From NCBI GenBank assembly GCA_025451075.1, contig JANWLA010000048.1, positions 1 through 48,629 on the forward strand: a stretch of DNA of 48,629 bases, written 5' to 3'. Of this stretch, positions 1 to 48,629 are shown piece by piece (position 1 is the stretch's first letter; the number at the start of each line of letters is the position of its first letter). The notes below the pieces were generated by a model. It saw only the letters and a list, made by a program, of their open reading frames with translations. It was not told the DNA's origin and made no database searches. The DNA comes from Nitrosotalea sp. GTDB lineage: Archaea > Thermoproteota > Nitrososphaeria > Nitrososphaerales > Nitrosopumilaceae. The position numbers were made by a program, and so were the translations under genes.

Positions 1-1
1 A

Positions 2-85
2 ATGACTTACACTCCAGGCCAACCAGTACCTCTACACAAGAACGGTATATTCGTAAAAGGCTGGGCAGAAGACGCCGCACTATAA
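2..85 (+). CDS. C-terminal end of an unidentified protein (partial)
   Basis: An open frame enters from the left edge and stops at TAA 83-85. The visible part has 27 residues and ends in GWAEDAAL. It is probably the tail of a gene on the plus strand, because the facing gene ends only about 25 bases away and the space between holds a T-rich stretch suited to convergent termination. I do not recognise the family from so short a piece. The Met at position 2 may be internal. Confidence 0.45.
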   Translation: MTYTPGQPVPLHKNGIFVKGWAEDAAL

Positions 86-109
86 AAGCGGAATCTATCT
101 TCTTTTTTA

Positions 110-1624
110 TTATTTTTTCATATTGAAGAATTTGATCTTTGTTTTCATTCCCTTGGAATGGAACTTTAAGAATTCATCATTTGTGGAATAAATGTTCTTG
201 AATTTATTATTCTTGAGAAAGATATTCCATGTTTTGGCAAATTCGGGAAACTCGTCTTGATTATAATCAGTGTTGGATATCACATAGTGAGCGGCAGGAT
301 AAATGTCTGATAGTTCCAATGGAATAATTCCAAGATATGGGTTGTATTGACAAAACTGTATGTCATCTAGTTTGGCAGAAAATTTCTTTTTTAGGCTGTT
401 GTACTCTGATGAAGTGTAAAATGGTCTTATGCTTCCATCTGGTATGATTACTAGTGTTTTCTTCTTTGTTCTAAATTTGCGTACAAGCGAATGGAATCTC
501 CAAAGTTCTGGTCTGAACTGATCCTCTTTAGAAAAGAGAAAGACTGCATTTTCCTTGTATCGTGGAGTGGTCTCTGCGAAAAATGCTGTATTTTTGGTAA
601 AAATAGATATACTTTCAAATAACTTGGGATGTGATCTTGCCTTTCTTATGGTATACTCCCATAACCGCCCTTCATGAATTGCTTCTTTAACTCGGTCCAC
701 TTCGGCCTTTATGGCATACAGGTTATGAAGCGCTATCTTGTTGGTTCTGTCTTCTTTATCCAATGATAGCATCTCCTTTGGTTTTAGTTTGGTACAGACT
801 TCGCAATTGCAGGAAAAATAAGCCACCTCAGAAAGATGTGCAGTGCCATCTTCCATAATGTATCTGTCATGTTTTGCATATAGCATGTATGATGCCGAAT
901 CAAACGTATCACAACCAAGAGCTACTGCAAGAGGTATGGTAAGTGGATGACCAGCTCCAAACAAATGTAGTGGGACAGAATCAGGAATGTTCTTCTTTGC
1001 TGTTATTATCATTTTGGCAAGAAGTCTGTATTCATATGACTCCATGAACTCAACTGGACTGCCCAACGCTAGCATCTGAAAACCTGAATCAAGCAGTGCT
1101 CTTGTTGATTTTTTTACAAGATCCGAATGCTCGCTTCCCTGTATTGGCCCAACCCATATCTGACCGTTGTCGTCTCTTGCATCAAGTGTCTCCTTTGAGA
1201 CTTTGAGTGTATGTTGTACGTATTCTATTGCTTTCTTTTTTGACAGGCCAAGTCCTGTTGGACGGTCCAAAGGAATTGCAATATCTGTTTTTATTCCCTT
1301 TTCAAAATCTGCAATTTTTTTGTAATCTACATCAATGTCTCCATATTCAAGGACCTGGTATCCACCAGAGTCTGTCATGATTGCTCCATCATAATCAATT
1401 ATCTTGTGAATGCCTTGCTTTATTGCCTCGTCACCATATCTCTTCAGTGTGATGTATGCATTTGTTATGACCAGATCAAATCCCATCTCTCTTAATTTTC
1501 TAGCAGGAATTTTTTGTTTGACTGGATGAATCACAGGAACAAATGCAGGCGTCTCAATTTTGCCATGGTTTGTGTGAAGTATTCCTATCCTTCCAGCAAG
1601 ATCTGATTTTTTTATCTCAAACAT
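110..1624 (-). CDS. tgtA: tRNA-guanine(15) transglycosylase (archaeosine pathway)
   Basis: Exchanges guanine 15 of tRNA for the archaeosine precursor preQ0. The catalytic TIM-barrel is clear: TDSGGYQ with Asp85, a second acidic site in FDSASY (Asp242), and a zinc site made of Cys272, Cys274, Cys277 and His300. The protein has 504 residues, shorter than the roughly 580 of classical archaeal TGT. The region after about residue 360 looks like the C1-type domain, and I see no C-terminal PUA domain. The C-terminus is lysine-rich. The gene faces the partial gene at the left edge and is transcribed away from the Fap7-like gene's start side, 34 bases downstream of that gene's stop. The family call is firm; the loss of PUA is by inspection only. 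Confidence 0.93.
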   Translation of the reverse strand: MFEIKKSDLAGRIGILHTNHGKIETPAFVPVIHPVKQKIPARKLREMGFDLVITNAYITLKRYGDEAIKQGIHKIIDYDGAIMTDSGGYQVLEYGDIDVDYKKIADFEKGIKTDIAIPLDRPTGLGLSKKKAIEYVQHTLKVSKETLDARDDNGQIWVGPIQGSEHSDLVKKSTRALLDSGFQMLALGSPVEFMESYEYRLLAKMIITAKKNIPDSVPLHLFGAGHPLTIPLAVALGCDTFDSASYMLYAKHDRYIMEDGTAHLSEVAYFSCNCEVCTKLKPKEMLSLDKEDRTNKIALHNLYAIKAEVDRVKEAIHEGRLWEYTIRKARSHPKLFESISIFTKNTAFFAETTPRYKENAVFLFSKEDQFRPELWRFHSLVRKFRTKKKTLVIIPDGSIRPFYTSSEYNSLKKKFSAKLDDIQFCQYNPYLGIIPLELSDIYPAAHYVISNTDYNQDEFPEFAKTWNIFLKNNKFKNIYSTNDEFLKFHSKGMKTKIKFFNMKK

Positions 1625-1658
1625 TTTACATTATATCCTAGTATGACGTAATTTGAAT

Positions 1659-2210
1659 CTAGTATGGAAAGAATTTTTGCATGTCCCCTTTTTTGAGAAC
1701 CAGTTGCAGCCAATCTATCTTGTCCTCATTCGTTCTAGTTCCTTTGAAAACTGATTCTACTTTCTTTGCAGTGGCAGAAATTGATCTAGTACTTGTATCA
1801 ATCTGAAATGTCTTTTTCTGGCCAAATTGATGCACTGCATCGTAATATGTTATACCCAGTATCTCACTGCCAAGATTTTCAAGCGACTTTTTTCTAGCAT
1901 ATTTTCTTTTCTTGTATATTGATTGGAGTTTGTACGGGCTTTTTCTTAACACCACTGATACTTCCACATTTTTTGGCGATACAACATATGGAGCAAGGTG
2001 TCCCACCAGTATGGAATCCTTTAATGTTTTTTTATCTATTATTTTCTTGATCTTACTGACATCTACATCAAGAATTCCGTTATTTTTCTTGAATAATCCT
2101 TGGTCAATTGCAATTCTGCTGATATCGATTACTTTCAGATCGAGTTTTTTTGAAATCAATTTTGCTATGGTATGCTTACCTGTTCCGGGATTTCCAGTTA
2201 TTACTTTCAA
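1659..2210 (-). CDS. Fap7/hCINAP-type adenylate kinase-like NTPase
   Basis: A 183-residue P-loop protein with the Walker A motif GNPGTGKHT at residues 6-14. The small AMP-kinase-like architecture fits the archaeal Fap7 family, an NMP kinase/ATPase that assists late small-subunit rRNA maturation with uS11. The rest of the family signature (NMP-binding segment, lid) is only moderately clear. The C-terminal third is lysine-rich and I cannot assign it. It is probably cotranscribed with tgtA downstream (34-base gap) and is divergent from the Obg-like GTPase starting at 2283, so the two share about 70 bases of promoter space. It could instead be a generic AAA_18/adenylate kinase-like protein. Confidence 0.75.
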   Translation of the reverse strand: MKVITGNPGTGKHTIAKLISKKLDLKVIDISRIAIDQGLFKKNNGILDVDVSKIKKIIDKKTLKDSILVGHLAPYVVSPKNVEVSVVLRKSPYKLQSIYKKRKYARKKSLENLGSEILGITYYDAVHQFGQKKTFQIDTSTRSISATAKKVESVFKGTRTNEDKIDWLQLVLKKGDMQKFFPY

Positions 2211-2282
2211 TAAATGTCATAAAATGGATTGAAATTAAACACTTTTGGAATACTAATAAGAGCATACGCCAGACTCTTTTGC

Positions 2283-3476
2283 ATGCAAATTGGTCTGCTA
2301 GGGAAAACCAATGTGGGCAAGTCGACATTTTTTTCAGCCGCTACTCAAACAACTGCTCAAATTGGCAATTACCCATTTACAACTATTGAGCCAAATATGG
2401 GAATTGCTTATGTAAAAACTGATTGTGCATGCAAGCATTTTGCCATACCGCACACTCATCCAATGTGCGTTAATGGAACTAGGTATGTTGCAATCAAGTT
2501 AATTGATGTTGCAGGTCTTGTACCAGGCGCTCACGAAGGTAAAGGGCTTGGTAATAAATTTCTGGATGATGCCAGAACATCTGAGGTTTTAATTCATGTA
2601 GTAGATGCTTCAGGTTCTACTGATATACAGGGCCAATCGGTTCCACCAGGAACTCATGATCCACTAGAAGATGTCAAATTCGTTGAGGAAGAATTTGATC
2701 AATGGATGAAACAGATACTCCAAAGAGAATGGCAAAAACTATCTAGAGAATTAGAAAGTAAAAGTGGCAAGGTAATACAGGCTATTGCACAAAGATTTAG
2801 TGGACTTGGGATAGATGAGTATGATGTGGAATCTGTAATACACAGCTTGAATTTGCAGTCAAAAAAACCTCATGATTGGAGTGAAGATGATCTTGTTTTG
2901 TTTGTTAAAACACTCAGAAAACGCACAAAGCCTATCGTAATAGCTGCAAACAAATCCGATCTTTGTCATGATCTTGGTATATTGGGTGAGTTAAAAAAAA
3001 CACATCCCACAATTGCATGCAGTGCAGAAACAGAACTCCTTCTCAGAAAAGCAGCAAAGAGCGGAATCATAGAGTATCTGCCAGGAGAAAAATCCTTTAA
3101 GATAAAAAATGGCATAAATCTAAACCCTCAACAACAAAAGGCACTTGAGTTGGCAGAAAAAGTTGTATCAAAACTTGGTGGAACTGGAGTTCAACAGACT
3201 CTAGATCATGCATGTTTTGATCTTTTAAAACTAATTACAGTATTTCCAGTAGAAGATGAAACAAAATTATCTAACAAAAACGGAGAAGTACTGCCTGACG
3301 CAAAACTCTTACGTCTGGGTTCTACTGCACGAGACTTGGCAAAATCCATACACCAGGATCTTGCAAATGGATTTCTTTTTGCAATTGATGCCAAGACAAA
3401 ACAAAGAATAGGTGCAGAACATCCGCTCAAAAACGGTGATGTCTTGAAAATTGTATCAACTCTGAGTAGGGGATAA
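2283..3476 (+). CDS. Obg-family GTPase/ATPase, YchF/Ygr210-like
   Basis: A 397-residue translation-associated P-loop NTPase. The sequence shows G1 GKTNVGKST (residues 7-15), G3 DVAGLVPGAHEGKGLGN, the G4-type AANKSD and a C-terminal TGS-like segment (about 330-397, ending in LKNGDVLKIVS). A cysteine/histidine-rich insert (CACKHF...HPMC) after the switch region is typical of the archaeal/fungal Ygr210 subgroup. I start at ATG 2283 because the P-loop then sits near the N-terminus as in the family; an upstream in-frame ATG at 2229 would add 18 residues without similarity to it. One base separates its stop from kae1, so the two are surely one transcript. Confidence 0.88.
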   Translation: MQIGLLGKTNVGKSTFFSAATQTTAQIGNYPFTTIEPNMGIAYVKTDCACKHFAIPHTHPMCVNGTRYVAIKLIDVAGLVPGAHEGKGLGNKFLDDARTSEVLIHVVDASGSTDIQGQSVPPGTHDPLEDVKFVEEEFDQWMKQILQREWQKLSRELESKSGKVIQAIAQRFSGLGIDEYDVESVIHSLNLQSKKPHDWSEDDLVLFVKTLRKRTKPIVIAANKSDLCHDLGILGELKKTHPTIACSAETELLLRKAAKSGIIEYLPGEKSFKIKNGINLNPQQQKALELAEKVVSKLGGTGVQQTLDHACFDLLKLITVFPVEDETKLSNKNGEVLPDAKLLRLGSTARDLAKSIHQDLANGFLFAIDAKTKQRIGAEHPLKNGDVLKIVSTLSRG

Positions 3477-3477
3477 A

Positions 3478-4461
3478 ATGCTTAGTCTTGGGATTGAAAG
3501 TACTGCTCATACATTTTCTTGCGCAATAGTGGAAAAAAAAGGAAAACAAGGAAAAATTCTCTCTGATGTTAGAAGAATCTACAGGCCTCCAGAGGGGGAG
3601 GGAATCCATCCACGGGAAGCATCACGCCACCACGCAGAACACTCCCCAGAGGTTCTTTCAGAATGTCTCAGAAAAGCTAATGTGAAAATTGACGATCTTG
3701 ACATTATATCCTATGCAGCAGGTCCAGGTCTTGGACCCTGTTTGAGAATTGGGGCAGTTGTAGCTAGGTCTCTGGCTTCATACTATGACATTCCGATATA
3801 TCCCGTAAATCATGCATTAGGTCATATCGAACTTGGAAAAATGTTGACTGGTGCAAAAGATCCACTCGTATTACTTGTGTCAGGAGGTCACACAATGATT
3901 TTGGCATTTCTCTCAAAGAAATGGCGAGTCTTTGGTGAAACACTGGACATTACTGTAGGTCAATTGCTGGATCAAATTGGACGCCATGCAGGATTTGCAT
4001 CACCCTGTGGTCCAAAAATAGAAGAACTTGCGTCACAATCAACAGAGTATGTACCATTACCTTATGTTGTAAAGGGAAACGATGTATCATTTTCAGGTCT
4101 CTTGTCAGCAACAAAAAGAATAATCCCAAAGGGAATTGAATCCACGTGTTTTTCACTGCAAGAAACCGCATTCTCAATGATGGGCGAAGCCACCGAAAGA
4201 GCTCTTGCATTCACGGGAAAAAAAGAACTCTTGATTGTAGGCGGGGTTGCTGCAAACAAGAGATTGTCTGACATACTCTCAAGTATATGTAAAAGACACA
4301 ACTGCAAGTTTTTTGTAGCGCCAAAGGAGTATGCTGGAGATTGCGGTTCTCAAATATCTTGGATTGGGTTGTTGGAATCTTCAACTAGACCAGGAGTAAA
4401 TTTTGAAGATACTTTTGTAAAACAATCATGGAGACTTGATACTGTTGAGGTTCTCTATTAA
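3478..4461 (+). CDS. kae1: tRNA threonylcarbamoyladenosine synthase subunit Kae1 (KEOPS)
   Basis: Catalytic subunit of KEOPS, transferring the threonylcarbamoyl group to A37 of ANN-decoding tRNAs. The 327-residue ASKHA fold opens with GIESTAHTFS and has the metal-binding HHAEHSP motif (residues 51-58), SGGHT, the FSGLLSATK segment and GGVAANKRL near residue 250. The length is normal for stand-alone Kae1, and the kinase partner is a separate gene (bud32 at 4869) rather than fused as in some euryarchaea. It starts one base after the GTPase stop. Its stop overlaps the stop of the convergent gene at 4458-4461: both use the same TTAA. Confidence 0.95.
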   Translation: MLSLGIESTAHTFSCAIVEKKGKQGKILSDVRRIYRPPEGEGIHPREASRHHAEHSPEVLSECLRKANVKIDDLDIISYAAGPGLGPCLRIGAVVARSLASYYDIPIYPVNHALGHIELGKMLTGAKDPLVLLVSGGHTMILAFLSKKWRVFGETLDITVGQLLDQIGRHAGFASPCGPKIEELASQSTEYVPLPYVVKGNDVSFSGLLSATKRIIPKGIESTCFSLQETAFSMMGEATERALAFTGKKELLIVGGVAANKRLSDILSSICKRHNCKFFVAPKEYAGDCGSQISWIGLLESSTRPGVNFEDTFVKQSWRLDTVEVLY

Positions 4462-4781
4462 GGAGAATATTTGGAAATAGCTTCTTTTACGTCTTTTTCC
4501 CATTTGCCTGTATTGTATACTCCAAACTTGTAGGTTTTTTCAGCTTCATCTGACTTTATCTTTATTCTGATTTTTTTAATTATCCTGCCTTCTTTTGCCA
4601 CTTCTGTTATCTGATTAAGATTAGCTTCTAGAGCTGTTTTTCCAAATTTCTTTGAAAAATCAATTATTCTTCCTTCTGTCTTGTCAAAAGCAATTCTCTT
4701 ATTTGTTAGTGTAAGAATGCCAGGACCTAGAGAGTCTTCCGAACAATCTTCTTGTGTTATTCGCTTCTCATCTGGTTCCAT
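4458..4781 (-). CDS. Small PH/GRAM-like domain protein, function unknown
   Basis: A 107-residue soluble protein without signal peptide or membrane segment. The segment GILTLTNKRIAF followed by alternating beta strands and a terminal helix (KWEKDVKEAISKY) resembles bacterial PH or GRAM-like domains. The stop codon is shared base for base with the convergent kae1 stop. It sits between kae1 and bud32 but on the opposite strand, interrupting what would be a KEOPS operon. The role is unknown and the fold assignment is by pattern only. Confidence 0.65.
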   Translation of the reverse strand: MEPDEKRITQEDCSEDSLGPGILTLTNKRIAFDKTEGRIIDFSKKFGKTALEANLNQITEVAKEGRIIKKIRIKIKSDEAEKTYKFGVYNTGKWEKDVKEAISKYSP

Positions 4782-4868
4782 GTCGATTTTCTTACATCCT
4801 GCGTTATAATTGTATATTGTTTTAAAAAAAACTAATTTTACGAAACAGACATGATTGTAACTTAAAAT

Positions 4869-5513
4869 ATGTTTGACTCTCTTGGTTTTTTATTGAAACT
4901 TGTCAAAAAGGGAGCAGAAGCAGATATCTATGCTACATCATGGAATGGACAAGATTCTATTTTAAAAATCCGAAAAAAGAAAGATTACAGAGTTGATTCT
5001 CTTGATACTAGGATACGAACTCTAAGAACTATCCGGGAAGCAAAAATGATCTCAGAGGCCAAAACTTTTGGAGTGCTTACACCGCTTGTTTATTTTGTAG
5101 ATGAAAAAAAATGTGAAATATATCTCCAGCTCATAAAAGGAAAGCTAGTTCGAGATCTTCCTGTAAAACAAATTGTAAAAACATGCAAGGAAATAGGAAA
5201 AATGGTGGCAATCCTTCATAGAAATGGTATCATGCATGGAGACCTGACCACCTCTAACTTTATTCTCTCTCAAAAAGGATTGGTTATACTTGACTTTGGG
5301 CTTTCACAAAAAACTGGTGCAATTGACGATTATGCAATAGACCTTCGTTTATTCAAGGAGGTTCTAAACAGTGCACATGCTCAAATTGTAGATGACGCTT
5401 GGGCTTTGTTCGTACGAGGGTATCAAAGTATATTGGGAAAAACTCTCACAGAAAAAATCATCGATCAGGTTTTAGTGATAGAAAAAAGAGGAAGGTATGC
5501 AAATGTCGTATGA
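4869..5513 (+). CDS. bud32: KEOPS kinase/ATPase subunit Bud32
   Basis: A 214-residue minimal RIO/piD261-type kinase. Visible motifs are KKGAEADIY (glycine-loop equivalent, residues 13-21), Lys33, the catalytic HGDLTTSN with Asp125 and Asn130, DFGLS with Asp142, and the family's basic C-terminal RGRY tail. It stimulates Kae1 by ATP hydrolysis in KEOPS. An AT-rich promoter region lies in the 87-base gap upstream. The end overlaps the start of rdgB by 17 bases, a translational coupling seen repeatedly in archaea. Confidence 0.94.
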   Translation: MFDSLGFLLKLVKKGAEADIYATSWNGQDSILKIRKKKDYRVDSLDTRIRTLRTIREAKMISEAKTFGVLTPLVYFVDEKKCEIYLQLIKGKLVRDLPVKQIVKTCKEIGKMVAILHRNGIMHGDLTTSNFILSQKGLVILDFGLSQKTGAIDDYAIDLRLFKEVLNSAHAQIVDDAWALFVRGYQSILGKTLTEKIIDQVLVIEKRGRYANVV

Positions 5514-6066
5514 TATATTTTTTGCAAGCTCAAACAAAAACAAGTTCGAAGAAGCAAAAAACATCACCTCGAAATTTGGTCTACAACTGAAATTTTTAAA
5601 GTCTGACCTACAAGAAATCCAAGCCGATACATTGGAAGAGATTGCAAGGCACAAAGCCATTCAGGCATTTTCAATCCATTCAAGGCCTGTGATTGTGGAA
5701 GATGCTGGACTTTTCATAAAATCGTTAAATGGTTTTCCAGGACCGTATTCGTCATTTGTGTTTGATACTATTGGCAACAAGGGAATACTACGACTTGTAT
5801 CTGTAAAACGAAATGCCATATTCCGATCAATTATTGCATATTGCCAGGGATATGACGATGTGCACTTTTTTAGCGCAGATGTAGATGGAATGATATCAAA
5901 AAAAGAACAGGGCAGAAAATGGGGCTTTGATCCCATCTTTATTCCATCTGGAAAAAATAAATCATACTCTCAACTTGTAGAAAAAAATCAAATCTCGCAT
6001 CGATATTTAGCACTGAAAAAATTTGCTAATTGGTATCTGAATAAGAAGAGATCCAGCGGTCTGTGA
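5497..6066 (+). CDS. rdgB: XTP/dITP pyrophosphatase (Ham1/RdgB)
   Basis: House-cleaning nucleotidase that hydrolyses inosine and xanthosine triphosphates. The 189-residue protein has the family signatures ASSNKNKFEEAKNI, VEDAGLFIKSLNGFPGPYSS and WGFDPIFIPSG. Two in-frame starts (5497 and 5503) lie inside the end of bud32; a purine-rich GAGGAAGG just upstream favours 5497. Its 3' end overlaps the convergent taw1 gene by 41 bases, so the last residues (LNKKRSSGL) are encoded antisense to the taw1 C-terminus. Confidence 0.92.
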   Translation: MQMSYDIFFASSNKNKFEEAKNITSKFGLQLKFLKSDLQEIQADTLEEIARHKAIQAFSIHSRPVIVEDAGLFIKSLNGFPGPYSSFVFDTIGNKGILRLVSVKRNAIFRSIIAYCQGYDDVHFFSADVDGMISKKEQGRKWGFDPIFIPSGKNKSYSQLVEKNQISHRYLALKKFANWYLNKKRSSGL

Positions 6067-7054
6067 ATCGTTGCTGATTCTGAAGAGCGACAATTCTTGA
6101 CATGTCGCTTTCATCCATAATGGAATAGATCCCACTCTGTTTTACAAGTTCATTTGCAAAATGCCTTATCTCTGACATGTCTAGTGAATTTGAGTACTCT
6201 AACCTATTAGTTGATCTGCCCACGTGCATGTACGATTTTATTTCTATAAAATGCGCATCAGCACGTTTTATCATCTCTGCATATTTTGGAATTAATTTTT
6301 CATCAGCATTATAGTCCTTGATTAAAGTAAAGCGTAGTACAGTTCTTGTATCTAGTTTTGCAAGTAGTTCAAGGCTTGTATTCCATCTCTCCCATGCGTC
6401 TTTGTATTTTGGTCTATTCACTAGGGTAAATATTTCAGGGTCTGGAGCATTTGTTGAAAGATATAACTGTGTAGGCAATGCATCTTCATCACTTAGCCTC
6501 TGCAGCATCTCAGGTTCTTGACCGTTAGTTACAAGAAAAATTGATTTTGTATTCTGCAAGTTCTTTAGATATTTTATAAGATCTGGTAATTGTGGATACA
6601 TCGTAGGTTCGCCTGATAATGAAATTGCATAATGGCTTGGAAGTAATGACTCATCAAGTTTTTCTTTATTGCTTTTTGGATCTCCATAATGTCCCATGAT
6701 TAACTTTCTTCTCTCTACCATCAAGTTAGACATGATTACTTCTGGAGGTGCAACCTTGTCTGCTGGCATCTTCAAAGCACTGTAAAACTCCATTGGCCTC
6801 CAACAATATACACATCTATTTTCACAAAACATGCCTGCTGGTGAAAATTCCATGCATCTGTGAGTTGAAATGCCATAGAACTTGTGTTTGTAACACTGGC
6901 CACCATCCTTGAATGATTTCTTTGTCCAATGGCATAATTCTACGGTTGCATGATCTGAAATTCCATACTTTGCCTTTTTTAATTGATTTAGAATCATAGG
7001 TTTGATCTGGATAAATTCATTTTCAACTTCAACCGTCTCTCCAGAACAACTCAT
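6026..7054 (-). CDS. taw1: 4-demethylwyosine synthase (Taw1/TYW1)
   Basis: Radical SAM enzyme that forms the tricyclic base of wyosine at G37 of tRNA-Phe. The radical SAM cluster motif is CENRCVYC (Cys77, Cys81, Cys84). Three further cysteines at 41, 54 and 67 have the 13/13 spacing of the second iron-sulfur cluster in archaeal TYW1. SLSGEPTMYP and NGQEPEML are typical family blocks. Its 342 residues fit the flavodoxin-less archaeal form. An internal Met20 could be the true start. It lies downstream of a 42-residue membrane protein gene on the same strand. Confidence 0.94.
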   Translation of the reverse strand: MSCSGETVEVENEFIQIKPMILNQLKKAKYGISDHATVELCHWTKKSFKDGGQCYKHKFYGISTHRCMEFSPAGMFCENRCVYCWRPMEFYSALKMPADKVAPPEVIMSNLMVERRKLIMGHYGDPKSNKEKLDESLLPSHYAISLSGEPTMYPQLPDLIKYLKNLQNTKSIFLVTNGQEPEMLQRLSDEDALPTQLYLSTNAPDPEIFTLVNRPKYKDAWERWNTSLELLAKLDTRTVLRFTLIKDYNADEKLIPKYAEMIKRADAHFIEIKSYMHVGRSTNRLEYSNSLDMSEIRHFANELVKQSGIYSIMDESDMSRIVALQNQQRFTDRWISSYSDTN

Positions 7055-7094
7055 GACTAGATTTTTGTGCTGGTTTTAATTAAATCTAGGTAAT

Positions 7095-7223
7095 CTATTT
7101 CAAAAATGGTACACATGGAGCATTTTCCATTGGAACACAGAGTACTGTACCTAGATACAGCATGGCGTAAAAGACTACTCCTGCTGCTAACCCCATGGAG
7201 ACCCACCACATTCTCAACTTCAT
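7095..7223 (-). CDS. 42-residue single-span membrane protein
   Basis: A short frame from ATG 7223 to TAG 7095 encodes MKLRMWWVSMGLAAGVVFYA followed by a hydrophobic stretch and a cysteine/proline-rich tail (LCVPMENAPCVP). It has one clear transmembrane helix (about residues 6-27) and two cysteines outside it. It lies 40 bases upstream of taw1 in the same direction, so it may be cotranscribed. Codon-level plausibility and the membrane profile support a real gene; I do not recognise the family. Confidence 0.6.
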   Translation of the reverse strand: MKLRMWWVSMGLAAGVVFYAMLYLGTVLCVPMENAPCVPFLK

Positions 7224-7360
7224 ATTTGCGATTAGTTTTTTTGTTGCTAATAAACCTAACCTAGATTTTCAGAAAATAATTGATAAAAATGTCATAACCT
7301 GATCTGTAATTCTTGTTTTAGAACCACACTTGTATTGGATTTGGTTTACCCACAAAACTA

Positions 7361-7369
7361 TCTTATATG
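7361..7369 (+). promoter_or_regulatory. TATA box of the alcohol dehydrogenase gene
   Basis: CTTATATGA lies about 25 bases before ATG 7390, the distance expected between an archaeal TATA box and a transcription start, which suggests a leaderless mRNA. This supports a start at 7384 or 7390 rather than 7330. Confidence 0.55.
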
Positions 7370-7389
7370 ACGTATTGATACCCATGAGC

Positions 7390-8442
7390 ATGAATGCTGC
7401 ACGAATAATAAAAGTAAAAGAACCACTGGAAATTCAGTCTCTTGAAACTCCAAAACCTCGAGGTTCACAAGTTCTCATTAAAGTCGAGTCAGCTGGTGTG
7501 TGTCATAGTGATATACATCTCTGGGATGGTGGATATGAGGGTCCTGCAGGCTCATTCATGAAGACAACTGATAGGGGTGTAAAATATCCATTAACTCCTG
7601 GACATGAGGTAGCCGGAGTAGTAGAAAGTATGGGTGAAGAAGTAGAAGGATTTGTAAAAAATGAAAAAGTTTTGGTATTTCCTTGGATAGGCGAAGGTCT
7701 CTGTCCAGCTTGCAGGGTAGGTGAAGAAAATCTTTGCGACAAGCCAAGGTCTTTAGGTGTATACAATGATGGAGGCTATGCAGAATATGTTCTTGTTCCA
7801 AGTTACAAATATTTGGCAAAAATAAATGACATGGACACTGATATTTGTGCTCCATTGTCTTGTTCTGCTCTTACTGCTTATGGTGCAATTAAGACTGCCA
7901 CGCTAAATCCAAATGATAATGTAGTAATTGTAGGTGCAGGAGGACTTGGCTTGATGGGTATACAATTGGCCAAAGCAATCAGTGGTGCAAGAATAATCTC
8001 ATTGGATGTCAATGATGATAAATTAAAAGTGGCAAAACAAAGTGGTGCAGATTTTACCATAAATTCTGTAAAAGAAGATCCTGTAAAAACTATAATGGAA
8101 TTAACAGGTAATTTAGGTGCAGATGCTGTGATTGACTTTGTCAATGCCACAAAATCTGTAGAGACTGATATGCAAATACTCAGACGTAGAGCGCGAGTTG
8201 TACTTGTAGGTCTGTTTGGCGGTTCTTTACAATTAAATCTTGTAACTATGCCTACTCGTGCATACAAGATCATGGGTTCGTACACAGGTTCTATGACCGA
8301 TATGATTGAGCTAATTTCTCTTGCTAGTAGAGGAATAATAAAACCAATGATCTCAAATAGATTCAAGCTCAATCAAGCAACCGAAGCATTAACAATGCTA
8401 AAAGAGGGAAAAATAATCGGTAGAGGAATAATCAACCCATAA
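7390..8442 (+). CDS. Zinc-dependent medium-chain alcohol dehydrogenase
   Basis: A 350-residue MDR-family NAD(P)-dependent dehydrogenase. The catalytic zinc site is GVCHSDIHLWDGG plus GHEVAG. The structural-zinc lobe shows only part of the usual four cysteines (CPACRVGEENLC). The Rossmann motif is VIVGAGGLGLMG. Overall it resembles the Sulfolobus-type tetrameric ADH. The substrate cannot be read from sequence; in this phylum such enzymes are candidates for semialdehyde or acryloyl-CoA reduction in the 3-hydroxypropionate/4-hydroxybutyrate cycle, which is speculation here. The start was chosen from the N-terminal pattern MNAARI and the TATA spacing. It is monocistronic and the last core gene before the tRNA-His island. 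Confidence 0.88.
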   Translation: MNAARIIKVKEPLEIQSLETPKPRGSQVLIKVESAGVCHSDIHLWDGGYEGPAGSFMKTTDRGVKYPLTPGHEVAGVVESMGEEVEGFVKNEKVLVFPWIGEGLCPACRVGEENLCDKPRSLGVYNDGGYAEYVLVPSYKYLAKINDMDTDICAPLSCSALTAYGAIKTATLNPNDNVVIVGAGGLGLMGIQLAKAISGARIISLDVNDDKLKVAKQSGADFTINSVKEDPVKTIMELTGNLGADAVIDFVNATKSVETDMQILRRRARVVLVGLFGGSLQLNLVTMPTRAYKIMGSYTGSMTDMIELISLASRGIIKPMISNRFKLNQATEALTMLKEGKIIGRGIINP

Positions 8443-8550
8443 AATATTTCCTGATTATCACAAAAAACAAGTTTCAAATGGTTCTAAAAGTTGGTATATC
8501 TGCCTAGTTGAGTTAAGATTAATACTGGACTGGAAAGATTTTCCTTATGT

Positions 8551-8623
8551 GGCCCTTGTAGTACAGTGGCGAGTATAGGGGACTGTGGATCCCCGGACAG
8601 GGGTTCGATTCCCCTCAAGGGCC
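8551..8623 (+). tRNA. tRNA-His (GTG)
   Basis: The cloverleaf folds by eye. The acceptor is GCCCTTG/CAAGGGC (8552-8558 with 8616-8622), preceded by the His-specific G-1 at 8551 facing C73 at 8623. The anticodon stem is GGGGA/TCCCC with anticodon GTG at 8585-8587, and the T arm is GGGG-TTCGATT-CCCC. There is no intron and no encoded CCA. The 3' end is the sequence repeated five more times in the next 29 kb, so this gene looks like an integration target. Confidence 0.97.
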
Positions 8624-8643
8624 CTCTTATCTTATTCCGAGAC

Positions 8644-8695
8644 CCCATTCACGAAAAACGGGAATTTTTCTTTTCTCTTTTAATTTTCAGGAGAG
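8644..8695 (+). terminator. Terminator behind tRNA-His
   Basis: TTCACG-AAAAA-CGGGAA can form a short hairpin with one mismatch, followed by TTTTTCTTTTCTCTTTTAATTTT. Thirty bases from 8644 recur exactly at 32652, again about 20 bases behind a copy of the tRNA-His 3' end. Confidence 0.6.
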
Positions 8696-9053
8696 CGATA
8701 GATAGTATGCATGATGACATCTACAACTCTGCAGGACGGTTAGAGCAAAGAAAGACACAAAACGAGTAAGGAAATGCAATATTCACGAACAAGCTATGCG
8801 TAAAAATTTCCTTGTTTTTGACCAAAAAGTCACCTTGCGCCATATTATACGTATTATTATTTTTTATTTTGTCTTCTTTCTGTAGTTTTAGTATCTTACT
8901 TTCTGTCTAGTTTCCTGTTCCTTGAAACCCTATAGTTTTTAGATTATCTAGTGCTTGTTAACCTCTGTTACAGATTGATCTTTGCCAACCTTCATTCATT
9001 ATCTCTTCAATCCTAATTTTTATCATTTACAATACTTGTTCATTGTAGCATAA
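8696..9053. other. Non-coding stretch behind tRNA-His
   Basis: No convincing gene in about 360 AT-rich bases. A 22-codon frame on the minus strand (8958-9026, start MIKIRIEEIMNEGW) and a 20-codon frame at 8708-8769 could be scraps of lost genes, but neither can be assigned. Confidence 0.5.
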
Positions 9054-9373
9054 TTATTTTTTAATCGTCAATATCCTGATAACTACATCAGTCATGTTGT
9101 AGAGCTCATTAATGTTAGATATACCATAATCCTCAGAAAGTGCGGAAACTACTGCCTCCCAAGTATTTCGTCATCCGGATCTGTAATTGAGCCATCATGA
9201 TTTTTTGATAACTCTATTACATGCTTTACCTTTTGAAATGTATTGGCCCTAAACGAGTCAGTTAGGCCTATCTGATCCTTGCCTTGAAGATATAATATTT
9301 CTAGCATGATACCAGTATCTATAGCAAGGCAGGTATTGCATGTGCACTCTTCTGAATGATTTATCTCTGTCAA
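9054..9373 (-). pseudogene. Frameshifted small cysteine-containing protein
   Basis: The frame starting at ATG 9373 has an N-terminal CTCNTC motif and helical body and stops after 74 codons (...DDEILGRQ). Directly behind the stop another frame continues with coding character: EAVVSALSEDYGISNINELY, then MTDVVIRILTIKK, ending at TAA 9054. Joining them needs a one-base shift near 9155 and gives a smooth helical protein of about 107 residues. I read this as one gene broken by a single indel. A short 74-residue product may still be made. The family is unknown. Confidence 0.55.
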
Positions 9374-9385
9374 GCTCTTTCTCCT

Positions 9386-9535
9386 CTAATGAAGCTTGAA
9401 TGTCAAGCAACCCTGAATAATTACAATCTCTTTTCCTTCAATTTTAGGCTCAAGTCTTTTCATGTTATCAAAAATTGTTACCACATCTCTGGGGGGTCAC
9501 TGACTATTATGTAAAATGATTTTTGTGTATATCAT
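9386..9535 (-). pseudogene. Degenerate coding remnant
   Basis: Behind the regulator gene on the same strand are two short frames with protein-like composition: KSFYIIVSDPPEMW, then, in another frame, VVTIFDNMKRLEPKIEGKEI and on to GCLTFKLH, ending at TAG 9386. A run of six G on the plus strand (9491-9496) lies where the frames would have to be joined. It looks like a small gene broken by a shift. I do not recognise the family and confidence is low. Confidence 0.28.
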
Positions 9536-9542
9536 TACAGTC

Positions 9543-10088
9543 TCAATCCTGATTTAGGATTACATCAAAGATGACCTCATTGTCCAGAGTCTGTAGATTT
9601 GATTTGCTACAGAATCTGTCCAATACAACTTGGTTGTATTCTGATAGAAATATCGACCACTTTATTCCATGAGTGTGTTCAAACAAGAGCCTGAGCCCCT
9701 TTCTTCCCGTGATTGCATATCTAAAAGTAAACCATCCTGAATACTTGCTAAACCTCTCATAGAATTTCTCTATCACGGAATTGAAGTCATCATGATTTCC
9801 GGAAAATAGGGATAAGATTCGATCAAAGTTTCTTTCTGCCTCGTTTCTTGCTATCTCTTTAATGTCCTGCTCTGAGAGACACTCTAGAATGCTAAAAAAT
9901 TCTGGTAGTGGAGACTCTACCATGTCAATTTTTGACAGGGGAATGTCAAATTTTACTGCCCTTGTTAATATGCTGTCTAGTAGATCATCGGGTGAAATAC
10001 CGTCTCTTTCTGCATCTGCTTCCAAAAATTCAGCAACATCGTCTGGCAGTGTAACGTGTATTCTTGGATCTTGATTGTATCCAGACAA
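9543..10088 (-). CDS. Ribbon-helix-helix regulator with conserved C-terminal domain (paralogue A)
   Basis: A 181-residue protein. The N-terminus (RIHVTLPDDVAEFLEADAER through about residue 45) fits a ribbon-helix-helix DNA-binding domain with one beta strand and two helices. The C-terminal part (about 110-181) has a pattern HGIKWSIFLSEY...NEVIFDVIL that matches the second regulator at 13457 (HDG...KYSVFTKEF...RMVAFSLVV) in order and spacing, so the two are paralogues of almost equal length (181 and 182). I infer a sensor or oligomerisation role for the C-terminal domain. It is divergent from the glutamic-peptidase locus, with about 330 bases of promoter DNA between. Confidence 0.7.
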   Translation of the reverse strand: MSGYNQDPRIHVTLPDDVAEFLEADAERDGISPDDLLDSILTRAVKFDIPLSKIDMVESPLPEFFSILECLSEQDIKEIARNEAERNFDRILSLFSGNHDDFNSVIEKFYERFSKYSGWFTFRYAITGRKGLRLLFEHTHGIKWSIFLSEYNQVVLDRFCSKSNLQTLDNEVIFDVILNQD

Positions 10089-10194
10089 TGTATTTTGTAT
10101 ATCCAGTCACACTAGATAAGACAATCGCATATTTTTTGTAATGGTACTATGCAAGACGAAAATCATGATGGAATGCAAAACAATAATATTTTTT

Positions 10195-10423
10195 CTTGCA
10201 GTTTAATTGTTTCATAAAAACATCTGTGCTCACTTGTGCTCACAATGAATCACTTGTCTCCACTTTAATCCTACCATCTTATTAATGATCTTTACAGAGT
10301 ACCGTACATGCTTTACCATAACCGCGATATGTCGTGTGAAATACACAGCATGGACAATAGATCGTGCGGTATGAAGACTAGTCCACTCTATACACACAAA
10401 AAGCAAAAGGAGAAAATGATAAA
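10195..10423 (+). promoter_or_regulatory. Secretome promoter-leader repeat, copy 1
   Basis: Copy 1 of a block also found at 13993 and 26709. It contains two GTGCTCAC boxes ten bases apart (10225-10245), CAATGAATCACTTGT, a TATA-like CTTATTAATG (10278-10287) and a leader of about 110 bases. In the leader, 10329-10338 can pair with 10342-10351 (9 of 10 positions, loop AAA), and 10300-10307 is complementary to 10364-10371 with one wobble. It ends in AAAAGGAG and a three-codon ORF. The left edge (CTTGCAGTTTAATTG) resembles the last codons of the regulator gene at 13457-14005, and 10151-10166 (AAAATCATGATGGAA-like) matches an internal part of that gene. Confidence 0.75.
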
Positions 10424-10427
10424 ATGA
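10416..10427 (+). promoter_or_regulatory. Three-codon upstream ORF overlapping the peptidase start
   Basis: Behind GGAG sits ATG ATA AAA TGA; its TGA overlaps the ATG of the peptidase frame (ATGA at 10424-10427). The same arrangement (ATG AAA AAA TGA) is found at the second peptidase locus, so it may be a termination-reinitiation device. Confidence 0.5.
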
Positions 10428-11609
10428 AAACGAACAAAACAAAAACTGCAATAACCATAATGGGAGTAATAGTGATTGGATTGATAACGTCATCACCAAT
10501 GTTGGTATTGCCAAATGTTGGGGCCGTGACCAGTAATTTGACTCCTGACTGTACAGCAAAAGCTACCCAAATGGAAATTTCCATGGGTAAGCAAATAGAT
10601 GAGACAAAAGCAAAGGCATTAGCTACAGGCAATGCGGAGTTTTCAGGCAGAACATCTGGATATTCGCTTCTAGACGGTGGCATATTCAATACCTGGACAA
10701 TTGACAAAGTAACATGTACACCCACTCTGGAAAGTGTCAATGTCGTGTATTATCTAGATGATTCGCAAGGAAAATATCAAAAGAACTTTGGTATTTAGCA
10801 TGGATTCACAGCTAACCAAAGTGACCAAGATCGATGAATACGTAGCAATACACGCATCTTTAACCACCTACAGTTACAATTGGTCCGGTTATGAATTTGC
10901 AGCAGACTCTACGCACAGCACGCTAGTCACCGACGCATATGCTACCTTCACAGTACCTAGTGTAAGCAAACCCACGAATCACAATTGTTATCAGAATCCA
11001 GATAGCAGCTTTAATTGTCACTTGGCAGTCTGGGATGGATTGATGGATAATTGGGGTTCAAGCAGCACACACTTAGTTCAGGCAGGTACTGACGGTATCA
11101 TAGCATGTGACAGCAACGGCAACAACTGTTCTACATCCTATAGTGGGTGGTGGGAAGTTATAAAATCTGGAGCTGGTTCAAATAGTTGTTTGACTCCAAG
11201 TGCAGGTGACGCTATGACTGCGGAGGAAACACAGGACCATTTCACCTCTTCCACATACTACATTACCCTGACAGACAACACTTCGAGTCGTTCATGTAGT
11301 CACACAGAAACAGGATATGCTATGACCAGCCCTTCCGTAGCACCATTCATAGATGAAAGACCCGGTTATGTCGATCCGGTTACCCATGTATCATATTATT
11401 ACAACTTGGCAAAATTCGGATCCAACAGTATAACAGGTGACATCACATACAATGGTGCGGCCAATTCCATATACACTCCATATTCGAACGGCTACTACAG
11501 TCTTGACTATATGACAACCACCGGTGATTCATCGGGTACTAAATTCATAACCCCAATCAGCGCTGTTGGAACTACCGGGTCATTCACACAAACTTGGAAT
11601 ACAAGCTAG
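10424..11609 (+). pseudogene. Secreted glutamic (G1/eqolisin-type) peptidase, frameshifted copy
   Basis: Two frames together match the intact protein at 26943. The first (10424-10798, 124 residues) has the signal peptide and propeptide and ends ...VVYYLDDSQGKYQKNFGI. The second, entered near 10775, carries the catalytic domain: NWSGYEF, the Gln of LVQAGTD, and the Glu of APFIDER. Compared with the intact copy the junction is about 8 bases shorter, so a real deletion is more likely than a one-base error or programmed shifting. Catalytic residues remain, but the continuous frame is lost. A separate start at 10758 would give an enzyme without signal peptide. T-rich DNA follows the stop. Confidence 0.78.
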
Positions 11610-11687
11610 AGACATCACAACCCTATTTTTTTATTTTTTATTATTATGAGTTACATTTTCTAATAGAACAATGAAAAATCATCCTAA

Positions 11688-11697
11688 TTTTTATAAG
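11688..11697 (+). promoter_or_regulatory. TATA box of the secreted protein gene at 11720
   Basis: TTTTTATAAG is centred about 27 bases before ATG 11720, implying a leaderless transcript. Confidence 0.55.
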
Positions 11698-11719
11698 CAT
11701 TGATTTCGCGGTCATAAAT

Positions 11720-12697
11720 ATGAAGATTTTACCACTGTACTTGACTGCAACTTTGGCAATTCTGGTTTTTGGAATCAGTAATGTATCAGGATTGATAGTT
11801 CCATCACCATTTAATTTTGGAACAGATAAAACAGAATACAACAAAGGGGAAACTGTAAAAATCTCAGGAATAATTGCAGATGAAATTATCAAACCAAATC
11901 AAACCATAACGATCGATATTTTTGATCCGGACGGTAATCTCTACAAGAATGTTACAGTAGATCCAAAACCACAAAAACCATCTTCAAACGGTTTTTACAA
12001 TTATGGCTACAATTTTGAATATTTGCTAAAAATTGAAAATGATACAAAAGCAGGACCTTATCAGCTCGTATTCCATTATGGAAAATCATTACAAGGCAGT
12101 AAAACAATAATGTTTGATACCGGGAATATAGATTATGATCGATATTTTGTTTTCAATGCATTTTTGACCAATGTGACACAACATATTAGGTATAAAGTTA
12201 CACAAGGGATTGAACTAGAGGGGTTTGGAATAGACGCTGAGAACAAAATATTATACATTAACGCAATAAATACAAGAAACGAGGTTGGCAATTTGACGGT
12301 TGAGCTGCCAAGAAACATCATTGATTCACAATATGCAAGCGGCAGTGACAAAAACTATGCCACGGCTATCGGCGTAACAGGAATGATGATAAGTGGAACA
12401 AACAATTTCACTGAGATTCAAACCAATGGACAGAATAGAACCCTCGAATTTGGTATTCCTTCGTCTAATGCAAGCTATACAATCATACTTCATGGAACTT
12501 CAATTAACCAGAATAAAACCATGCTACACCAAATTATTTCCCCACTTAAACAATTCAAATTAGGAATAGCCAAAAATGTAAAGTGTATAGATGATCTTAC
12601 GCTTGTAATAAAAGCAGAAGACGGTTCCCCTGCATGTGTAAAACCTGATACTGCAAATATTCTCATTGAACGTGGTTGGGCAAAAGCATTACAATAA
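11720..12697 (+). CDS. Secreted protein with beta domains and C-terminal two-Cys RGW module
   Basis: A 325-residue exported protein: signal peptide (1-24, MKILPLYLTATLAILVFGIS), an Ig-like domain (about 33-135, TEYNKGETVKISG), a second beta domain with the shared motif LTVELPRNIIDS (about 150-265), and a terminal module at 274-325. The module has the pattern SPLKQF-x-x-GIA ... C ... EDGSPACVKPDT ... IERGWA, also seen in five other proteins of this window. There is no membrane anchor or sorting tail. The function is unknown; it is a likely cell-surface or extracellular protein. It has its own promoter (TATA at 11688). Confidence 0.75.
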   Translation: MKILPLYLTATLAILVFGISNVSGLIVPSPFNFGTDKTEYNKGETVKISGIIADEIIKPNQTITIDIFDPDGNLYKNVTVDPKPQKPSSNGFYNYGYNFEYLLKIENDTKAGPYQLVFHYGKSLQGSKTIMFDTGNIDYDRYFVFNAFLTNVTQHIRYKVTQGIELEGFGIDAENKILYINAINTRNEVGNLTVELPRNIIDSQYASGSDKNYATAIGVTGMMISGTNNFTEIQTNGQNRTLEFGIPSSNASYTIILHGTSINQNKTMLHQIISPLKQFKLGIAKNVKCIDDLTLVIKAEDGSPACVKPDTANILIERGWAKALQ

Positions 12698-12804
12698 ATA
12701 AATTATTGTATAAAATGGTTCTAATTATCAACTAGTAAACTGATTTCTAAAGACTAGAACAAAGATGCGTCAGTCTTTTAAGAAAGATGACATGTATCTT
12801 TTTC

Positions 12805-12951
12805 ATGGAACAACGGTTAACATGTGGTAACCATTCTGACGAAGAAATTGTACTTGATCAGATAGGATGGAATAATTTTCACTGTCCAAAATGTGGTATT
12901 GATTACTCTATTGGCAGAAAGGTAATTGTGTTGGATCCAAAACCTGTATAA
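12805..12951 (+). CDS. 48-residue zinc-ribbon protein
   Basis: ATG 12805 to TAA 12949-12951 encodes a small protein with one CPKCG knuckle (Cys27, Cys30) and an earlier Cys7 followed by His10 that could complete a metal site. Upstream AT-rich DNA (CTTTTAAG near 12775) can serve as promoter. Single zinc-ribbon proteins of this size are common in this phylum and often of unknown role. Confidence 0.6.
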   Translation: MEQRLTCGNHSDEEIVLDQIGWNNFHCPKCGIDYSIGRKVIVLDPKPV

Positions 12952-12967
12952 AGACTGATATTCAAAT

Positions 12968-13312
12968 TCAAAGTGCTATGATTCCTTGTACCGTTCCAAG
13001 AGAATAAGCAAATCCTGCATGACTACAATCGTCGTTTTTGTGTAATGAACATTCTACTCTTCCTTTTTTGTAGTATACCTTGACAGATTTTTTCAGCTTG
13101 TAATCCATCAATATGACATGATCATCGTTATACGCAAGTGGCTGGAACCTGATTCCATGTTCTAGTGCTTTATCGCGCAGATCAAGCAGCAACTCAACAC
13201 ACTCTGATATTCCAATTGAAAAATCAATATTCTTGTACTCTTTTGCAATCTTGACAAGTCTGTCTGCTACATCTTTATGTATGGTCAATGTCTTAAAGCC
13301 CTGCTGTGGCAC
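12968..13312 (-). CDS. Small regulator-like protein with N-terminal RHH-type and C-terminal Cys/His motif
   Basis: A 114-residue protein. The N-terminal half (MPQQGFKTLTIHKDVADRLV onward) has the strand-helix-helix pattern of ribbon-helix-helix or antitoxin-like proteins. The C-terminal part (VYYKKGRVECSLHKNDDCSH) has a C-x2-H...C-x-H set that could bind zinc, somewhat like a SWIM-type site. It is divergent from the regulator gene at 13457, with about 145 bases between. The same N-terminal family appears at 26465. The DNA-binding role is inference. Confidence 0.62.
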   Translation of the reverse strand: MPQQGFKTLTIHKDVADRLVKIAKEYKNIDFSIGISECVELLLDLRDKALEHGIRFQPLAYNDDHVILMDYKLKKSVKVYYKKGRVECSLHKNDDCSHAGFAYSLGTVQGIIAL

Positions 13313-13456
13313 AATCTTTTTCTATGATACAATGTTGATAAATCATTGTTAGCATCGTGCTGGAAAAAAGTACCAGAAGTTGCTATTCTACGTAATTCTT
13401 TTATTCGAGTAACCGTTACTGGGGAATATGGTAATAACATAGGAAGATTTGGTATT

Positions 13457-14005
13457 ATGATTAAAGATGAAATGAATGACATGATGGATGGAGATTCCAA
13501 ATCAATTCATTATTCTTGCAGGTTGGACACAGAGATATACCGATTTCTAACAGGTGAGGCAGAGCAAAAAAATGTCTCCATGAATAACGTGCTAAACCAA
13601 GTTGCAAGGGAACATATGGTAAAGAAAAATTTTGAAAAGATTGGATCTGCACTAACGTGTAAAGATGCCCTCAGAGGAGTTTTTGATATAGCAAATGACA
13701 AGCAGCTGATTAAACTGGCCACAAAACTTGGATCTGATAATGCCGTAGATTATGTTGGTATGCTGTATCATGATGTCAACAACGATACAGTACTGCGGTT
13801 TCTTGATCTGTGGGGCTGTAGATTTTATGGCTATGAACACAAAAATCATGATGGAACACATCAGTTTTCAATTCCACCTGATATCAATGAAAAATATTCT
13901 GTATTTACAAAAGAATTCATCATGTCATTTGTGGAATCAACAATAAACACACCAGTAAAGATCCAATCAAGCCCGAGGATGGTAGCATTCTCTCTTGTAG
14001 TTTAA
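13457..14005 (+). CDS. Ribbon-helix-helix regulator, paralogue B
   Basis: A 182-residue protein from ATG 13457, preceded by AGGAAG; an upstream ATG at 13346 would add 37 residues of poor quality. SIHYSCRLDTEIYRFLTGEA to about residue 50 fits a ribbon-helix-helix domain. The C-terminus (HDG...EKYSVFTKEF...RMVAFSLVV) matches paralogue A at 9543. Its last codons form the left end of the promoter repeat that drives the next gene, and the same codons survive as relics in front of both peptidase loci. I infer that it controls the GTGCTCAC-type promoters. Confidence 0.7.
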   Translation: MIKDEMNDMMDGDSKSIHYSCRLDTEIYRFLTGEAEQKNVSMNNVLNQVAREHMVKKNFEKIGSALTCKDALRGVFDIANDKQLIKLATKLGSDNAVDYVGMLYHDVNNDTVLRFLDLWGCRFYGYEHKNHDGTHQFSIPPDINEKYSVFTKEFIMSFVESTINTPVKIQSSPRMVAFSLVV

Positions 14006-14111
14006 TTGTTTTGTAAAATATCTTTGCTCACTTGTGCTCACAATGAATCACTTGTCTTCACTTTAATCCTACTATTTTATTAATTACAAAAATAATTTCT
14101 GCAGTAATAAC
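13993..14111 (+). promoter_or_regulatory. Secretome promoter repeat, copy 2 (short form)
   Basis: Copy 2 keeps the GTGCTCAC-type pair (14023-14043), CAATGAATCACTTGT and a TATA-like TTTTATTAAT (14075-14084), but lacks the structured leader; ATG 14112 follows directly. The distance from the box pair to the TATA is 46-47 bases in all three copies. It begins inside the last codons of the regulator gene. Confidence 0.75.
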
Positions 14112-14588
14112 ATGAAAATACAAAACAACAAAACAACCATCGTAGTAGCTTTGTTTGTAGCCACCTTAGTACTTACATCATATAGTTCATTGTATAATGC
14201 TAGTGCTCAGACATCGATTCAAAATGGATCTGCGTCGTCAAAACATGATAGCAAATATTACTTGTCACAGTATAATACAATACATACACAAGTATTACAG
14301 CTAAGAAATGATGTGAATTCATTAGAAAATCAGATGCACACAATTAGTACACAAATACAGAAGCAAATTGATTCAAAAAATAGTCAAATCAATGTATTGT
14401 CCGATCAGCTTGATCAAATACAGGTAAAAAGTCGAGCTCTATTTGTTGTAGATCCGCAGACTAAAACCAAATTATATTCTGCAGAAAAACTACTAATAGA
14501 CAGATACATGAACAAACGTTCTGCATCTTATATTGGACCAAATGCTGTTGGTTTATTATTTGCTGATCTGGAACAAATCCACAAATGA
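14112..14588 (+). CDS. Secreted coiled-coil protein
   Basis: A 158-residue protein with a signal peptide (about 1-33, ending SASAQ-like NASAQ) and a long heptad-patterned helix from about 52 to 108 (LRNDVNSLENQMHTISTQIQ), then a short conserved-looking tail. Leucine and isoleucine at coiled-coil spacing predict an elongated dimer or trimer outside the membrane. It is driven by copy 2 of the secretome promoter repeat and is the first gene of the surface-protein array. The function is unknown. Confidence 0.72.
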   Translation: MKIQNNKTTIVVALFVATLVLTSYSSLYNASAQTSIQNGSASSKHDSKYYLSQYNTIHTQVLQLRNDVNSLENQMHTISTQIQKQIDSKNSQINVLSDQLDQIQVKSRALFVVDPQTKTKLYSAEKLLIDRYMNKRSASYIGPNAVGLLFADLEQIHK

Positions 14589-14637
14589 ATGGCTCTAGCG
14601 TGGATGAACCGTTTTGGATAAGAGTGGTTTAGATAAA

Positions 14638-14856
14638 ATGAAAACTTTACATCTTTCAATAATTATAGGATTGTCTATTGTAACACTACAAGCGTTTGCT
14701 ACTGATATGCCTAGTTCAACTCCTGAAAATGTAGGTAATGATCATTATTCTTATACTGATAATACACCACAATTGCAATTCATTATTCCTGCGGTAGTGG
14801 TAATCATATCCATAATTACAGGAATTGCAATTTATTCTGGAGTAAGATCTAAATGA
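14638..14856 (+). CDS. Small secreted/membrane protein of the MKTLHLS array
   Basis: A 72-residue product from ATG 14638; an earlier ATG at 14614 would spoil the signal peptide. The signal peptide MKTLHLSIIIGLSIVTLQAF is followed by a polar linker (25-46) and a C-terminal transmembrane helix (about 48-68, FIIPAVVVIISIITGIAIYS). The stop overlaps the next ATG (ATGA). This is the first of the genes starting with the shared DNA motif. Confidence 0.65.
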   Translation: MKTLHLSIIIGLSIVTLQAFATDMPSSTPENVGNDHYSYTDNTPQLQFIIPAVVVIISIITGIAIYSGVRSK

Positions 14857-16142
14857 AAACACTACACCTTTCAATTATTACAATTGTTGGAATAGCAATT
14901 ACAATTATGTTGGCATTCTCATATGTAACACTGACAACACCTCATTCAACTATGACCATTGGTACTGGACCCATTCATGACGTTGATACCACAACAAATG
15001 GAATGACAAACACGTCAACAGAATCATCCTCCTTGAATAAAACCACAGTCAATGAATTGAAAATCATTCTTTCCAACCAAACTTATGATGCAGGATATCC
15101 GGTTACTGCGTTGCTTGATTTTATCACACATGATCCTGACTGCCAGCTACCGTCTGTACTTGTGAAAAATCTTTCCACAAATATGTCAGTATACGGACCT
15201 ATACTTTTATGGAATTATACAAATGCACAATGTTCCAATTCCACACGAGTCTCATTTTATGCGGGTCTTGAGAATAATCAATTAATCACAAATACAGAAA
15301 GATACCAAATCATAGCAACAATCTATGGAAAACAGTACAAGCGAGAGTTTACTGTTGTACCGTCAGAGTATTCGGGAAAAAATATCACTGCACAATCAAT
15401 TCTGCCTGGTTCTGACCCATGGTTGTCATGTCCTATAATTCCGGGCACTCGTACTAATGAAACCGTACTGGGTGCAAGCGGTTTTGATGGTGTGTATCAT
15501 CGTTATCTTACCACTTCATCTCCAAGCTATGAGGTGGATGATTATTTCCTAAAACCTGGGCACACTGGTAGAATAACTATTGAGATACATCCGGGTTCTG
15601 CATTTCCTGTTGGAGATAATCTTGCCGAAGGTGAATTGATTCTAAACAAGGACAGTCATTATGGTAATTTTGCTCATCCGGGGGTAAATACAAGCTATGA
15701 ACCAAGTGTGACAATAGCAGGATCTAACAGGTCTGCAACACTTTCTCTTGTGGTGTCTGCTATGCAAAATGCTACTTTTGGAACCTATTGGATGTATCTT
15801 CCGCCTGGAGGTTGTGGTGGTGGAGATGTGGTATTTTTGACAATTGGGGATAAACCAATGGCACAACCGCCTGATCTAATTGGATATGGTATGCCAGTTG
15901 ATTTTTCTTTTAACGAAAGTCCAATCTTGACTGCTGATGTGATAAACTTTGGAATACACACATTTGACAAGTGTTCTCTGACTTATGATCATGACAACAA
16001 AATCATGCTTACTGAAAACTTTGATGAGATACCGCCGGGATTTGTATATCGACATCATTTTGACTCAAATCCAGTGAAAGGTGACAAGGTTACATTTGAA
16101 TGTGTGATGCCGCATATCGTTAAGACCTATTCTCAGAATTGA
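14853..16142 (+). CDS. Secreted surface protein of the MKTLHLS array, beta-rich
   Basis: A 429-residue exported protein that begins MKTLHLSIIT with one hydrophobic segment, then a Thr/Ser-rich region and several beta-sandwich-like stretches with many N-glycosylation sequons. A C-terminal domain (about 350-425) contains FDKCSLTYDHDN and TFECVMP, possibly one disulfide. Gly-rich YLPPGGCGGGDV at about 315 may be a loop. No sorting tail or anchor is seen. Start and upstream stop overlap by ATGA. The family is not recognised. Confidence 0.68.
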   Translation: MKTLHLSIITIVGIAITIMLAFSYVTLTTPHSTMTIGTGPIHDVDTTTNGMTNTSTESSSLNKTTVNELKIILSNQTYDAGYPVTALLDFITHDPDCQLPSVLVKNLSTNMSVYGPILLWNYTNAQCSNSTRVSFYAGLENNQLITNTERYQIIATIYGKQYKREFTVVPSEYSGKNITAQSILPGSDPWLSCPIIPGTRTNETVLGASGFDGVYHRYLTTSSPSYEVDDYFLKPGHTGRITIEIHPGSAFPVGDNLAEGELILNKDSHYGNFAHPGVNTSYEPSVTIAGSNRSATLSLVVSAMQNATFGTYWMYLPPGGCGGGDVVFLTIGDKPMAQPPDLIGYGMPVDFSFNESPILTADVINFGIHTFDKCSLTYDHDNKIMLTENFDEIPPGFVYRHHFDSNPVKGDKVTFECVMPHIVKTYSQN

Positions 16143-16154
16143 TATGATTAGAAC

Positions 16155-17261
16155 ATGAAAACTCTACACCTTTCAATAACTTTGATTTTGATAACTCTAT
16201 TTGCTTGCATACAAATTCATCTGGTACAAGCTGATACTGCAACTATTCTGGATACTGGTGCACCTCCAATCACTGTAACCCAAGTTGAGTTGTGGGGACC
16301 CATTTCATTTTATGCTGATGGAGTAAAATCATGTATCGATAACAATACCTCAATAGGACCTTGGGCTATTGGCTGGTTAGAATTGTACAATACAAAAAAT
16401 ACAACCGTGCTGGTAAACGATGTAGATATCAAAGACGGTAATGGAGAGGGAGGTTATCCACAAATAACACTAGGTCCAAACGAGCACTGTTATATTCAAA
16501 TTCAAGACAGGCTTACCACTCGCATTGGGGTTGGCGGCGGACTAGGTAATGGTGCGCCAATACATGACAATGCTACGATACTCTTTTCATATTCCATTCA
16601 GCCTTTTGCTGGAAAAACACTTTACAAATATTCTACACCTAGTCTAAGTGATGATTATGGTGATACCAGAACCTGGCAGCAAATTGATGGAAAATGGATC
16701 TTCAAAGAGGCAAACATAATTCATGAATTTCCAGTCAAAACAACTCTACTGTCACCATCAAGACAAGTCCAGTACGGGATTTATGCTAAAGATCTAAACT
16801 GTAAAGTCGGCTCGGTAGTAATAATAAAAATGTCTGACCCGACAAATGAGTATCTGCAAGATAATCTTGCATGCGTGACCTCGTCTTCTGCATCTAAACT
16901 TGTAGATAGGGGCTGGGGCGTTCCACTACAGGCTATGCCCATACCTAATACAAATTCCACACTTTACTACTATGTTGAGGGAAGTAAGGTTGACAGAATC
17001 GTACCTGATCTGTCGACTCATGGGTTGACCTTGTCACTTGAAACTACTGGTGATAGCAAAATGACTCTGTTTATTCCTAGGAGTTTTATCGATAGTCCCA
17101 AAATTGGTGATTATGCTTCATTTAACGTAACGTCAAATGGAAACAAAATTGATTATCATGAGCATCTGATACCTACAGACAGAATGTTTACTATATTATT
17201 CAAAAATGGAACTAGTACAATGCAGATAATTCCAATACCAAATACAGAAAATCAAGGGTAG
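16155..17261 (+). CDS. Secreted three-domain array protein (lamin-tail-like, two-Cys module, PR-x-hID domain)
   Basis: A 368-residue protein with signal peptide MKTLHLSITL... (1-26). Residues about 40-190 (VTQVELWGP, WLELYNTKNTTVLVNDVDI, LGPNEHC, DTRTWQQIDGKWIFKE) follow the logic of lamin-tail domains and recur in the next gene. Residues 200-255 are a variant of the two-Cys module (CKVGSVVIIK...LACV...LVDRGWG), here without the SPLKQ start. Residues 265-360 carry the shared beta domain with LFIPRSFIDS. It combines three array modules in one protein. Domain names are by pattern. Confidence 0.68.
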   Translation: MKTLHLSITLILITLFACIQIHLVQADTATILDTGAPPITVTQVELWGPISFYADGVKSCIDNNTSIGPWAIGWLELYNTKNTTVLVNDVDIKDGNGEGGYPQITLGPNEHCYIQIQDRLTTRIGVGGGLGNGAPIHDNATILFSYSIQPFAGKTLYKYSTPSLSDDYGDTRTWQQIDGKWIFKEANIIHEFPVKTTLLSPSRQVQYGIYAKDLNCKVGSVVIIKMSDPTNEYLQDNLACVTSSSASKLVDRGWGVPLQAMPIPNTNSTLYYYVEGSKVDRIVPDLSTHGLTLSLETTGDSKMTLFIPRSFIDSPKIGDYASFNVTSNGNKIDYHEHLIPTDRMFTILFKNGTSTMQIIPIPNTENQG

Positions 17262-17272
17262 ATAAATTAAAG

Positions 17273-18661
17273 TTGAAAACTCTATACTTTTTAATAATTA
17301 TTGGAATCATGTTTGCTTCTTGTTTTGTTCTATCTGATACTCATGCTCAAGATTGTATGGGAGGACAGTACTGTGGAGGAAATATGACGTCTTCTACTTC
17401 TGCAGAAAATAGGAATATGACAGCAAGTCTAAATTTTTATTCAAATTCCACAATGCCACATGATGTTCACTATCTTTGGCTGCGGTTCTTTGATGCAAAA
17501 AATGACACATTGATAAAAAATGTCAGTTTTTTTATCAATGCAACAAAAGATAACCATGTTTTGATGCATCAGTTGTTTTATACCAAAACTGGTTTGATGC
17601 TGATGAAATTCTATCCTAGTCATGATACGGAAAAATTGATCATAAATGGAACTAGCGAACCAACACTGGGAGGAATTATGTCAGAAAATGACACATTACC
17701 TATCACAACGTCAGTATTTGCAGAGAATGGCACATACCATATTCATCTTGAGGTTTTAACTATGGATTATCCCAATAACATAATTGATCAAAACAATCCT
17801 CCTACGTTTGACTCTTGGTGGTCAGTAGATGACAAGGGAAATATTTCAAAATATGACACTATGAACAATCTTTCTGATACCAACAATGAAACAACAATCC
17901 CGCCGCAGATAATTCCCAATAATCAAGTTCCTCCGTTTAATACAAATTATTTGAGCAATCCAGTAATCATAACCCAGGTAGAACTAGCTACTGCACTTCA
18001 ACCAGGAAATCAATCTGGAACAGATTGTGCAGTATATCCTAATGGTACCAAGATATGTCGATCATACTATAGTCCATACAGTACAGATGTTCATAGTCCG
18101 TACTATAACATACAATGTGCTTTCTTCAACGGTATGTGCCAGTTAACACATCAAGTTGAAATGCTTGGTGATCAATGTGATTCGTTACAACAATATCCAC
18201 AAGGTACGCAATGGATCCAAATTTACAATCAGATGAACTCTACCGTACACCTGACACATTTTGGAGTTACACGTATACTCGATGATGTATTACACCTACA
18301 AAACATGCCTCCACAATATGCAGGTGCAGATTCTGTGGGGTCCACAAATTTCACAATGTCGCCCCATCAAATTTGTTCTTATGGTTTCATTGCAGGTCCG
18401 ATAGGTTCAGCATTGGAATTTCCACTAAATGATGCCTCGCTTGCAATTGTATATGATCAAGATGGTGTCCATCACGTAGCAGCAACACCATTTCTTGCAG
18501 ATTCATACAATGATACAAAAACATGGCAGTATGATGGAAACAAGTGGGTCTTTGCTGAACAAAACACCGTCAAAGTTCCCGAGTTTTCATTTGCAGTTCC
18601 AGTTATGTTGATTGGCATAATTTCTACAATTGTATTTTACAGAATGAGATTTAGAAAATGA
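17273..18661 (+). CDS. Surface protein with lamin-tail-like domain and PEF-CTERM-like tail
   Basis: A 462-residue protein starting at TTG 17273, a one-base variant of the array start motif. After the signal peptide (1-24) come a beta domain and then, at about 225-430, the lamin-tail-like domain shared with the preceding gene (VIITQVELA, WIQIYNQMNSTVHL, ATPFLADSYNDTKTWQYDG). The last 28 residues (435-462) start VPEFSFAVPV, continue as a hydrophobic helix and end FYRMRFRK: a PEF-type sorting signal of the kind cut by archaeosortases. It is therefore probably cell-surface anchored. The stop overlaps the next start. Confidence 0.72.
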   Translation: MKTLYFLIIIGIMFASCFVLSDTHAQDCMGGQYCGGNMTSSTSAENRNMTASLNFYSNSTMPHDVHYLWLRFFDAKNDTLIKNVSFFINATKDNHVLMHQLFYTKTGLMLMKFYPSHDTEKLIINGTSEPTLGGIMSENDTLPITTSVFAENGTYHIHLEVLTMDYPNNIIDQNNPPTFDSWWSVDDKGNISKYDTMNNLSDTNNETTIPPQIIPNNQVPPFNTNYLSNPVIITQVELATALQPGNQSGTDCAVYPNGTKICRSYYSPYSTDVHSPYYNIQCAFFNGMCQLTHQVEMLGDQCDSLQQYPQGTQWIQIYNQMNSTVHLTHFGVTRILDDVLHLQNMPPQYAGADSVGSTNFTMSPHQICSYGFIAGPIGSALEFPLNDASLAIVYDQDGVHHVAATPFLADSYNDTKTWQYDGNKWVFAEQNTVKVPEFSFAVPVMLIGIISTIVFYRMRFRK

Positions 18662-19989
18662 AAACTCTACATCTTTCAATAATTATGGCTTTTCTGGGAT
18701 TTACTGGTCTGATGCTATCATGTGATAATTCTGTTTATGGAATATGGGTTTCACAGTCTCCTCAAGAACTTTTGAACGACAGCGCTACAATATTTGTTGG
18801 AAATATTACCTCTGTGAATATTTTACACTTTGCAAAAACACAATTATCCACCATGGAAGAAAATGGTACTGATAAAAATATTGTAAGAAATTATACTCTG
18901 AGTCTTGATGAATACAAGGTAGACGTAGAAGAATTTCTGGAAAATCCTCAAAATGCAAACAAAATTACTGTTAGACAACCAGTAACTAATTGGTCTCCTG
19001 GCATGCTTGGAGGATTAGATGAATTCCATGTTGGAGATCGTGTATTATTTTACGTAAAAAATCTTGATGGAAATAATACGTATTCTCCAGAATCATTCAT
19101 AATTCCAAAGTTTTGTGTTGCAAAAGATGTTCTTACACAAAAAAAACTTGAAGCAAGAGGAGAATCGTTTACAATTCAAAATGGCGTAAAAGTTGACAAT
19201 AATTTCACTGCAAACCATCCGATTTACTTTGTTGATAATGAAAATGATTATACGCTTTCTGGAAAAAGCTTTGATACGCTGGTTCGCATAACAAAGATCA
19301 CAGGTTCAAGTCCAGAGATTGTTTTAAGCAAAGAAATTCATTCTGAAGCCAAACCGTGTGAATGGATAGCATCATCAGCGTGGGAATTTACTCCCCAGGA
19401 AGGAGAATACCGAATGGATGTCACTATAAAAGAAGATAACAAAACATATGCACAATACAACGATAAATTTTTTGTTAAGCCAGACGTTGTAACATCAGAT
19501 TATGTATCCCCTCTAAACCAACTCAAGTCAGGTATTGCAGCAAATGATGTCCTTTGTAGGCCTGATCTACAGTTGTTGGTTGAAAATCATGAAGGACTAC
19601 CAATCTGTGTGAAACAAAATTCTGTTTTCAAATTATTACACCAAGACTGGTCGTATCCAAGTAATTGCAAGTATGACCAAAATGTATTCACTGCAGGGGT
19701 AGGAGGTCTCATCACGATTGAAAAGAACGCAAGTAATCCGTCTTCTGGCAAGTCATATGCTCCAACAAACAGCACAGTTGTGATTGGTTGGAATAATACT
19801 ATATCTTGGATAAATCTTGATGATACACCAAGTAGTGTTACAAGTGATTGGAATCTCTTTGATTCTAGTCCAATCCTTCCAGGACAAGATTGGAAGCACA
19901 GCTTTGAATGTGTGGGAAATTATGGATATCACAGTGAACCGCACCCATGGATGAGAGGATCGATAAGGGTATTACCACCGGATAAGTGA
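18658..19989 (+). CDS. Secreted protein with two-Cys module and cupredoxin-like domain lacking copper ligands
   Basis: A 443-residue protein with signal peptide MKTLHLSIIM and a possible lipobox-like Cys22. A first domain (about 35-160, VFLAN-type DSATIFVGNITSV) and an Ig-like domain (185-275) lead to the two-Cys module (283-333, with HQDW replacing ERGW). The C-terminal domain (346-440) is cupredoxin-like: ISWINLDDTPSSVTS and YGYHSEPHPWM. The usual first His is Ser392 and the Cys ligand is Ser426; His429 and Met432 remain, and His425 is extra. A type 1 copper site is thus unlikely. Start overlaps the previous stop. Confidence 0.7.
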   Translation: MKTLHLSIIMAFLGFTGLMLSCDNSVYGIWVSQSPQELLNDSATIFVGNITSVNILHFAKTQLSTMEENGTDKNIVRNYTLSLDEYKVDVEEFLENPQNANKITVRQPVTNWSPGMLGGLDEFHVGDRVLFYVKNLDGNNTYSPESFIIPKFCVAKDVLTQKKLEARGESFTIQNGVKVDNNFTANHPIYFVDNENDYTLSGKSFDTLVRITKITGSSPEIVLSKEIHSEAKPCEWIASSAWEFTPQEGEYRMDVTIKEDNKTYAQYNDKFFVKPDVVTSDYVSPLNQLKSGIAANDVLCRPDLQLLVENHEGLPICVKQNSVFKLLHQDWSYPSNCKYDQNVFTAGVGGLITIEKNASNPSSGKSYAPTNSTVVIGWNNTISWINLDDTPSSVTSDWNLFDSSPILPGQDWKHSFECVGNYGYHSEPHPWMRGSIRVLPPDK

Positions 19990-19993
19990 TGAC

Positions 19994-21187
19994 ATGAAAA
20001 TTCTATTTTATTTCATGATTGCAATTCTTTGCACTAGTCTTATTTTTGCTAGTCATACTGTATATGCTGATGGTGTGACATCGCCTGGCTCTTTTCTAAA
20101 AAAGTGTAATGACAGCACATCGCAAATTCCAACCCTAAAACCTCAGAGTGATAATTCCTCAACTCCAAAACAAGAGATACTTCTCATGCAGCCAAATTCG
20201 GTTGCTATGGTCTGCATAAAATATGTCAGGCCATCTGGTTGGCATTCTTCTATTGATATCAACAATGCAAAACTTGATCACCCATTGCCAGTAGAAGTTG
20301 AAAATGTCCATGTTTCTGGCAGTTTACTTTCGTTTGGCGGTCTATTTGTAAACAATGTGATAATATCCCAAGCCCAGCCAAATACAATTTCTTTTGGTTC
20401 GCAGGAAAATGCTAGTACTGTAATTTTATACACTGTCTCAGCCAAGTCTGATTCAAAGGGATATTATCATTTGGCATTACCTTACGTGTGTGAAGATATT
20501 CCGCTTGCAGTTGGATATGATACATCACAGCTTGACGCGTCTGCTTTTCAGGATCTGGATAAAATGTGCTTTAACTTTGGTGTTGAAACTTCCATAGTGG
20601 GAATTAGTGGAGCCAACATGACATATGTTGATAGATCAAATGAAACAATACATTCTACAAAATTGGCTGGAAATATTTCAATAATTCCTCCGTTGCAACA
20701 GGTAAAACTTTTTGACACTAGTGCAAAATCTGTACGATGCAATCTTGGTCTTCAATTAATTATTAAAACAGAAGATGGTGTTCCATCATGTGTCAAGCCT
20801 GATACTGCCTCTATATTGTTAAATCGAGGATGGGCTGCGCCAAATATGATAAAATCTGATGTAATCTCAGATCATATTGATATAGTTTCAGTCAAATCTG
20901 TTTTGCCGGTAACACCTGGCGGACCTACAGTCCAGATTACATTGAAAAATACTGGCACCAAACCAATAACTAGTCTTAAAGCAACACTTCATCTCAATAA
21001 TTCATACGTGTTTAATTTCACAAATGTGACGCCCTCTCAACCTCTTGCTGTAGGAAATTCTGCATCTGACACTGAAATTCTAATCGGTGGGGGATTTACA
21101 ACTGGATTTCCATATGGTCTTGCAATAACTGGAACTCAGGATGGAATGCCATTTGGCTATGATGTAAATGTCCACATTTTATCATAA
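19994..21187 (+). CDS. Secreted array protein with two-Cys RGW module
   Basis: A 397-residue exported protein; signal peptide about 1-25 (MKILFYFMIAILCTSLIFAS). Central beta domains are followed by the two-Cys module at 231-282 (PPLQQVK...VRCNLGLQLIIKTEDGVPSCVKPDTASILLNRGWA) given here only as pattern pieces: PPLQQVK, VRC, EDGVPSCVKPDT, NRGWA. The C-terminal domain (about 285-397) looks Ig-like (TVQITLKNTGTKPITSLKA). It starts four bases after the previous gene. No anchor. Function unknown. Confidence 0.68.
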   Translation: MKILFYFMIAILCTSLIFASHTVYADGVTSPGSFLKKCNDSTSQIPTLKPQSDNSSTPKQEILLMQPNSVAMVCIKYVRPSGWHSSIDINNAKLDHPLPVEVENVHVSGSLLSFGGLFVNNVIISQAQPNTISFGSQENASTVILYTVSAKSDSKGYYHLALPYVCEDIPLAVGYDTSQLDASAFQDLDKMCFNFGVETSIVGISGANMTYVDRSNETIHSTKLAGNISIIPPLQQVKLFDTSAKSVRCNLGLQLIIKTEDGVPSCVKPDTASILLNRGWAAPNMIKSDVISDHIDIVSVKSVLPVTPGGPTVQITLKNTGTKPITSLKATLHLNNSYVFNFTNVTPSQPLAVGNSASDTEILIGGGFTTGFPYGLAITGTQDGMPFGYDVNVHILS

Positions 21188-21290
21188 TTTGTTGGAATAA
21201 AATCTTGGGTAATCAAAATTATGTTGTATGTAAAATTCATCAGGGTTTGTTAATTTTAGCTAGAAGAAACCTGCGTCACTTTTTTAAATC

Positions 21291-22238
21291 ATGTCTGTCC
21301 AGTACGTGTACTTGAAAGTTCTAATAATTACTATTATAATTGCAGCATCTATTGCAATAATTGCATCCATTTCGCTTGTTGCAATTCCTGATACTCAAGT
21401 CCACACTTGTACATCATGCCAAAACATTCCAAGTTCGGGCCAACCCTTAGAAATAACACATCTTTCCATTGAACCGTCCACAGTCACTTTAGGAACAAGT
21501 TTTCTAATATATGCAGATGTCTTTAATCCAAATCCATACTCAATATCTGTAAACAATGGATGTGTCTCTTCAATTTCTGCAACCTTTGATAAAAACGTGG
21601 AAACCCAAAAAGGGATTTCGTGTTTTTCTATATCAAAACAAGAAATACAATCACTTCAAAAAACACGGATACATGGGCCAAGTATAGGAACTATCTATAA
21701 TGCTACATCTGTAGGAAATACAAATGCTACAATTATGATATCTTATGTAGCAGAGGGATCCGTTGGCACTGTTACAACATTCAAGAATTTTACCATATCT
21801 CAACAGTTCCCACCTCATCCGGGTCCAACTCTTGAGGAACAGTTAGGTCTTGCCCACACTGAAATTAATCAGCCTACGAAAACAACCATGTTTGATACTA
21901 GACTCTATCCTTTTTCTATTAATGTGACAAATACTGACTTTACAGTAAACTACAACATATCTGGAGGCCAAGTCAAATCTGCCACACTTGACATGCCAAG
22001 CAAATCTCTCATCTTGTCAGTCACAACCGCTGAAAACGAAACACTAGTAATTGATCTTCCACGTGCACTGATTGATCCAAAGATAGAAGGTCAAGACAGT
22101 GCATTTATCGTTCTAGATGATGGACAAGAAGTATTGCCTAAACAAATAGCAACTACTGGTACCGACAGAGTACTTGACATTCCGTTTCAATCTGACATAT
22201 CTCAAATTCAAATCATTGCACCTGTTCCAATACGATGA
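21291..22238 (+). CDS. Surface protein with N-terminal anchor and PR-x-hID beta domain
   Basis: A 315-residue protein. The hydrophobic segment (about 8-34) may be a signal peptide or an uncleaved anchor. An Ig-like domain (50-170) is followed by the shared beta domain (about 205-310) with YNISGGQVKSATLD, LVIDLPRALIDP and DRVLDIPFQ. The start is uncertain: ATG 21291, GTG 21306 or TTG 21312. The TTG gives MKVLIIT, similar to the array motif, and a TATA-like TTTTTTAAAT at 21279-21288 fits the downstream starts better. The stop overlaps the next ATG. Confidence 0.65.
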   Translation: MSVQYVYLKVLIITIIIAASIAIIASISLVAIPDTQVHTCTSCQNIPSSGQPLEITHLSIEPSTVTLGTSFLIYADVFNPNPYSISVNNGCVSSISATFDKNVETQKGISCFSISKQEIQSLQKTRIHGPSIGTIYNATSVGNTNATIMISYVAEGSVGTVTTFKNFTISQQFPPHPGPTLEEQLGLAHTEINQPTKTTMFDTRLYPFSINVTNTDFTVNYNISGGQVKSATLDMPSKSLILSVTTAENETLVIDLPRALIDPKIEGQDSAFIVLDDGQEVLPKQIATTGTDRVLDIPFQSDISQIQIIAPVPIR

Positions 22239-23737
22239 AAATGAAAATTCTACATCTCTTAATTTTATCTGGTTTGATTCCGATTTTTATTATTGGTATG
22301 AATGAAGCTCATGCACAACATGGCTGTCCACCAGTTTCTGGAGGATGGGATCCGGTAATATCTACAGATCAAAATAATGTCTATGTGTTTTGGAATTATT
22401 TCTTTGGATGTGGGCAACGAGTTCTTTTATTTGAGAAAAGCAACGACAATGGAATCACATTCACAGGTCCAGTTACTTTGGAAAACTCGACCCAATCTGG
22501 AAGTTCTCCCGTTGTTGTAGCATCAAATGGTGACGTGTACGTATCTTGGATCAATTACCATTCACCAGACAGACTGTATTTCAAGATGAGTGGTGATGGG
22601 GGTTCAAGTTTTGGAGATCCTGTTCAGGTCAGCATGAATGGCACAATTCAAAGCGATGTATATGACATACTTGCATCAGGAAACAACATTGGAATAATCT
22701 GGGCAGGACAAATTACAAACCAAACAACACGTTCAGTCTTTCTTAGCGAAAGTACAGATGAGGGAAGGACATTTGGCGACACAAAAGTTCTTAGCACTAC
22801 AGGAGATTCATTTCAACCTCAAGCAGTTCAAGTGGGTTCTAAAGCTTATGTTCTTTGGTCATCTTTTGGAAACTGTAGTGGAAAACAAGATTGCATGTTG
22901 CATGTGTACTTTACTACAATAGATATCCAAAATGAATTTGCAACTAGCTCAATCACTAGTCTTGGTCCACTTAGTGTTCCAAGACTTGCAGTTTCTGGAA
23001 ACAATGTCTATGTTGCTGGCGCAACAAGTACTAATGCAGATCCTAGCATTGGCAATAGCGGAGTATCTTTTGTGAAAAGCACAGATGGTGGTGTCTTGTT
23101 TGAAAAACCTGTGCAACTGGTAACTTATGTAGCCTCTTCAAACTATCTCAATGATTTGGCATTGGATTCCTCGGGAGATCATGTCTATGTCACTTGGCAT
23201 GACCACGATCCTCACAGTGGTGAAAAACTCTTGATGGCTGCAAGCTCTGATGACGGGAATACTTTTGGTAATATGCAGACACTTGACGGTCCAGACTTGA
23301 GTTATAATGGCAATGAACCTTATTCACTTGATAAACAAGTATCCACATCAGGTAGCAATTATTCCATCATCTGGCAAAGCCATACTTCCCTTGGTCTAGG
23401 TGTCGGAGAAGGAATATTTTTTAGAAAAAGCATTGACGGCGGTCAAACACTAGGCAATGCAACGGATCTCACAAACAGGATTGTCATATCAAATCCTGGA
23501 TACGCAATTGCATCAAGTGGAAATAACCTCTACATTGCAGGCCCAGACTATGGCTTTCAAGATGGTAACCACATAGTGTTTTCACAAAGCCCTGATGGCG
23601 GAATTTCATTTTCCAATTCAACAGATTTTGACCAAAACAGCATGTCAACAGTGCCTGAATTTCCTTTTACAGTTCCGGTTTTGTTGATTGGAATAGTATC
23701 TGTTATTGCATTTTACAGGGTGAAATTTAGAAAATGA
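22235..23737 (+). CDS. Sialidase-like beta-propeller surface protein with PEF-CTERM-like tail
   Basis: A 500-residue exported protein; signal peptide about 1-27 (ILHLLILSGLIPIFIIGM). The body carries at least six Asp-box-like repeats: SNDNGITF, SGDGGSSF, STDEGRTF, STDGGVLF, SSDDGNTF, SIDGGQTL, SPDGGISF, the signature of BNR/sialidase-type propellers. I do not see the arginine triad needed to call an active sialidase, so a binding role is equally possible. Residues 473-500 (VPEFPFTVPV...FYRVKFRK) form a PEF-type sorting tail almost identical in plan to the one at 17273-18661. Both starts and stops overlap neighbours by ATGA. Confidence 0.75.
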   Translation: MKMKILHLLILSGLIPIFIIGMNEAHAQHGCPPVSGGWDPVISTDQNNVYVFWNYFFGCGQRVLLFEKSNDNGITFTGPVTLENSTQSGSSPVVVASNGDVYVSWINYHSPDRLYFKMSGDGGSSFGDPVQVSMNGTIQSDVYDILASGNNIGIIWAGQITNQTTRSVFLSESTDEGRTFGDTKVLSTTGDSFQPQAVQVGSKAYVLWSSFGNCSGKQDCMLHVYFTTIDIQNEFATSSITSLGPLSVPRLAVSGNNVYVAGATSTNADPSIGNSGVSFVKSTDGGVLFEKPVQLVTYVASSNYLNDLALDSSGDHVYVTWHDHDPHSGEKLLMAASSDDGNTFGNMQTLDGPDLSYNGNEPYSLDKQVSTSGSNYSIIWQSHTSLGLGVGEGIFFRKSIDGGQTLGNATDLTNRIVISNPGYAIASSGNNLYIAGPDYGFQDGNHIVFSQSPDGGISFSNSTDFDQNSMSTVPEFPFTVPVLLIGIVSVIAFYRVKFRK

Positions 23738-24786
23738 AAACTCTACCTCTATCAAAATTTTCTATCTTTATGATAGCAATAGTTATCTTTGCTATTAGTT
23801 GGTATGCCGTAATTGTATATAATTCACCTTCAGCAACATCCCATCAAAATGAAAGAATATTTCTCTTAGATCCGTACGACAAATCTCAAGAGCGATATGC
23901 CACGATATATAATATGAACCCAAACAGTGCTGGGTTTTTTATGTATCCGCCATCGTACACGTCTAATCCTGAAAATTCATATCAAAGATTTCTGCTTATT
24001 CGCCTTCCTGAATGGCTCGGTGGTGACAAGGACAATGTATCTGCATTTAGGGCATATAGCGCACTTGATTTGACTTCACACTGTGTGGTAAAATACTGGC
24101 CTCAGAACGGTAGGCAGAGAATCGAAGATCCATGTAGTGGAAGTATGTACAGGTCACTTGATGGATATCTACTCACAATTGGAAATAGAATCTTGTTGAA
24201 TGGAAACAATGCACTGCCACAATTAGATCTTGTTTCAGATAATGAAGGGTATCTCTATGTCAAACCACCTAAATTTACCGATGAAGAGAACGGTGCAATC
24301 GGAATTGGAAGAAAACTTTCTCAAGAGGAGATAAACAATTCAACCATATTCATAAACCAGCATCCATCCCTGTCGCAAGAATACTACTTTAGAGCTCCTC
24401 CAAAATTTACAAATGGTTTTGAGGCACTCACAATAACTGGAGATGAATATGCCGAAAAAATCATTTATGCAAAACAGGGTTTTAGAAATGATAACATGAC
24501 GTTGCTCTTAAAATATTGCGATTGTACAAAATTTCAACCTTGGTTAGAACAATTAACACAATATTCACAGTTGTGGAAGGTCGGAGATTACTTTATTCTT
24601 GCAACGCCAAATTCAGTAGGATATAACAAGTATTCTGACTATGAATTTGTCTTTTACAAAGACAACTACAAGGTCACCTTTCTAACAGGTAGACAATTTG
24701 AGGAGGGAATGAAACTAACTCTTGATAACTTTTTTAATGGCACAAGTATTTCCGAGATCCAAAAAATTTCCATGGGGCTACATTAA
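23734..24786 (+). CDS. Membrane-anchored protein with ligand-less Rieske-like domain
   Basis: A 350-residue protein starting MKTLPLSKF with one N-terminal transmembrane or signal segment (about 9-30). Residues about 85-180 resemble a Rieske domain: FRAYSALDLTSHC...VEDPCSGSMY-type pattern (here IEDPCSGSMYRSLDG) and a closing LPQLDLVSDNEGYLYV. Aligned on C-T-H-L-G-C and C-P-C-H-G-S, the four cluster ligands are Asp112, Thr114, Asp132 and Ser135, while the two disulfide cysteines (Cys117, Cys134) are kept. It cannot hold a normal [2Fe-2S] cluster. The C-terminal half is unassigned. It is the last gene of the first array block. Confidence 0.68.
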   Translation: MKTLPLSKFSIFMIAIVIFAISWYAVIVYNSPSATSHQNERIFLLDPYDKSQERYATIYNMNPNSAGFFMYPPSYTSNPENSYQRFLLIRLPEWLGGDKDNVSAFRAYSALDLTSHCVVKYWPQNGRQRIEDPCSGSMYRSLDGYLLTIGNRILLNGNNALPQLDLVSDNEGYLYVKPPKFTDEENGAIGIGRKLSQEEINNSTIFINQHPSLSQEYYFRAPPKFTNGFEALTITGDEYAEKIIYAKQGFRNDNMTLLLKYCDCTKFQPWLEQLTQYSQLWKVGDYFILATPNSVGYNKYSDYEFVFYKDNYKVTFLTGRQFEEGMKLTLDNFFNGTSISEIQKISMGLH

Positions 24787-24880
24787 AAAATAAAACTCTG
24801 TAACTTTGAAAAAGAAAAAAGATAAATCTCTGTCTTGCGTATATGATCTAGGAATCTTAATACCTGACATTATTGTTTTA

Positions 24881-24897
24881 GATCCCCCGGGCCCGAA
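24881..24897 (+). other. GC-rich patch resembling a tRNA 3' end
   Basis: GATCCCCCGGGCCCGAA stands out in AT-rich DNA between the array and the ATPase gene. It resembles the T-stem/acceptor end of a tRNA with a GGGCCC-type acceptor. No matching 5' half is nearby, so it may be an integration relic. Confidence 0.3.
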
Positions 24898-24963
24898 CTT
24901 ATGACTAGAAAATTATCCTCGTATTTTAGCTGGTTTGTAATTAAACGGTAAACATATATCATT

Positions 24964-24987
24964 TCGTATATATATGAATTGGTATAT
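24964..24987 (+). repeat. Direct repeat flanking the ATPase gene, left copy
   Basis: Twenty-four bases starting TCGTATATATA and ending TTGGTATAT match 21 of 24 with 26223-26246. The left copy lies just behind the ATPase stop, the right one in its promoter. Confidence 0.6.
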
Positions 24988-24996
24988 CTAATTATT

Positions 24997-26199
24997 TCAC
25001 GCTTGTAATCTTAGGTATTCCAAAATTACCTTGTCTCGTATCTTGATTGTACCCTCTACCTGTGTTATCAGGTCAGCAGTCAGCAACGAGGGTATGTATC
25101 TGGAAATTATATTCATGGGAATACCTGTCTTTTTAGCTAATTCTGAGAATGACTGACCATTATCACTATCCGATAAAGCACTCAAAATGGTCTTGAGTAT
25201 TGGGCCGCCTGTGGCAACTTTTAGGTCCTCTGATAATACATATTCGGTATATAGTCGCAGCGTGCCAAGAGGATCTGTCAGTAAACGATTCAGAGTCTCT
25301 GCAACTTTTTCACCCTTGTTCCACCCTTCAGCAATTGCCATTAGATAAAACGGCTGGCCTCCAACAAGTTGATATGCCGTCTTTGCAATGCTGTCATTTT
25401 CTCCTATTTTTCTTGCCTTCAAATATTTGTTGAACAGTTTTATGGAATTAATCTCATTCATCTCGCTTATTACTTGTCTTTCAAAGTGTACAAAAAGCGG
25501 TGATTCTCCACTTCCAAGTATGGATTCTAGCATATGTACTCTAGATCCACTTATTATGAAAGATACATTTTTACCGCGTTCCTGAATAATGCTTCTAAAT
25601 AAACTGAATATATTTTTAAGACCTGGATACCTGTTCAACTCTTCGAATTCTTGAAACTCATCCAGTATTATCACAAATTTTAGATTGCTGTGTTTTGCAA
25701 ATGCTGTAGGGGTTTGAAAAACTGATAAAAAGAAAGTGCTATAATCTGCAACTTTATCACCAAATTCTATTTTTGGTGTAATTGTACCGTCAGATCTTAT
25801 GTCGCTGCCTATTGATTTGATTTTCATCGATGTTATGGCAGATGTAATTTTTGTAACTACTGAGGAAAGTTTACCTGCTTTGGCTGTTATTTTTTCTAAA
25901 GCGCCAAGTTTGTCCGCATAGGAATCAAAAATTTCCTTTTCTAGTTTGTTGAGAAAAATCTTTGGATCTCCCATGTTTTTCTTGACATCAAAATACACAA
26001 CTACGACTCTCTTGTTCTTGGAAAGAATAGTTTTAACTTTTAGGAGAATGGATGTCTTTCCTATTCTTCTGTGTCCTATGGTTGCAATGTTATAGTTGAT
26101 TGATGTTGATCTCATTTTAGAAACGAGATACTTTACCTCGTCTTCCCTGTCTACCATGTCTTCTGAAGGAGCAGGTTTGCCTACATGGAATTTTGTCAT
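24997..26199 (-). CDS. AAA/STAND-type archaeal ATPase
   Basis: A 400-residue soluble ATPase. Walker A is GHRRIGKTS (42-50), Walker B is FVIILDEFQEF, and the sensor-like strand is SFIISGSRVHML. It is followed by a helical lid (GGQPFYLMAIAEGW) and a C-terminal winged-helix domain (about 330-400, SFSELAKKTGIPMNIISRYI). This is the domain order of the archaeal ATPase family often found as mobile or defence-associated single genes. I start at ATG 26199, since upstream codons lie in the operator-like promoter. Direct repeats sit at both ends of the gene. Target and role are unknown. Confidence 0.8.
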   Translation of the reverse strand: MTKFHVGKPAPSEDMVDREDEVKYLVSKMRSTSINYNIATIGHRRIGKTSILLKVKTILSKNKRVVVVYFDVKKNMGDPKIFLNKLEKEIFDSYADKLGALEKITAKAGKLSSVVTKITSAITSMKIKSIGSDIRSDGTITPKIEFGDKVADYSTFFLSVFQTPTAFAKHSNLKFVIILDEFQEFEELNRYPGLKNIFSLFRSIIQERGKNVSFIISGSRVHMLESILGSGESPLFVHFERQVISEMNEINSIKLFNKYLKARKIGENDSIAKTAYQLVGGQPFYLMAIAEGWNKGEKVAETLNRLLTDPLGTLRLYTEYVLSEDLKVATGGPILKTILSALSDSDNGQSFSELAKKTGIPMNIISRYIPSLLTADLITQVEGTIKIRDKVILEYLRLQA

Positions 26200-26210
26200 G
26201 GTATATTGAA

Positions 26211-26232
26211 ATATATACGAACTCGTATATAT
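26211..26232 (-). promoter_or_regulatory. Palindromic promoter of the ATPase gene
   Basis: ATATATACGA and TCGTATATAT form ten-base inverted arms separated by AC, 12 bases upstream of ATG 26199. The arms contain the likely TATA element, so a bound dimer would block transcription; autoregulation by the ATPase's own winged-helix domain is possible. Confidence 0.55.
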
Positions 26233-26246
26233 ACAATTTGGTATAT
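26223..26246 (+). repeat. Direct repeat flanking the ATPase gene, right copy
   Basis: Matches 24964-24987 in 21 of 24 bases (TCGTATATATA...TTGGTATAT). It overlaps the palindrome in the ATPase promoter. Confidence 0.6.
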
Positions 26247-26354
26247 GAAAGCTTGCATTAATTAGGCACGACGACAACAGATTGATGATACCGCATAGTT
26301 GATGTCATATTCTCAGACTGGGTTACAAGAGGCATGCTTCGTCAAGTGTCTAGG

Positions 26355-26392
26355 CATATGCAAAATTGCATATGTATGCAGGTTTGCATATG
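26355..26392. promoter_or_regulatory. CATATGCAA inverted repeat cluster
   Basis: CATATGCAA and TTGCATATG form a nine-base inverted repeat with an AA spacer (26355-26374), and a third TTGCATATG follows at 26384-26392. It lies in the 215-base gap between two minus-strand genes (26200-26464), where it could be an operator upstream of the ATPase gene. Confidence 0.5.
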
Positions 26393-26464
26393 GGACTAAA
26401 ATGGAGCAGTGTGATGCTGTTTTACTTGGGTTTCTACGAATTACAGTGATTTTTCTTGATAAAG

Positions 26465-26617
26465 TCATTTTGTTTTCTTGCATGCAAGTAGAAAATCAAG
26501 AAATGTGCTGTTGTTGATACTATGGTCCATAATTTTGGCTTTATATTTTTCCTTCAAGAATCTTTGAAATGTTTCAGCCTTTACTGTTATGGTACGGTAT
26601 TCTTTTCGTGGCAACAA
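26465..26617 (-). CDS. Short RHH-like protein with TTG start
   Basis: The minus strand encodes, from TTG 26617 or 26614, a product beginning LPRKEYRTITVKAETFQRFL and ending at TGA 26465, about 50 residues. The pattern KEYRTITVKAETFQRF...NSTFLDFLL is the strand-helix-helix core of small thaumarchaeal regulators and matches the N-terminus of the 12968-13312 protein. There is no ATG; upstream the frame is open only about eight codons more. It may be a short gene with TTG start or a 5'-truncated remnant. Confidence 0.45.
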   Translation of the reverse strand: MLPRKEYRTITVKAETFQRFLKEKYKAKIMDHSINNSTFLDFLLACKKTK

Positions 26618-26708
26618 TTCAATTTGTATCTGGTAGTTGATAAATTATTTGTAGAAATTTTGAAAAGTTATATCACTAGTTTGTAATCTATTTTTCTAAC
26701 ACTAACAT

Positions 26709-26942
26709 TCTCTCTTACGATTTAATCATTCTATTAAAATATCTGTGCTCACTTGTGCTCACAATGAATCACTTGTCACCACAATAATCCTATCATCTTA
26801 TTAATGATCTATGTAGAGTACCGTACATGCTTTACCATAACCACGATATGCCGTGTGAAACATACGGTATGGCTTATCCATCGTACGGTATGAAGACTAA
26901 GCCACTTTATACACACAAAAAGCAAAAGGAGAAAATGAAAAA
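26709..26942 (+). promoter_or_regulatory. Secretome promoter-leader repeat, copy 3
   Basis: The box pair lies at 26744-26764, TATA-like CTTATTAATG at 26798-26807, and a leader of about 115 bases follows. The leader pairs 26848-26857 with 26861-26870 over ten positions (loop AAA), and 26819-26826 is the exact complement of 26883-26890. Differences from copy 1 mostly keep the pairs. A second TATA-like CTTTATACA lies at 26905-26913. The left end (TTCTCTCTTACGATTTAA) reads as the last codons of the regulator gene at 13457-14005, including its stop. Confidence 0.75.
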
Positions 26943-26946
26943 ATGA
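26935..26946 (+). promoter_or_regulatory. Three-codon upstream ORF before the intact peptidase
   Basis: ATG AAA AAA TGA, five bases behind AAAAGGA, ends in the ATGA that contains the peptidase ATG at 26943. Same design as at 10416. Confidence 0.5.
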
Positions 26947-28178
26947 ATATGCGATATGATAAAACAAAAGTTGTAATAACATTTGCGACCTCTCTAGCAC
27001 TCATGGTGGTAATGTTATCTCCAACTGCAATACTGCCCGCAATAGATGCCATGCAACAAGGAACTGTGTCAAAATTGAACCTAAAGGAAACACCACCTGC
27101 ACAAGAGACATCGTGTACAGATATTCTTACAAAAAAAATACAAGAAAAAGGTCTGTCTATTGATAACGAAAAAGCAAAATCATTGGCCATATCAAATACT
27201 GAATTCAAAACAAGAATCCAAGGATATATTCCACAATTTAACAGTGTGAATATCATTGGCTCGTATGATCCAAAAACTTGTGCTGTAACTTGGGATCATG
27301 TCAACGTAGTTTATTCACTTAACAACGCGAAAGGATACGTTAAGAGTATCTATGTAGCAGAAGATCCATCATTAGCAAACATCACTAGTTTCGTAGAAAA
27401 GATAGACAAACATGTGGCATCGTCAAATAGTCAGACAGATACATGGTCTGGTTATGAGTTCTATCACCCGGTTACTCCTGGTGGAATTACTCAAATATAT
27501 GAAGCCAAATCTACGTGGACCATACCAACTATAACGAATCCTGGAAATCCAACACCGGGCAATTGTGCCAATGAATGTGATATGGATATTTGGCCAGGAC
27601 TTGAGGATTCAGTTGGAGGTGGAAGCTATCTGGTACAAGCAGGTAGTGATTCCAACATTGGATGTAGTACCTGTTCTGCTACGTACGAACTATGGTATAC
27701 ATTCTTAACAAATGGTTCTCCGACTATCAACAGTGCTTGCACTGGTTTTACACCAACCGTTGGAGATTCAATAACCACAGATATCAGTGACACAACAAAA
27801 AATATTCATGCTAGTTCTTCTACATATGTTATATCATTTGTAGATAATACGCATTCGAATAGTGGGCTTTGTGGTACTTCTGGTACCAGCTTTGGATTGA
27901 ACGATCCATTATATGCACCATTTATTGTTGAACGAGCATCTACCTCGGGTTCTGCAGAAGAATTGGGTGAATGGTCTTCTGGCATTCCAGTTACTGGCAA
28001 AGTGGATTGGAGTGGAACACTTTCAAGCATCTACACTCCATATAATGCAGGTGACTATACCTTCGATAATATGACAAATCCTCAACCTGCAGATACTTAC
28101 CAGAATACCATAGTTGGAACACCGAATGGGGGAGGAACATATGACACTTGGTGGAATACAAGTCTAGGCACACCATAG
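26943..28178 (+). CDS. Secreted glutamic peptidase, G1 (eqolisin)-type
   Basis: A 411-residue precursor: signal peptide (about 1-36), a propeptide-like region to about residue 165, and a beta-sandwich catalytic domain starting at WSGYEF (168). The two catalytic residues of G1 peptidases are recognisable as Gln232 in LVQAGSD and Glu330 in APFIVER, with family landmarks STWTIP, IWPGLEDS and YELWYTF. Eqolisins act at acid pH; here it would digest proteins outside the cell. It is controlled by copy 3 of the promoter-leader repeat and the mini-ORF. A frameshifted relative lies at 10424. Many cysteines suggest disulfides. Confidence 0.82.
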   Translation: MNMRYDKTKVVITFATSLALMVVMLSPTAILPAIDAMQQGTVSKLNLKETPPAQETSCTDILTKKIQEKGLSIDNEKAKSLAISNTEFKTRIQGYIPQFNSVNIIGSYDPKTCAVTWDHVNVVYSLNNAKGYVKSIYVAEDPSLANITSFVEKIDKHVASSNSQTDTWSGYEFYHPVTPGGITQIYEAKSTWTIPTITNPGNPTPGNCANECDMDIWPGLEDSVGGGSYLVQAGSDSNIGCSTCSATYELWYTFLTNGSPTINSACTGFTPTVGDSITTDISDTTKNIHASSSTYVISFVDNTHSNSGLCGTSGTSFGLNDPLYAPFIVERASTSGSAEELGEWSSGIPVTGKVDWSGTLSSIYTPYNAGDYTFDNMTNPQPADTYQNTIVGTPNGGGTYDTWWNTSLGTP

Positions 28179-28247
28179 TGCCAGACCCAATTTTTTTTAT
28201 TCAACAAATGACTGGATTTATTTTTAATTCTCTGAAAATCTACGTCA

Positions 28248-28257
28248 TTTTTTTAAG
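28248..28257 (+). promoter_or_regulatory. TATA box of the gene at 28279
   Basis: TTTTTTTAAG preceded by ACGTCA is centred about 27 bases before ATG 28279, implying a leaderless transcript. GCGTCA plus TTTTTTAA also precedes the gene at 21291. Confidence 0.5.
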
Positions 28258-28278
28258 TCATTATAAGGTGAACATAGT

Positions 28279-29337
28279 ATGAAACTTAACAATGGTTTTT
28301 TATTCATAATTCTAGGATTATCTATTCTCATATTTATTCCAAAAATTTCCATTATATATGGAGAAGATAACTCACAAAATAGTTTATTATATGTATCAAA
28401 GATAGATCCTAAAATTTTGAAAGTACTAGATAGAGTAAATACTGTGGGTGACAGCTTTCATACCCTTGTTGATGTAATACTTGAGAATCAGAGTTACGTA
28501 TCTGACATACCAAAGGATATCGAGATGGTGTATTTAAAAAATAATATTGCTGGAGTGGCAGTAGATCAAGACCAAATCATGAATCTTGCAAGGCTTGATT
28601 TTGTAAAACAAGTAACTGCACCAAAGGGTGTTTTTAATGAAAATGTAAATGCGAGTATTGCTAATCCGCCAGCTCCTTTAAAGCAGTATGAATCTGGAAT
28701 TGTGTCAAAATATATCAAGTGCAAATACGGATCTGATCTGCTAATAATGCAAAGATCAGACAGCAATGGAAACTATTCCTCGCCTGCTTGTTTTAATTGG
28801 AATGACGAAATCGAGGCTCAACATAAAGGCATTGGAAAAATAGTAAACAACCTGGTCAAGACAAAGTTTTGGAATTTATTTGGGGTTCTGCCTAGTACAA
28901 AATCATTTTTCATGGAACACAATTCTACAGGTAGTATATCTGTCAAGTATCTTATTTACAAGGGTGATTTTGCGAAACAACTGATAAGCCAAAAACCACA
29001 AGTTTTTTCAAATGGGTTGCCTCTTTCTACATCTGATGTAACTATATCTTCAGAACCTACACTGGATTCATTGCCTAGTGGGCAGAACAACATTACTGTA
29101 ACCTATACGATAAAAACATCGGGTGCAAATGGACTTTACTCTGTCTACATACCACAAGAGGGTTGTAAGAAACCATTTCCTCTTGTTGTTGGAATGAATG
29201 TCAGCAAAATTTCTAGTGCAGATGTTGCAACATATCTCGGCAATATTGCATGTTCTTCAATCACCTATGATAGTGAAATAGTGCATATCTCTGGCATATT
29301 GATAAAATGGCTTCCATCAGAACCATATTTTAATTGA
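28279..29337 (+). CDS. Secreted protein with I9-propeptide-like N-domain and two-Cys module
   Basis: A 352-residue exported protein with signal peptide (1-28). Residues about 55-115 (TLVDVILENQSYVSDIPKDI, VAVDQDQIMNLARLDFVKQV) have the alpha/beta order of subtilisin propeptides/I9 inhibitors. A divergent two-Cys module follows at 131-180 (PAPLKQYESGI, Cys148, Cys171; no RGW). The C-terminal beta domain is unassigned. It is 100 bases behind the glutamic peptidase. A protease-inhibitor or chaperone role for the N-domain is speculative, and I9 domains normally act on serine peptidases. Confidence 0.6.
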   Translation: MKLNNGFLFIILGLSILIFIPKISIIYGEDNSQNSLLYVSKIDPKILKVLDRVNTVGDSFHTLVDVILENQSYVSDIPKDIEMVYLKNNIAGVAVDQDQIMNLARLDFVKQVTAPKGVFNENVNASIANPPAPLKQYESGIVSKYIKCKYGSDLLIMQRSDSNGNYSSPACFNWNDEIEAQHKGIGKIVNNLVKTKFWNLFGVLPSTKSFFMEHNSTGSISVKYLIYKGDFAKQLISQKPQVFSNGLPLSTSDVTISSEPTLDSLPSGQNNITVTYTIKTSGANGLYSVYIPQEGCKKPFPLVVGMNVSKISSADVATYLGNIACSSITYDSEIVHISGILIKWLPSEPYFN

Positions 29338-29344
29338 TGATGAA

Positions 29345-30319
29345 ATGAAAACTCTGCAACTCTTAATCCTGGTAGTGATTTTTTTAATGATACTTGGAAA
29401 TGCTAATTCATATGCATTAAATTTTGAATCTGTAAAGTCAAAGTATTATCCGCTTGTACATGTCACTACATTGAACGCTGTCATAACTAACAGTTCGACA
29501 TTTAAAGAAAAGATACATGGATATCATTACAATCTAATAACAACAATTTCCAAGGTGAGATATCTCCAAAACAATAGTTATGAATTGGGACCAACAGATG
29601 TGATATACTATCTACATGTCTCCAATTTTCCCAACCCTGACAAGGCACTGGTTGTCACAATTGATCAAAACCAACAGATACTTGGTATGACTGAATGTTC
29701 TCCTTGGAGTCTTCCACTAGGTTATCCTTTGCCGCTAATAGATACATCGCTTTATGTTCCAGAAAACTATACTGCGTCAAAGATTGACCTGGATAAACTG
29801 GTCATTATCATGCCCCCTTCCCCGCTAGAACAGGTAAAACACGGAGTTGCTGTAAACGATGTGGATTGTTTTCAAGGCCTACAACCTCAAGAACTGATCT
29901 TCAAATCAGAAGACAAATCGCCCGCATGTGTGAATCCTGGGTCTACAAGGTATCTGATAGAACGCGGCTGGGCAATAAACCAGACAAATCAAGAATGGTT
30001 CAACCTAGTTGATGAACATGTGGGAGAAATTACTAAAAACAAGAATGGTACAGTAGGCGCAATGGAACTAATTAGTATGCATATACAAAATTTCCAGGTT
30101 TTTTCTCCGCCTGTCACTGTTAAAATCTTTTACACAAATGGCACGCTGTATAAAACTGATGAAATATCATCTAATGATATTCTACCTAATGGTTACTACA
30201 AATACAATCTTACAATCTCATCCACAGATGTAACTAATGTCTTTGGTGATCATCGCGTATATGTGGAACATAATGACAATATCGGAGAAATACTAGTAGG
30301 GATTCCGCCACCACCATAA
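29345..30319 (+). CDS. Secreted array protein with two-Cys RGW module
   Basis: A 324-residue protein starting with the array motif (MKTLQLLILV), signal peptide 1-24. The N-domain (30-150) shows SKVRYLQNNSYELGPTDVIY, a beta-rich fold I do not recognise. The two-Cys module is complete at 158-210: SPLEQVKHGVAV, Cys175, KSPACVNPG with Cys195, LIERGWA. The C-terminal domain (220-324) looks Ig-like and ends in a proline stretch. It lies seven bases behind the previous gene, so the two are cotranscribed. Confidence 0.68.
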   Translation: MKTLQLLILVVIFLMILGNANSYALNFESVKSKYYPLVHVTTLNAVITNSSTFKEKIHGYHYNLITTISKVRYLQNNSYELGPTDVIYYLHVSNFPNPDKALVVTIDQNQQILGMTECSPWSLPLGYPLPLIDTSLYVPENYTASKIDLDKLVIIMPPSPLEQVKHGVAVNDVDCFQGLQPQELIFKSEDKSPACVNPGSTRYLIERGWAINQTNQEWFNLVDEHVGEITKNKNGTVGAMELISMHIQNFQVFSPPVTVKIFYTNGTLYKTDEISSNDILPNGYYKYNLTISSTDVTNVFGDHRVYVEHNDNIGEILVGIPPPP

Positions 30320-30321
30320 AA

Positions 30322-30381
30322 ATGAAAACTCTACATCTTTCCAGTTTTAAAGGGGGAACTAAACTAAGTGAACAAAACTAA
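30322..30381 (+). pseudogene. Truncated array gene (start motif only)
   Basis: Two bases behind the previous stop, ATGAAAACTCTACATCTTTC repeats the array start exactly (MKTLHLS), then the frame runs straight into the repeat that precedes the tRNA-His-like site and stops (SFKGGTKLSEQN). The gene has lost everything beyond its seventh codon, which marks a recombination breakpoint. Confidence 0.75.
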
Positions 30382-30404
30382 GTGAACAAAACCCCTCAAG
30401 GGCC
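30350..30404 (+). repeat. tRNA-His 3'-end-like repeat B with conserved left flank
   Basis: CCCCTCAAGGGCC (30392-30404) is identical to the tRNA-His T-stem/acceptor end. The left flank GGGGGAACTAAACTAAGTGA is shared with repeats C and E; within it ACTAAGTGAACAAA is present twice. It fits an attachment-site relic. Confidence 0.7.
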
Positions 30405-30503
30405 ATCTGAAATATTCTTTTGTGACTTTTTCACTATTTCTTATACGTGAAAGATATCATGCAGCGCAAGCGAAGTGGGAATTCCAGCCCTACTTTTATC
30501 TTC

Positions 30504-30640
30504 CTACTCTTCTCTGGAAAATGAGCGTAATTGTGCAGATGATTCTTCTAGTTTTTTAGTAAGTACAAATCCAAAGTTTTCGTAAAACCTTTCTCCGCTG
30601 ATATTATCTGTTATAATTCAGATTTTTCTACAACGAGGAC
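30504..30640 (-). pseudogene. C-terminal remnant of a GNAT acetyltransferase
   Basis: The minus strand reads ITDNISGERFYENFGFVLTK and on to SFSREE with TAG at 30504. GERFYENFGF is the typical end of the GNAT fold (strand 6-helix 4). Upstream a second frame gives VLVVEKSEL, as expected just before it, so a frameshift separates them; no start or acetyl-CoA loop remains. The stretch from 30405 to 30503 and from 30641 to 30848 holds nothing I can assign. Confidence 0.5.
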
Positions 30641-30848
30641 AACTATTCATACTGGAAGAAAATATTCGATTCATCACTTATTGCCTCGAATTAAATTGCA
30701 AATGAAATTTAGTTTGATGTGTGGAATGAGGTTTCTTTACCACTTGATCATATTATAGTATTAGTTTATTTTTTATCACATAAAAAAATTCTAACAATAT
30801 TTTCATATTTTTTAAAAGTTTCGTAATTAAGATAATGATTATTTTATA

Positions 30849-31133
30849 ATGCTAGTACACACTGCAATCTATGATATTAAAATACAATTATTACAGAAGC
30901 AACATGTGAGAGAAACTTATGTTCTCATAAACTGTGATCTTGGTAAGGAACAACAAATTGTTGAATTTCTTCAGAGACTGCAAAATGTCAGAGAAGTCCA
31001 AGCTACGTATGGAGTATACGACATAATAGCAAAAATTAAAACAACGACAGAGAGAGAATTAAACGATACAATACGATCGAAGATTCTAGGTTTGAGACAA
31101 GTTAGCAGTGTACTCACACTGCAGGTAGAATAA
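30849..31133 (+). CDS. Stand-alone Lrp/AsnC-type ligand-binding (RAM) protein
   Basis: A 94-residue protein without DNA-binding domain. The core from about residue 20 (ETYVLINCDLGKEQQIVEFL, VREVQATYGVYDIIAKIKT, RQVSSVLTLQVE) is a clear RAM/AsnC effector-binding domain with the beta-alpha-beta-beta-alpha-beta order. Such single-domain proteins assemble into multimers and bind amino acids or partner regulators. An AT-rich TATA-like stretch lies about 35 bases upstream. It sits alone between gene remnants in the island. Confidence 0.82.
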   Translation: MLVHTAIYDIKIQLLQKQHVRETYVLINCDLGKEQQIVEFLQRLQNVREVQATYGVYDIIAKIKTTTERELNDTIRSKILGLRQVSSVLTLQVE

Positions 31134-31196
31134 TCATGACATTAAAAATTAGATTATGTTGATAATTAAATCATCTTGCAATCTGGTTTTTGTCAT

Positions 31197-31802
31197 TTAC
31201 ACTTTCTGAGTTTTTTTCATGGCAAATCTCATCCATATCAAGATTATTGCAAATGCGGTCACTGCTGCAGCTAAAATATATTGAAAGATAGGTCCAAATT
31301 TTGTTGATACTGGAACATTAAAAATATATGTTACAACATTGTGGTCCTTGTCAAAATTATATAGATCTATTTTTAATACGTGATTTCCTGATTGTGTAAA
31401 TGTATAATTAGTACTCCATGAGCTTCCGTCATGATATTGTGGAAGAAATTCATGTACTAATACATCGTTATGATATATTCTTGCTCCCATTGTAAAGTGA
31501 TTGACACCCATTTCGGCATAGTTTGATTTATCTCCGTAGGTACCTTGATTGTAATTGAAGACTTTGAATTGTATGTGAGTAACTTGGTCTATTGCTGGAA
31601 TGACTGGTTCTGTTGTAATGATCACTTCATAATTCCCTATGACCTCGGAATCTGAATTTAATGCGTCAGGCTGCCAATTCAATAATCCAAAAATCCCTTC
31701 AACAGATGTATTGTGAAGTGGCAACTCTGCGCTTGCATAATGGAATGTAAAAATAATTAAAAAACAATAACACGTGGCTGAAATTATTTCTATTTTTTCC
31801 AC
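31197..31802 (-). CDS. Membrane-anchored extracytoplasmic beta-sandwich protein (YtkA-like)
   Basis: A 201-residue protein: signal peptide (1-25), an extracytoplasmic Ig-like domain (about 45-165, VTHIQFKVFNYNQGTYGDKS, then FTQSGNHVLKIDLYNF), one C-terminal transmembrane helix (172-193) and a short basic tail (MKKTQKV). Same layout as its divergent neighbour at 31916, with about 110 bases of shared promoter. The fold resembles YtkA-like domains, often near copper or cytochrome functions, but no metal motif is evident beyond a few histidines. Confidence 0.65.
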   Translation of the reverse strand: MEKIEIISATCYCFLIIFTFHYASAELPLHNTSVEGIFGLLNWQPDALNSDSEVIGNYEVIITTEPVIPAIDQVTHIQFKVFNYNQGTYGDKSNYAEMGVNHFTMGARIYHNDVLVHEFLPQYHDGSSWSTNYTFTQSGNHVLKIDLYNFDKDHNVVTYIFNVPVSTKFGPIFQYILAAAVTAFAIILIWMRFAMKKTQKV

Positions 31803-31915
31803 TTGTTATGTCAAATATGAATCGCTTAAAAATTATGCATATGTTTCTTAATTTTCTGTAAAAATAGAAAATCATTATAAGGTATTATAAGTAAAGATAA
31901 TACTCCAATTCTTAA

Positions 31916-32488
31916 ATGAAGACAAGTTCAAATTTTAAATTTTTAAAAATCATGAAAATGATGCTTCTTTGTTGCATTGCCTCGGTCCCTAGTTTACCGT
32001 CATATGGTCATCTTTATGGTTTTAACTATCAAGATTGGAAAAATCCCAGTGGTAATATTTACATTCAATTTGATACCACTCCATCTACTCCCAGTGTGGG
32101 TAAGAACTCTACTATGATCTTTAGTGTTCAAAATCTAAAAACAGGTGAACATCTCAAGGATTTCAAAGAAACTATTACAGTGGTAAATACCCCTGGACCT
32201 AGCTCAACTCCAAATGGACTCGTACATAAATTTGAAACTACTACAATACATGGGGCTGATTTTTCTCAGGACTATGTCTTTCCAAGTGGAGGAACTTATT
32301 ATATATGGTTACGAATTGATACCCCAACTGCCATAAACATTGCAAAATTTACAGTTTTTGTTTCATCACCACAATTTCAATTTCTTAACATGAGTCTAAT
32401 TTTATTACCAGTGGTAATTGTAGTTGTAACATTTGCTATAATATTGATAACCGTTGCATATTATGTTTATAAAAAAAAGCCTAAATGA
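31916..32488 (+). CDS. Membrane-anchored extracytoplasmic beta-sandwich protein (YtkA-like), divergent partner
   Basis: A 190-residue protein: signal peptide (about 1-31), a beta-sandwich (45-150, IYIQFDTTPSTPSVGKNSTM, DFSQDYVFPSGGTYYIWLRI), one transmembrane helix (157-181) and tail YKKKPK. The segment FPSGGTYYIWLRI is the typical closing strand pair of YtkA-like domains. It is paired head to head with 31197-31802. The stop overlaps a small start-motif stub (ATGA at 32485). Confidence 0.68.
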   Translation: MKTSSNFKFLKIMKMMLLCCIASVPSLPSYGHLYGFNYQDWKNPSGNIYIQFDTTPSTPSVGKNSTMIFSVQNLKTGEHLKDFKETITVVNTPGPSSTPNGLVHKFETTTIHGADFSQDYVFPSGGTYYIWLRIDTPTAINIAKFTVFVSSPQFQFLNMSLILLPVVIVVVTFAIILITVAYYVYKKKPK

Positions 32489-32508
32489 AAACTTGTACTT
32501 CTCAATAG
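32485..32508 (+). pseudogene. Second truncated array-type start
   Basis: ATGAAAACTTGTACTTCTCAATAG resembles the array start in its first nine bases and less closely after that, overlaps the preceding stop by ATGA, and ends after seven codons. It may be another gene start cut off, about 110 bases before repeat C. Weaker than the stub at 30322. Confidence 0.35.
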
Positions 32509-32594
32509 TATAGGAGCATCAAACTAGAAAATACACTGTACAGTAGTGGTCCTGCTGATCCATACTATAATTAATTTATAAATATTTTTAAGAT

Positions 32595-32632
32595 GGGGAA
32601 CCAAACTAGATGGACAAAACCCCTCAAGGGCC
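32595..32632 (+). repeat. tRNA-His 3'-end-like repeat C
   Basis: CCCCTCAAGGGCC at 32620-32632, with left flank GGGGAACCAAACTAGATGGA like repeats B and E. It is followed at about 20 bases by the copied tRNA-His terminator. Confidence 0.7.
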
Positions 32633-32651
32633 TTTTTTTGTTCTGTTGATT

Positions 32652-32702
32652 CCCATTCACGAAAAACGGGAATTTTTCTTTCCATTTTTAATTTTCAAGA
32701 CT
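32652..32702 (+). terminator. Second copy of the tRNA-His terminator
   Basis: Thirty bases from 32652 are identical to 8644-8673, and TTAATTTTCA follows in both. There is no tRNA gene upstream here, only the 13-base tRNA end, so this is a displaced flank of the integration site. Confidence 0.65.
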
Positions 32703-32740
32703 CTTGTTGAATCTAGTTTCAGATGTTACATCTACAAAAA

Positions 32741-32872
32741 CTAGATGAAATTGCTTTGATGTGCGGTCCTAAAATAAACCAATATCCAGTCATCATAACT
32801 AAGAGTATTGAGGCTAGATCTTTTCCATTCTGTTACAAATGACCACTTGCCGTCAAAGATTACTTGTCCATG
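32741..32872 (-). pseudogene. Remnant of a DOMON/CBM9-like domain protein
   Basis: On the minus strand 43 codons between stops read GQVIFDGKWSFVTEWKRSSL, then YDDWILVYFRTAHQSNFI. The pattern dGkWs...EW...lRTAHq.nFI is reminiscent of extracellular DOMON/CBM9-like domains. No start, and TGA immediately upstream. The rest of 32873-33144 shows no coding signal. Confidence 0.42.
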
Positions 32873-33144
32873 TCATCTAATCATGTTATCATTATAGGGT
32901 TCCATGGCAAGAACCAAATGCATTTGCAATAATATAACAAACATGATGAGCAGAAGACATGTTTTTCTTGTTAACAACCTTTGTGGTTATACGTTTTACA
33001 TATACAAATTTTGATGTATTTTGAGCGATCCTGTATGTGTCAAGTTCTTCAGATGATAACATTGACCAATTAAGGATATGACTAATTTAAGACCACAAAC
33101 GAGAAATTTGATAGTCGATTAGAATTACGGCTTTTGTTCACAGT

Positions 33145-33393
33145 CTACTCTTCAACCATCTTTTCTATTTCATCGATCATTCTTGGGTTGAGTGAACAAT
33201 GCTGACCAGAACCTGTAGATTTTGGAATAATTAGATTAGCTTTGATCAGAACTTTGACAGCTTCTTTGACATTACCTCTCTCATGTTTTGGGAAGCTTTT
33301 CTGAAGATTATCAACAGAAGTATGTTTGCCACCAATGTATCCGTAAAAATACATCTTTCTTAGAATCTGGATGGCAAAAGAATCGAATTTCAT
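33145..33393 (-). CDS. Small winged-helix protein
   Basis: An 82-residue protein. The order helix-helix-turn-helix-wing is visible: HTSVDNLQKSFPKHERGNVK, EAVKVLIKANLIIPKS, then a short wing GSGQHCSLNP and a terminal helix. Winged-helix proteins of this size are probably DNA-binding regulators. It is divergent from another winged-helix gene at 33489; the 95 bases between contain a perfect 18-base palindrome. Confidence 0.68.
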   Translation of the reverse strand: MKFDSFAIQILRKMYFYGYIGGKHTSVDNLQKSFPKHERGNVKEAVKVLIKANLIIPKSTGSGQHCSLNPRMIDEIEKMVEE

Positions 33394-33426
33394 TATGTGA
33401 TGTATTACACTGATGTATATTAAAAC

Positions 33427-33444
33427 TATGTAATTAATTACATA
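33427..33444. promoter_or_regulatory. Perfect palindrome between divergent regulators
   Basis: TATGTAATTAATTACATA is an exact 18-base palindrome about 45 bases before ATG 33489 and 34 bases before the start of the minus-strand gene. It is a good dimer operator; a related TGTATTACA-like half lies at 33400-33408. Confidence 0.6.
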
Positions 33445-33488
33445 CTAGTAGGTAAATATTTAAATAAACAAATATTGTTACTAAAACT

Positions 33489-33860
33489 ATGAGTGTAACG
33501 AACCTAAAGAAAAGATCTGGAATTAAACTTTCTTCCAGAAAAGAAACAGTATCTAAAAACATGACACAAGTTGGACCTTTGGCAAGCACCTTTCCATGCT
33601 CCGAATCTAGAATCTTGGATCACATGGTTACAATGAAAGACTTTGACTATTCCATTTCAGACATTTCTAAAATCTCCGGAGTAGGTTTTAAAACAACTCT
33701 TCATATTGTACACAAGCTGGAAGATCAGGGAGTTTTGAAAAGAACAAGAAAGATTGGAAATGCCATATTGTACAAGCTGAATCCCGATTCAGCCCAGGCA
33801 AAATCAATAGGCAAACTAGCATTTGAGATTGCAAAAAAGAGAATCAGAGAAAAAATCTAA
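33489..33860 (+). CDS. Winged-helix transcriptional regulator
   Basis: A 123-residue protein with a basic N-terminal arm (1-30) and a winged helix at about 38-100: SRILDHMVTMKDFDYSISDI, SKISGVGFKTTLHIVHKLED, QGVLKRTRKIGNAILYKLN. This is the MarR/ArsR-like pattern. The C-terminal helix is basic. It probably binds the palindrome in the divergent promoter and controls itself and the gene at 33145. Confidence 0.75.
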   Translation: MSVTNLKKRSGIKLSSRKETVSKNMTQVGPLASTFPCSESRILDHMVTMKDFDYSISDISKISGVGFKTTLHIVHKLEDQGVLKRTRKIGNAILYKLNPDSAQAKSIGKLAFEIAKKRIREKI

Positions 33861-34226
33861 CCCCGTGTACAATTCTTGACATAACCAGCTAAAGAAAGAT
33901 AAGAATTTGGCATAAATCTACCCTTCCAATTTTACATCTTTCTAAAATGAATTCAAATGAAGACTCGAGTCAATTCAGTGACAATAGTAGAAAGTTCTTA
34001 AAAAAAGAAAACTAATCGTTTGCATGAGTTTCATTCATGGGGTCTTAACGGATCATGGAAATGCTCCTCAAGGGCTAATCTAATATTTTTTTGATGGAAT
34101 TACAGGTAGGGAATCACACTGAATGAATAATTCCACCAGTGAGTCTTACCGGACTCAAACTTTTAGAGATTCATATCTATGAAAGTCTAGTTGATCCAGA
34201 CTGAATTAAAGTTCTACTCCCTTGGG
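33861..34226. other. Gap with tRNA-His-like repeat D
   Basis: No gene seen. CTCCTCAAGGGC at 34064-34075 is a weaker copy (two mismatches in the core) of the tRNA-His end, preceded by GGATCATGGAAATG and without the full left flank. A small inverted repeat GAGTC/GACTC lies at 34141-34156. Confidence 0.45.
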
Positions 34227-35546
34227 TCAGGAGTTGGAATGTGCTGTATCTTTTTGTTTATATTTTGCCCATGCATTGTTTACAGTAAAGACTATTCTCT
34301 TTCCAAGAATATGCTCTAACCACAATGGAATCATGAACTTTCTGTTAGGTGAAAAATACCTGTAATATTTTTCACTATCTAATTCCTTGTCGTCAAGAAC
34401 ATTTCGGGCAGCAAAGTCTCCACAAAAGGTACCCCATGGAAGACCGACACAGCCAAGAACAAAGTGGGTCCACGGGTGCTCTGGGTCGACAAGTACTGTA
34501 GGAATAAGATCTCTTGTCATGTCGATTCGTCCCTGCCAGTATTGGGTAAATCTAAGAGGCCGAATTGATGGAATTTTTTCTTTCAGTCCATTTATGACAT
34601 GATCTATGATACGGGGTGTAGTAGTATCATTTTTTGCATATGTTGATAACATATCTCCTCCACCAACGAGGAGTCGCTTTGTACCTGTGAGTCTAAAATA
34701 AGTGTAGATGAGGTCAGAGTCCCAACATTGGAGAGGTCCTTGCGGGAAAAGTTCTGCAATCTCATCATCTCCCAAGGGTTCGCTAATAGAAAGAAAAGTC
34801 TGAGCATGGTATATGCTTTCATGATATTTTGTAATCTCAGGTTTTGGTTTATCTATACAAAAGATGATCTTGTCTGCAGTTACAGCACCAAGGTGTGTAC
34901 GAACGGTATGACCCTCCCAAGAAAGTACTTCTGATGATTCAAAGATCTCTATGCCGTTATCCAAAAGAACCTGCTTGATTCCCTGTGCGTACAAAAGAGG
35001 ATTGACTCCATATGTTCCCGTATACCGAATTGCTCCAGAATATGCCTTTGATCCGATAATGGAGGGCATCTCGGATTCCGCATACACTTTGCTGGTGTAG
35101 CCCATCTTCTTGCGTGCCTCTACCTCGTCCTGTACATCCTTCCATCCACTAGCATCTTTTCCTAGGAAAAGACAATCCTGAACTTGCAGGTCACATTCTA
35201 TCTTGTATTTCTTGATGCTATCCACCATTATCTCAACTCCTTTTGAAGCAACTTCCCACAAATCCTTGGCACCCTTTGCACCATACCTTCGCAACAATTG
35301 TGACAGCTCAAGTTCGCTGTCAGGAGTTAGAAAACCAGCACTCTTGCCAGTAGAGCTTCCACCACAAATATTCTTGTCAATCAATACCACTTTCTTTCCT
35401 GATCCAACAAGGCGAAGTGCAGCTGCAAGACCCGCAGCTCCTGCACCTACTATTAGCACATCTGTTTTAATTTGGCCTCTTACTGGTTCTCTTATGGGTT
35501 CGTTGATCCCCAATAGCGTAGTAAACCACCAATCCTGCAAGATCAC
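34227..35546 (-). CDS. FAD-dependent amine/amino-acid oxidoreductase (DadA/GlpO family)
   Basis: A 439-residue flavoprotein. The dinucleotide-binding motif VGAGAAGLAAALRLVGSGK (33-51) with acidic LIDK at its end binds FAD. CGGSSTGKSAGFLTPD, the middle substrate domain with GTYGVNPLLYAQGI, and the closing YWQGRIDMTRDLIPTV...GLPWGTF segment follow the order of glycine/sarcosine oxidase and gamma-glutamylputrescine oxidoreductase relatives. There is no covalent-FAD motif that I can recognise. The substrate is unknown. It is a single transcription unit in the island between repeats D and E. Confidence 0.82.
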   Translation of the reverse strand: MILQDWWFTTLLGINEPIREPVRGQIKTDVLIVGAGAAGLAAALRLVGSGKKVVLIDKNICGGSSTGKSAGFLTPDSELELSQLLRRYGAKGAKDLWEVASKGVEIMVDSIKKYKIECDLQVQDCLFLGKDASGWKDVQDEVEARKKMGYTSKVYAESEMPSIIGSKAYSGAIRYTGTYGVNPLLYAQGIKQVLLDNGIEIFESSEVLSWEGHTVRTHLGAVTADKIIFCIDKPKPEITKYHESIYHAQTFLSISEPLGDDEIAELFPQGPLQCWDSDLIYTYFRLTGTKRLLVGGGDMLSTYAKNDTTTPRIIDHVINGLKEKIPSIRPLRFTQYWQGRIDMTRDLIPTVLVDPEHPWTHFVLGCVGLPWGTFCGDFAARNVLDDKELDSEKYYRYFSPNRKFMIPLWLEHILGKRIVFTVNNAWAKYKQKDTAHSNS

Positions 35547-35641
35547 AAATATCAGCTTATCCTGTCATGTAAAATTATTAAGTCTGATGTAACTATGTTA
35601 CGGTGTTTTTAATATGATTGTGTAAATGATATGATGTGTAA

Positions 35642-35749
35642 ATGATTACAGATCCCACTGGCAAGGCATATGTAGGAATTACAATGATCATCATCGGTAT
35701 AATTATAGTAGTAATGACATTTGTAATAAGTTTACGAATAAAACATTAA
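35642..35749 (+). CDS. 35-residue single-span membrane protein
   Basis: ATG 35642 to TAA 35747-35749 encodes MITDPTGKAYVGITMIIIGI followed by IIVVMTFVISLRIKH: a short polar N-terminus, one hydrophobic helix of about 22 residues and a basic tail. The clean membrane profile suggests a real small protein; no family recognised. Confidence 0.5.
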   Translation: MITDPTGKAYVGITMIIIGIIIVVMTFVISLRIKH

Positions 35750-35912
35750 AACTATTTTTGTTAATAGTTTATTTACTTTTTCAGATTACAAATAATTTTA
35801 TTAATTGAAAGTTATATGATTTGAATAGTGTGATTTAGACTTGTGATAGTCTACTGTTATGGTCTAATAGGTACAACTAAATTCTAAGTATGTTATTTGA
35901 TTGTTAATCCAA

Positions 35913-36308
35913 ATGACTTCTGAAGACAAGAAGACTGACCGTTCTACGCAACACCTTGCAAACGAACGTACCTTTCTTGCATGGATACGCACTTGCATAG
36001 CCCTTATGGGATTGGGTTTTGTAGTTGCAAGATTCAGTCTGTTTCTTAGAGAATTTAGCATTATAACAAAAAATCAAACAATTCCATCTAACTTGCCAGC
36101 ACAGTCATCATCAACTATGCTTGGTATGAGTATGATTGGGCTTGGAATTTTGCTGATAATTTATGCATTGACAAACTATCTCAAAGCTCAGAAGGATATA
36201 GAAGCAGGCAAATATCTACCAAGGAATTCCATAATGTACGTAGCAAGCATCGGTCTTGCCATCTTCGGAGTCATAGTGCTTGCATATCTAATTCTAATAT
36301 CTTCTTGA
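35913..36308 (+). CDS. DUF202 (YidH-like) membrane protein
   Basis: A 131-residue protein from ATG 35913. The family signature LANERTFLAWIRTCIALMG is at about residues 15-33, followed by three predicted transmembrane segments (about 25-48, 70-95, 105-130). DUF202 proteins are small inner-membrane proteins of unknown function. An alternative start at 35901 would add four residues. It is monocistronic. Confidence 0.82.
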   Translation: MTSEDKKTDRSTQHLANERTFLAWIRTCIALMGLGFVVARFSLFLREFSIITKNQTIPSNLPAQSSSTMLGMSMIGLGILLIIYALTNYLKAQKDIEAGKYLPRNSIMYVASIGLAIFGVIVLAYLILISS

Positions 36309-36451
36309 TTACACTGTCAGTTTCAGATATTACGTTGTCTTAATTGTAGTTCAGGTCACGAGAATATTTTTACTCTCTAGATTGTTTTGAGGACTTGTAC
36401 AAGATATTGTTTTTTCTTGACATGTCTTTCTTGGAGTGCATTTTAGAGAAG

Positions 36452-36637
36452 TTATGCATGTATTCCAGAGCATATATCACTGAACACATGTGAATTGTAT
36501 TGTTGTCCCATATGTAATTTAATATTGCCGCGAGGAATAATTTTGCAAAACACACTTGGTATGAGATAATCTGCCATTACGTAGACTCCAATTAAGAGGC
36601 ACCCAATTAAAATTAAAAGTCCAAACGGTATTTGCAT
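36452..36637 (-). CDS. Small membrane protein, possibly frameshifted
   Basis: From ATG 36637 a 61-residue frame begins MQIPFGLLILIGCLLIGVYV, one clear transmembrane helix, and a TATA-like CTTTTATATT lies about 29 bases upstream, favouring a leaderless gene. The end (HVFSDICSGIHA) is weak. A second frame overlapping downstream (36370-36555, ...YALEYMHNFSKMHSKKDMSR) has better protein character, so a frameshift near 36530 may have split one longer gene. Confidence 0.42.
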   Translation of the reverse strand: MQIPFGLLILIGCLLIGVYVMADYLIPSVFCKIIPRGNIKLHMGQQYNSHVFSDICSGIHA

Positions 36638-36837
36638 TGAATTATTCTACCTAACGTTTCAATATAAAAGCCATTTTAGATTATTTCAAATATGTCGATT
36701 TTTCTAATATACTTTTTGTACAAATCCGTCATGTTTTGTCTTTGATATGTTTCAAATCCTTACAGGTTCAAATCCAATAAGATCACTAACAGCGCTTTGT
36801 TTTCAGTTCAACACCATCATTTTGATTCCCTTGAGGG

Positions 36838-36872
36838 CTTTGTTCACTTAGTTTAATTCCTCTCCTAAAATA
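36838..36872 (-). repeat. tRNA-His 3'-end-like repeat E, inverted
   Basis: Read on the minus strand: GGAATTAAACTAAGTGAACA, then AAGCCCTCAAGGG. This is the same flank-plus-core as repeat B but in the opposite direction, so a segment has been inverted or the element ends face each other. Confidence 0.65.
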
Positions 36873-36952
36873 CGACAAACAAAATACCGGACGAGTTTGG
36901 TTAAATTTGTTTAATACCCCATATCTTGTTCAGACATAATTCTTACAAATAC

Positions 36953-37044
36953 TCTATATTGGACATAGTATTCTTTAGGTCGCTTGATGCCTTCTTACCT
37001 TTACTACTAGCATTTCCCTCAAGGGCCTCATTTCTTATCCCAGG
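36953..37044 (-). pseudogene. Short coding remnant around tRNA-His-like repeat F
   Basis: On the minus strand GIRNEALEGNASSKGKKASS then DLKNTMSNIEYL and TAA have coding character but no start (TGA just upstream). CCCTCAAGGGCC at 37016-37027 lies within it. No other gene is visible between 36638 and 37184. Confidence 0.35.
37016..37027 (+). repeat. tRNA-His 3'-end-like repeat F
   Basis: CCCTCAAGGGCC, 12 bases identical to the end of tRNA-His, in the same direction as that gene but without the AACTAAGTGAACAAA left flank. It is the last copy before the core genes resume. Confidence 0.5.
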
Positions 37045-37184
37045 TCAACGGTCTTAAGGCACATCAATCTACTGTCTAGTCTTTCAAGATTGTTAAACAA
37101 GAAATAAAATAAAGTTTCCAAATCTGACACTGATCATCTTGTATTTGATATTCTTGTAAATGCTCATTTTTAGGATTTAGTCTT

Positions 37185-37537
37185 TTAGTTTGTCAACTTT
37201 TTCAGTTCATCTAAAAGAAAAATTGCATTATTGTACTTCTCATCCTTGGCCGCATACACTAGCATTATGATCTTGTTTTCTTTCGCAATATATTTTATTT
37301 TCTGTATAGTTTTTTTCCATTCTTTAGTTCCTTGTGATATCTTTTCTTGAACTCGTTCCATTTTTCTACATCATGAGAAAGCCATTTTCTTAGTTCATTA
37401 CTTGGAGATATTTCTTTTAACCATAGATCGATTCTTGCTTCATTTTTGGAAACTCCCCTTGGCCATAATCTATCAACCAATATTCTGTATCCGTCATCTT
37501 TAGATGGTTTTTCATAATCTCTCTTGATTTTTATCAT
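37185..37537 (-). pseudogene. DUF488 family protein, frame broken at an A7 run
   Basis: The first 80 codons ([40 protein letters not shown]) are a textbook DUF488 N-terminus but stop at TAA 37295. The rest of the family's C-terminus, IAKENKIIMLVYAAKDEKYN then NAIFLLDELKKLTN, follows in the minus-one frame to TAA 37185. The switch falls exactly on seven A (T 37310-37316 on the plus strand). One extra A, or a minus-one slip, restores a normal-length protein of about 117 residues. It may be a sequencing indel, slippage-dependent expression or a fresh mutation. Function of DUF488 is unknown. Confidence 0.75.
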
Positions 37538-37635
37538 CTTAATTATGCTGTGATTATAGATAATAATTGCATGTCAAAAGACTTCTCTTTGCTATTGTGT
37601 GGTACTAAGACAAAATGAACTGAACACCTGGAATC

Positions 37636-37986
37636 TCAAAATATTCCAAATTTGCTTGATTCCATCTCTTCTTTTATGGCTAGTTTGACCTTGAGATTTT
37701 TTTGGCTGACCTTGTCATTTAACCAAGTCAAAAACTTGTGGTCTAACCCCTTTCCTTTCATCTTTTCAAAATCAGGCCCCATCTGGTCTGATAATTTTCT
37801 TACAAGTGATCTATTGACGCAAACTACATAGAAATGCCATCCAAAGGCAAACTCTGAATCAGTTACTATGAATTCGTTTTCTCCGTGGACCATTTTTTCT
37901 ACATTGCTAAGAGTCGATATGATGGCTTTACTGGTGTTTTCATAATCAATTGCTGATACATTGATGTTGATTCTTTCCTGCATCAT
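37636..37986 (-). CDS. Conserved-looking soluble protein, unknown
   Basis: A 116-residue protein with mixed alpha/beta pattern: RININVSAIDYENTSKAIIS at the start and GWHFYVVCVNRSLVRKLSDQ in the middle, then a lysine-rich C-terminal helix region. There are no signal or membrane segments and no known motif. It is 47 bases downstream of the methyltransferase gene on the same strand and may be cotranscribed. The family is not recognised. Confidence 0.6.
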   Translation of the reverse strand: MMQERININVSAIDYENTSKAIISTLSNVEKMVHGENEFIVTDSEFAFGWHFYVVCVNRSLVRKLSDQMGPDFEKMKGKGLDHKFLTWLNDKVSQKNLKVKLAIKEEMESSKFGIF

Positions 37987-38033
37987 GCACTCTATACTAC
38001 ATTTACAAATAAAAACATGACTGAGAACTTGGT

Positions 38034-38798
38034 CTAATGGTCAAGCAAGTGTTCTACTTCTATGTTAAAAAAAGTCTTGAGAATCCCAATGTAGCTCTTT
38101 ACAGGATCCGGTATCTCATCTCCGCATGCAATTCCTAGATTTTTTGCATTTATCCATATTACTACGGTCTGAAGTATTGTAAGAAATCTGTCATTTTCAA
38201 AATTTTTTGAACCTACAGCTTTAGTATATCTATCAGCAAATTCCCATGCAACCGCAAAATCAATACAGTCTGTATTAAATATTGCAAGCATTTGATCTCG
38301 AAGAGACTCTGCCTTCTTGAATGGTGTGATATTTAGAATATATGGAAAATCTATCTTGTCTGGCATGTATCCTGCAATGGGCCCCCATATTGTTATTATT
38401 TTACATCCGGGTTTCAGATCTTGAAATCTTGCAGTCATGGTTTCAATTATTTTTTCATCTGAAAACCAGAAGAGTATGACGCTTGCATCACTAATGTCAG
38501 AAACTATGACATCTTGATGTAAAAATGATCCATTTGTAATATGTTTTTCTTGAAGCAATCTTTGTCCTTGAAGTATCTTCTCTTTGCTATTATCAATTCC
38601 TGTTGCTTTTTTTACCCTAAATTCTTGTAAGGCTATTGTAATGCTATTGCCATTACCACATCCAAGGTGATAAAAGATATCATTTTCAGTTAGTTCCGCA
38701 AATCTGAAGATCTCCTTTATTGTCTCATCTGATAATTCTACATCATCTCCACTAATTATCGATCTTGGAAGCGATGATAGATATTCTTCAATTTTCAC
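38034..38798 (-). CDS. SAM-dependent methyltransferase-like protein
   Basis: A 254-residue class I methyltransferase fold. Motif I is YHLGCGNGNS (43-52), the acidic end of strand 2 is ATGIDNS, and motif II-IV positions are SDASVILFWFSDE and LKPGCKIITIWGP. A helical extension (165-254) is unusual and unassigned. The glycine motif is intact, so SAM binding is likely. The order resembles Dot1-like or PrmA-like distributions, but the substrate is unknown. It lies upstream of 37636 and downstream of the UPF0147 gene, all on the minus strand. Confidence 0.68.
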   Translation of the reverse strand: MKIEEYLSSLPRSIISGDDVELSDETIKEIFRFAELTENDIFYHLGCGNGNSITIALQEFRVKKATGIDNSKEKILQGQRLLQEKHITNGSFLHQDVIVSDISDASVILFWFSDEKIIETMTARFQDLKPGCKIITIWGPIAGYMPDKIDFPYILNITPFKKAESLRDQMLAIFNTDCIDFAVAWEFADRYTKAVGSKNFENDRFLTILQTVVIWINAKNLGIACGDEIPDPVKSYIGILKTFFNIEVEHLLDH

Positions 38799-38823
38799 AA
38801 AATAGGTACAGTCTATACTAAAT

Positions 38824-39108
38824 TTATTCTCTTATTCTCTCAAGGGCCGATACTGCTTGCCACAATGTAACTCTAACATATGATGGCATGTTGGGATCTT
38901 GAGATATGTCATCAAGAAGACTAATGGCATTTGCGGCTCTTACTGAAACAGGAGAGTCTTGTTTTTTCAAGTTTACAACAAGATCCGTCAAATCCTTCTT
39001 TATGTTTCTTGGAGTGGAAGGATTTGATGCAATTTCAGCAAGAGTGCTTATGGCTGTATTCAGAGTATCAATATTTGGATCTTTTTTCTCGACCATTGCA
39101 CCATTCAA
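38824..39108 (-). CDS. UPF0147 family protein
   Basis: A 94-residue all-helical archaeal protein. NPSTPRNIKKDLTDLVVNLK and DISQDPNMPSYVRVTLWQAV are the family's hallmark segments. Function unknown, widespread in archaea. A start at Met5 is also possible. It contains CTCAAGGGCC by chance in its coding sequence. Confidence 0.85.
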   Translation of the reverse strand: MNGAMVEKKDPNIDTLNTAISTLAEIASNPSTPRNIKKDLTDLVVNLKKQDSPVSVRAANAISLLDDISQDPNMPSYVRVTLWQAVSALERIRE

Positions 39109-39144
39109 GCTTATGCTAATTGAGCTTATTTTATAAAGTTTGCA

Positions 39145-39453
39145 CTATACTTCTACAAAGATATTTTCTGATTCAACTATTACTTTATACGAATTCAAGT
39201 CTTTTATCTTGACAGGAAACTCAGAAAGATTACCTGCTTTACAATCAAATTTTGCTCCATGCCAACCACATGTCACAATTGATCCATCTAAACTTCCTTC
39301 AGAAAGACTTGCTCCAGCATGCGTGCATGTATCATTGATTGCATAATAGCTACCATCTATGTTTACAACAAGAACATCCTTGCCATCTATTGTAACTTTT
39401 TGCATCTTACCTGGAGCAAAATCGCTTGTTTTTCCAACAATTATCTTTCCCAT
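39145..39453 (-). CDS. Soluble Rieske-type [2Fe-2S] ferredoxin
   Basis: A 102-residue single-domain Rieske protein with intact ligands: Cys43 and His45 in CTHAGASL, Cys62 and His65 in CGWHGAKFD. The missing disulfide cysteines and the length place it with NirD/dioxygenase-type ferredoxins. It probably shuttles electrons in the cytoplasm; the partner is unknown. It is a useful local contrast to the degenerate Rieske-like domain at 23734. Confidence 0.9.
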   Translation of the reverse strand: MGKIIVGKTSDFAPGKMQKVTIDGKDVLVVNIDGSYYAINDTCTHAGASLSEGSLDGSIVTCGWHGAKFDCKAGNLSEFPVKIKDLNSYKVIVESENIFVEV

Positions 39454-39518
39454 ATAATATTGAAAATTCTGACTCTTAATAATTTTAATGCCTGTTTGTT
39501 AGATGTCAGAGTTTAAAA

Positions 39519-40379
39519 TTAAACAAATTTCACAGTGTTTTGTAACTTGCCAAGGTTCTCTATCTCCATTTCTATCTTATCCCCATCCTTCAAAAATACG
39601 GCATCTGGCTTGTTGAGCATGACTCCTGCAGGTGTTCCGGTAGATATGATGTCCCCTTTTTCTAATGTCATTGCTTTGCTTAGCAATGATACAATTGAGT
39701 ATACCTTTAGGTGCATATTTGATGTTGAAGAGTTTTGTCTGATATCTCCATTTACTTTGGTTAACATTTTGAGATTCTGCGGTTCAGGTATCTCATCTGC
39801 AGATGTTATCCAAGGACCGCAAGGAGCGAAAGTGTCAAAACCTTTTGCTCTGGTAAACTGTTTATCTTTTGCTTGTATGTCTCGTGCCGAAGTATCATTT
39901 AGAACCATGTATCCGAAAACTGCTTCTTTTGCCTCTTTTTCTGATATGTTTTTACAATCCTTACCAATTATTACTGCAAGCTCGATTTCATAATCAAGCT
40001 TGGATACAAATGATGGACAAACTATGTCTGATGTAGCTCCATTGAGTGTTGTTCTAGGTTTTATTACTATGGCTGGCTCATCTGGAGGGATCAAGTTTTG
40101 TTCTTTTGCATGATCTTTGTAATTGAACGCTAGACAAATTATTTTAGATGGATTTGGAATCGGAGGAAGAAATTTGAAATCAGATAAATTCTCAGTATAG
40201 TTTAGATTTTTTGCATTATTTTTTATTTCATCATACCAACCATCAAACAAGAAATCTTTGATACTCTGAGGTATGGGAATTCCAGTCTGAGATGTCATAC
40301 TCTCTCTTGTCAAAACCTTTTCTCCATTGACAAAAGCATATGTTTCCATATTTTGTTTAAGCAATCTTGCAATTTTCAT
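39519..40379 (-). CDS. Fumarylacetoacetate hydrolase family protein
   Basis: A 286-residue FAH-fold enzyme. Motifs: ICLAFNYKDHAKEQNLIPPD, the metal-binding region DYEIELAVIIGKD, the RDIQAKDKQFTRAKGFDTF block, and STGTPAGV near the end. Family members hydrolyse or decarboxylate beta-keto acids (for example acylpyruvate or oxaloacetate); the substrate is undetermined. The start at 40379 puts MKIARLL at the N-terminus and leaves five bases after the gltX stop, so it is the last gene of that operon. Confidence 0.87.
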   Translation of the reverse strand: MKIARLLKQNMETYAFVNGEKVLTRESMTSQTGIPIPQSIKDFLFDGWYDEIKNNAKNLNYTENLSDFKFLPPIPNPSKIICLAFNYKDHAKEQNLIPPDEPAIVIKPRTTLNGATSDIVCPSFVSKLDYEIELAVIIGKDCKNISEKEAKEAVFGYMVLNDTSARDIQAKDKQFTRAKGFDTFAPCGPWITSADEIPEPQNLKMLTKVNGDIRQNSSTSNMHLKVYSIVSLLSKAMTLEKGDIISTGTPAGVMLNKPDAVFLKDGDKIEMEIENLGKLQNTVKFV

Positions 40380-40384
40380 TTTCT

Positions 40385-42091
40385 TCACTTGTGTGTATAT
40401 ATCGCTTGATTTGCAGAATCTTTTCTGCAATATCCGAATCTTACGAACTGGATTTGTGATCCCACATTTAACTCTAAGTAGTATTGTTCTGTAATCGCTT
40501 GTTTGACTTCTAGACTATTCTCGTTAAACTGGTCATTTATGAAGAGAACATTTGATATTAAAACCTCTATGTTAACTGGATTCTTTCTTGAAACCCACTG
40601 AATTTTTGGAATTTCTGATTTATAGCCGGTGCCAGTGATCTCTCCTTCCATCTCTGGACCTATCTTTGTTACTTTTATGTTGTATAATTCTAATAATCTT
40701 ACTTCATCACCAATCTTCAGCGGCTTTGCATCATTTCCAGATATGTAGAAGTTTCCATCTATTGTAACTCGTCTTTTGCCCATCTCGTTTTGAGGATGAT
40801 TTGAAATTTCAATCTCAGTAAGATTGTTGTTGATCACTGTCAATTTTACAGGATCAAAGACAATGAATAGTCTTACACTTGTCGGATCAATTATTTTTCG
40901 ATTAAACGATTCAAGTGTTTCAAATGGGGGCAAAGTATCAGACTTGGTAAAGCCAAGGGAAAGAACAAATTTCCTAATGGCTTCTGGGACTATTCCTTTT
41001 CTACGTAACCCTTCCAGAGTTGGAAGTCTGGGATCGTCAAATCCTGATACTTTTCCTTCCTCTACAAGAGGTTTTAACACTCTCTTGGATACTGGCATTC
41101 CTTCAAACTCTAGCCTTGAAAACTCTAGCATCCTTGGTTTACGCATATTCAGTTTATCTAAAAGCGTATAGTAAAGTTCAGTTCGTAATTCGTATTCTTT
41201 AGTTCTAAACGCATGGGTGATTCCGTCTATGCTGTCTTCAACGGCTACTGCAAAGTCGTAGTTTGGCCAAACTCTGTATTTGTCCTTGTGGATTGGATGT
41301 GACTCGTCTATTATTCTAAACAAGGTTGGATCTCGCATGACTGTATTTTCTGAACTCATATCTCCTCGGAATCTGACTATGGCTTCACCTGGTTTGAATT
41401 TATCAAACATTTTATTCCAGCGAGTGTTATTTTGATCAAGATTTCCTGCTCTGCACTTACATGATATCATTTCTCTTCTGTTCTTGCTAATTGTTTCCTT
41501 GTTACATGTACACACATATGCATGACCTAAATCAATAAGCTCTTTACCTTTCCTGTGAATTATCTCCATGTCGTCTGAGGTATTTTTTATGAGATCATAT
41601 TTTACATCAAGCCAGTCAAGGCCAACTTTGATTGCTGCATAATATTCTAGACGTTCTTTTTCTGGATTTGTATCATCAAATCTTAGAATGAGTTTTCCTC
41701 CATACATCTTTGCATATTCTTCATCAATTATGGATGCCTTTGCATGACCAATGTGAGGATAGCCGTTAGGCTCTGGGGGAAAACGTGTAATCACATTACC
41801 TTGCTCTGCACCTTCAAGAGGCGGAAGACCGGTTCTTTCTTGTTTTGGTTTTACTATCAACAGTTCTGCATAATTGCTCTCAAGCTCTTCTCTTTGTGAT
41901 TCTATTGATAATTTATTAACATCAGCCACTGCCTGTGAAATAAGTGGGATTACATCTTTTATCCTAGAACGCAGTTCTAGTTTTGTACCGATTACTTTGG
42001 ATATGATCGAGTCGTTTCTAGTTTTTCCGTTGTGTTCTGATGCATTGAGAAGGGCAATTCCTCGAATTATCCTTTTTAATTCGTCATCCAA
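40385..42091 (-). CDS. gltX: Glutamyl-tRNA synthetase (archaeal type)
   Basis: A 568-residue class I synthetase with FPPEPNGYPHIGHA (HIGH at 113-116), LRFDDTNP and the KMSKS-equivalent MPVSKRVLKP, plus the beta-barrel anticodon domain of the archaeal/eukaryotic GlnRS-like type. No gatCAB context here, but it is likely non-discriminating as in most archaea. The start is TTG 42091 (TTG GAT GAC GAA), directly behind the stop of the prenyl synthase gene with no spacer. Confidence 0.95.
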   Translation of the reverse strand: MDDELKRIIRGIALLNASEHNGKTRNDSIISKVIGTKLELRSRIKDVIPLISQAVADVNKLSIESQREELESNYAELLIVKPKQERTGLPPLEGAEQGNVITRFPPEPNGYPHIGHAKASIIDEEYAKMYGGKLILRFDDTNPEKERLEYYAAIKVGLDWLDVKYDLIKNTSDDMEIIHRKGKELIDLGHAYVCTCNKETISKNRREMISCKCRAGNLDQNNTRWNKMFDKFKPGEAIVRFRGDMSSENTVMRDPTLFRIIDESHPIHKDKYRVWPNYDFAVAVEDSIDGITHAFRTKEYELRTELYYTLLDKLNMRKPRMLEFSRLEFEGMPVSKRVLKPLVEEGKVSGFDDPRLPTLEGLRRKGIVPEAIRKFVLSLGFTKSDTLPPFETLESFNRKIIDPTSVRLFIVFDPVKLTVINNNLTEIEISNHPQNEMGKRRVTIDGNFYISGNDAKPLKIGDEVRLLELYNIKVTKIGPEMEGEITGTGYKSEIPKIQWVSRKNPVNIEVLISNVLFINDQFNENSLEVKQAITEQYYLELNVGSQIQFVRFGYCRKDSANQAIYTHK

Positions 42092-43075
42092 TTAAAGACT
42101 CCTCTCTACTACAAAATCAAGCAAAGAGAGTAACTCATTTTTTGCAGGTCCATTGTATATTGATATAGATTTCTTGGCTGCGTTGGAATGATACACTGCC
42201 TTTTGTTTTATTATTTCTTCTATTCCTAGAGATGAAATTATAGAAATGGCTTTCTCCACTTCGTTTTTTGAAACAGATGAATTGCCAAACGCATTGAGAA
42301 TTATCTTCTTTTCTTGATTACCAGCTTTTTTAATCGCCATTAAAATTGGTAATGATTTTTTTCCTTCTCTGATGTCATTTCCAACTGGTTTTTTTGTAAT
42401 CTTTGGATCTCCTATCACTCCAATCAAATCATCAATTATCTGAAAAGCAATTCCCAAGTTTCTTCCAAATGTGGACAATCTTTCCACGTCTGAAAATTTT
42501 TTCTTCGCTGATATTGCACCCATTGCACAAGATGCTACAAATAGAGACGATGTTTTCTTTTCAATCATCTTTATGTATTGATTTTCATTTGGTATCTTAC
42601 TTGATTTTGCCATGCTGATATCAAGTGTCTGACCTTCACACACATCAGTACAGGCTTTTGCTAATGTGGCAACAAGATTCAAGCCAACATCTTCTGACTT
42701 GTGAAGGTACGGTTTTGAGATGGTTTCAAATGCTCTTGAGAACAACAAATCTCCTGCAAGAATCCCAATCGGCATTCCAAATCTCATGTGAACTGTTGGT
42801 ACACCGTGCCTGACTTCATCATTGTCCATGATATCATCATGTACTAACGTAAAATTATGCACCATTTCAATTGCAGCTGCAGCAGGTATGGCCTGTTTTG
42901 TAGTTCCTCCTAAAAGTTGGCAACTTTTTATGACCATGTATGGTCTTAGTCTTTTTCCTCCATGATCAATCAGATAACTTGCTGCATGATACAGATCCTT
43001 TGGTTCACCCAAAAGTCTAGTTGCAAGAAATGAATCTATCTTGGACGCTGTTTCTGCAAGTTTTTCTAATTTCAT
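42092..43075 (-). CDS. Geranylgeranyl diphosphate synthase (polyprenyl synthase)
   Basis: A 327-residue trans-prenyltransferase for archaeal lipid chains. The first Asp-rich motif is VHDDIMDND, the second is DDLIGVIGD, with GGKRLRPYM near the N-terminus. ATG 43075 overlaps the stop of the preceding idi-like gene by ATGA and is preferred over an in-frame ATG at 43093. The operon order mevalonate kinase, IPK, idi-like, prenyl synthase makes the function clear; chain length is inferred. Confidence 0.92.
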   Translation of the reverse strand: MKLEKLAETASKIDSFLATRLLGEPKDLYHAASYLIDHGGKRLRPYMVIKSCQLLGGTTKQAIPAAAAIEMVHNFTLVHDDIMDNDEVRHGVPTVHMRFGMPIGILAGDLLFSRAFETISKPYLHKSEDVGLNLVATLAKACTDVCEGQTLDISMAKSSKIPNENQYIKMIEKKTSSLFVASCAMGAISAKKKFSDVERLSTFGRNLGIAFQIIDDLIGVIGDPKITKKPVGNDIREGKKSLPILMAIKKAGNQEKKIILNAFGNSSVSKNEVEKAISIISSLGIEEIIKQKAVYHSNAAKKSISIYNGPAKNELLSLLDFVVERSL

Positions 43076-43716
43076 TCTTTTTTTAGCTCCCATTTATGGT
43101 CTGGAAAATGATGCTTTAACGATGTCTCTAACTTACTTTTAAGACCGTCTCTATTCCACATCCTGAGAATCTCTTTATGTCTCTCACTAATGTTGTGACT
43201 TGATTCAGGCAGAAAGTATAACGCAACTAACATCCATGGGCAGAAAATCTGAGGCGTTTTTTCAATCTCTGACAATATTTGTTCTAGTGTAACCCATCTG
43301 ATGTTTGAAATCTCATCTTCTACAAGTTTTATTTTTGAAGGATCGTCCAATATGCCAATTAAAGTGCCACAAATTTCATTTTCTGATCCAATATCTTTGT
43401 AGGGAACGTGATACTCAAACTTGTACAAATAATCTAGTTTACATGTAACTCCCAATTCCTCTGGCAGTCTTCTTTCTGCAGACGAGATGTAATTCTCGGA
43501 CTGTCTTGGATGGCTTGCCACTGTTCCATCCCAATCTCCTGGCCACAACATCTTGCTCATACTTCGCTGTGTAAGCAAAAGTTGTCCTTCTTTATTGAAT
43601 AAAAATATGGTAAAGGCCCTGTGAAGTTTTCCATTTGGTAAATGACATTTTACCTTTTCCTCAGTCCCAGTTTGGCTATCTGTACCGTCTACGAGAATGA
43701 GATATTCCATAGTCAT
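43072..43716 (-). CDS. Isopentenyl-diphosphate isomerase type I-like (Nudix fold)
   Basis: A 214-residue Nudix-fold protein aligning with type I IPP isomerases: HRAFTIFLFNKEGQLLLTQR, WPGDWDGTVASHP, the SAERRLPEELGV helix and the acidic ENEIC. The catalytic glutamate region is retained, but the usual catalytic Cys of VCGHP/CCSHP is Ala67 in VASHP. It is embedded in the isoprenoid operon (ATGA overlaps on both sides), so a role in IPP/DMAPP balance is likely, yet classical Cys chemistry is missing. Confidence 0.82.
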   Translation of the reverse strand: MTMEYLILVDGTDSQTGTEEKVKCHLPNGKLHRAFTIFLFNKEGQLLLTQRSMSKMLWPGDWDGTVASHPRQSENYISSAERRLPEELGVTCKLDYLYKFEYHVPYKDIGSENEICGTLIGILDDPSKIKLVEDEISNIRWVTLEQILSEIEKTPQIFCPWMLVALYFLPESSHNISERHKEILRMWNRDGLKSKLETSLKHHFPDHKWELKKE

Positions 43717-44453
43717 CCTCTAAATATTGTTCCCTCAAAACTCTTGCCATTTATTGCATTTGTTATTCTCTTTGGAGAATTTCCATTTACAAAAAAGACA
43801 TCTGTTCCACCCTTTGATATCTCAAATGCCTCTTTTATTTTACGAGACATGCCTCCCGTAACATCCATTGACACTTTTGAAGTAATTGGCTTTTCTTCTG
43901 TTATCTCACTCAAAAGCCTCTTGCTTTTCATGTCTGAATATACTCCATCTACATTAGTGACAAAAATTGCAAGACGAGGATGTAATATCTTAGAAAGGAT
44001 TCCCATGATTCTATCTCCAGATAGAATGTAAAACTTGTTTTTTCCAAACCACATGGCATCTCCATAAGAAATTGGCGTTAATCCTGTTTTTGCAATCTTG
44101 GGAATTTCTTTAACTTTCTTGATTAGTGGTTGATTACCTATCATAAAATCACTAGGGGGTAGACAATATGGCTTTAAACCAGATTCTAGAAATGATTCCA
44201 ATACAATACTATTTAGTTCTACCATAGAATTTTTGACGGCAGAAACTCCTTTGGCTTCATGTCTTTGAGGTTTTGTATGCATATCATACTTTACAGACCA
44301 GTAATGACCAAAAGATCCTCCCCCATGTACTATGACCAGCGGCTCATCTATATTTTTGAGGCTTGTAGCAATTCTTTTTATCGAGTTTCTATTTGGGGTT
44401 AATGGTTTCTCCTTGTTAGTAATTATGGAACCTCCCAGTTTAATCAGGATCAT
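43713..44453 (-). CDS. Isopentenyl phosphate kinase
   Basis: A 246-residue amino-acid-kinase-fold enzyme that phosphorylates isopentenyl phosphate to IPP in the archaeal mevalonate route. LIKLGGSIIT opens the protein, and HGGGSFGHYW carries the catalytic His of the family. YILSGDRIMGILSKIL and DVTGGMSRKIKEAFE are further signatures. The start ATG 44453 is supported by a TATA-like TTTTTAAAA about 28 bases upstream (leaderless); longer starts are possible. It overlaps the idi-like gene by ATGA. Confidence 0.92.
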   Translation of the reverse strand: MILIKLGGSIITNKEKPLTPNRNSIKRIATSLKNIDEPLVIVHGGGSFGHYWSVKYDMHTKPQRHEAKGVSAVKNSMVELNSIVLESFLESGLKPYCLPPSDFMIGNQPLIKKVKEIPKIAKTGLTPISYGDAMWFGKNKFYILSGDRIMGILSKILHPRLAIFVTNVDGVYSDMKSKRLLSEITEEKPITSKVSMDVTGGMSRKIKEAFEISKGGTDVFFVNGNSPKRITNAINGKSFEGTIFRG

Positions 44454-44551
44454 GATTTTTAACAATGCCATAGACGGTTTTAAAAAGTATCTCACTGAAT
44501 AGTTGACTTGATTCAAGCCGGATGGTAATTGTTAATTCGTTTCTAGGTGTG

Positions 44552-44599
44552 TGCATAAAATAGAGAATTCCTGTTATGAGTAATTCTATTTTTTATGCA
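44552..44599 (-). terminator. Inverted repeat at the end of the mevalonate kinase gene
   Basis: 44552-44569 (TGCATAAAATAGAGAATT) and 44582-44599 (AATTCTATTTTTTATGCA) are nearly complementary around a 12-base loop and overlap the mevalonate kinase stop. With the separate TATA before isopentenyl phosphate kinase, this suggests partial termination between the two genes. Confidence 0.5.
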
Positions 44600-45546
44600 T
44601 ACTTGAGCCCATTGTAGTCTATCTTTGCTATAAAACAATCTGAAGTTTTTCTCAAGTTGTCTAGCGTATCATTTTTGTTGAAATCGTCTACAAGAGAAAT
44701 TGTGCATCCACCTCCGCCTGCTCCTGTTATCTTTGCACCATGAGATGTTTTTTTTGCCTCTTTGACTAAAAAATCTATTTTTTCTGTAGAGACTCCTATC
44801 TGTTTTAACAACTCATGATTTCTTAGCATTAGCAAACCTAGTTTGTTCAAGTTATTTTCTTTCAAAGAGACTATGGCATTATTGACTATGTCAATTTCTT
44901 CATTACATAATTTGTTGAAAAGTTCCGTGTTTTCCTCTTTAAACTTCTTGACCTGCCTTACAACATCTCGAGTATCATGGACTTGTGCAGAGTTTGATAT
45001 TATGAAACTCAAATCATTTCTTGACGGAATGTCTTGAAATCCATTCTTTAGGTCATATGATACCAATCCACCAAATGTCGAAACTGATGAATCCGCACCT
45101 GAGTTTTGTTCAAATACGGTACGTTCTGCTTGTATGGCTATCTTTACTACTTCATCTTTTGATAATTTATGGAATAATCCGTTAACTGAAGCTGTAACTG
45201 CGACACAGGCGGCAGACGACGAGCCAAGTCCTACTCCTGGAGGTATCTCAGACTCTACGATTATCTCTATGCCTTGTTTTATAGAATTTTCTGTTATTGC
45301 TTTTTGTGCTATGTAAAAGAAAGGTTTCATAAATTTTGGTTGGGTGTTTTCTAAATTATTTAATGAATTTAGATCCATCTCTGATTCTCCCAAAGAAGAT
45401 CTTATTCTGATTATTTTATCGTCCACAAATTGTGATGTAGCAGTTATTCTCTTGTCTATGGAACATAATATGGCCCTGATACCGTATACTACAAAATGTT
45501 CTCCAAAAAGAATAATTTTTCCAGGAGCAGATGCAACAGATTTCAT
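44593..45546 (-). CDS. mvk: Mevalonate kinase
   Basis: A 317-residue GHMP kinase. SAPGKIILFGEHFVVYG is the N-terminal motif, PPGVGLGSSSAACVA the phosphate-binding loop, and KITGAGGGGCTISLV motif 3. Length and motifs fit mevalonate kinase, the first step of the lower archaeal mevalonate pathway. The start overlaps the MEMO gene stop by ATGA (45543-45546). Confidence 0.94.
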   Translation of the reverse strand: MKSVASAPGKIILFGEHFVVYGIRAILCSIDKRITATSQFVDDKIIRIRSSLGESEMDLNSLNNLENTQPKFMKPFFYIAQKAITENSIKQGIEIIVESEIPPGVGLGSSSAACVAVTASVNGLFHKLSKDEVVKIAIQAERTVFEQNSGADSSVSTFGGLVSYDLKNGFQDIPSRNDLSFIISNSAQVHDTRDVVRQVKKFKEENTELFNKLCNEEIDIVNNAIVSLKENNLNKLGLLMLRNHELLKQIGVSTEKIDFLVKEAKKTSHGAKITGAGGGGCTISLVDDFNKNDTLDNLRKTSDCFIAKIDYNGLKYA

Positions 45547-46379
45547 GAAAACACTATCGACGCATATCCTACCACTGAGCTCTTGTCGCCTGCTATGTCC
45601 CCGCTAGTAGCATACTTGATCAAGGTTCCCTTGGTTGCTCCTAGTTCTTTACAAGCTATCATGGTGGATGCAATCGCTCCATAACCACATGCACTAATCT
45701 GTTTTTCTTGTAATGTACTATAAAATTTGTCTATATCCAAGTTAAGTATCGTATCTATCAGAAATTTGTCTTGTTCATGAGCAAAATCATTTGGTTCGTA
45801 ATGAGTAAAATCTGAAGAACCAATTATGATAACATTCCTGGTTTTTGCAATTGTCGCTATGGACTTGCCAATTTCAATTGCAGTATTATAATTCTGATCA
45901 ATCAAAATTATGGGCAAAATCTTGAATTTGTGGGAAAATATTTCCTGAAGCATTGGGAGTTGTACCTCTAAACAATGATCTCTTGTATGGGAAAAAGAAT
46001 CAAACTCTATCAACTTTGAAACCTTGTTGATCTCAATTGCAGACTCGGTGTCTACCTCAATATCTCCAATGGGCGTCTTCCATGTGCCTTCCTTCATCAA
46101 TGCAATATCTCGACCTATTCCCCAATGGTTTGGTCCTATGATTATCACAAGATCTGGTTTCTGCGATGATATGGCATAGTATGAATCAGCAGCTATTGGA
46201 CCAGAGTATTCATATCCTGCATGTGGGCATATGACACCAATAATTTTCTTATCATGTGGTGAAGGTGGTAACTTACCTGGACCATATTTGTGCAAAAAGC
46301 AATTTCTTATGCTTGATTTAAGTTCTTGAGTTGTTTTTGGATAGAACATCCCAGCAACAGCTGGTGTCCTCACCTGCAT
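45543..46379 (-). CDS. MEMO1 family protein
   Basis: A 278-residue protein of the MEMO family (dioxygenase-like fold without proven activity in archaea). VRTPAVAGMFYP, CPHAGYEYSGPIAA, IIGPNHWG, DHCLEVQLPML and SSDFTHYEP are the hallmark blocks, including the metal-site-like His residues. In archaea it is typically found between rpsB and mvk, as here. Role unknown; a link to isoprenoid or translation genes is only positional. Confidence 0.92.
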   Translation of the reverse strand: MQVRTPAVAGMFYPKTTQELKSSIRNCFLHKYGPGKLPPSPHDKKIIGVICPHAGYEYSGPIAADSYYAISSQKPDLVIIIGPNHWGIGRDIALMKEGTWKTPIGDIEVDTESAIEINKVSKLIEFDSFSHTRDHCLEVQLPMLQEIFSHKFKILPIILIDQNYNTAIEIGKSIATIAKTRNVIIIGSSDFTHYEPNDFAHEQDKFLIDTILNLDIDKFYSTLQEKQISACGYGAIASTMIACKELGATKGTLIKYATSGDIAGDKSSVVGYASIVFS

Positions 46380-46383
46380 TGTG

Positions 46384-47055
46384 TTATTGCCTCTGTGTTC
46401 TCATTCTTTGGGGAGGCATTCTTTCGGATTCTTCTTCTAACTCTTCTTCTGTTATTTTGGTTTCAAAGTCATCTATTTGGTATTTCATAGATTCTGCATT
46501 CTTTAATTTGCCTTTTTGCATCAGTATCTCTCTTGCTAAAAGCCAATAGGTTGCAGCTAGGGATTTTCTTCCTCTGTTGTTTGCTGGAATTACCAAATCA
46601 ATTTTAGATGTGACATTATCTGTATTGGAAATGCCTATTACGGGAATTCCTGCATTGGTTGCTTCTACAACTGCTTGCTCATCTACTTGTGGATCTGAAA
46701 CAAAAACTAATTCTGGTTCTCTATAGTATGGCAATGATGGGTTTGTTAGGGTTCCAGGCATGAATCTTCCAAGCATGGGAGTTGCGCCGGTCACCTCACA
46801 GAATTTCTCAACAGGAGTACTGGCATATTCTCTACCTGAGCAAACTAGGATTTTTGTGATATCTGCTCTGTTGATGAATGTGGCAGCTGTTTGAATTCTG
46901 GATAATGTTTTCTTACTATCAATAATGTAAAGCCCTTCGTTTGTAGCCTTGGTAACAAATGGAGTCATGAATTTTGTTTTTACCTGAGTGCCTACCCTTA
47001 TTCCGGTAGACAATACGTATTTCTCCATGTGTTCAAAATCTTCTTGTTTGCTCAT
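46384..47055 (-). CDS. rpsB: Small-subunit ribosomal protein uS2
   Basis: A 223-residue archaeal S2: YVLSTGIRVGTQVKTKFMTP, the ILVCSGREYASTPVEKF block, FMPGTLTNP and IPVIGISNTDNVTSKIDLVI. Acidic C-terminal tail (KITEEELEEESERMP). Located between eno and the MEMO gene with gaps of 9 and 4 bases, an operon order common in archaea. Confidence 0.97.
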   Translation of the reverse strand: MSKQEDFEHMEKYVLSTGIRVGTQVKTKFMTPFVTKATNEGLYIIDSKKTLSRIQTAATFINRADITKILVCSGREYASTPVEKFCEVTGATPMLGRFMPGTLTNPSLPYYREPELVFVSDPQVDEQAVVEATNAGIPVIGISNTDNVTSKIDLVIPANNRGRKSLAATYWLLAREILMQKGKLKNAESMKYQIDDFETKITEEELEEESERMPPQRMRTQRQ

Positions 47056-47064
47056 TCTGTGTTT

Positions 47065-48303
47065 CTAAATCTCGGCCATTCCACGTATTAAATCATACTC
47101 TGAAAGTCGTATCAGTTCGTTAAGTTTGGCCATTCTTTCTCCACCTAATATGCCAACCTTGAGCATCTTTGATTTGGTGGCAATTCCAATGTGTGATATG
47201 TGAGAATCTGTAGATTCCCCAGATCGATGGGATGTGATTAATTTTACATTGTTATTGTTTGCTTCTTTGGCAAATTCAAGTGCATCATAAAGACTTCCTG
47301 CCTGATTTACTTTCAATATTGCTCCACTACAAGCTCTTATTTTTACTGCTTTTTTGAGAATTTTGGTATTTGTTACCAGCAGGTCATCACCAGTTATGAG
47401 AACGCGGGGAAATTTTTTAGTCAAGATTGCCATGTCTCCAAAGGCTTCTTCATGAACTGCATCTTCGGCGTAAACAAGTTTGTATCTCTTTATTATGTCT
47501 GAAGCAAACTCGATCTGTTTTTCAGGAGTGTTTTCAAAGCCTGCTCTATCGTACACATATTTTTTCTTCTTTTCATCCCACTGCGTGGATGAAGCAAAAT
47601 CTACGCCCAGTGAAACTTCCTTTCCTAACGTGAAACCAAGTTGTTCACAAGCTTTTGCAGATATTTCTAGTGCTTCCTCATTTTTTAATTTAGGAGCCCA
47701 ACCGCCTTCATCCCCCCTTCCGTTTGTAAAACTTGGATCTTTTTTTGCTAGAATCTTTCCTACTTCTTTGTGTACCATCAAGTTAACCTCTATTGCATCG
47801 CGAATAGTTTTGGAGCCTGTGGCACAAACTAAAATTTCTTGAATGTCTGGGGTGCCTGGACCTGCATGTGCTCCTCCTCCTAAAATATTTCCTAGCGGAA
47901 ATGGATATCTAAAAGCTGGGTCTTTTGCAAGCAACTTGAACATTGGTACCTGTAGTGCTTTTGAAGCTGATTCAATTGATGCAATGGTTAATGCAAATGC
48001 AAGTGAACCTCCCGCTCTTGAATAATTTGGAGTTGAATCAATTTCTCTTAGGGTTTCGTGAATTATTTTCAGATTGGATGGATCAAGGCCTACAAACTTT
48101 TTTGCGTTCTTTTTTAATATGCTAAGGCTATTCTCTGGTTTATTCTGAGGAAAACTCTGAGCTTCATGTTTTCCAACACTTGCACCTGATGGAGCGCAGA
48201 CTCGTCCTATGTATTGGTTATCTGATATAACGTCAACTTCTATGGTTTGACTTCCTCTGCTGTTGTAAAGTATTCGCCCCTCAATGGAGGTAATCCTGGG
48301 CAT
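47065..48303 (-). CDS. eno: Enolase
   Basis: A 412-residue phosphopyruvate hydratase. SRGSQTIEVDV, ASVGKHEA, the metal ligand regions VDFASS, EDAVHEEAF and GDDLLVTN, the catalytic Lys in LKVNQAG and SHRSGEST are all present. Metabolic role in gluconeogenesis is expected for an autotroph. One base separates it from the rpoN stop. Confidence 0.96.
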   Translation of the reverse strand: MPRITSIEGRILYNSRGSQTIEVDVISDNQYIGRVCAPSGASVGKHEAQSFPQNKPENSLSILKKNAKKFVGLDPSNLKIIHETLREIDSTPNYSRAGGSLAFALTIASIESASKALQVPMFKLLAKDPAFRYPFPLGNILGGGAHAGPGTPDIQEILVCATGSKTIRDAIEVNLMVHKEVGKILAKKDPSFTNGRGDEGGWAPKLKNEEALEISAKACEQLGFTLGKEVSLGVDFASSTQWDEKKKKYVYDRAGFENTPEKQIEFASDIIKRYKLVYAEDAVHEEAFGDMAILTKKFPRVLITGDDLLVTNTKILKKAVKIRACSGAILKVNQAGSLYDALEFAKEANNNNVKLITSHRSGESTDSHISHIGIATKSKMLKVGILGGERMAKLNELIRLSEYDLIRGMAEI

Positions 48304-48304
48304 T

Positions 48305-48541
48305 CTATTCTAGTTCGGATCTTACTTCTTGTTCTCTTCTTCTGATTGCTTCGTAAAATGGAATGACTTGATGAATTGTCTCAACTGATGTTAATATCAT
48401 CGCTCTACAACAATATCTTTTAAAACCAAAAGAATCTAAAACTTTTCCTGGATCTTCTCCGCTTTTAACACGATTCTGATATTCCTTAAACTTGTCAGCA
48501 ACCAAATTTCCACATGTAAAACATCTAACAGGGATGAGCAC
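48305..48541 (-). CDS. rpoN: RNA polymerase subunit N (Rpb10)
   Basis: A 78-residue zinc-binding RNAP subunit: PVRCFTCGNLVADKF has the first cysteine pair and RYCCRAMI the second. I choose GTG 48541 (MLIPVRC) over GTG 48547 because the family begins MIIPVRC and the TATA at about 48567 is then at the right distance. It heads the operon rpoN-eno-rpsB-MEMO-mvk. Confidence 0.93.
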   Translation of the reverse strand: MLIPVRCFTCGNLVADKFKEYQNRVKSGEDPGKVLDSFGFKRYCCRAMILTSVETIHQVIPFYEAIRRREQEVRSELE

Positions 48542-48561
48542 AGTCACAAAAAGTAATCAAG

Positions 48562-48572
48562 GCTTATAAAAA
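48562..48572. promoter_or_regulatory. TATA element shared by rpoN and tRNA-Leu
   Basis: GCTTATAAAAA is about 26 bases from the rpoN GTG 48541 on one side and about 28 bases from the tRNA-Leu 5' end on the other. One nearly symmetric TATA may direct both divergent transcripts. Confidence 0.5.
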
Positions 48573-48594
48573 CCATACATGGGTAAAACCAATT

Positions 48595-48629
48595 GCGGGA
48601 GTCGCCCAGCCTGGTCAAAGGCGCTAGCT
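48595..48629 (+). tRNA. tRNA-Leu, 5' part (cut by the window edge)
   Basis: GCGGGAGTCGCCCAGCCTGG starts an archaeal class II tRNA: acceptor GCGGGAG, then a D arm with GCC...GGC and the GGTCAAAGGCGC stretch typical of tRNA-Leu. The anticodon lies outside the window, so the isotype is inferred. Confidence 0.7.

Follow-up and report, generated by a model that had tools for sequence, protein, structure and literature searches.

A shared start-codon repeat as a probable recombination seam in the surface-protein gene arrays of Nitrosotalea

Introduction

Why should the genes of a tandem array, whose secreted products differ widely in length and domains, begin with nearly the same DNA? The question is raised by a stretch of 48,629 bp from the acid-soil archaeon Nitrosotalea sp. 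(contig JANWLA010000048.1 of assembly GCA_025451075.1), referred to below as the window. An earlier note on this DNA proposed that new coding parts are joined behind a fixed signal-peptide start, or that duplicated genes have diverged everywhere else. Comparison across the genus suggests that the start is instead a seam at which whole genes are exchanged.

Start motif and gene arrays

The motif ATGAAAACTCTACATCTTTC is present at seven sites of the window with at most three mismatches, and dinucleotide shuffles predict 0.02 per window, which confirms the shared gene-start DNA described in the earlier note. The search for the motif elsewhere, also suggested there, yields 28 sites on the two strands of the same genome. 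These mark several arrays, among them those on contigs C15, C23, C25, and C41. Across the genus Ca. Nitrosotalea there are 366 sites in 37 genomes, compared with 11 for a reversed-motif control. Among 302 motif copies on 40 array contigs, 188 start an open reading frame (ORF) of at least 60 aa no more than 25 bp from an upstream stop, an integron-like arrangement of promoterless genes in the same orientation with one site per gene. The ATGA overlap with the preceding stop, also noted before, recurs in 77 of the 302 copies and at four starts in the window (14853, 18658, 22235, and 23734). No upstream ORF ends within 40 bp of 71 copies; where an upstream ORF is missing, a promoter box usually takes its place. 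A viral source of the motif was rejected, with no exact matches in IMG/VR. Antisense pairing with a stable RNA was rejected as well: the sites retrieved among the 28 are ORF starts, short stubs, and diverged copies, with no RNA gene recognised among them, the Rfam scan having covered the window.

The window features given below with start and end coordinates all lie on the forward strand. The first cassette gene (14638..14856; one mismatch to the motif) encodes a 72-aa product, MKTLHLSIIIGLS..., and has a similar gene on contig C41 of the same genome (L014 7569). It is followed by genes for proteins of 429 aa (14853..16142; two mismatches, ATGA overlap), 368 aa (16155..17261; one mismatch, WING-49 domain at residues 201-255), and 462 aa (17273..18661; TTG start, five mismatches, PEF-type C-terminal segment). 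The seam at 17273 is a mosaic junction: the preceding gene matches genomes G006, G025, and G010, and the gene itself matches contig C25 of its own genome. The next gene (18658..19989; 443 aa) has the exact motif in an ATGA overlap, a WING-49 domain at 285-331, and a C-terminal cupredoxin-like match below the cut-off. The gene at 19994..21187 (397 aa, WING-49), absent from the earlier note's gene list, has a diverged motif with six mismatches. In genome G036, homologues of this gene and of the stretch preceding 19994 sit about 8 kb apart.

A TATA-like promoter box of the array-leader type (21270..21288; three mismatches) precedes an operon-leader gene (21312..22238). Its ORF was listed from 21291, which falls inside a promoter element common to other operon leaders. 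The TTG at 21312, probably leaderless, is therefore the preferred start and, from the promoter anatomy, probably the true one. Two starts had been called looser matches; 22241 belongs with the motif (three mismatches), while 21312 is a loose match only (eight), although probably a true gene start. Position 22241 is the motif ATG of the gene at 22235..23737 (500 aa, ATGA overlap), whose product has BNR-like and PEFG-CTERM-like matches, both below curated cut-offs, and whose homologue is an operon leader in N. devanaterra (G035). The gene at 23734..24786 (350 aa; two mismatches, ATGA overlap) is a member of a nine-member family. The array extends past 14638-24786, with extra motif copies at 29345 and 30322. 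Another promoter box of the array-leader type (28239..28257; two mismatches) stands before a leader gene for 352 aa (28279..29337), which has a sub-cutoff WING-49 match. The motif is lacking in this leader (nine mismatches) and in the secreted-looking gene at 14112 (ten mismatches). A cassette gene for 324 aa follows (29345..30319; four mismatches, WING-49).

The cargo of the arrays is secreted or surface protein. Product lengths in the window run from 72 to 500 aa, in line with the wide differences in length noted earlier. Naming the cargo with Pfam was mostly unsuccessful; the only matches were to NCBIfam WING-49 and MG2, and of beta-propeller and cupredoxin type. WING-49 is present in 39 of 100 representative array products.

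Conservation of the start at the DNA level

The start is conserved at the DNA level. Among 70 MKTLHL starts chosen by protein, Leu-4 is encoded by CTA in 48 (background 15.5%) and Leu-6 by CTT in 60 (background 27.7%); His-5, encoded by CAT in 54 (P=0.096), is the exception among the conserved synonymous sites. These protein-selected starts are the counts relied on, as a one-per-family codon table began from motif-selected genes and is biased. The conserved DNA covers -3..+26, with third-position conservation out to +26. The earlier note had named synonymous-site analysis as the result that could overturn its view; the outcome favours that view, with conservation well beyond protein-level selection except at His-5. 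Codon use at protein-selected starts contradicts protein-level conservation alone.

Position of the joint

Of 974 ends of homologous blocks, 391 fall at the motif; 55 are expected, and the largest of 200 randomisations gave 75. A block end is carried by 175 of 190 block-touched motif sites, compared with 47 of 115 other gene starts. The mosaic junctions make up 85 rows, which are redundant and represent 30 loci, and a motif is the site of the junction in 56 of them. At 39 five-prime block ends, identity shifts from 0.30 at -4 to 0.95 over positions 0..9; at 31 three-prime block ends, identity from +10 onwards does not exceed that of random motif pairs. The upstream identity in this profile is low partly by construction, because the blocks were chosen for ending near a motif. 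In these alignments the joint maps to about -3..+10, so that a gene would move in its entirety and carry most of its own signal peptide with it. Joining at the motif, as proposed earlier, is borne out, but fusion behind a complete fixed signal peptide is not. The two extents do not match: third-position conservation reaches +26, and the joints lie at -3..+10.

Within operons, block ends accompany 130 of 136 starts that have the motif and 23 of 27 that lack it (P=0.06); many of these 27 resemble diverged motif copies, and several do not. This control does not discriminate, and selection for intact genes may therefore contribute. Block ends alone fail to separate motif-driven exchange from the survival of intact genes only.

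Gene exchange between genomes

Gene pairs were also compared independently of DNA blocks. Reciprocal-best pairing between genomes gave 85 pairs, of which 12 (from G025/G006 or near contig ends) were dropped, leaving 73. Coding identity at +30..+89 in these pairs is 0.69-0.75. In 53 of the 73, the gene is internal in both genomes, with upstream identity of at least 0.5 in four. In 18 of the 73, it leads an operon in one genome but lies inside one in the other; similarity upstream is kept in one of these, and in the other 17 the upstream DNA is unrelated (identity below 0.5 over -55..-4, mean 0.28). A block-selected count of such leader/internal cases had given 24 of 76, partly by construction for the reason stated above, and the 18 of 73 repeats it without block selection. 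A homologous neighbour is kept in 5 of 49 and 6 of 49 orthologue pairs; stricter gene clusters served here, single-linkage clustering having merged 181 of 251 genes. The comparison with relatives that the earlier note had called for came out in its favour: gene content and order are not shared, and the differences are often joined at the motif.

A recent event is seen between G025:C177 and G006:C192, which are 99.6% identical over 12.7 kb and 99.7% over a further 1.5 kb and differ by 5,023 bp. An exact 16-bp repeat, AAATGAAAACTCTACA, lies over the start codon at both ends of the difference, with one copy in the shorter version. It is the one event at more than 99% identity, and contamination of the G025 bin is 7%. 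The 5,023 bp may have been deleted from G006, as opposed to inserted into G025. In 32% of samples, two random motif genes share an exact run of at least 12 bp that spans the start codon; for other genes the figure is 0.2%. In G028, whose flank is 93% identical to that of G005, a 379-codon ORF sits between the promoter and the homologue of the gene driven by that promoter in G005. On contig C46 of the window's own genome, a promoter flank 93.5% identical to that of N. devanaterra is followed by a gene that has its own promoter there. Three of seven indel-type breaks lie off the motif: one is an IS-like insertion in G006, one a difference of 4,960 bp between G005 and G028, and one lies between G018 and G029. 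In a further break (window 19994/G036), the start on the window side has diverged. The arrays are genus-wide, and at joints mapping to about -3..+10 their genes have acquired other neighbours and other promoters.

Proposed mechanism and alternatives

These observations probably reflect short-homology recombination between start repeats, which would make the shared start a seam and whole genes movable. Each array gene would be a promoterless cassette, running from its own start codon up to that of the next gene. The repeat of about 30 bp, AAA-ATG-AAA-ACT-CTA-CAT-CTT-TCA-ATA-ATT, would open the downstream gene, providing its start and first codons, and where genes overlap as ATGA it would also end the upstream gene with a stop codon. 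Two copies would recombine through their homology, by slippage, annealing, or crossover, so that whole genes are deleted, duplicated, or exchanged while the reading frame and operon stay unbroken. Such recombination would also set a gene behind another promoter, since the conserved leaderless-type promoter of the leaders would stay behind; leader transcripts are expected to begin at or a few bases from the start codon, behind TTTTTTAAA. General repair enzymes may carry out the exchange, reuse of the seam could maintain its conservation, and the outcome would presumably be surface diversification.

The start might instead be conserved for translation initiation or coupling, for the mRNA 5' end, or for membrane targeting. 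Rearrangements would then occur anywhere and only gene-boundary junctions survive, so that blocks would end at starts by selection. The non-discriminating in-operon control and third-position conservation past the joint both agree with this account, which is nevertheless unlikely: the recent indel has 16 identical bp at both ends, upstream DNA is unrelated in 17 of 18 leader/internal pairs (though some carried-over DNA need not harm), and the genes at 28279 and 14112 manage without the motif. It is hardly credible that the genes simply arose by tandem duplication and then diverged, with the signal-peptide start kept by selection on the protein. Part of the cargo does share a common ancestry, as WING-49 is common to many products, but synonymous codons are fixed far above background in an effect ending at about +26, and gene order is scarcely kept.

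A dedicated site-specific recombinase with the motif as its site would make the arrays an archaeal integron-like system, in keeping with their mostly promoterless genes of one orientation, one short site each, and orphan sites at operon ends. It is very improbable. The PF00589 profile matches in 26 of 37 genomes, and 11 have no match at E<=1e-5, including the motif-bearing G005 (single contig, 99% complete) and G011 (99%). Around the motif copies listed, matches at a distance of up to about 5 kb are confined to G028:C10 and G025:C99, so that this search did not consistently find an integron integrase next to an array. PF00239 matches none of nine genomes searched. Both searches argue against a tyrosine or serine recombinase as driver, although an enzyme of an unknown family, or one encoded elsewhere, might act. 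Among the 14 listed non-motif families that recur most often, none looks like a recombinase (three were scanned with Pfam). Inferred crossover points also differ, lying before +14 in G006/G025 and at about +19 to +22 in C46, where the position is weak because the motif copies have diverged. It is similarly improbable that a dedicated archaeal cassette system operates in which the start-codon region is the site of an unrecognised recombinase and the orphan motifs are landing sites for new surface-protein genes.

Relation to known systems

Integron cassettes form arrays of mostly promoterless genes in the same orientation with one short site per gene, and the Nitrosotalea arrays share these traits; however, no integrase consistently adjoins them, and the putative site is the coding start itself. 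Trypanosome VSG cassettes are surface-protein genes exchanged between arrays via short homologous ends, but that system is eukaryotic and involves monoallelic expression and gene conversion.

In the vpma/vsp variable lipoprotein loci of Mycoplasma agalactiae and M. bovis, putative sites at -1..-72 undergo inversions by Xer1, which is encoded near the locus, with one promoter per locus (PMC2268961). Nitrosotalea likewise has a surface-protein multigene locus with conserved DNA before and over the signal-peptide start, differing coding parts beyond it, and apparent recombination sites at gene starts. Unlike those loci, it has several promoter boxes per genome, putative direct-repeat exchange whose joints map inside the coding start, at about -3..+10, and no recombinase consistently nearby.

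In the archaeon Haloquadratum walsbyi, repeat-mediated deletions between direct repeats of 4-20 bp are reported, together with deletion-coupled insertions, which exchange the S-layer glycoprotein gene among others; segments specific to one strain are flanked by short direct repeats (10-19 bp in 16 cases), of which the other strain has a single copy (PMC3119063). Its repeats apparently have no common sequence, whereas in Nitrosotalea one repeat lies at the start codon of most array genes, genus-wide, so that exchange would keep genes whole and could change their promoter. The arrays would then be a case of repeat-mediated gene shuffling, new in that one repeat is sited at start codons; no description of cassette arrays with a shared start motif was found in the open-licence literature searched. 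A single short sequence would be at once a stop signal, a start codon, the beginning of a signal peptide, and a recombination seam, and rearrangements would therefore stay in frame and in operon. For a free-living archaeon whose genome is small, this is a concrete possible route to a reshuffled cell surface, and it may explain why Nitrosotalea species differ so much in what their arrays contain. It also makes a countable prediction at the sequence level for comparisons of strains or cultures: joints should fall within about -3..+20.

Other features of the window

An Rfam scan of the window identified one tRNA. An exact orphan start motif (30322..30341) lies 2 bp past the last stop of the operon and opens a 19-codon ORF with no gene. 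It is abutted by a copy of a dispersed repeat of the GTTTTAAAGGGGGAACTAAACTAAGTGAACAAAACCCCTCAAGG type (30343..30398), which has an extra 14-bp unit relative to other copies; as an RNA structure, the dispersed repeat has four consensus pairs only.

Distribution and conservation of the start motif

The start motif is a sequence of about 30 bp shared by the starts of the array genes. With up to three mismatches it occurs at 28 sites in the window's own genome (1.66 Mb in 70 contigs, the window being contig C48) and at 366 sites in 37 same-genus genomes, against 0 and 11 for the reversed pattern. Each of the 37 genomes has at least one match, those with one to three not being clearly above the reversed control. 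Among 24 genomes of other families, 13 matches were found in nine, one or two in each (control 7). An exact scan for AAATGAAAACTCTACATCTTTC in the genomes of 84,980 bacterial and archaeal species found 29 stretches, and every one of them is titled either Thaumarchaeota archaeon or Candidatus Nitrosotalea. The same-genus bin G025 (sed-bin190) carries the most copies of the 37 genomes, 65; it has 7% contamination and contig titles with unequal coverage, and may be a strain mix.

The earlier note had proposed that these starts are conserved at the DNA level, and synonymous codon choice bears this out for CTA, CTT and ACT, which lie far above background, with CAT as the exception. MKTLHL starts, picked by protein rather than DNA in 30 fetched loci, number 79, of which 70 are distinct, and AAA is used in 69 of the 70. 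Relative to 116,744 codons in 353 ORFs of the same loci, ACT (53/70, background 0.306, P = 1e-14), CTA (48/70, 0.155, P = 3e-23) and CTT (60/70, 0.277, P = 6e-24) are enriched, while CAT shows no significant excess (54/70, 0.693, P = 0.096). A rerun on 97 ORFs from 40 contigs, giving one weight to each of 57 mature-protein families, yielded CTA 38.8/57 (P = 5e-18), CTT 47.3/57 and ACT 42.4/57, and CAT was again not significant. These 40 contigs contain 302 motif sites (at most five mismatches, intact TGAAA) against 9 in reversed sequence. Conservation spans -3 to +26 in 234 non-redundant sites; third positions outside the search pattern hold 0.48, 0.39 and 0.28 bits at +20, +23 and +26, falling to 0.05-0.08 bits at +29, +32 and +35. 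Past this span, only a codon-phased pattern of hydrophobic residues is present.

Probable rearrangement at the motif

Array stretches of related genomes include one near-identical pair, G025:C177 and G006:C192, which are 99.62% identical in a block of 12,672 bp and 99.73% identical in a second one of 1,477 bp. Between these blocks, G025 has an additional 5,023 bp. The order there is a 133-aa gene, the motif, a series of genes with a second promoter among them, the motif again, and an 83-aa gene, whereas G006 has the 83-aa gene immediately behind the 133-aa gene. Up to the motif, the sequence of G006 agrees with the first G025 copy, and from the motif onward with the second; the two G025 copies have exactly AAATGAAAACTCTACA, 16 bp, in common. 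A 16-bp repeat is too short to be collapsed by an assembler using words of at least 21, and both contigs extend more than 1 kb past the difference on each side. The same region contains a 2,736-bp insertion in G006 (locus L062, 15471-18206) that is missing from G025 and apparently breaks an array gene. It has an 8-bp terminal direct repeat and two ORFs, one for a protein with an IS240-type DDE transposase domain and the other lacking any Pfam match, and is an ordinary mobile element.

Colinear blocks in the 40 contigs (255 HSP pairs, at least 250 bp and 75% identity) contain seven indel-type breaks. In three of them, both partners have the motif next to the break on one side or both: G006/G025, contig C46 of the own genome against G035 (inferred to be N. 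devanaterra), and a 1.1-kb G005/G028 difference. On the G005 side of the latter, a putative promoter drives a 161-aa gene; in G028, a 379-codon ORF whose start has diverged sits between that same promoter and the 157-aa homologue. The promoter-bearing flank of C46 is 93.5% identical to its counterpart in G035, where the gene attached to it in C46 lies 1.5 kb further on with its own promoter. A fourth break, window 19994 against G036, falls at a gene start whose window motif copy has six mismatches. The other three (the G006 mobile element, a 4,960-bp G005/G028 difference and G018/G029) lie away from the motif.

Across the 40 contigs, 391 of 974 interior block ends lie within -30 to +45 of a motif, each HSP pair being counted on both loci and some pairs lying within one genome. 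Random placement on the same covered sequence (200 rounds) averaged 55 such ends and peaked at 75. Block ends occur at 175 of 190 block-touched motif sites versus 47 of 115 other gene starts. A result that counts against the motif is that, among starts close behind a same-strand gene, 130/136 motif and 23/27 other starts carry an end (P = 0.06). Many of the 27 resemble diverged motif copies, but in this form the comparison does not tell motif-driven exchange apart from the survival of whole-gene exchanges. A first, smaller run on 30 loci placed 56 of 85 mosaic-junction rows at the motif; the rows include redundancy, and part of the remaining 29 are artefacts of cutting contigs into fetched pieces.

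Position of the joint and gene context

The joint is at about -3 to +10. Among 39 five-prime block ends (at least 85% identity between genomes), identity is 0.25-0.30 at -60 to -4, equal to random motif pairs, and then 0.95, 0.78 and 0.80 at 0-9, 10-19 and 20-29, versus 0.89, 0.65 and 0.51 in random pairs. At 31 three-prime ends it is 0.64-0.68 before -3, 0.90 at 0-9, and approximately random or lower from +10; all profiled ends were selected for closeness to the motif, so a fall in identity is expected and its location alone is informative. Most of the signal peptide thus moves together with the gene. The earlier proposal of new parts joined behind a fixed signal-peptide start is therefore supported for the seam at the shared start but not for the signal peptide, most of which travels.

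Gene-start pairs selected in this way near the motif are operon leader in one genome and internal in the other in 24 of 76 cases. Two of these 24 have TTG in the leader and ATG in the internal copy, the sequence shown being identical from TGAAAACTC. A set of 85 reciprocal-best motif-gene pairs between genomes, drawn without that selection (at least 60% amino-acid identity over at least 70% of the longer), was reduced to 73 by dropping 12 that were G025/G006 pairs or near contig ends. Mean upstream identity (-55 to -4) is 0.32 in the 53 internal/internal and 0.28 in the 18 leader/internal pairs, reaching 0.5 in 4/53 and 1/18, whereas identity at +30 to +89 averages 0.75 and 0.69, which indicates that an array gene's upstream context is usually new, up to the start. 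Orthologous motif genes (at least 70% amino-acid identity) seldom keep a homologous neighbour, downstream (5/49) or upstream (6/49), compared with 6/22 and 8/20 for non-motif genes on the same contigs.

Mechanism and known systems

Short-homology recombination between seams is the favoured mechanism. An unbroken run of at least 12 bp through the start codon is found in 32% of random motif-gene pairs versus 0.2% of other pairs, and deletions between 4-20 bp direct repeats in Haloquadratum provide an archaeal precedent (PMC3119063). A tyrosine recombinase domain occurs in 26 of 37 genomes; none was found at E ≤ 1e-5 in G005, a single contig, or G011. Among the listed motif copies, only those in G028:C10 and G025:C99 have such a domain within about 5 kb, and serine recombinases were found in none of nine genomes. 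The nearest design is that of the Mycoplasma vpma/vsp loci, although in these a recombinase carries out inversions and its sites belong to the 5' untranslated region (PMC2268961). Repeated use of the seam may be what keeps the motif conserved; conservation to +26, beyond the joint, may require pairing over a longer stretch or an additional role in translation. The arrays go unmentioned in the accessible portions of two Nitrosotalea genome papers (PMC5767755, where terms for them had no match, and PMC4836417) and a thaumarchaeal mobile-element survey (PMC6563490), and titles and abstract openings in the open-licence literature gave no published description.

Putative promoters, orphan motifs and a dispersed repeat

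Of the 68 non-redundant motif copies that lack an upstream ORF, most are preceded by AGAAxxCTACACCA-TTTTTTAAA and then by GTCCAGTACGTGTA directly before the start, an arrangement built like a leaderless archaeal promoter. The element GTCCAGTACGTGTA, which abuts the start codon, may be an operator through which a single regulator controls the entire gene set. Box matches with up to three mismatches number 37 against 26 reversed in the own genome, 28/29 in G005 and 28/26 in G035, approximately the control in two of three genomes; matches with zero to two mismatches, many within arrays, are the informative ones. The putative leader promoter lies upstream of operon leaders, for example at window 21270 and 28239 and in loci L014, L015 and L010.

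Twenty-two of the 302 motif copies have an upstream stop no more than 25 bp away and open an ORF of fewer than 30 codons. In several, including window 30322, the DNA beyond is unrelated, and these copies resemble the right-hand seam of a terminal cassette; others may be decayed genes, among them L011 6245, which has a blastx match downstream.

A 45-bp dispersed repeat, TGTTTTAAAGGGGGGAACTAAACTAAGTGAACAAAACCCCTCAAGGGCC, is present in 13 of 37 genus genomes. Its copies lie at window 30343-30398, 32598-32624 and 36859 (minus strand), and at L010 10615 and 11446, L060 1774 and L075-L094. It directly follows an orphan or diverged start motif in about eight of the copies shown and has other left contexts elsewhere. 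It could be a mobile-element end, or a 3' processing or termination element.

Cargo proteins

Hydrophobic starts and domain content point to secreted or surface proteins as the array products. A domain scan of 100 of 160 listed representatives found the NCBIfam domains WING-49 in 39 and PEFG-CTERM in two, and Pfam MG2 in nine, BNR-like repeats in five, cupredoxin-like domains in five, and various beta-propellers. WING-49 is above cut-off in window genes 16155, 18658, 19994 and 29345, and outside the array in 11720.

A stand-alone protein with CDC48 N-terminal domains (Pfam, one copy), too short for an AAA ATPase, recurs by clustering in or near the arrays of eight genomes (L141 13652-14632, L012 2843-3754, L127 8576-9544, L063, L056, L065, L132 and others). 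Two secreted-looking window proteins, 10758-11609 and 26943-28178, are alike by eye; the former matches Peptidase_A4, and the latter has no Pfam match.
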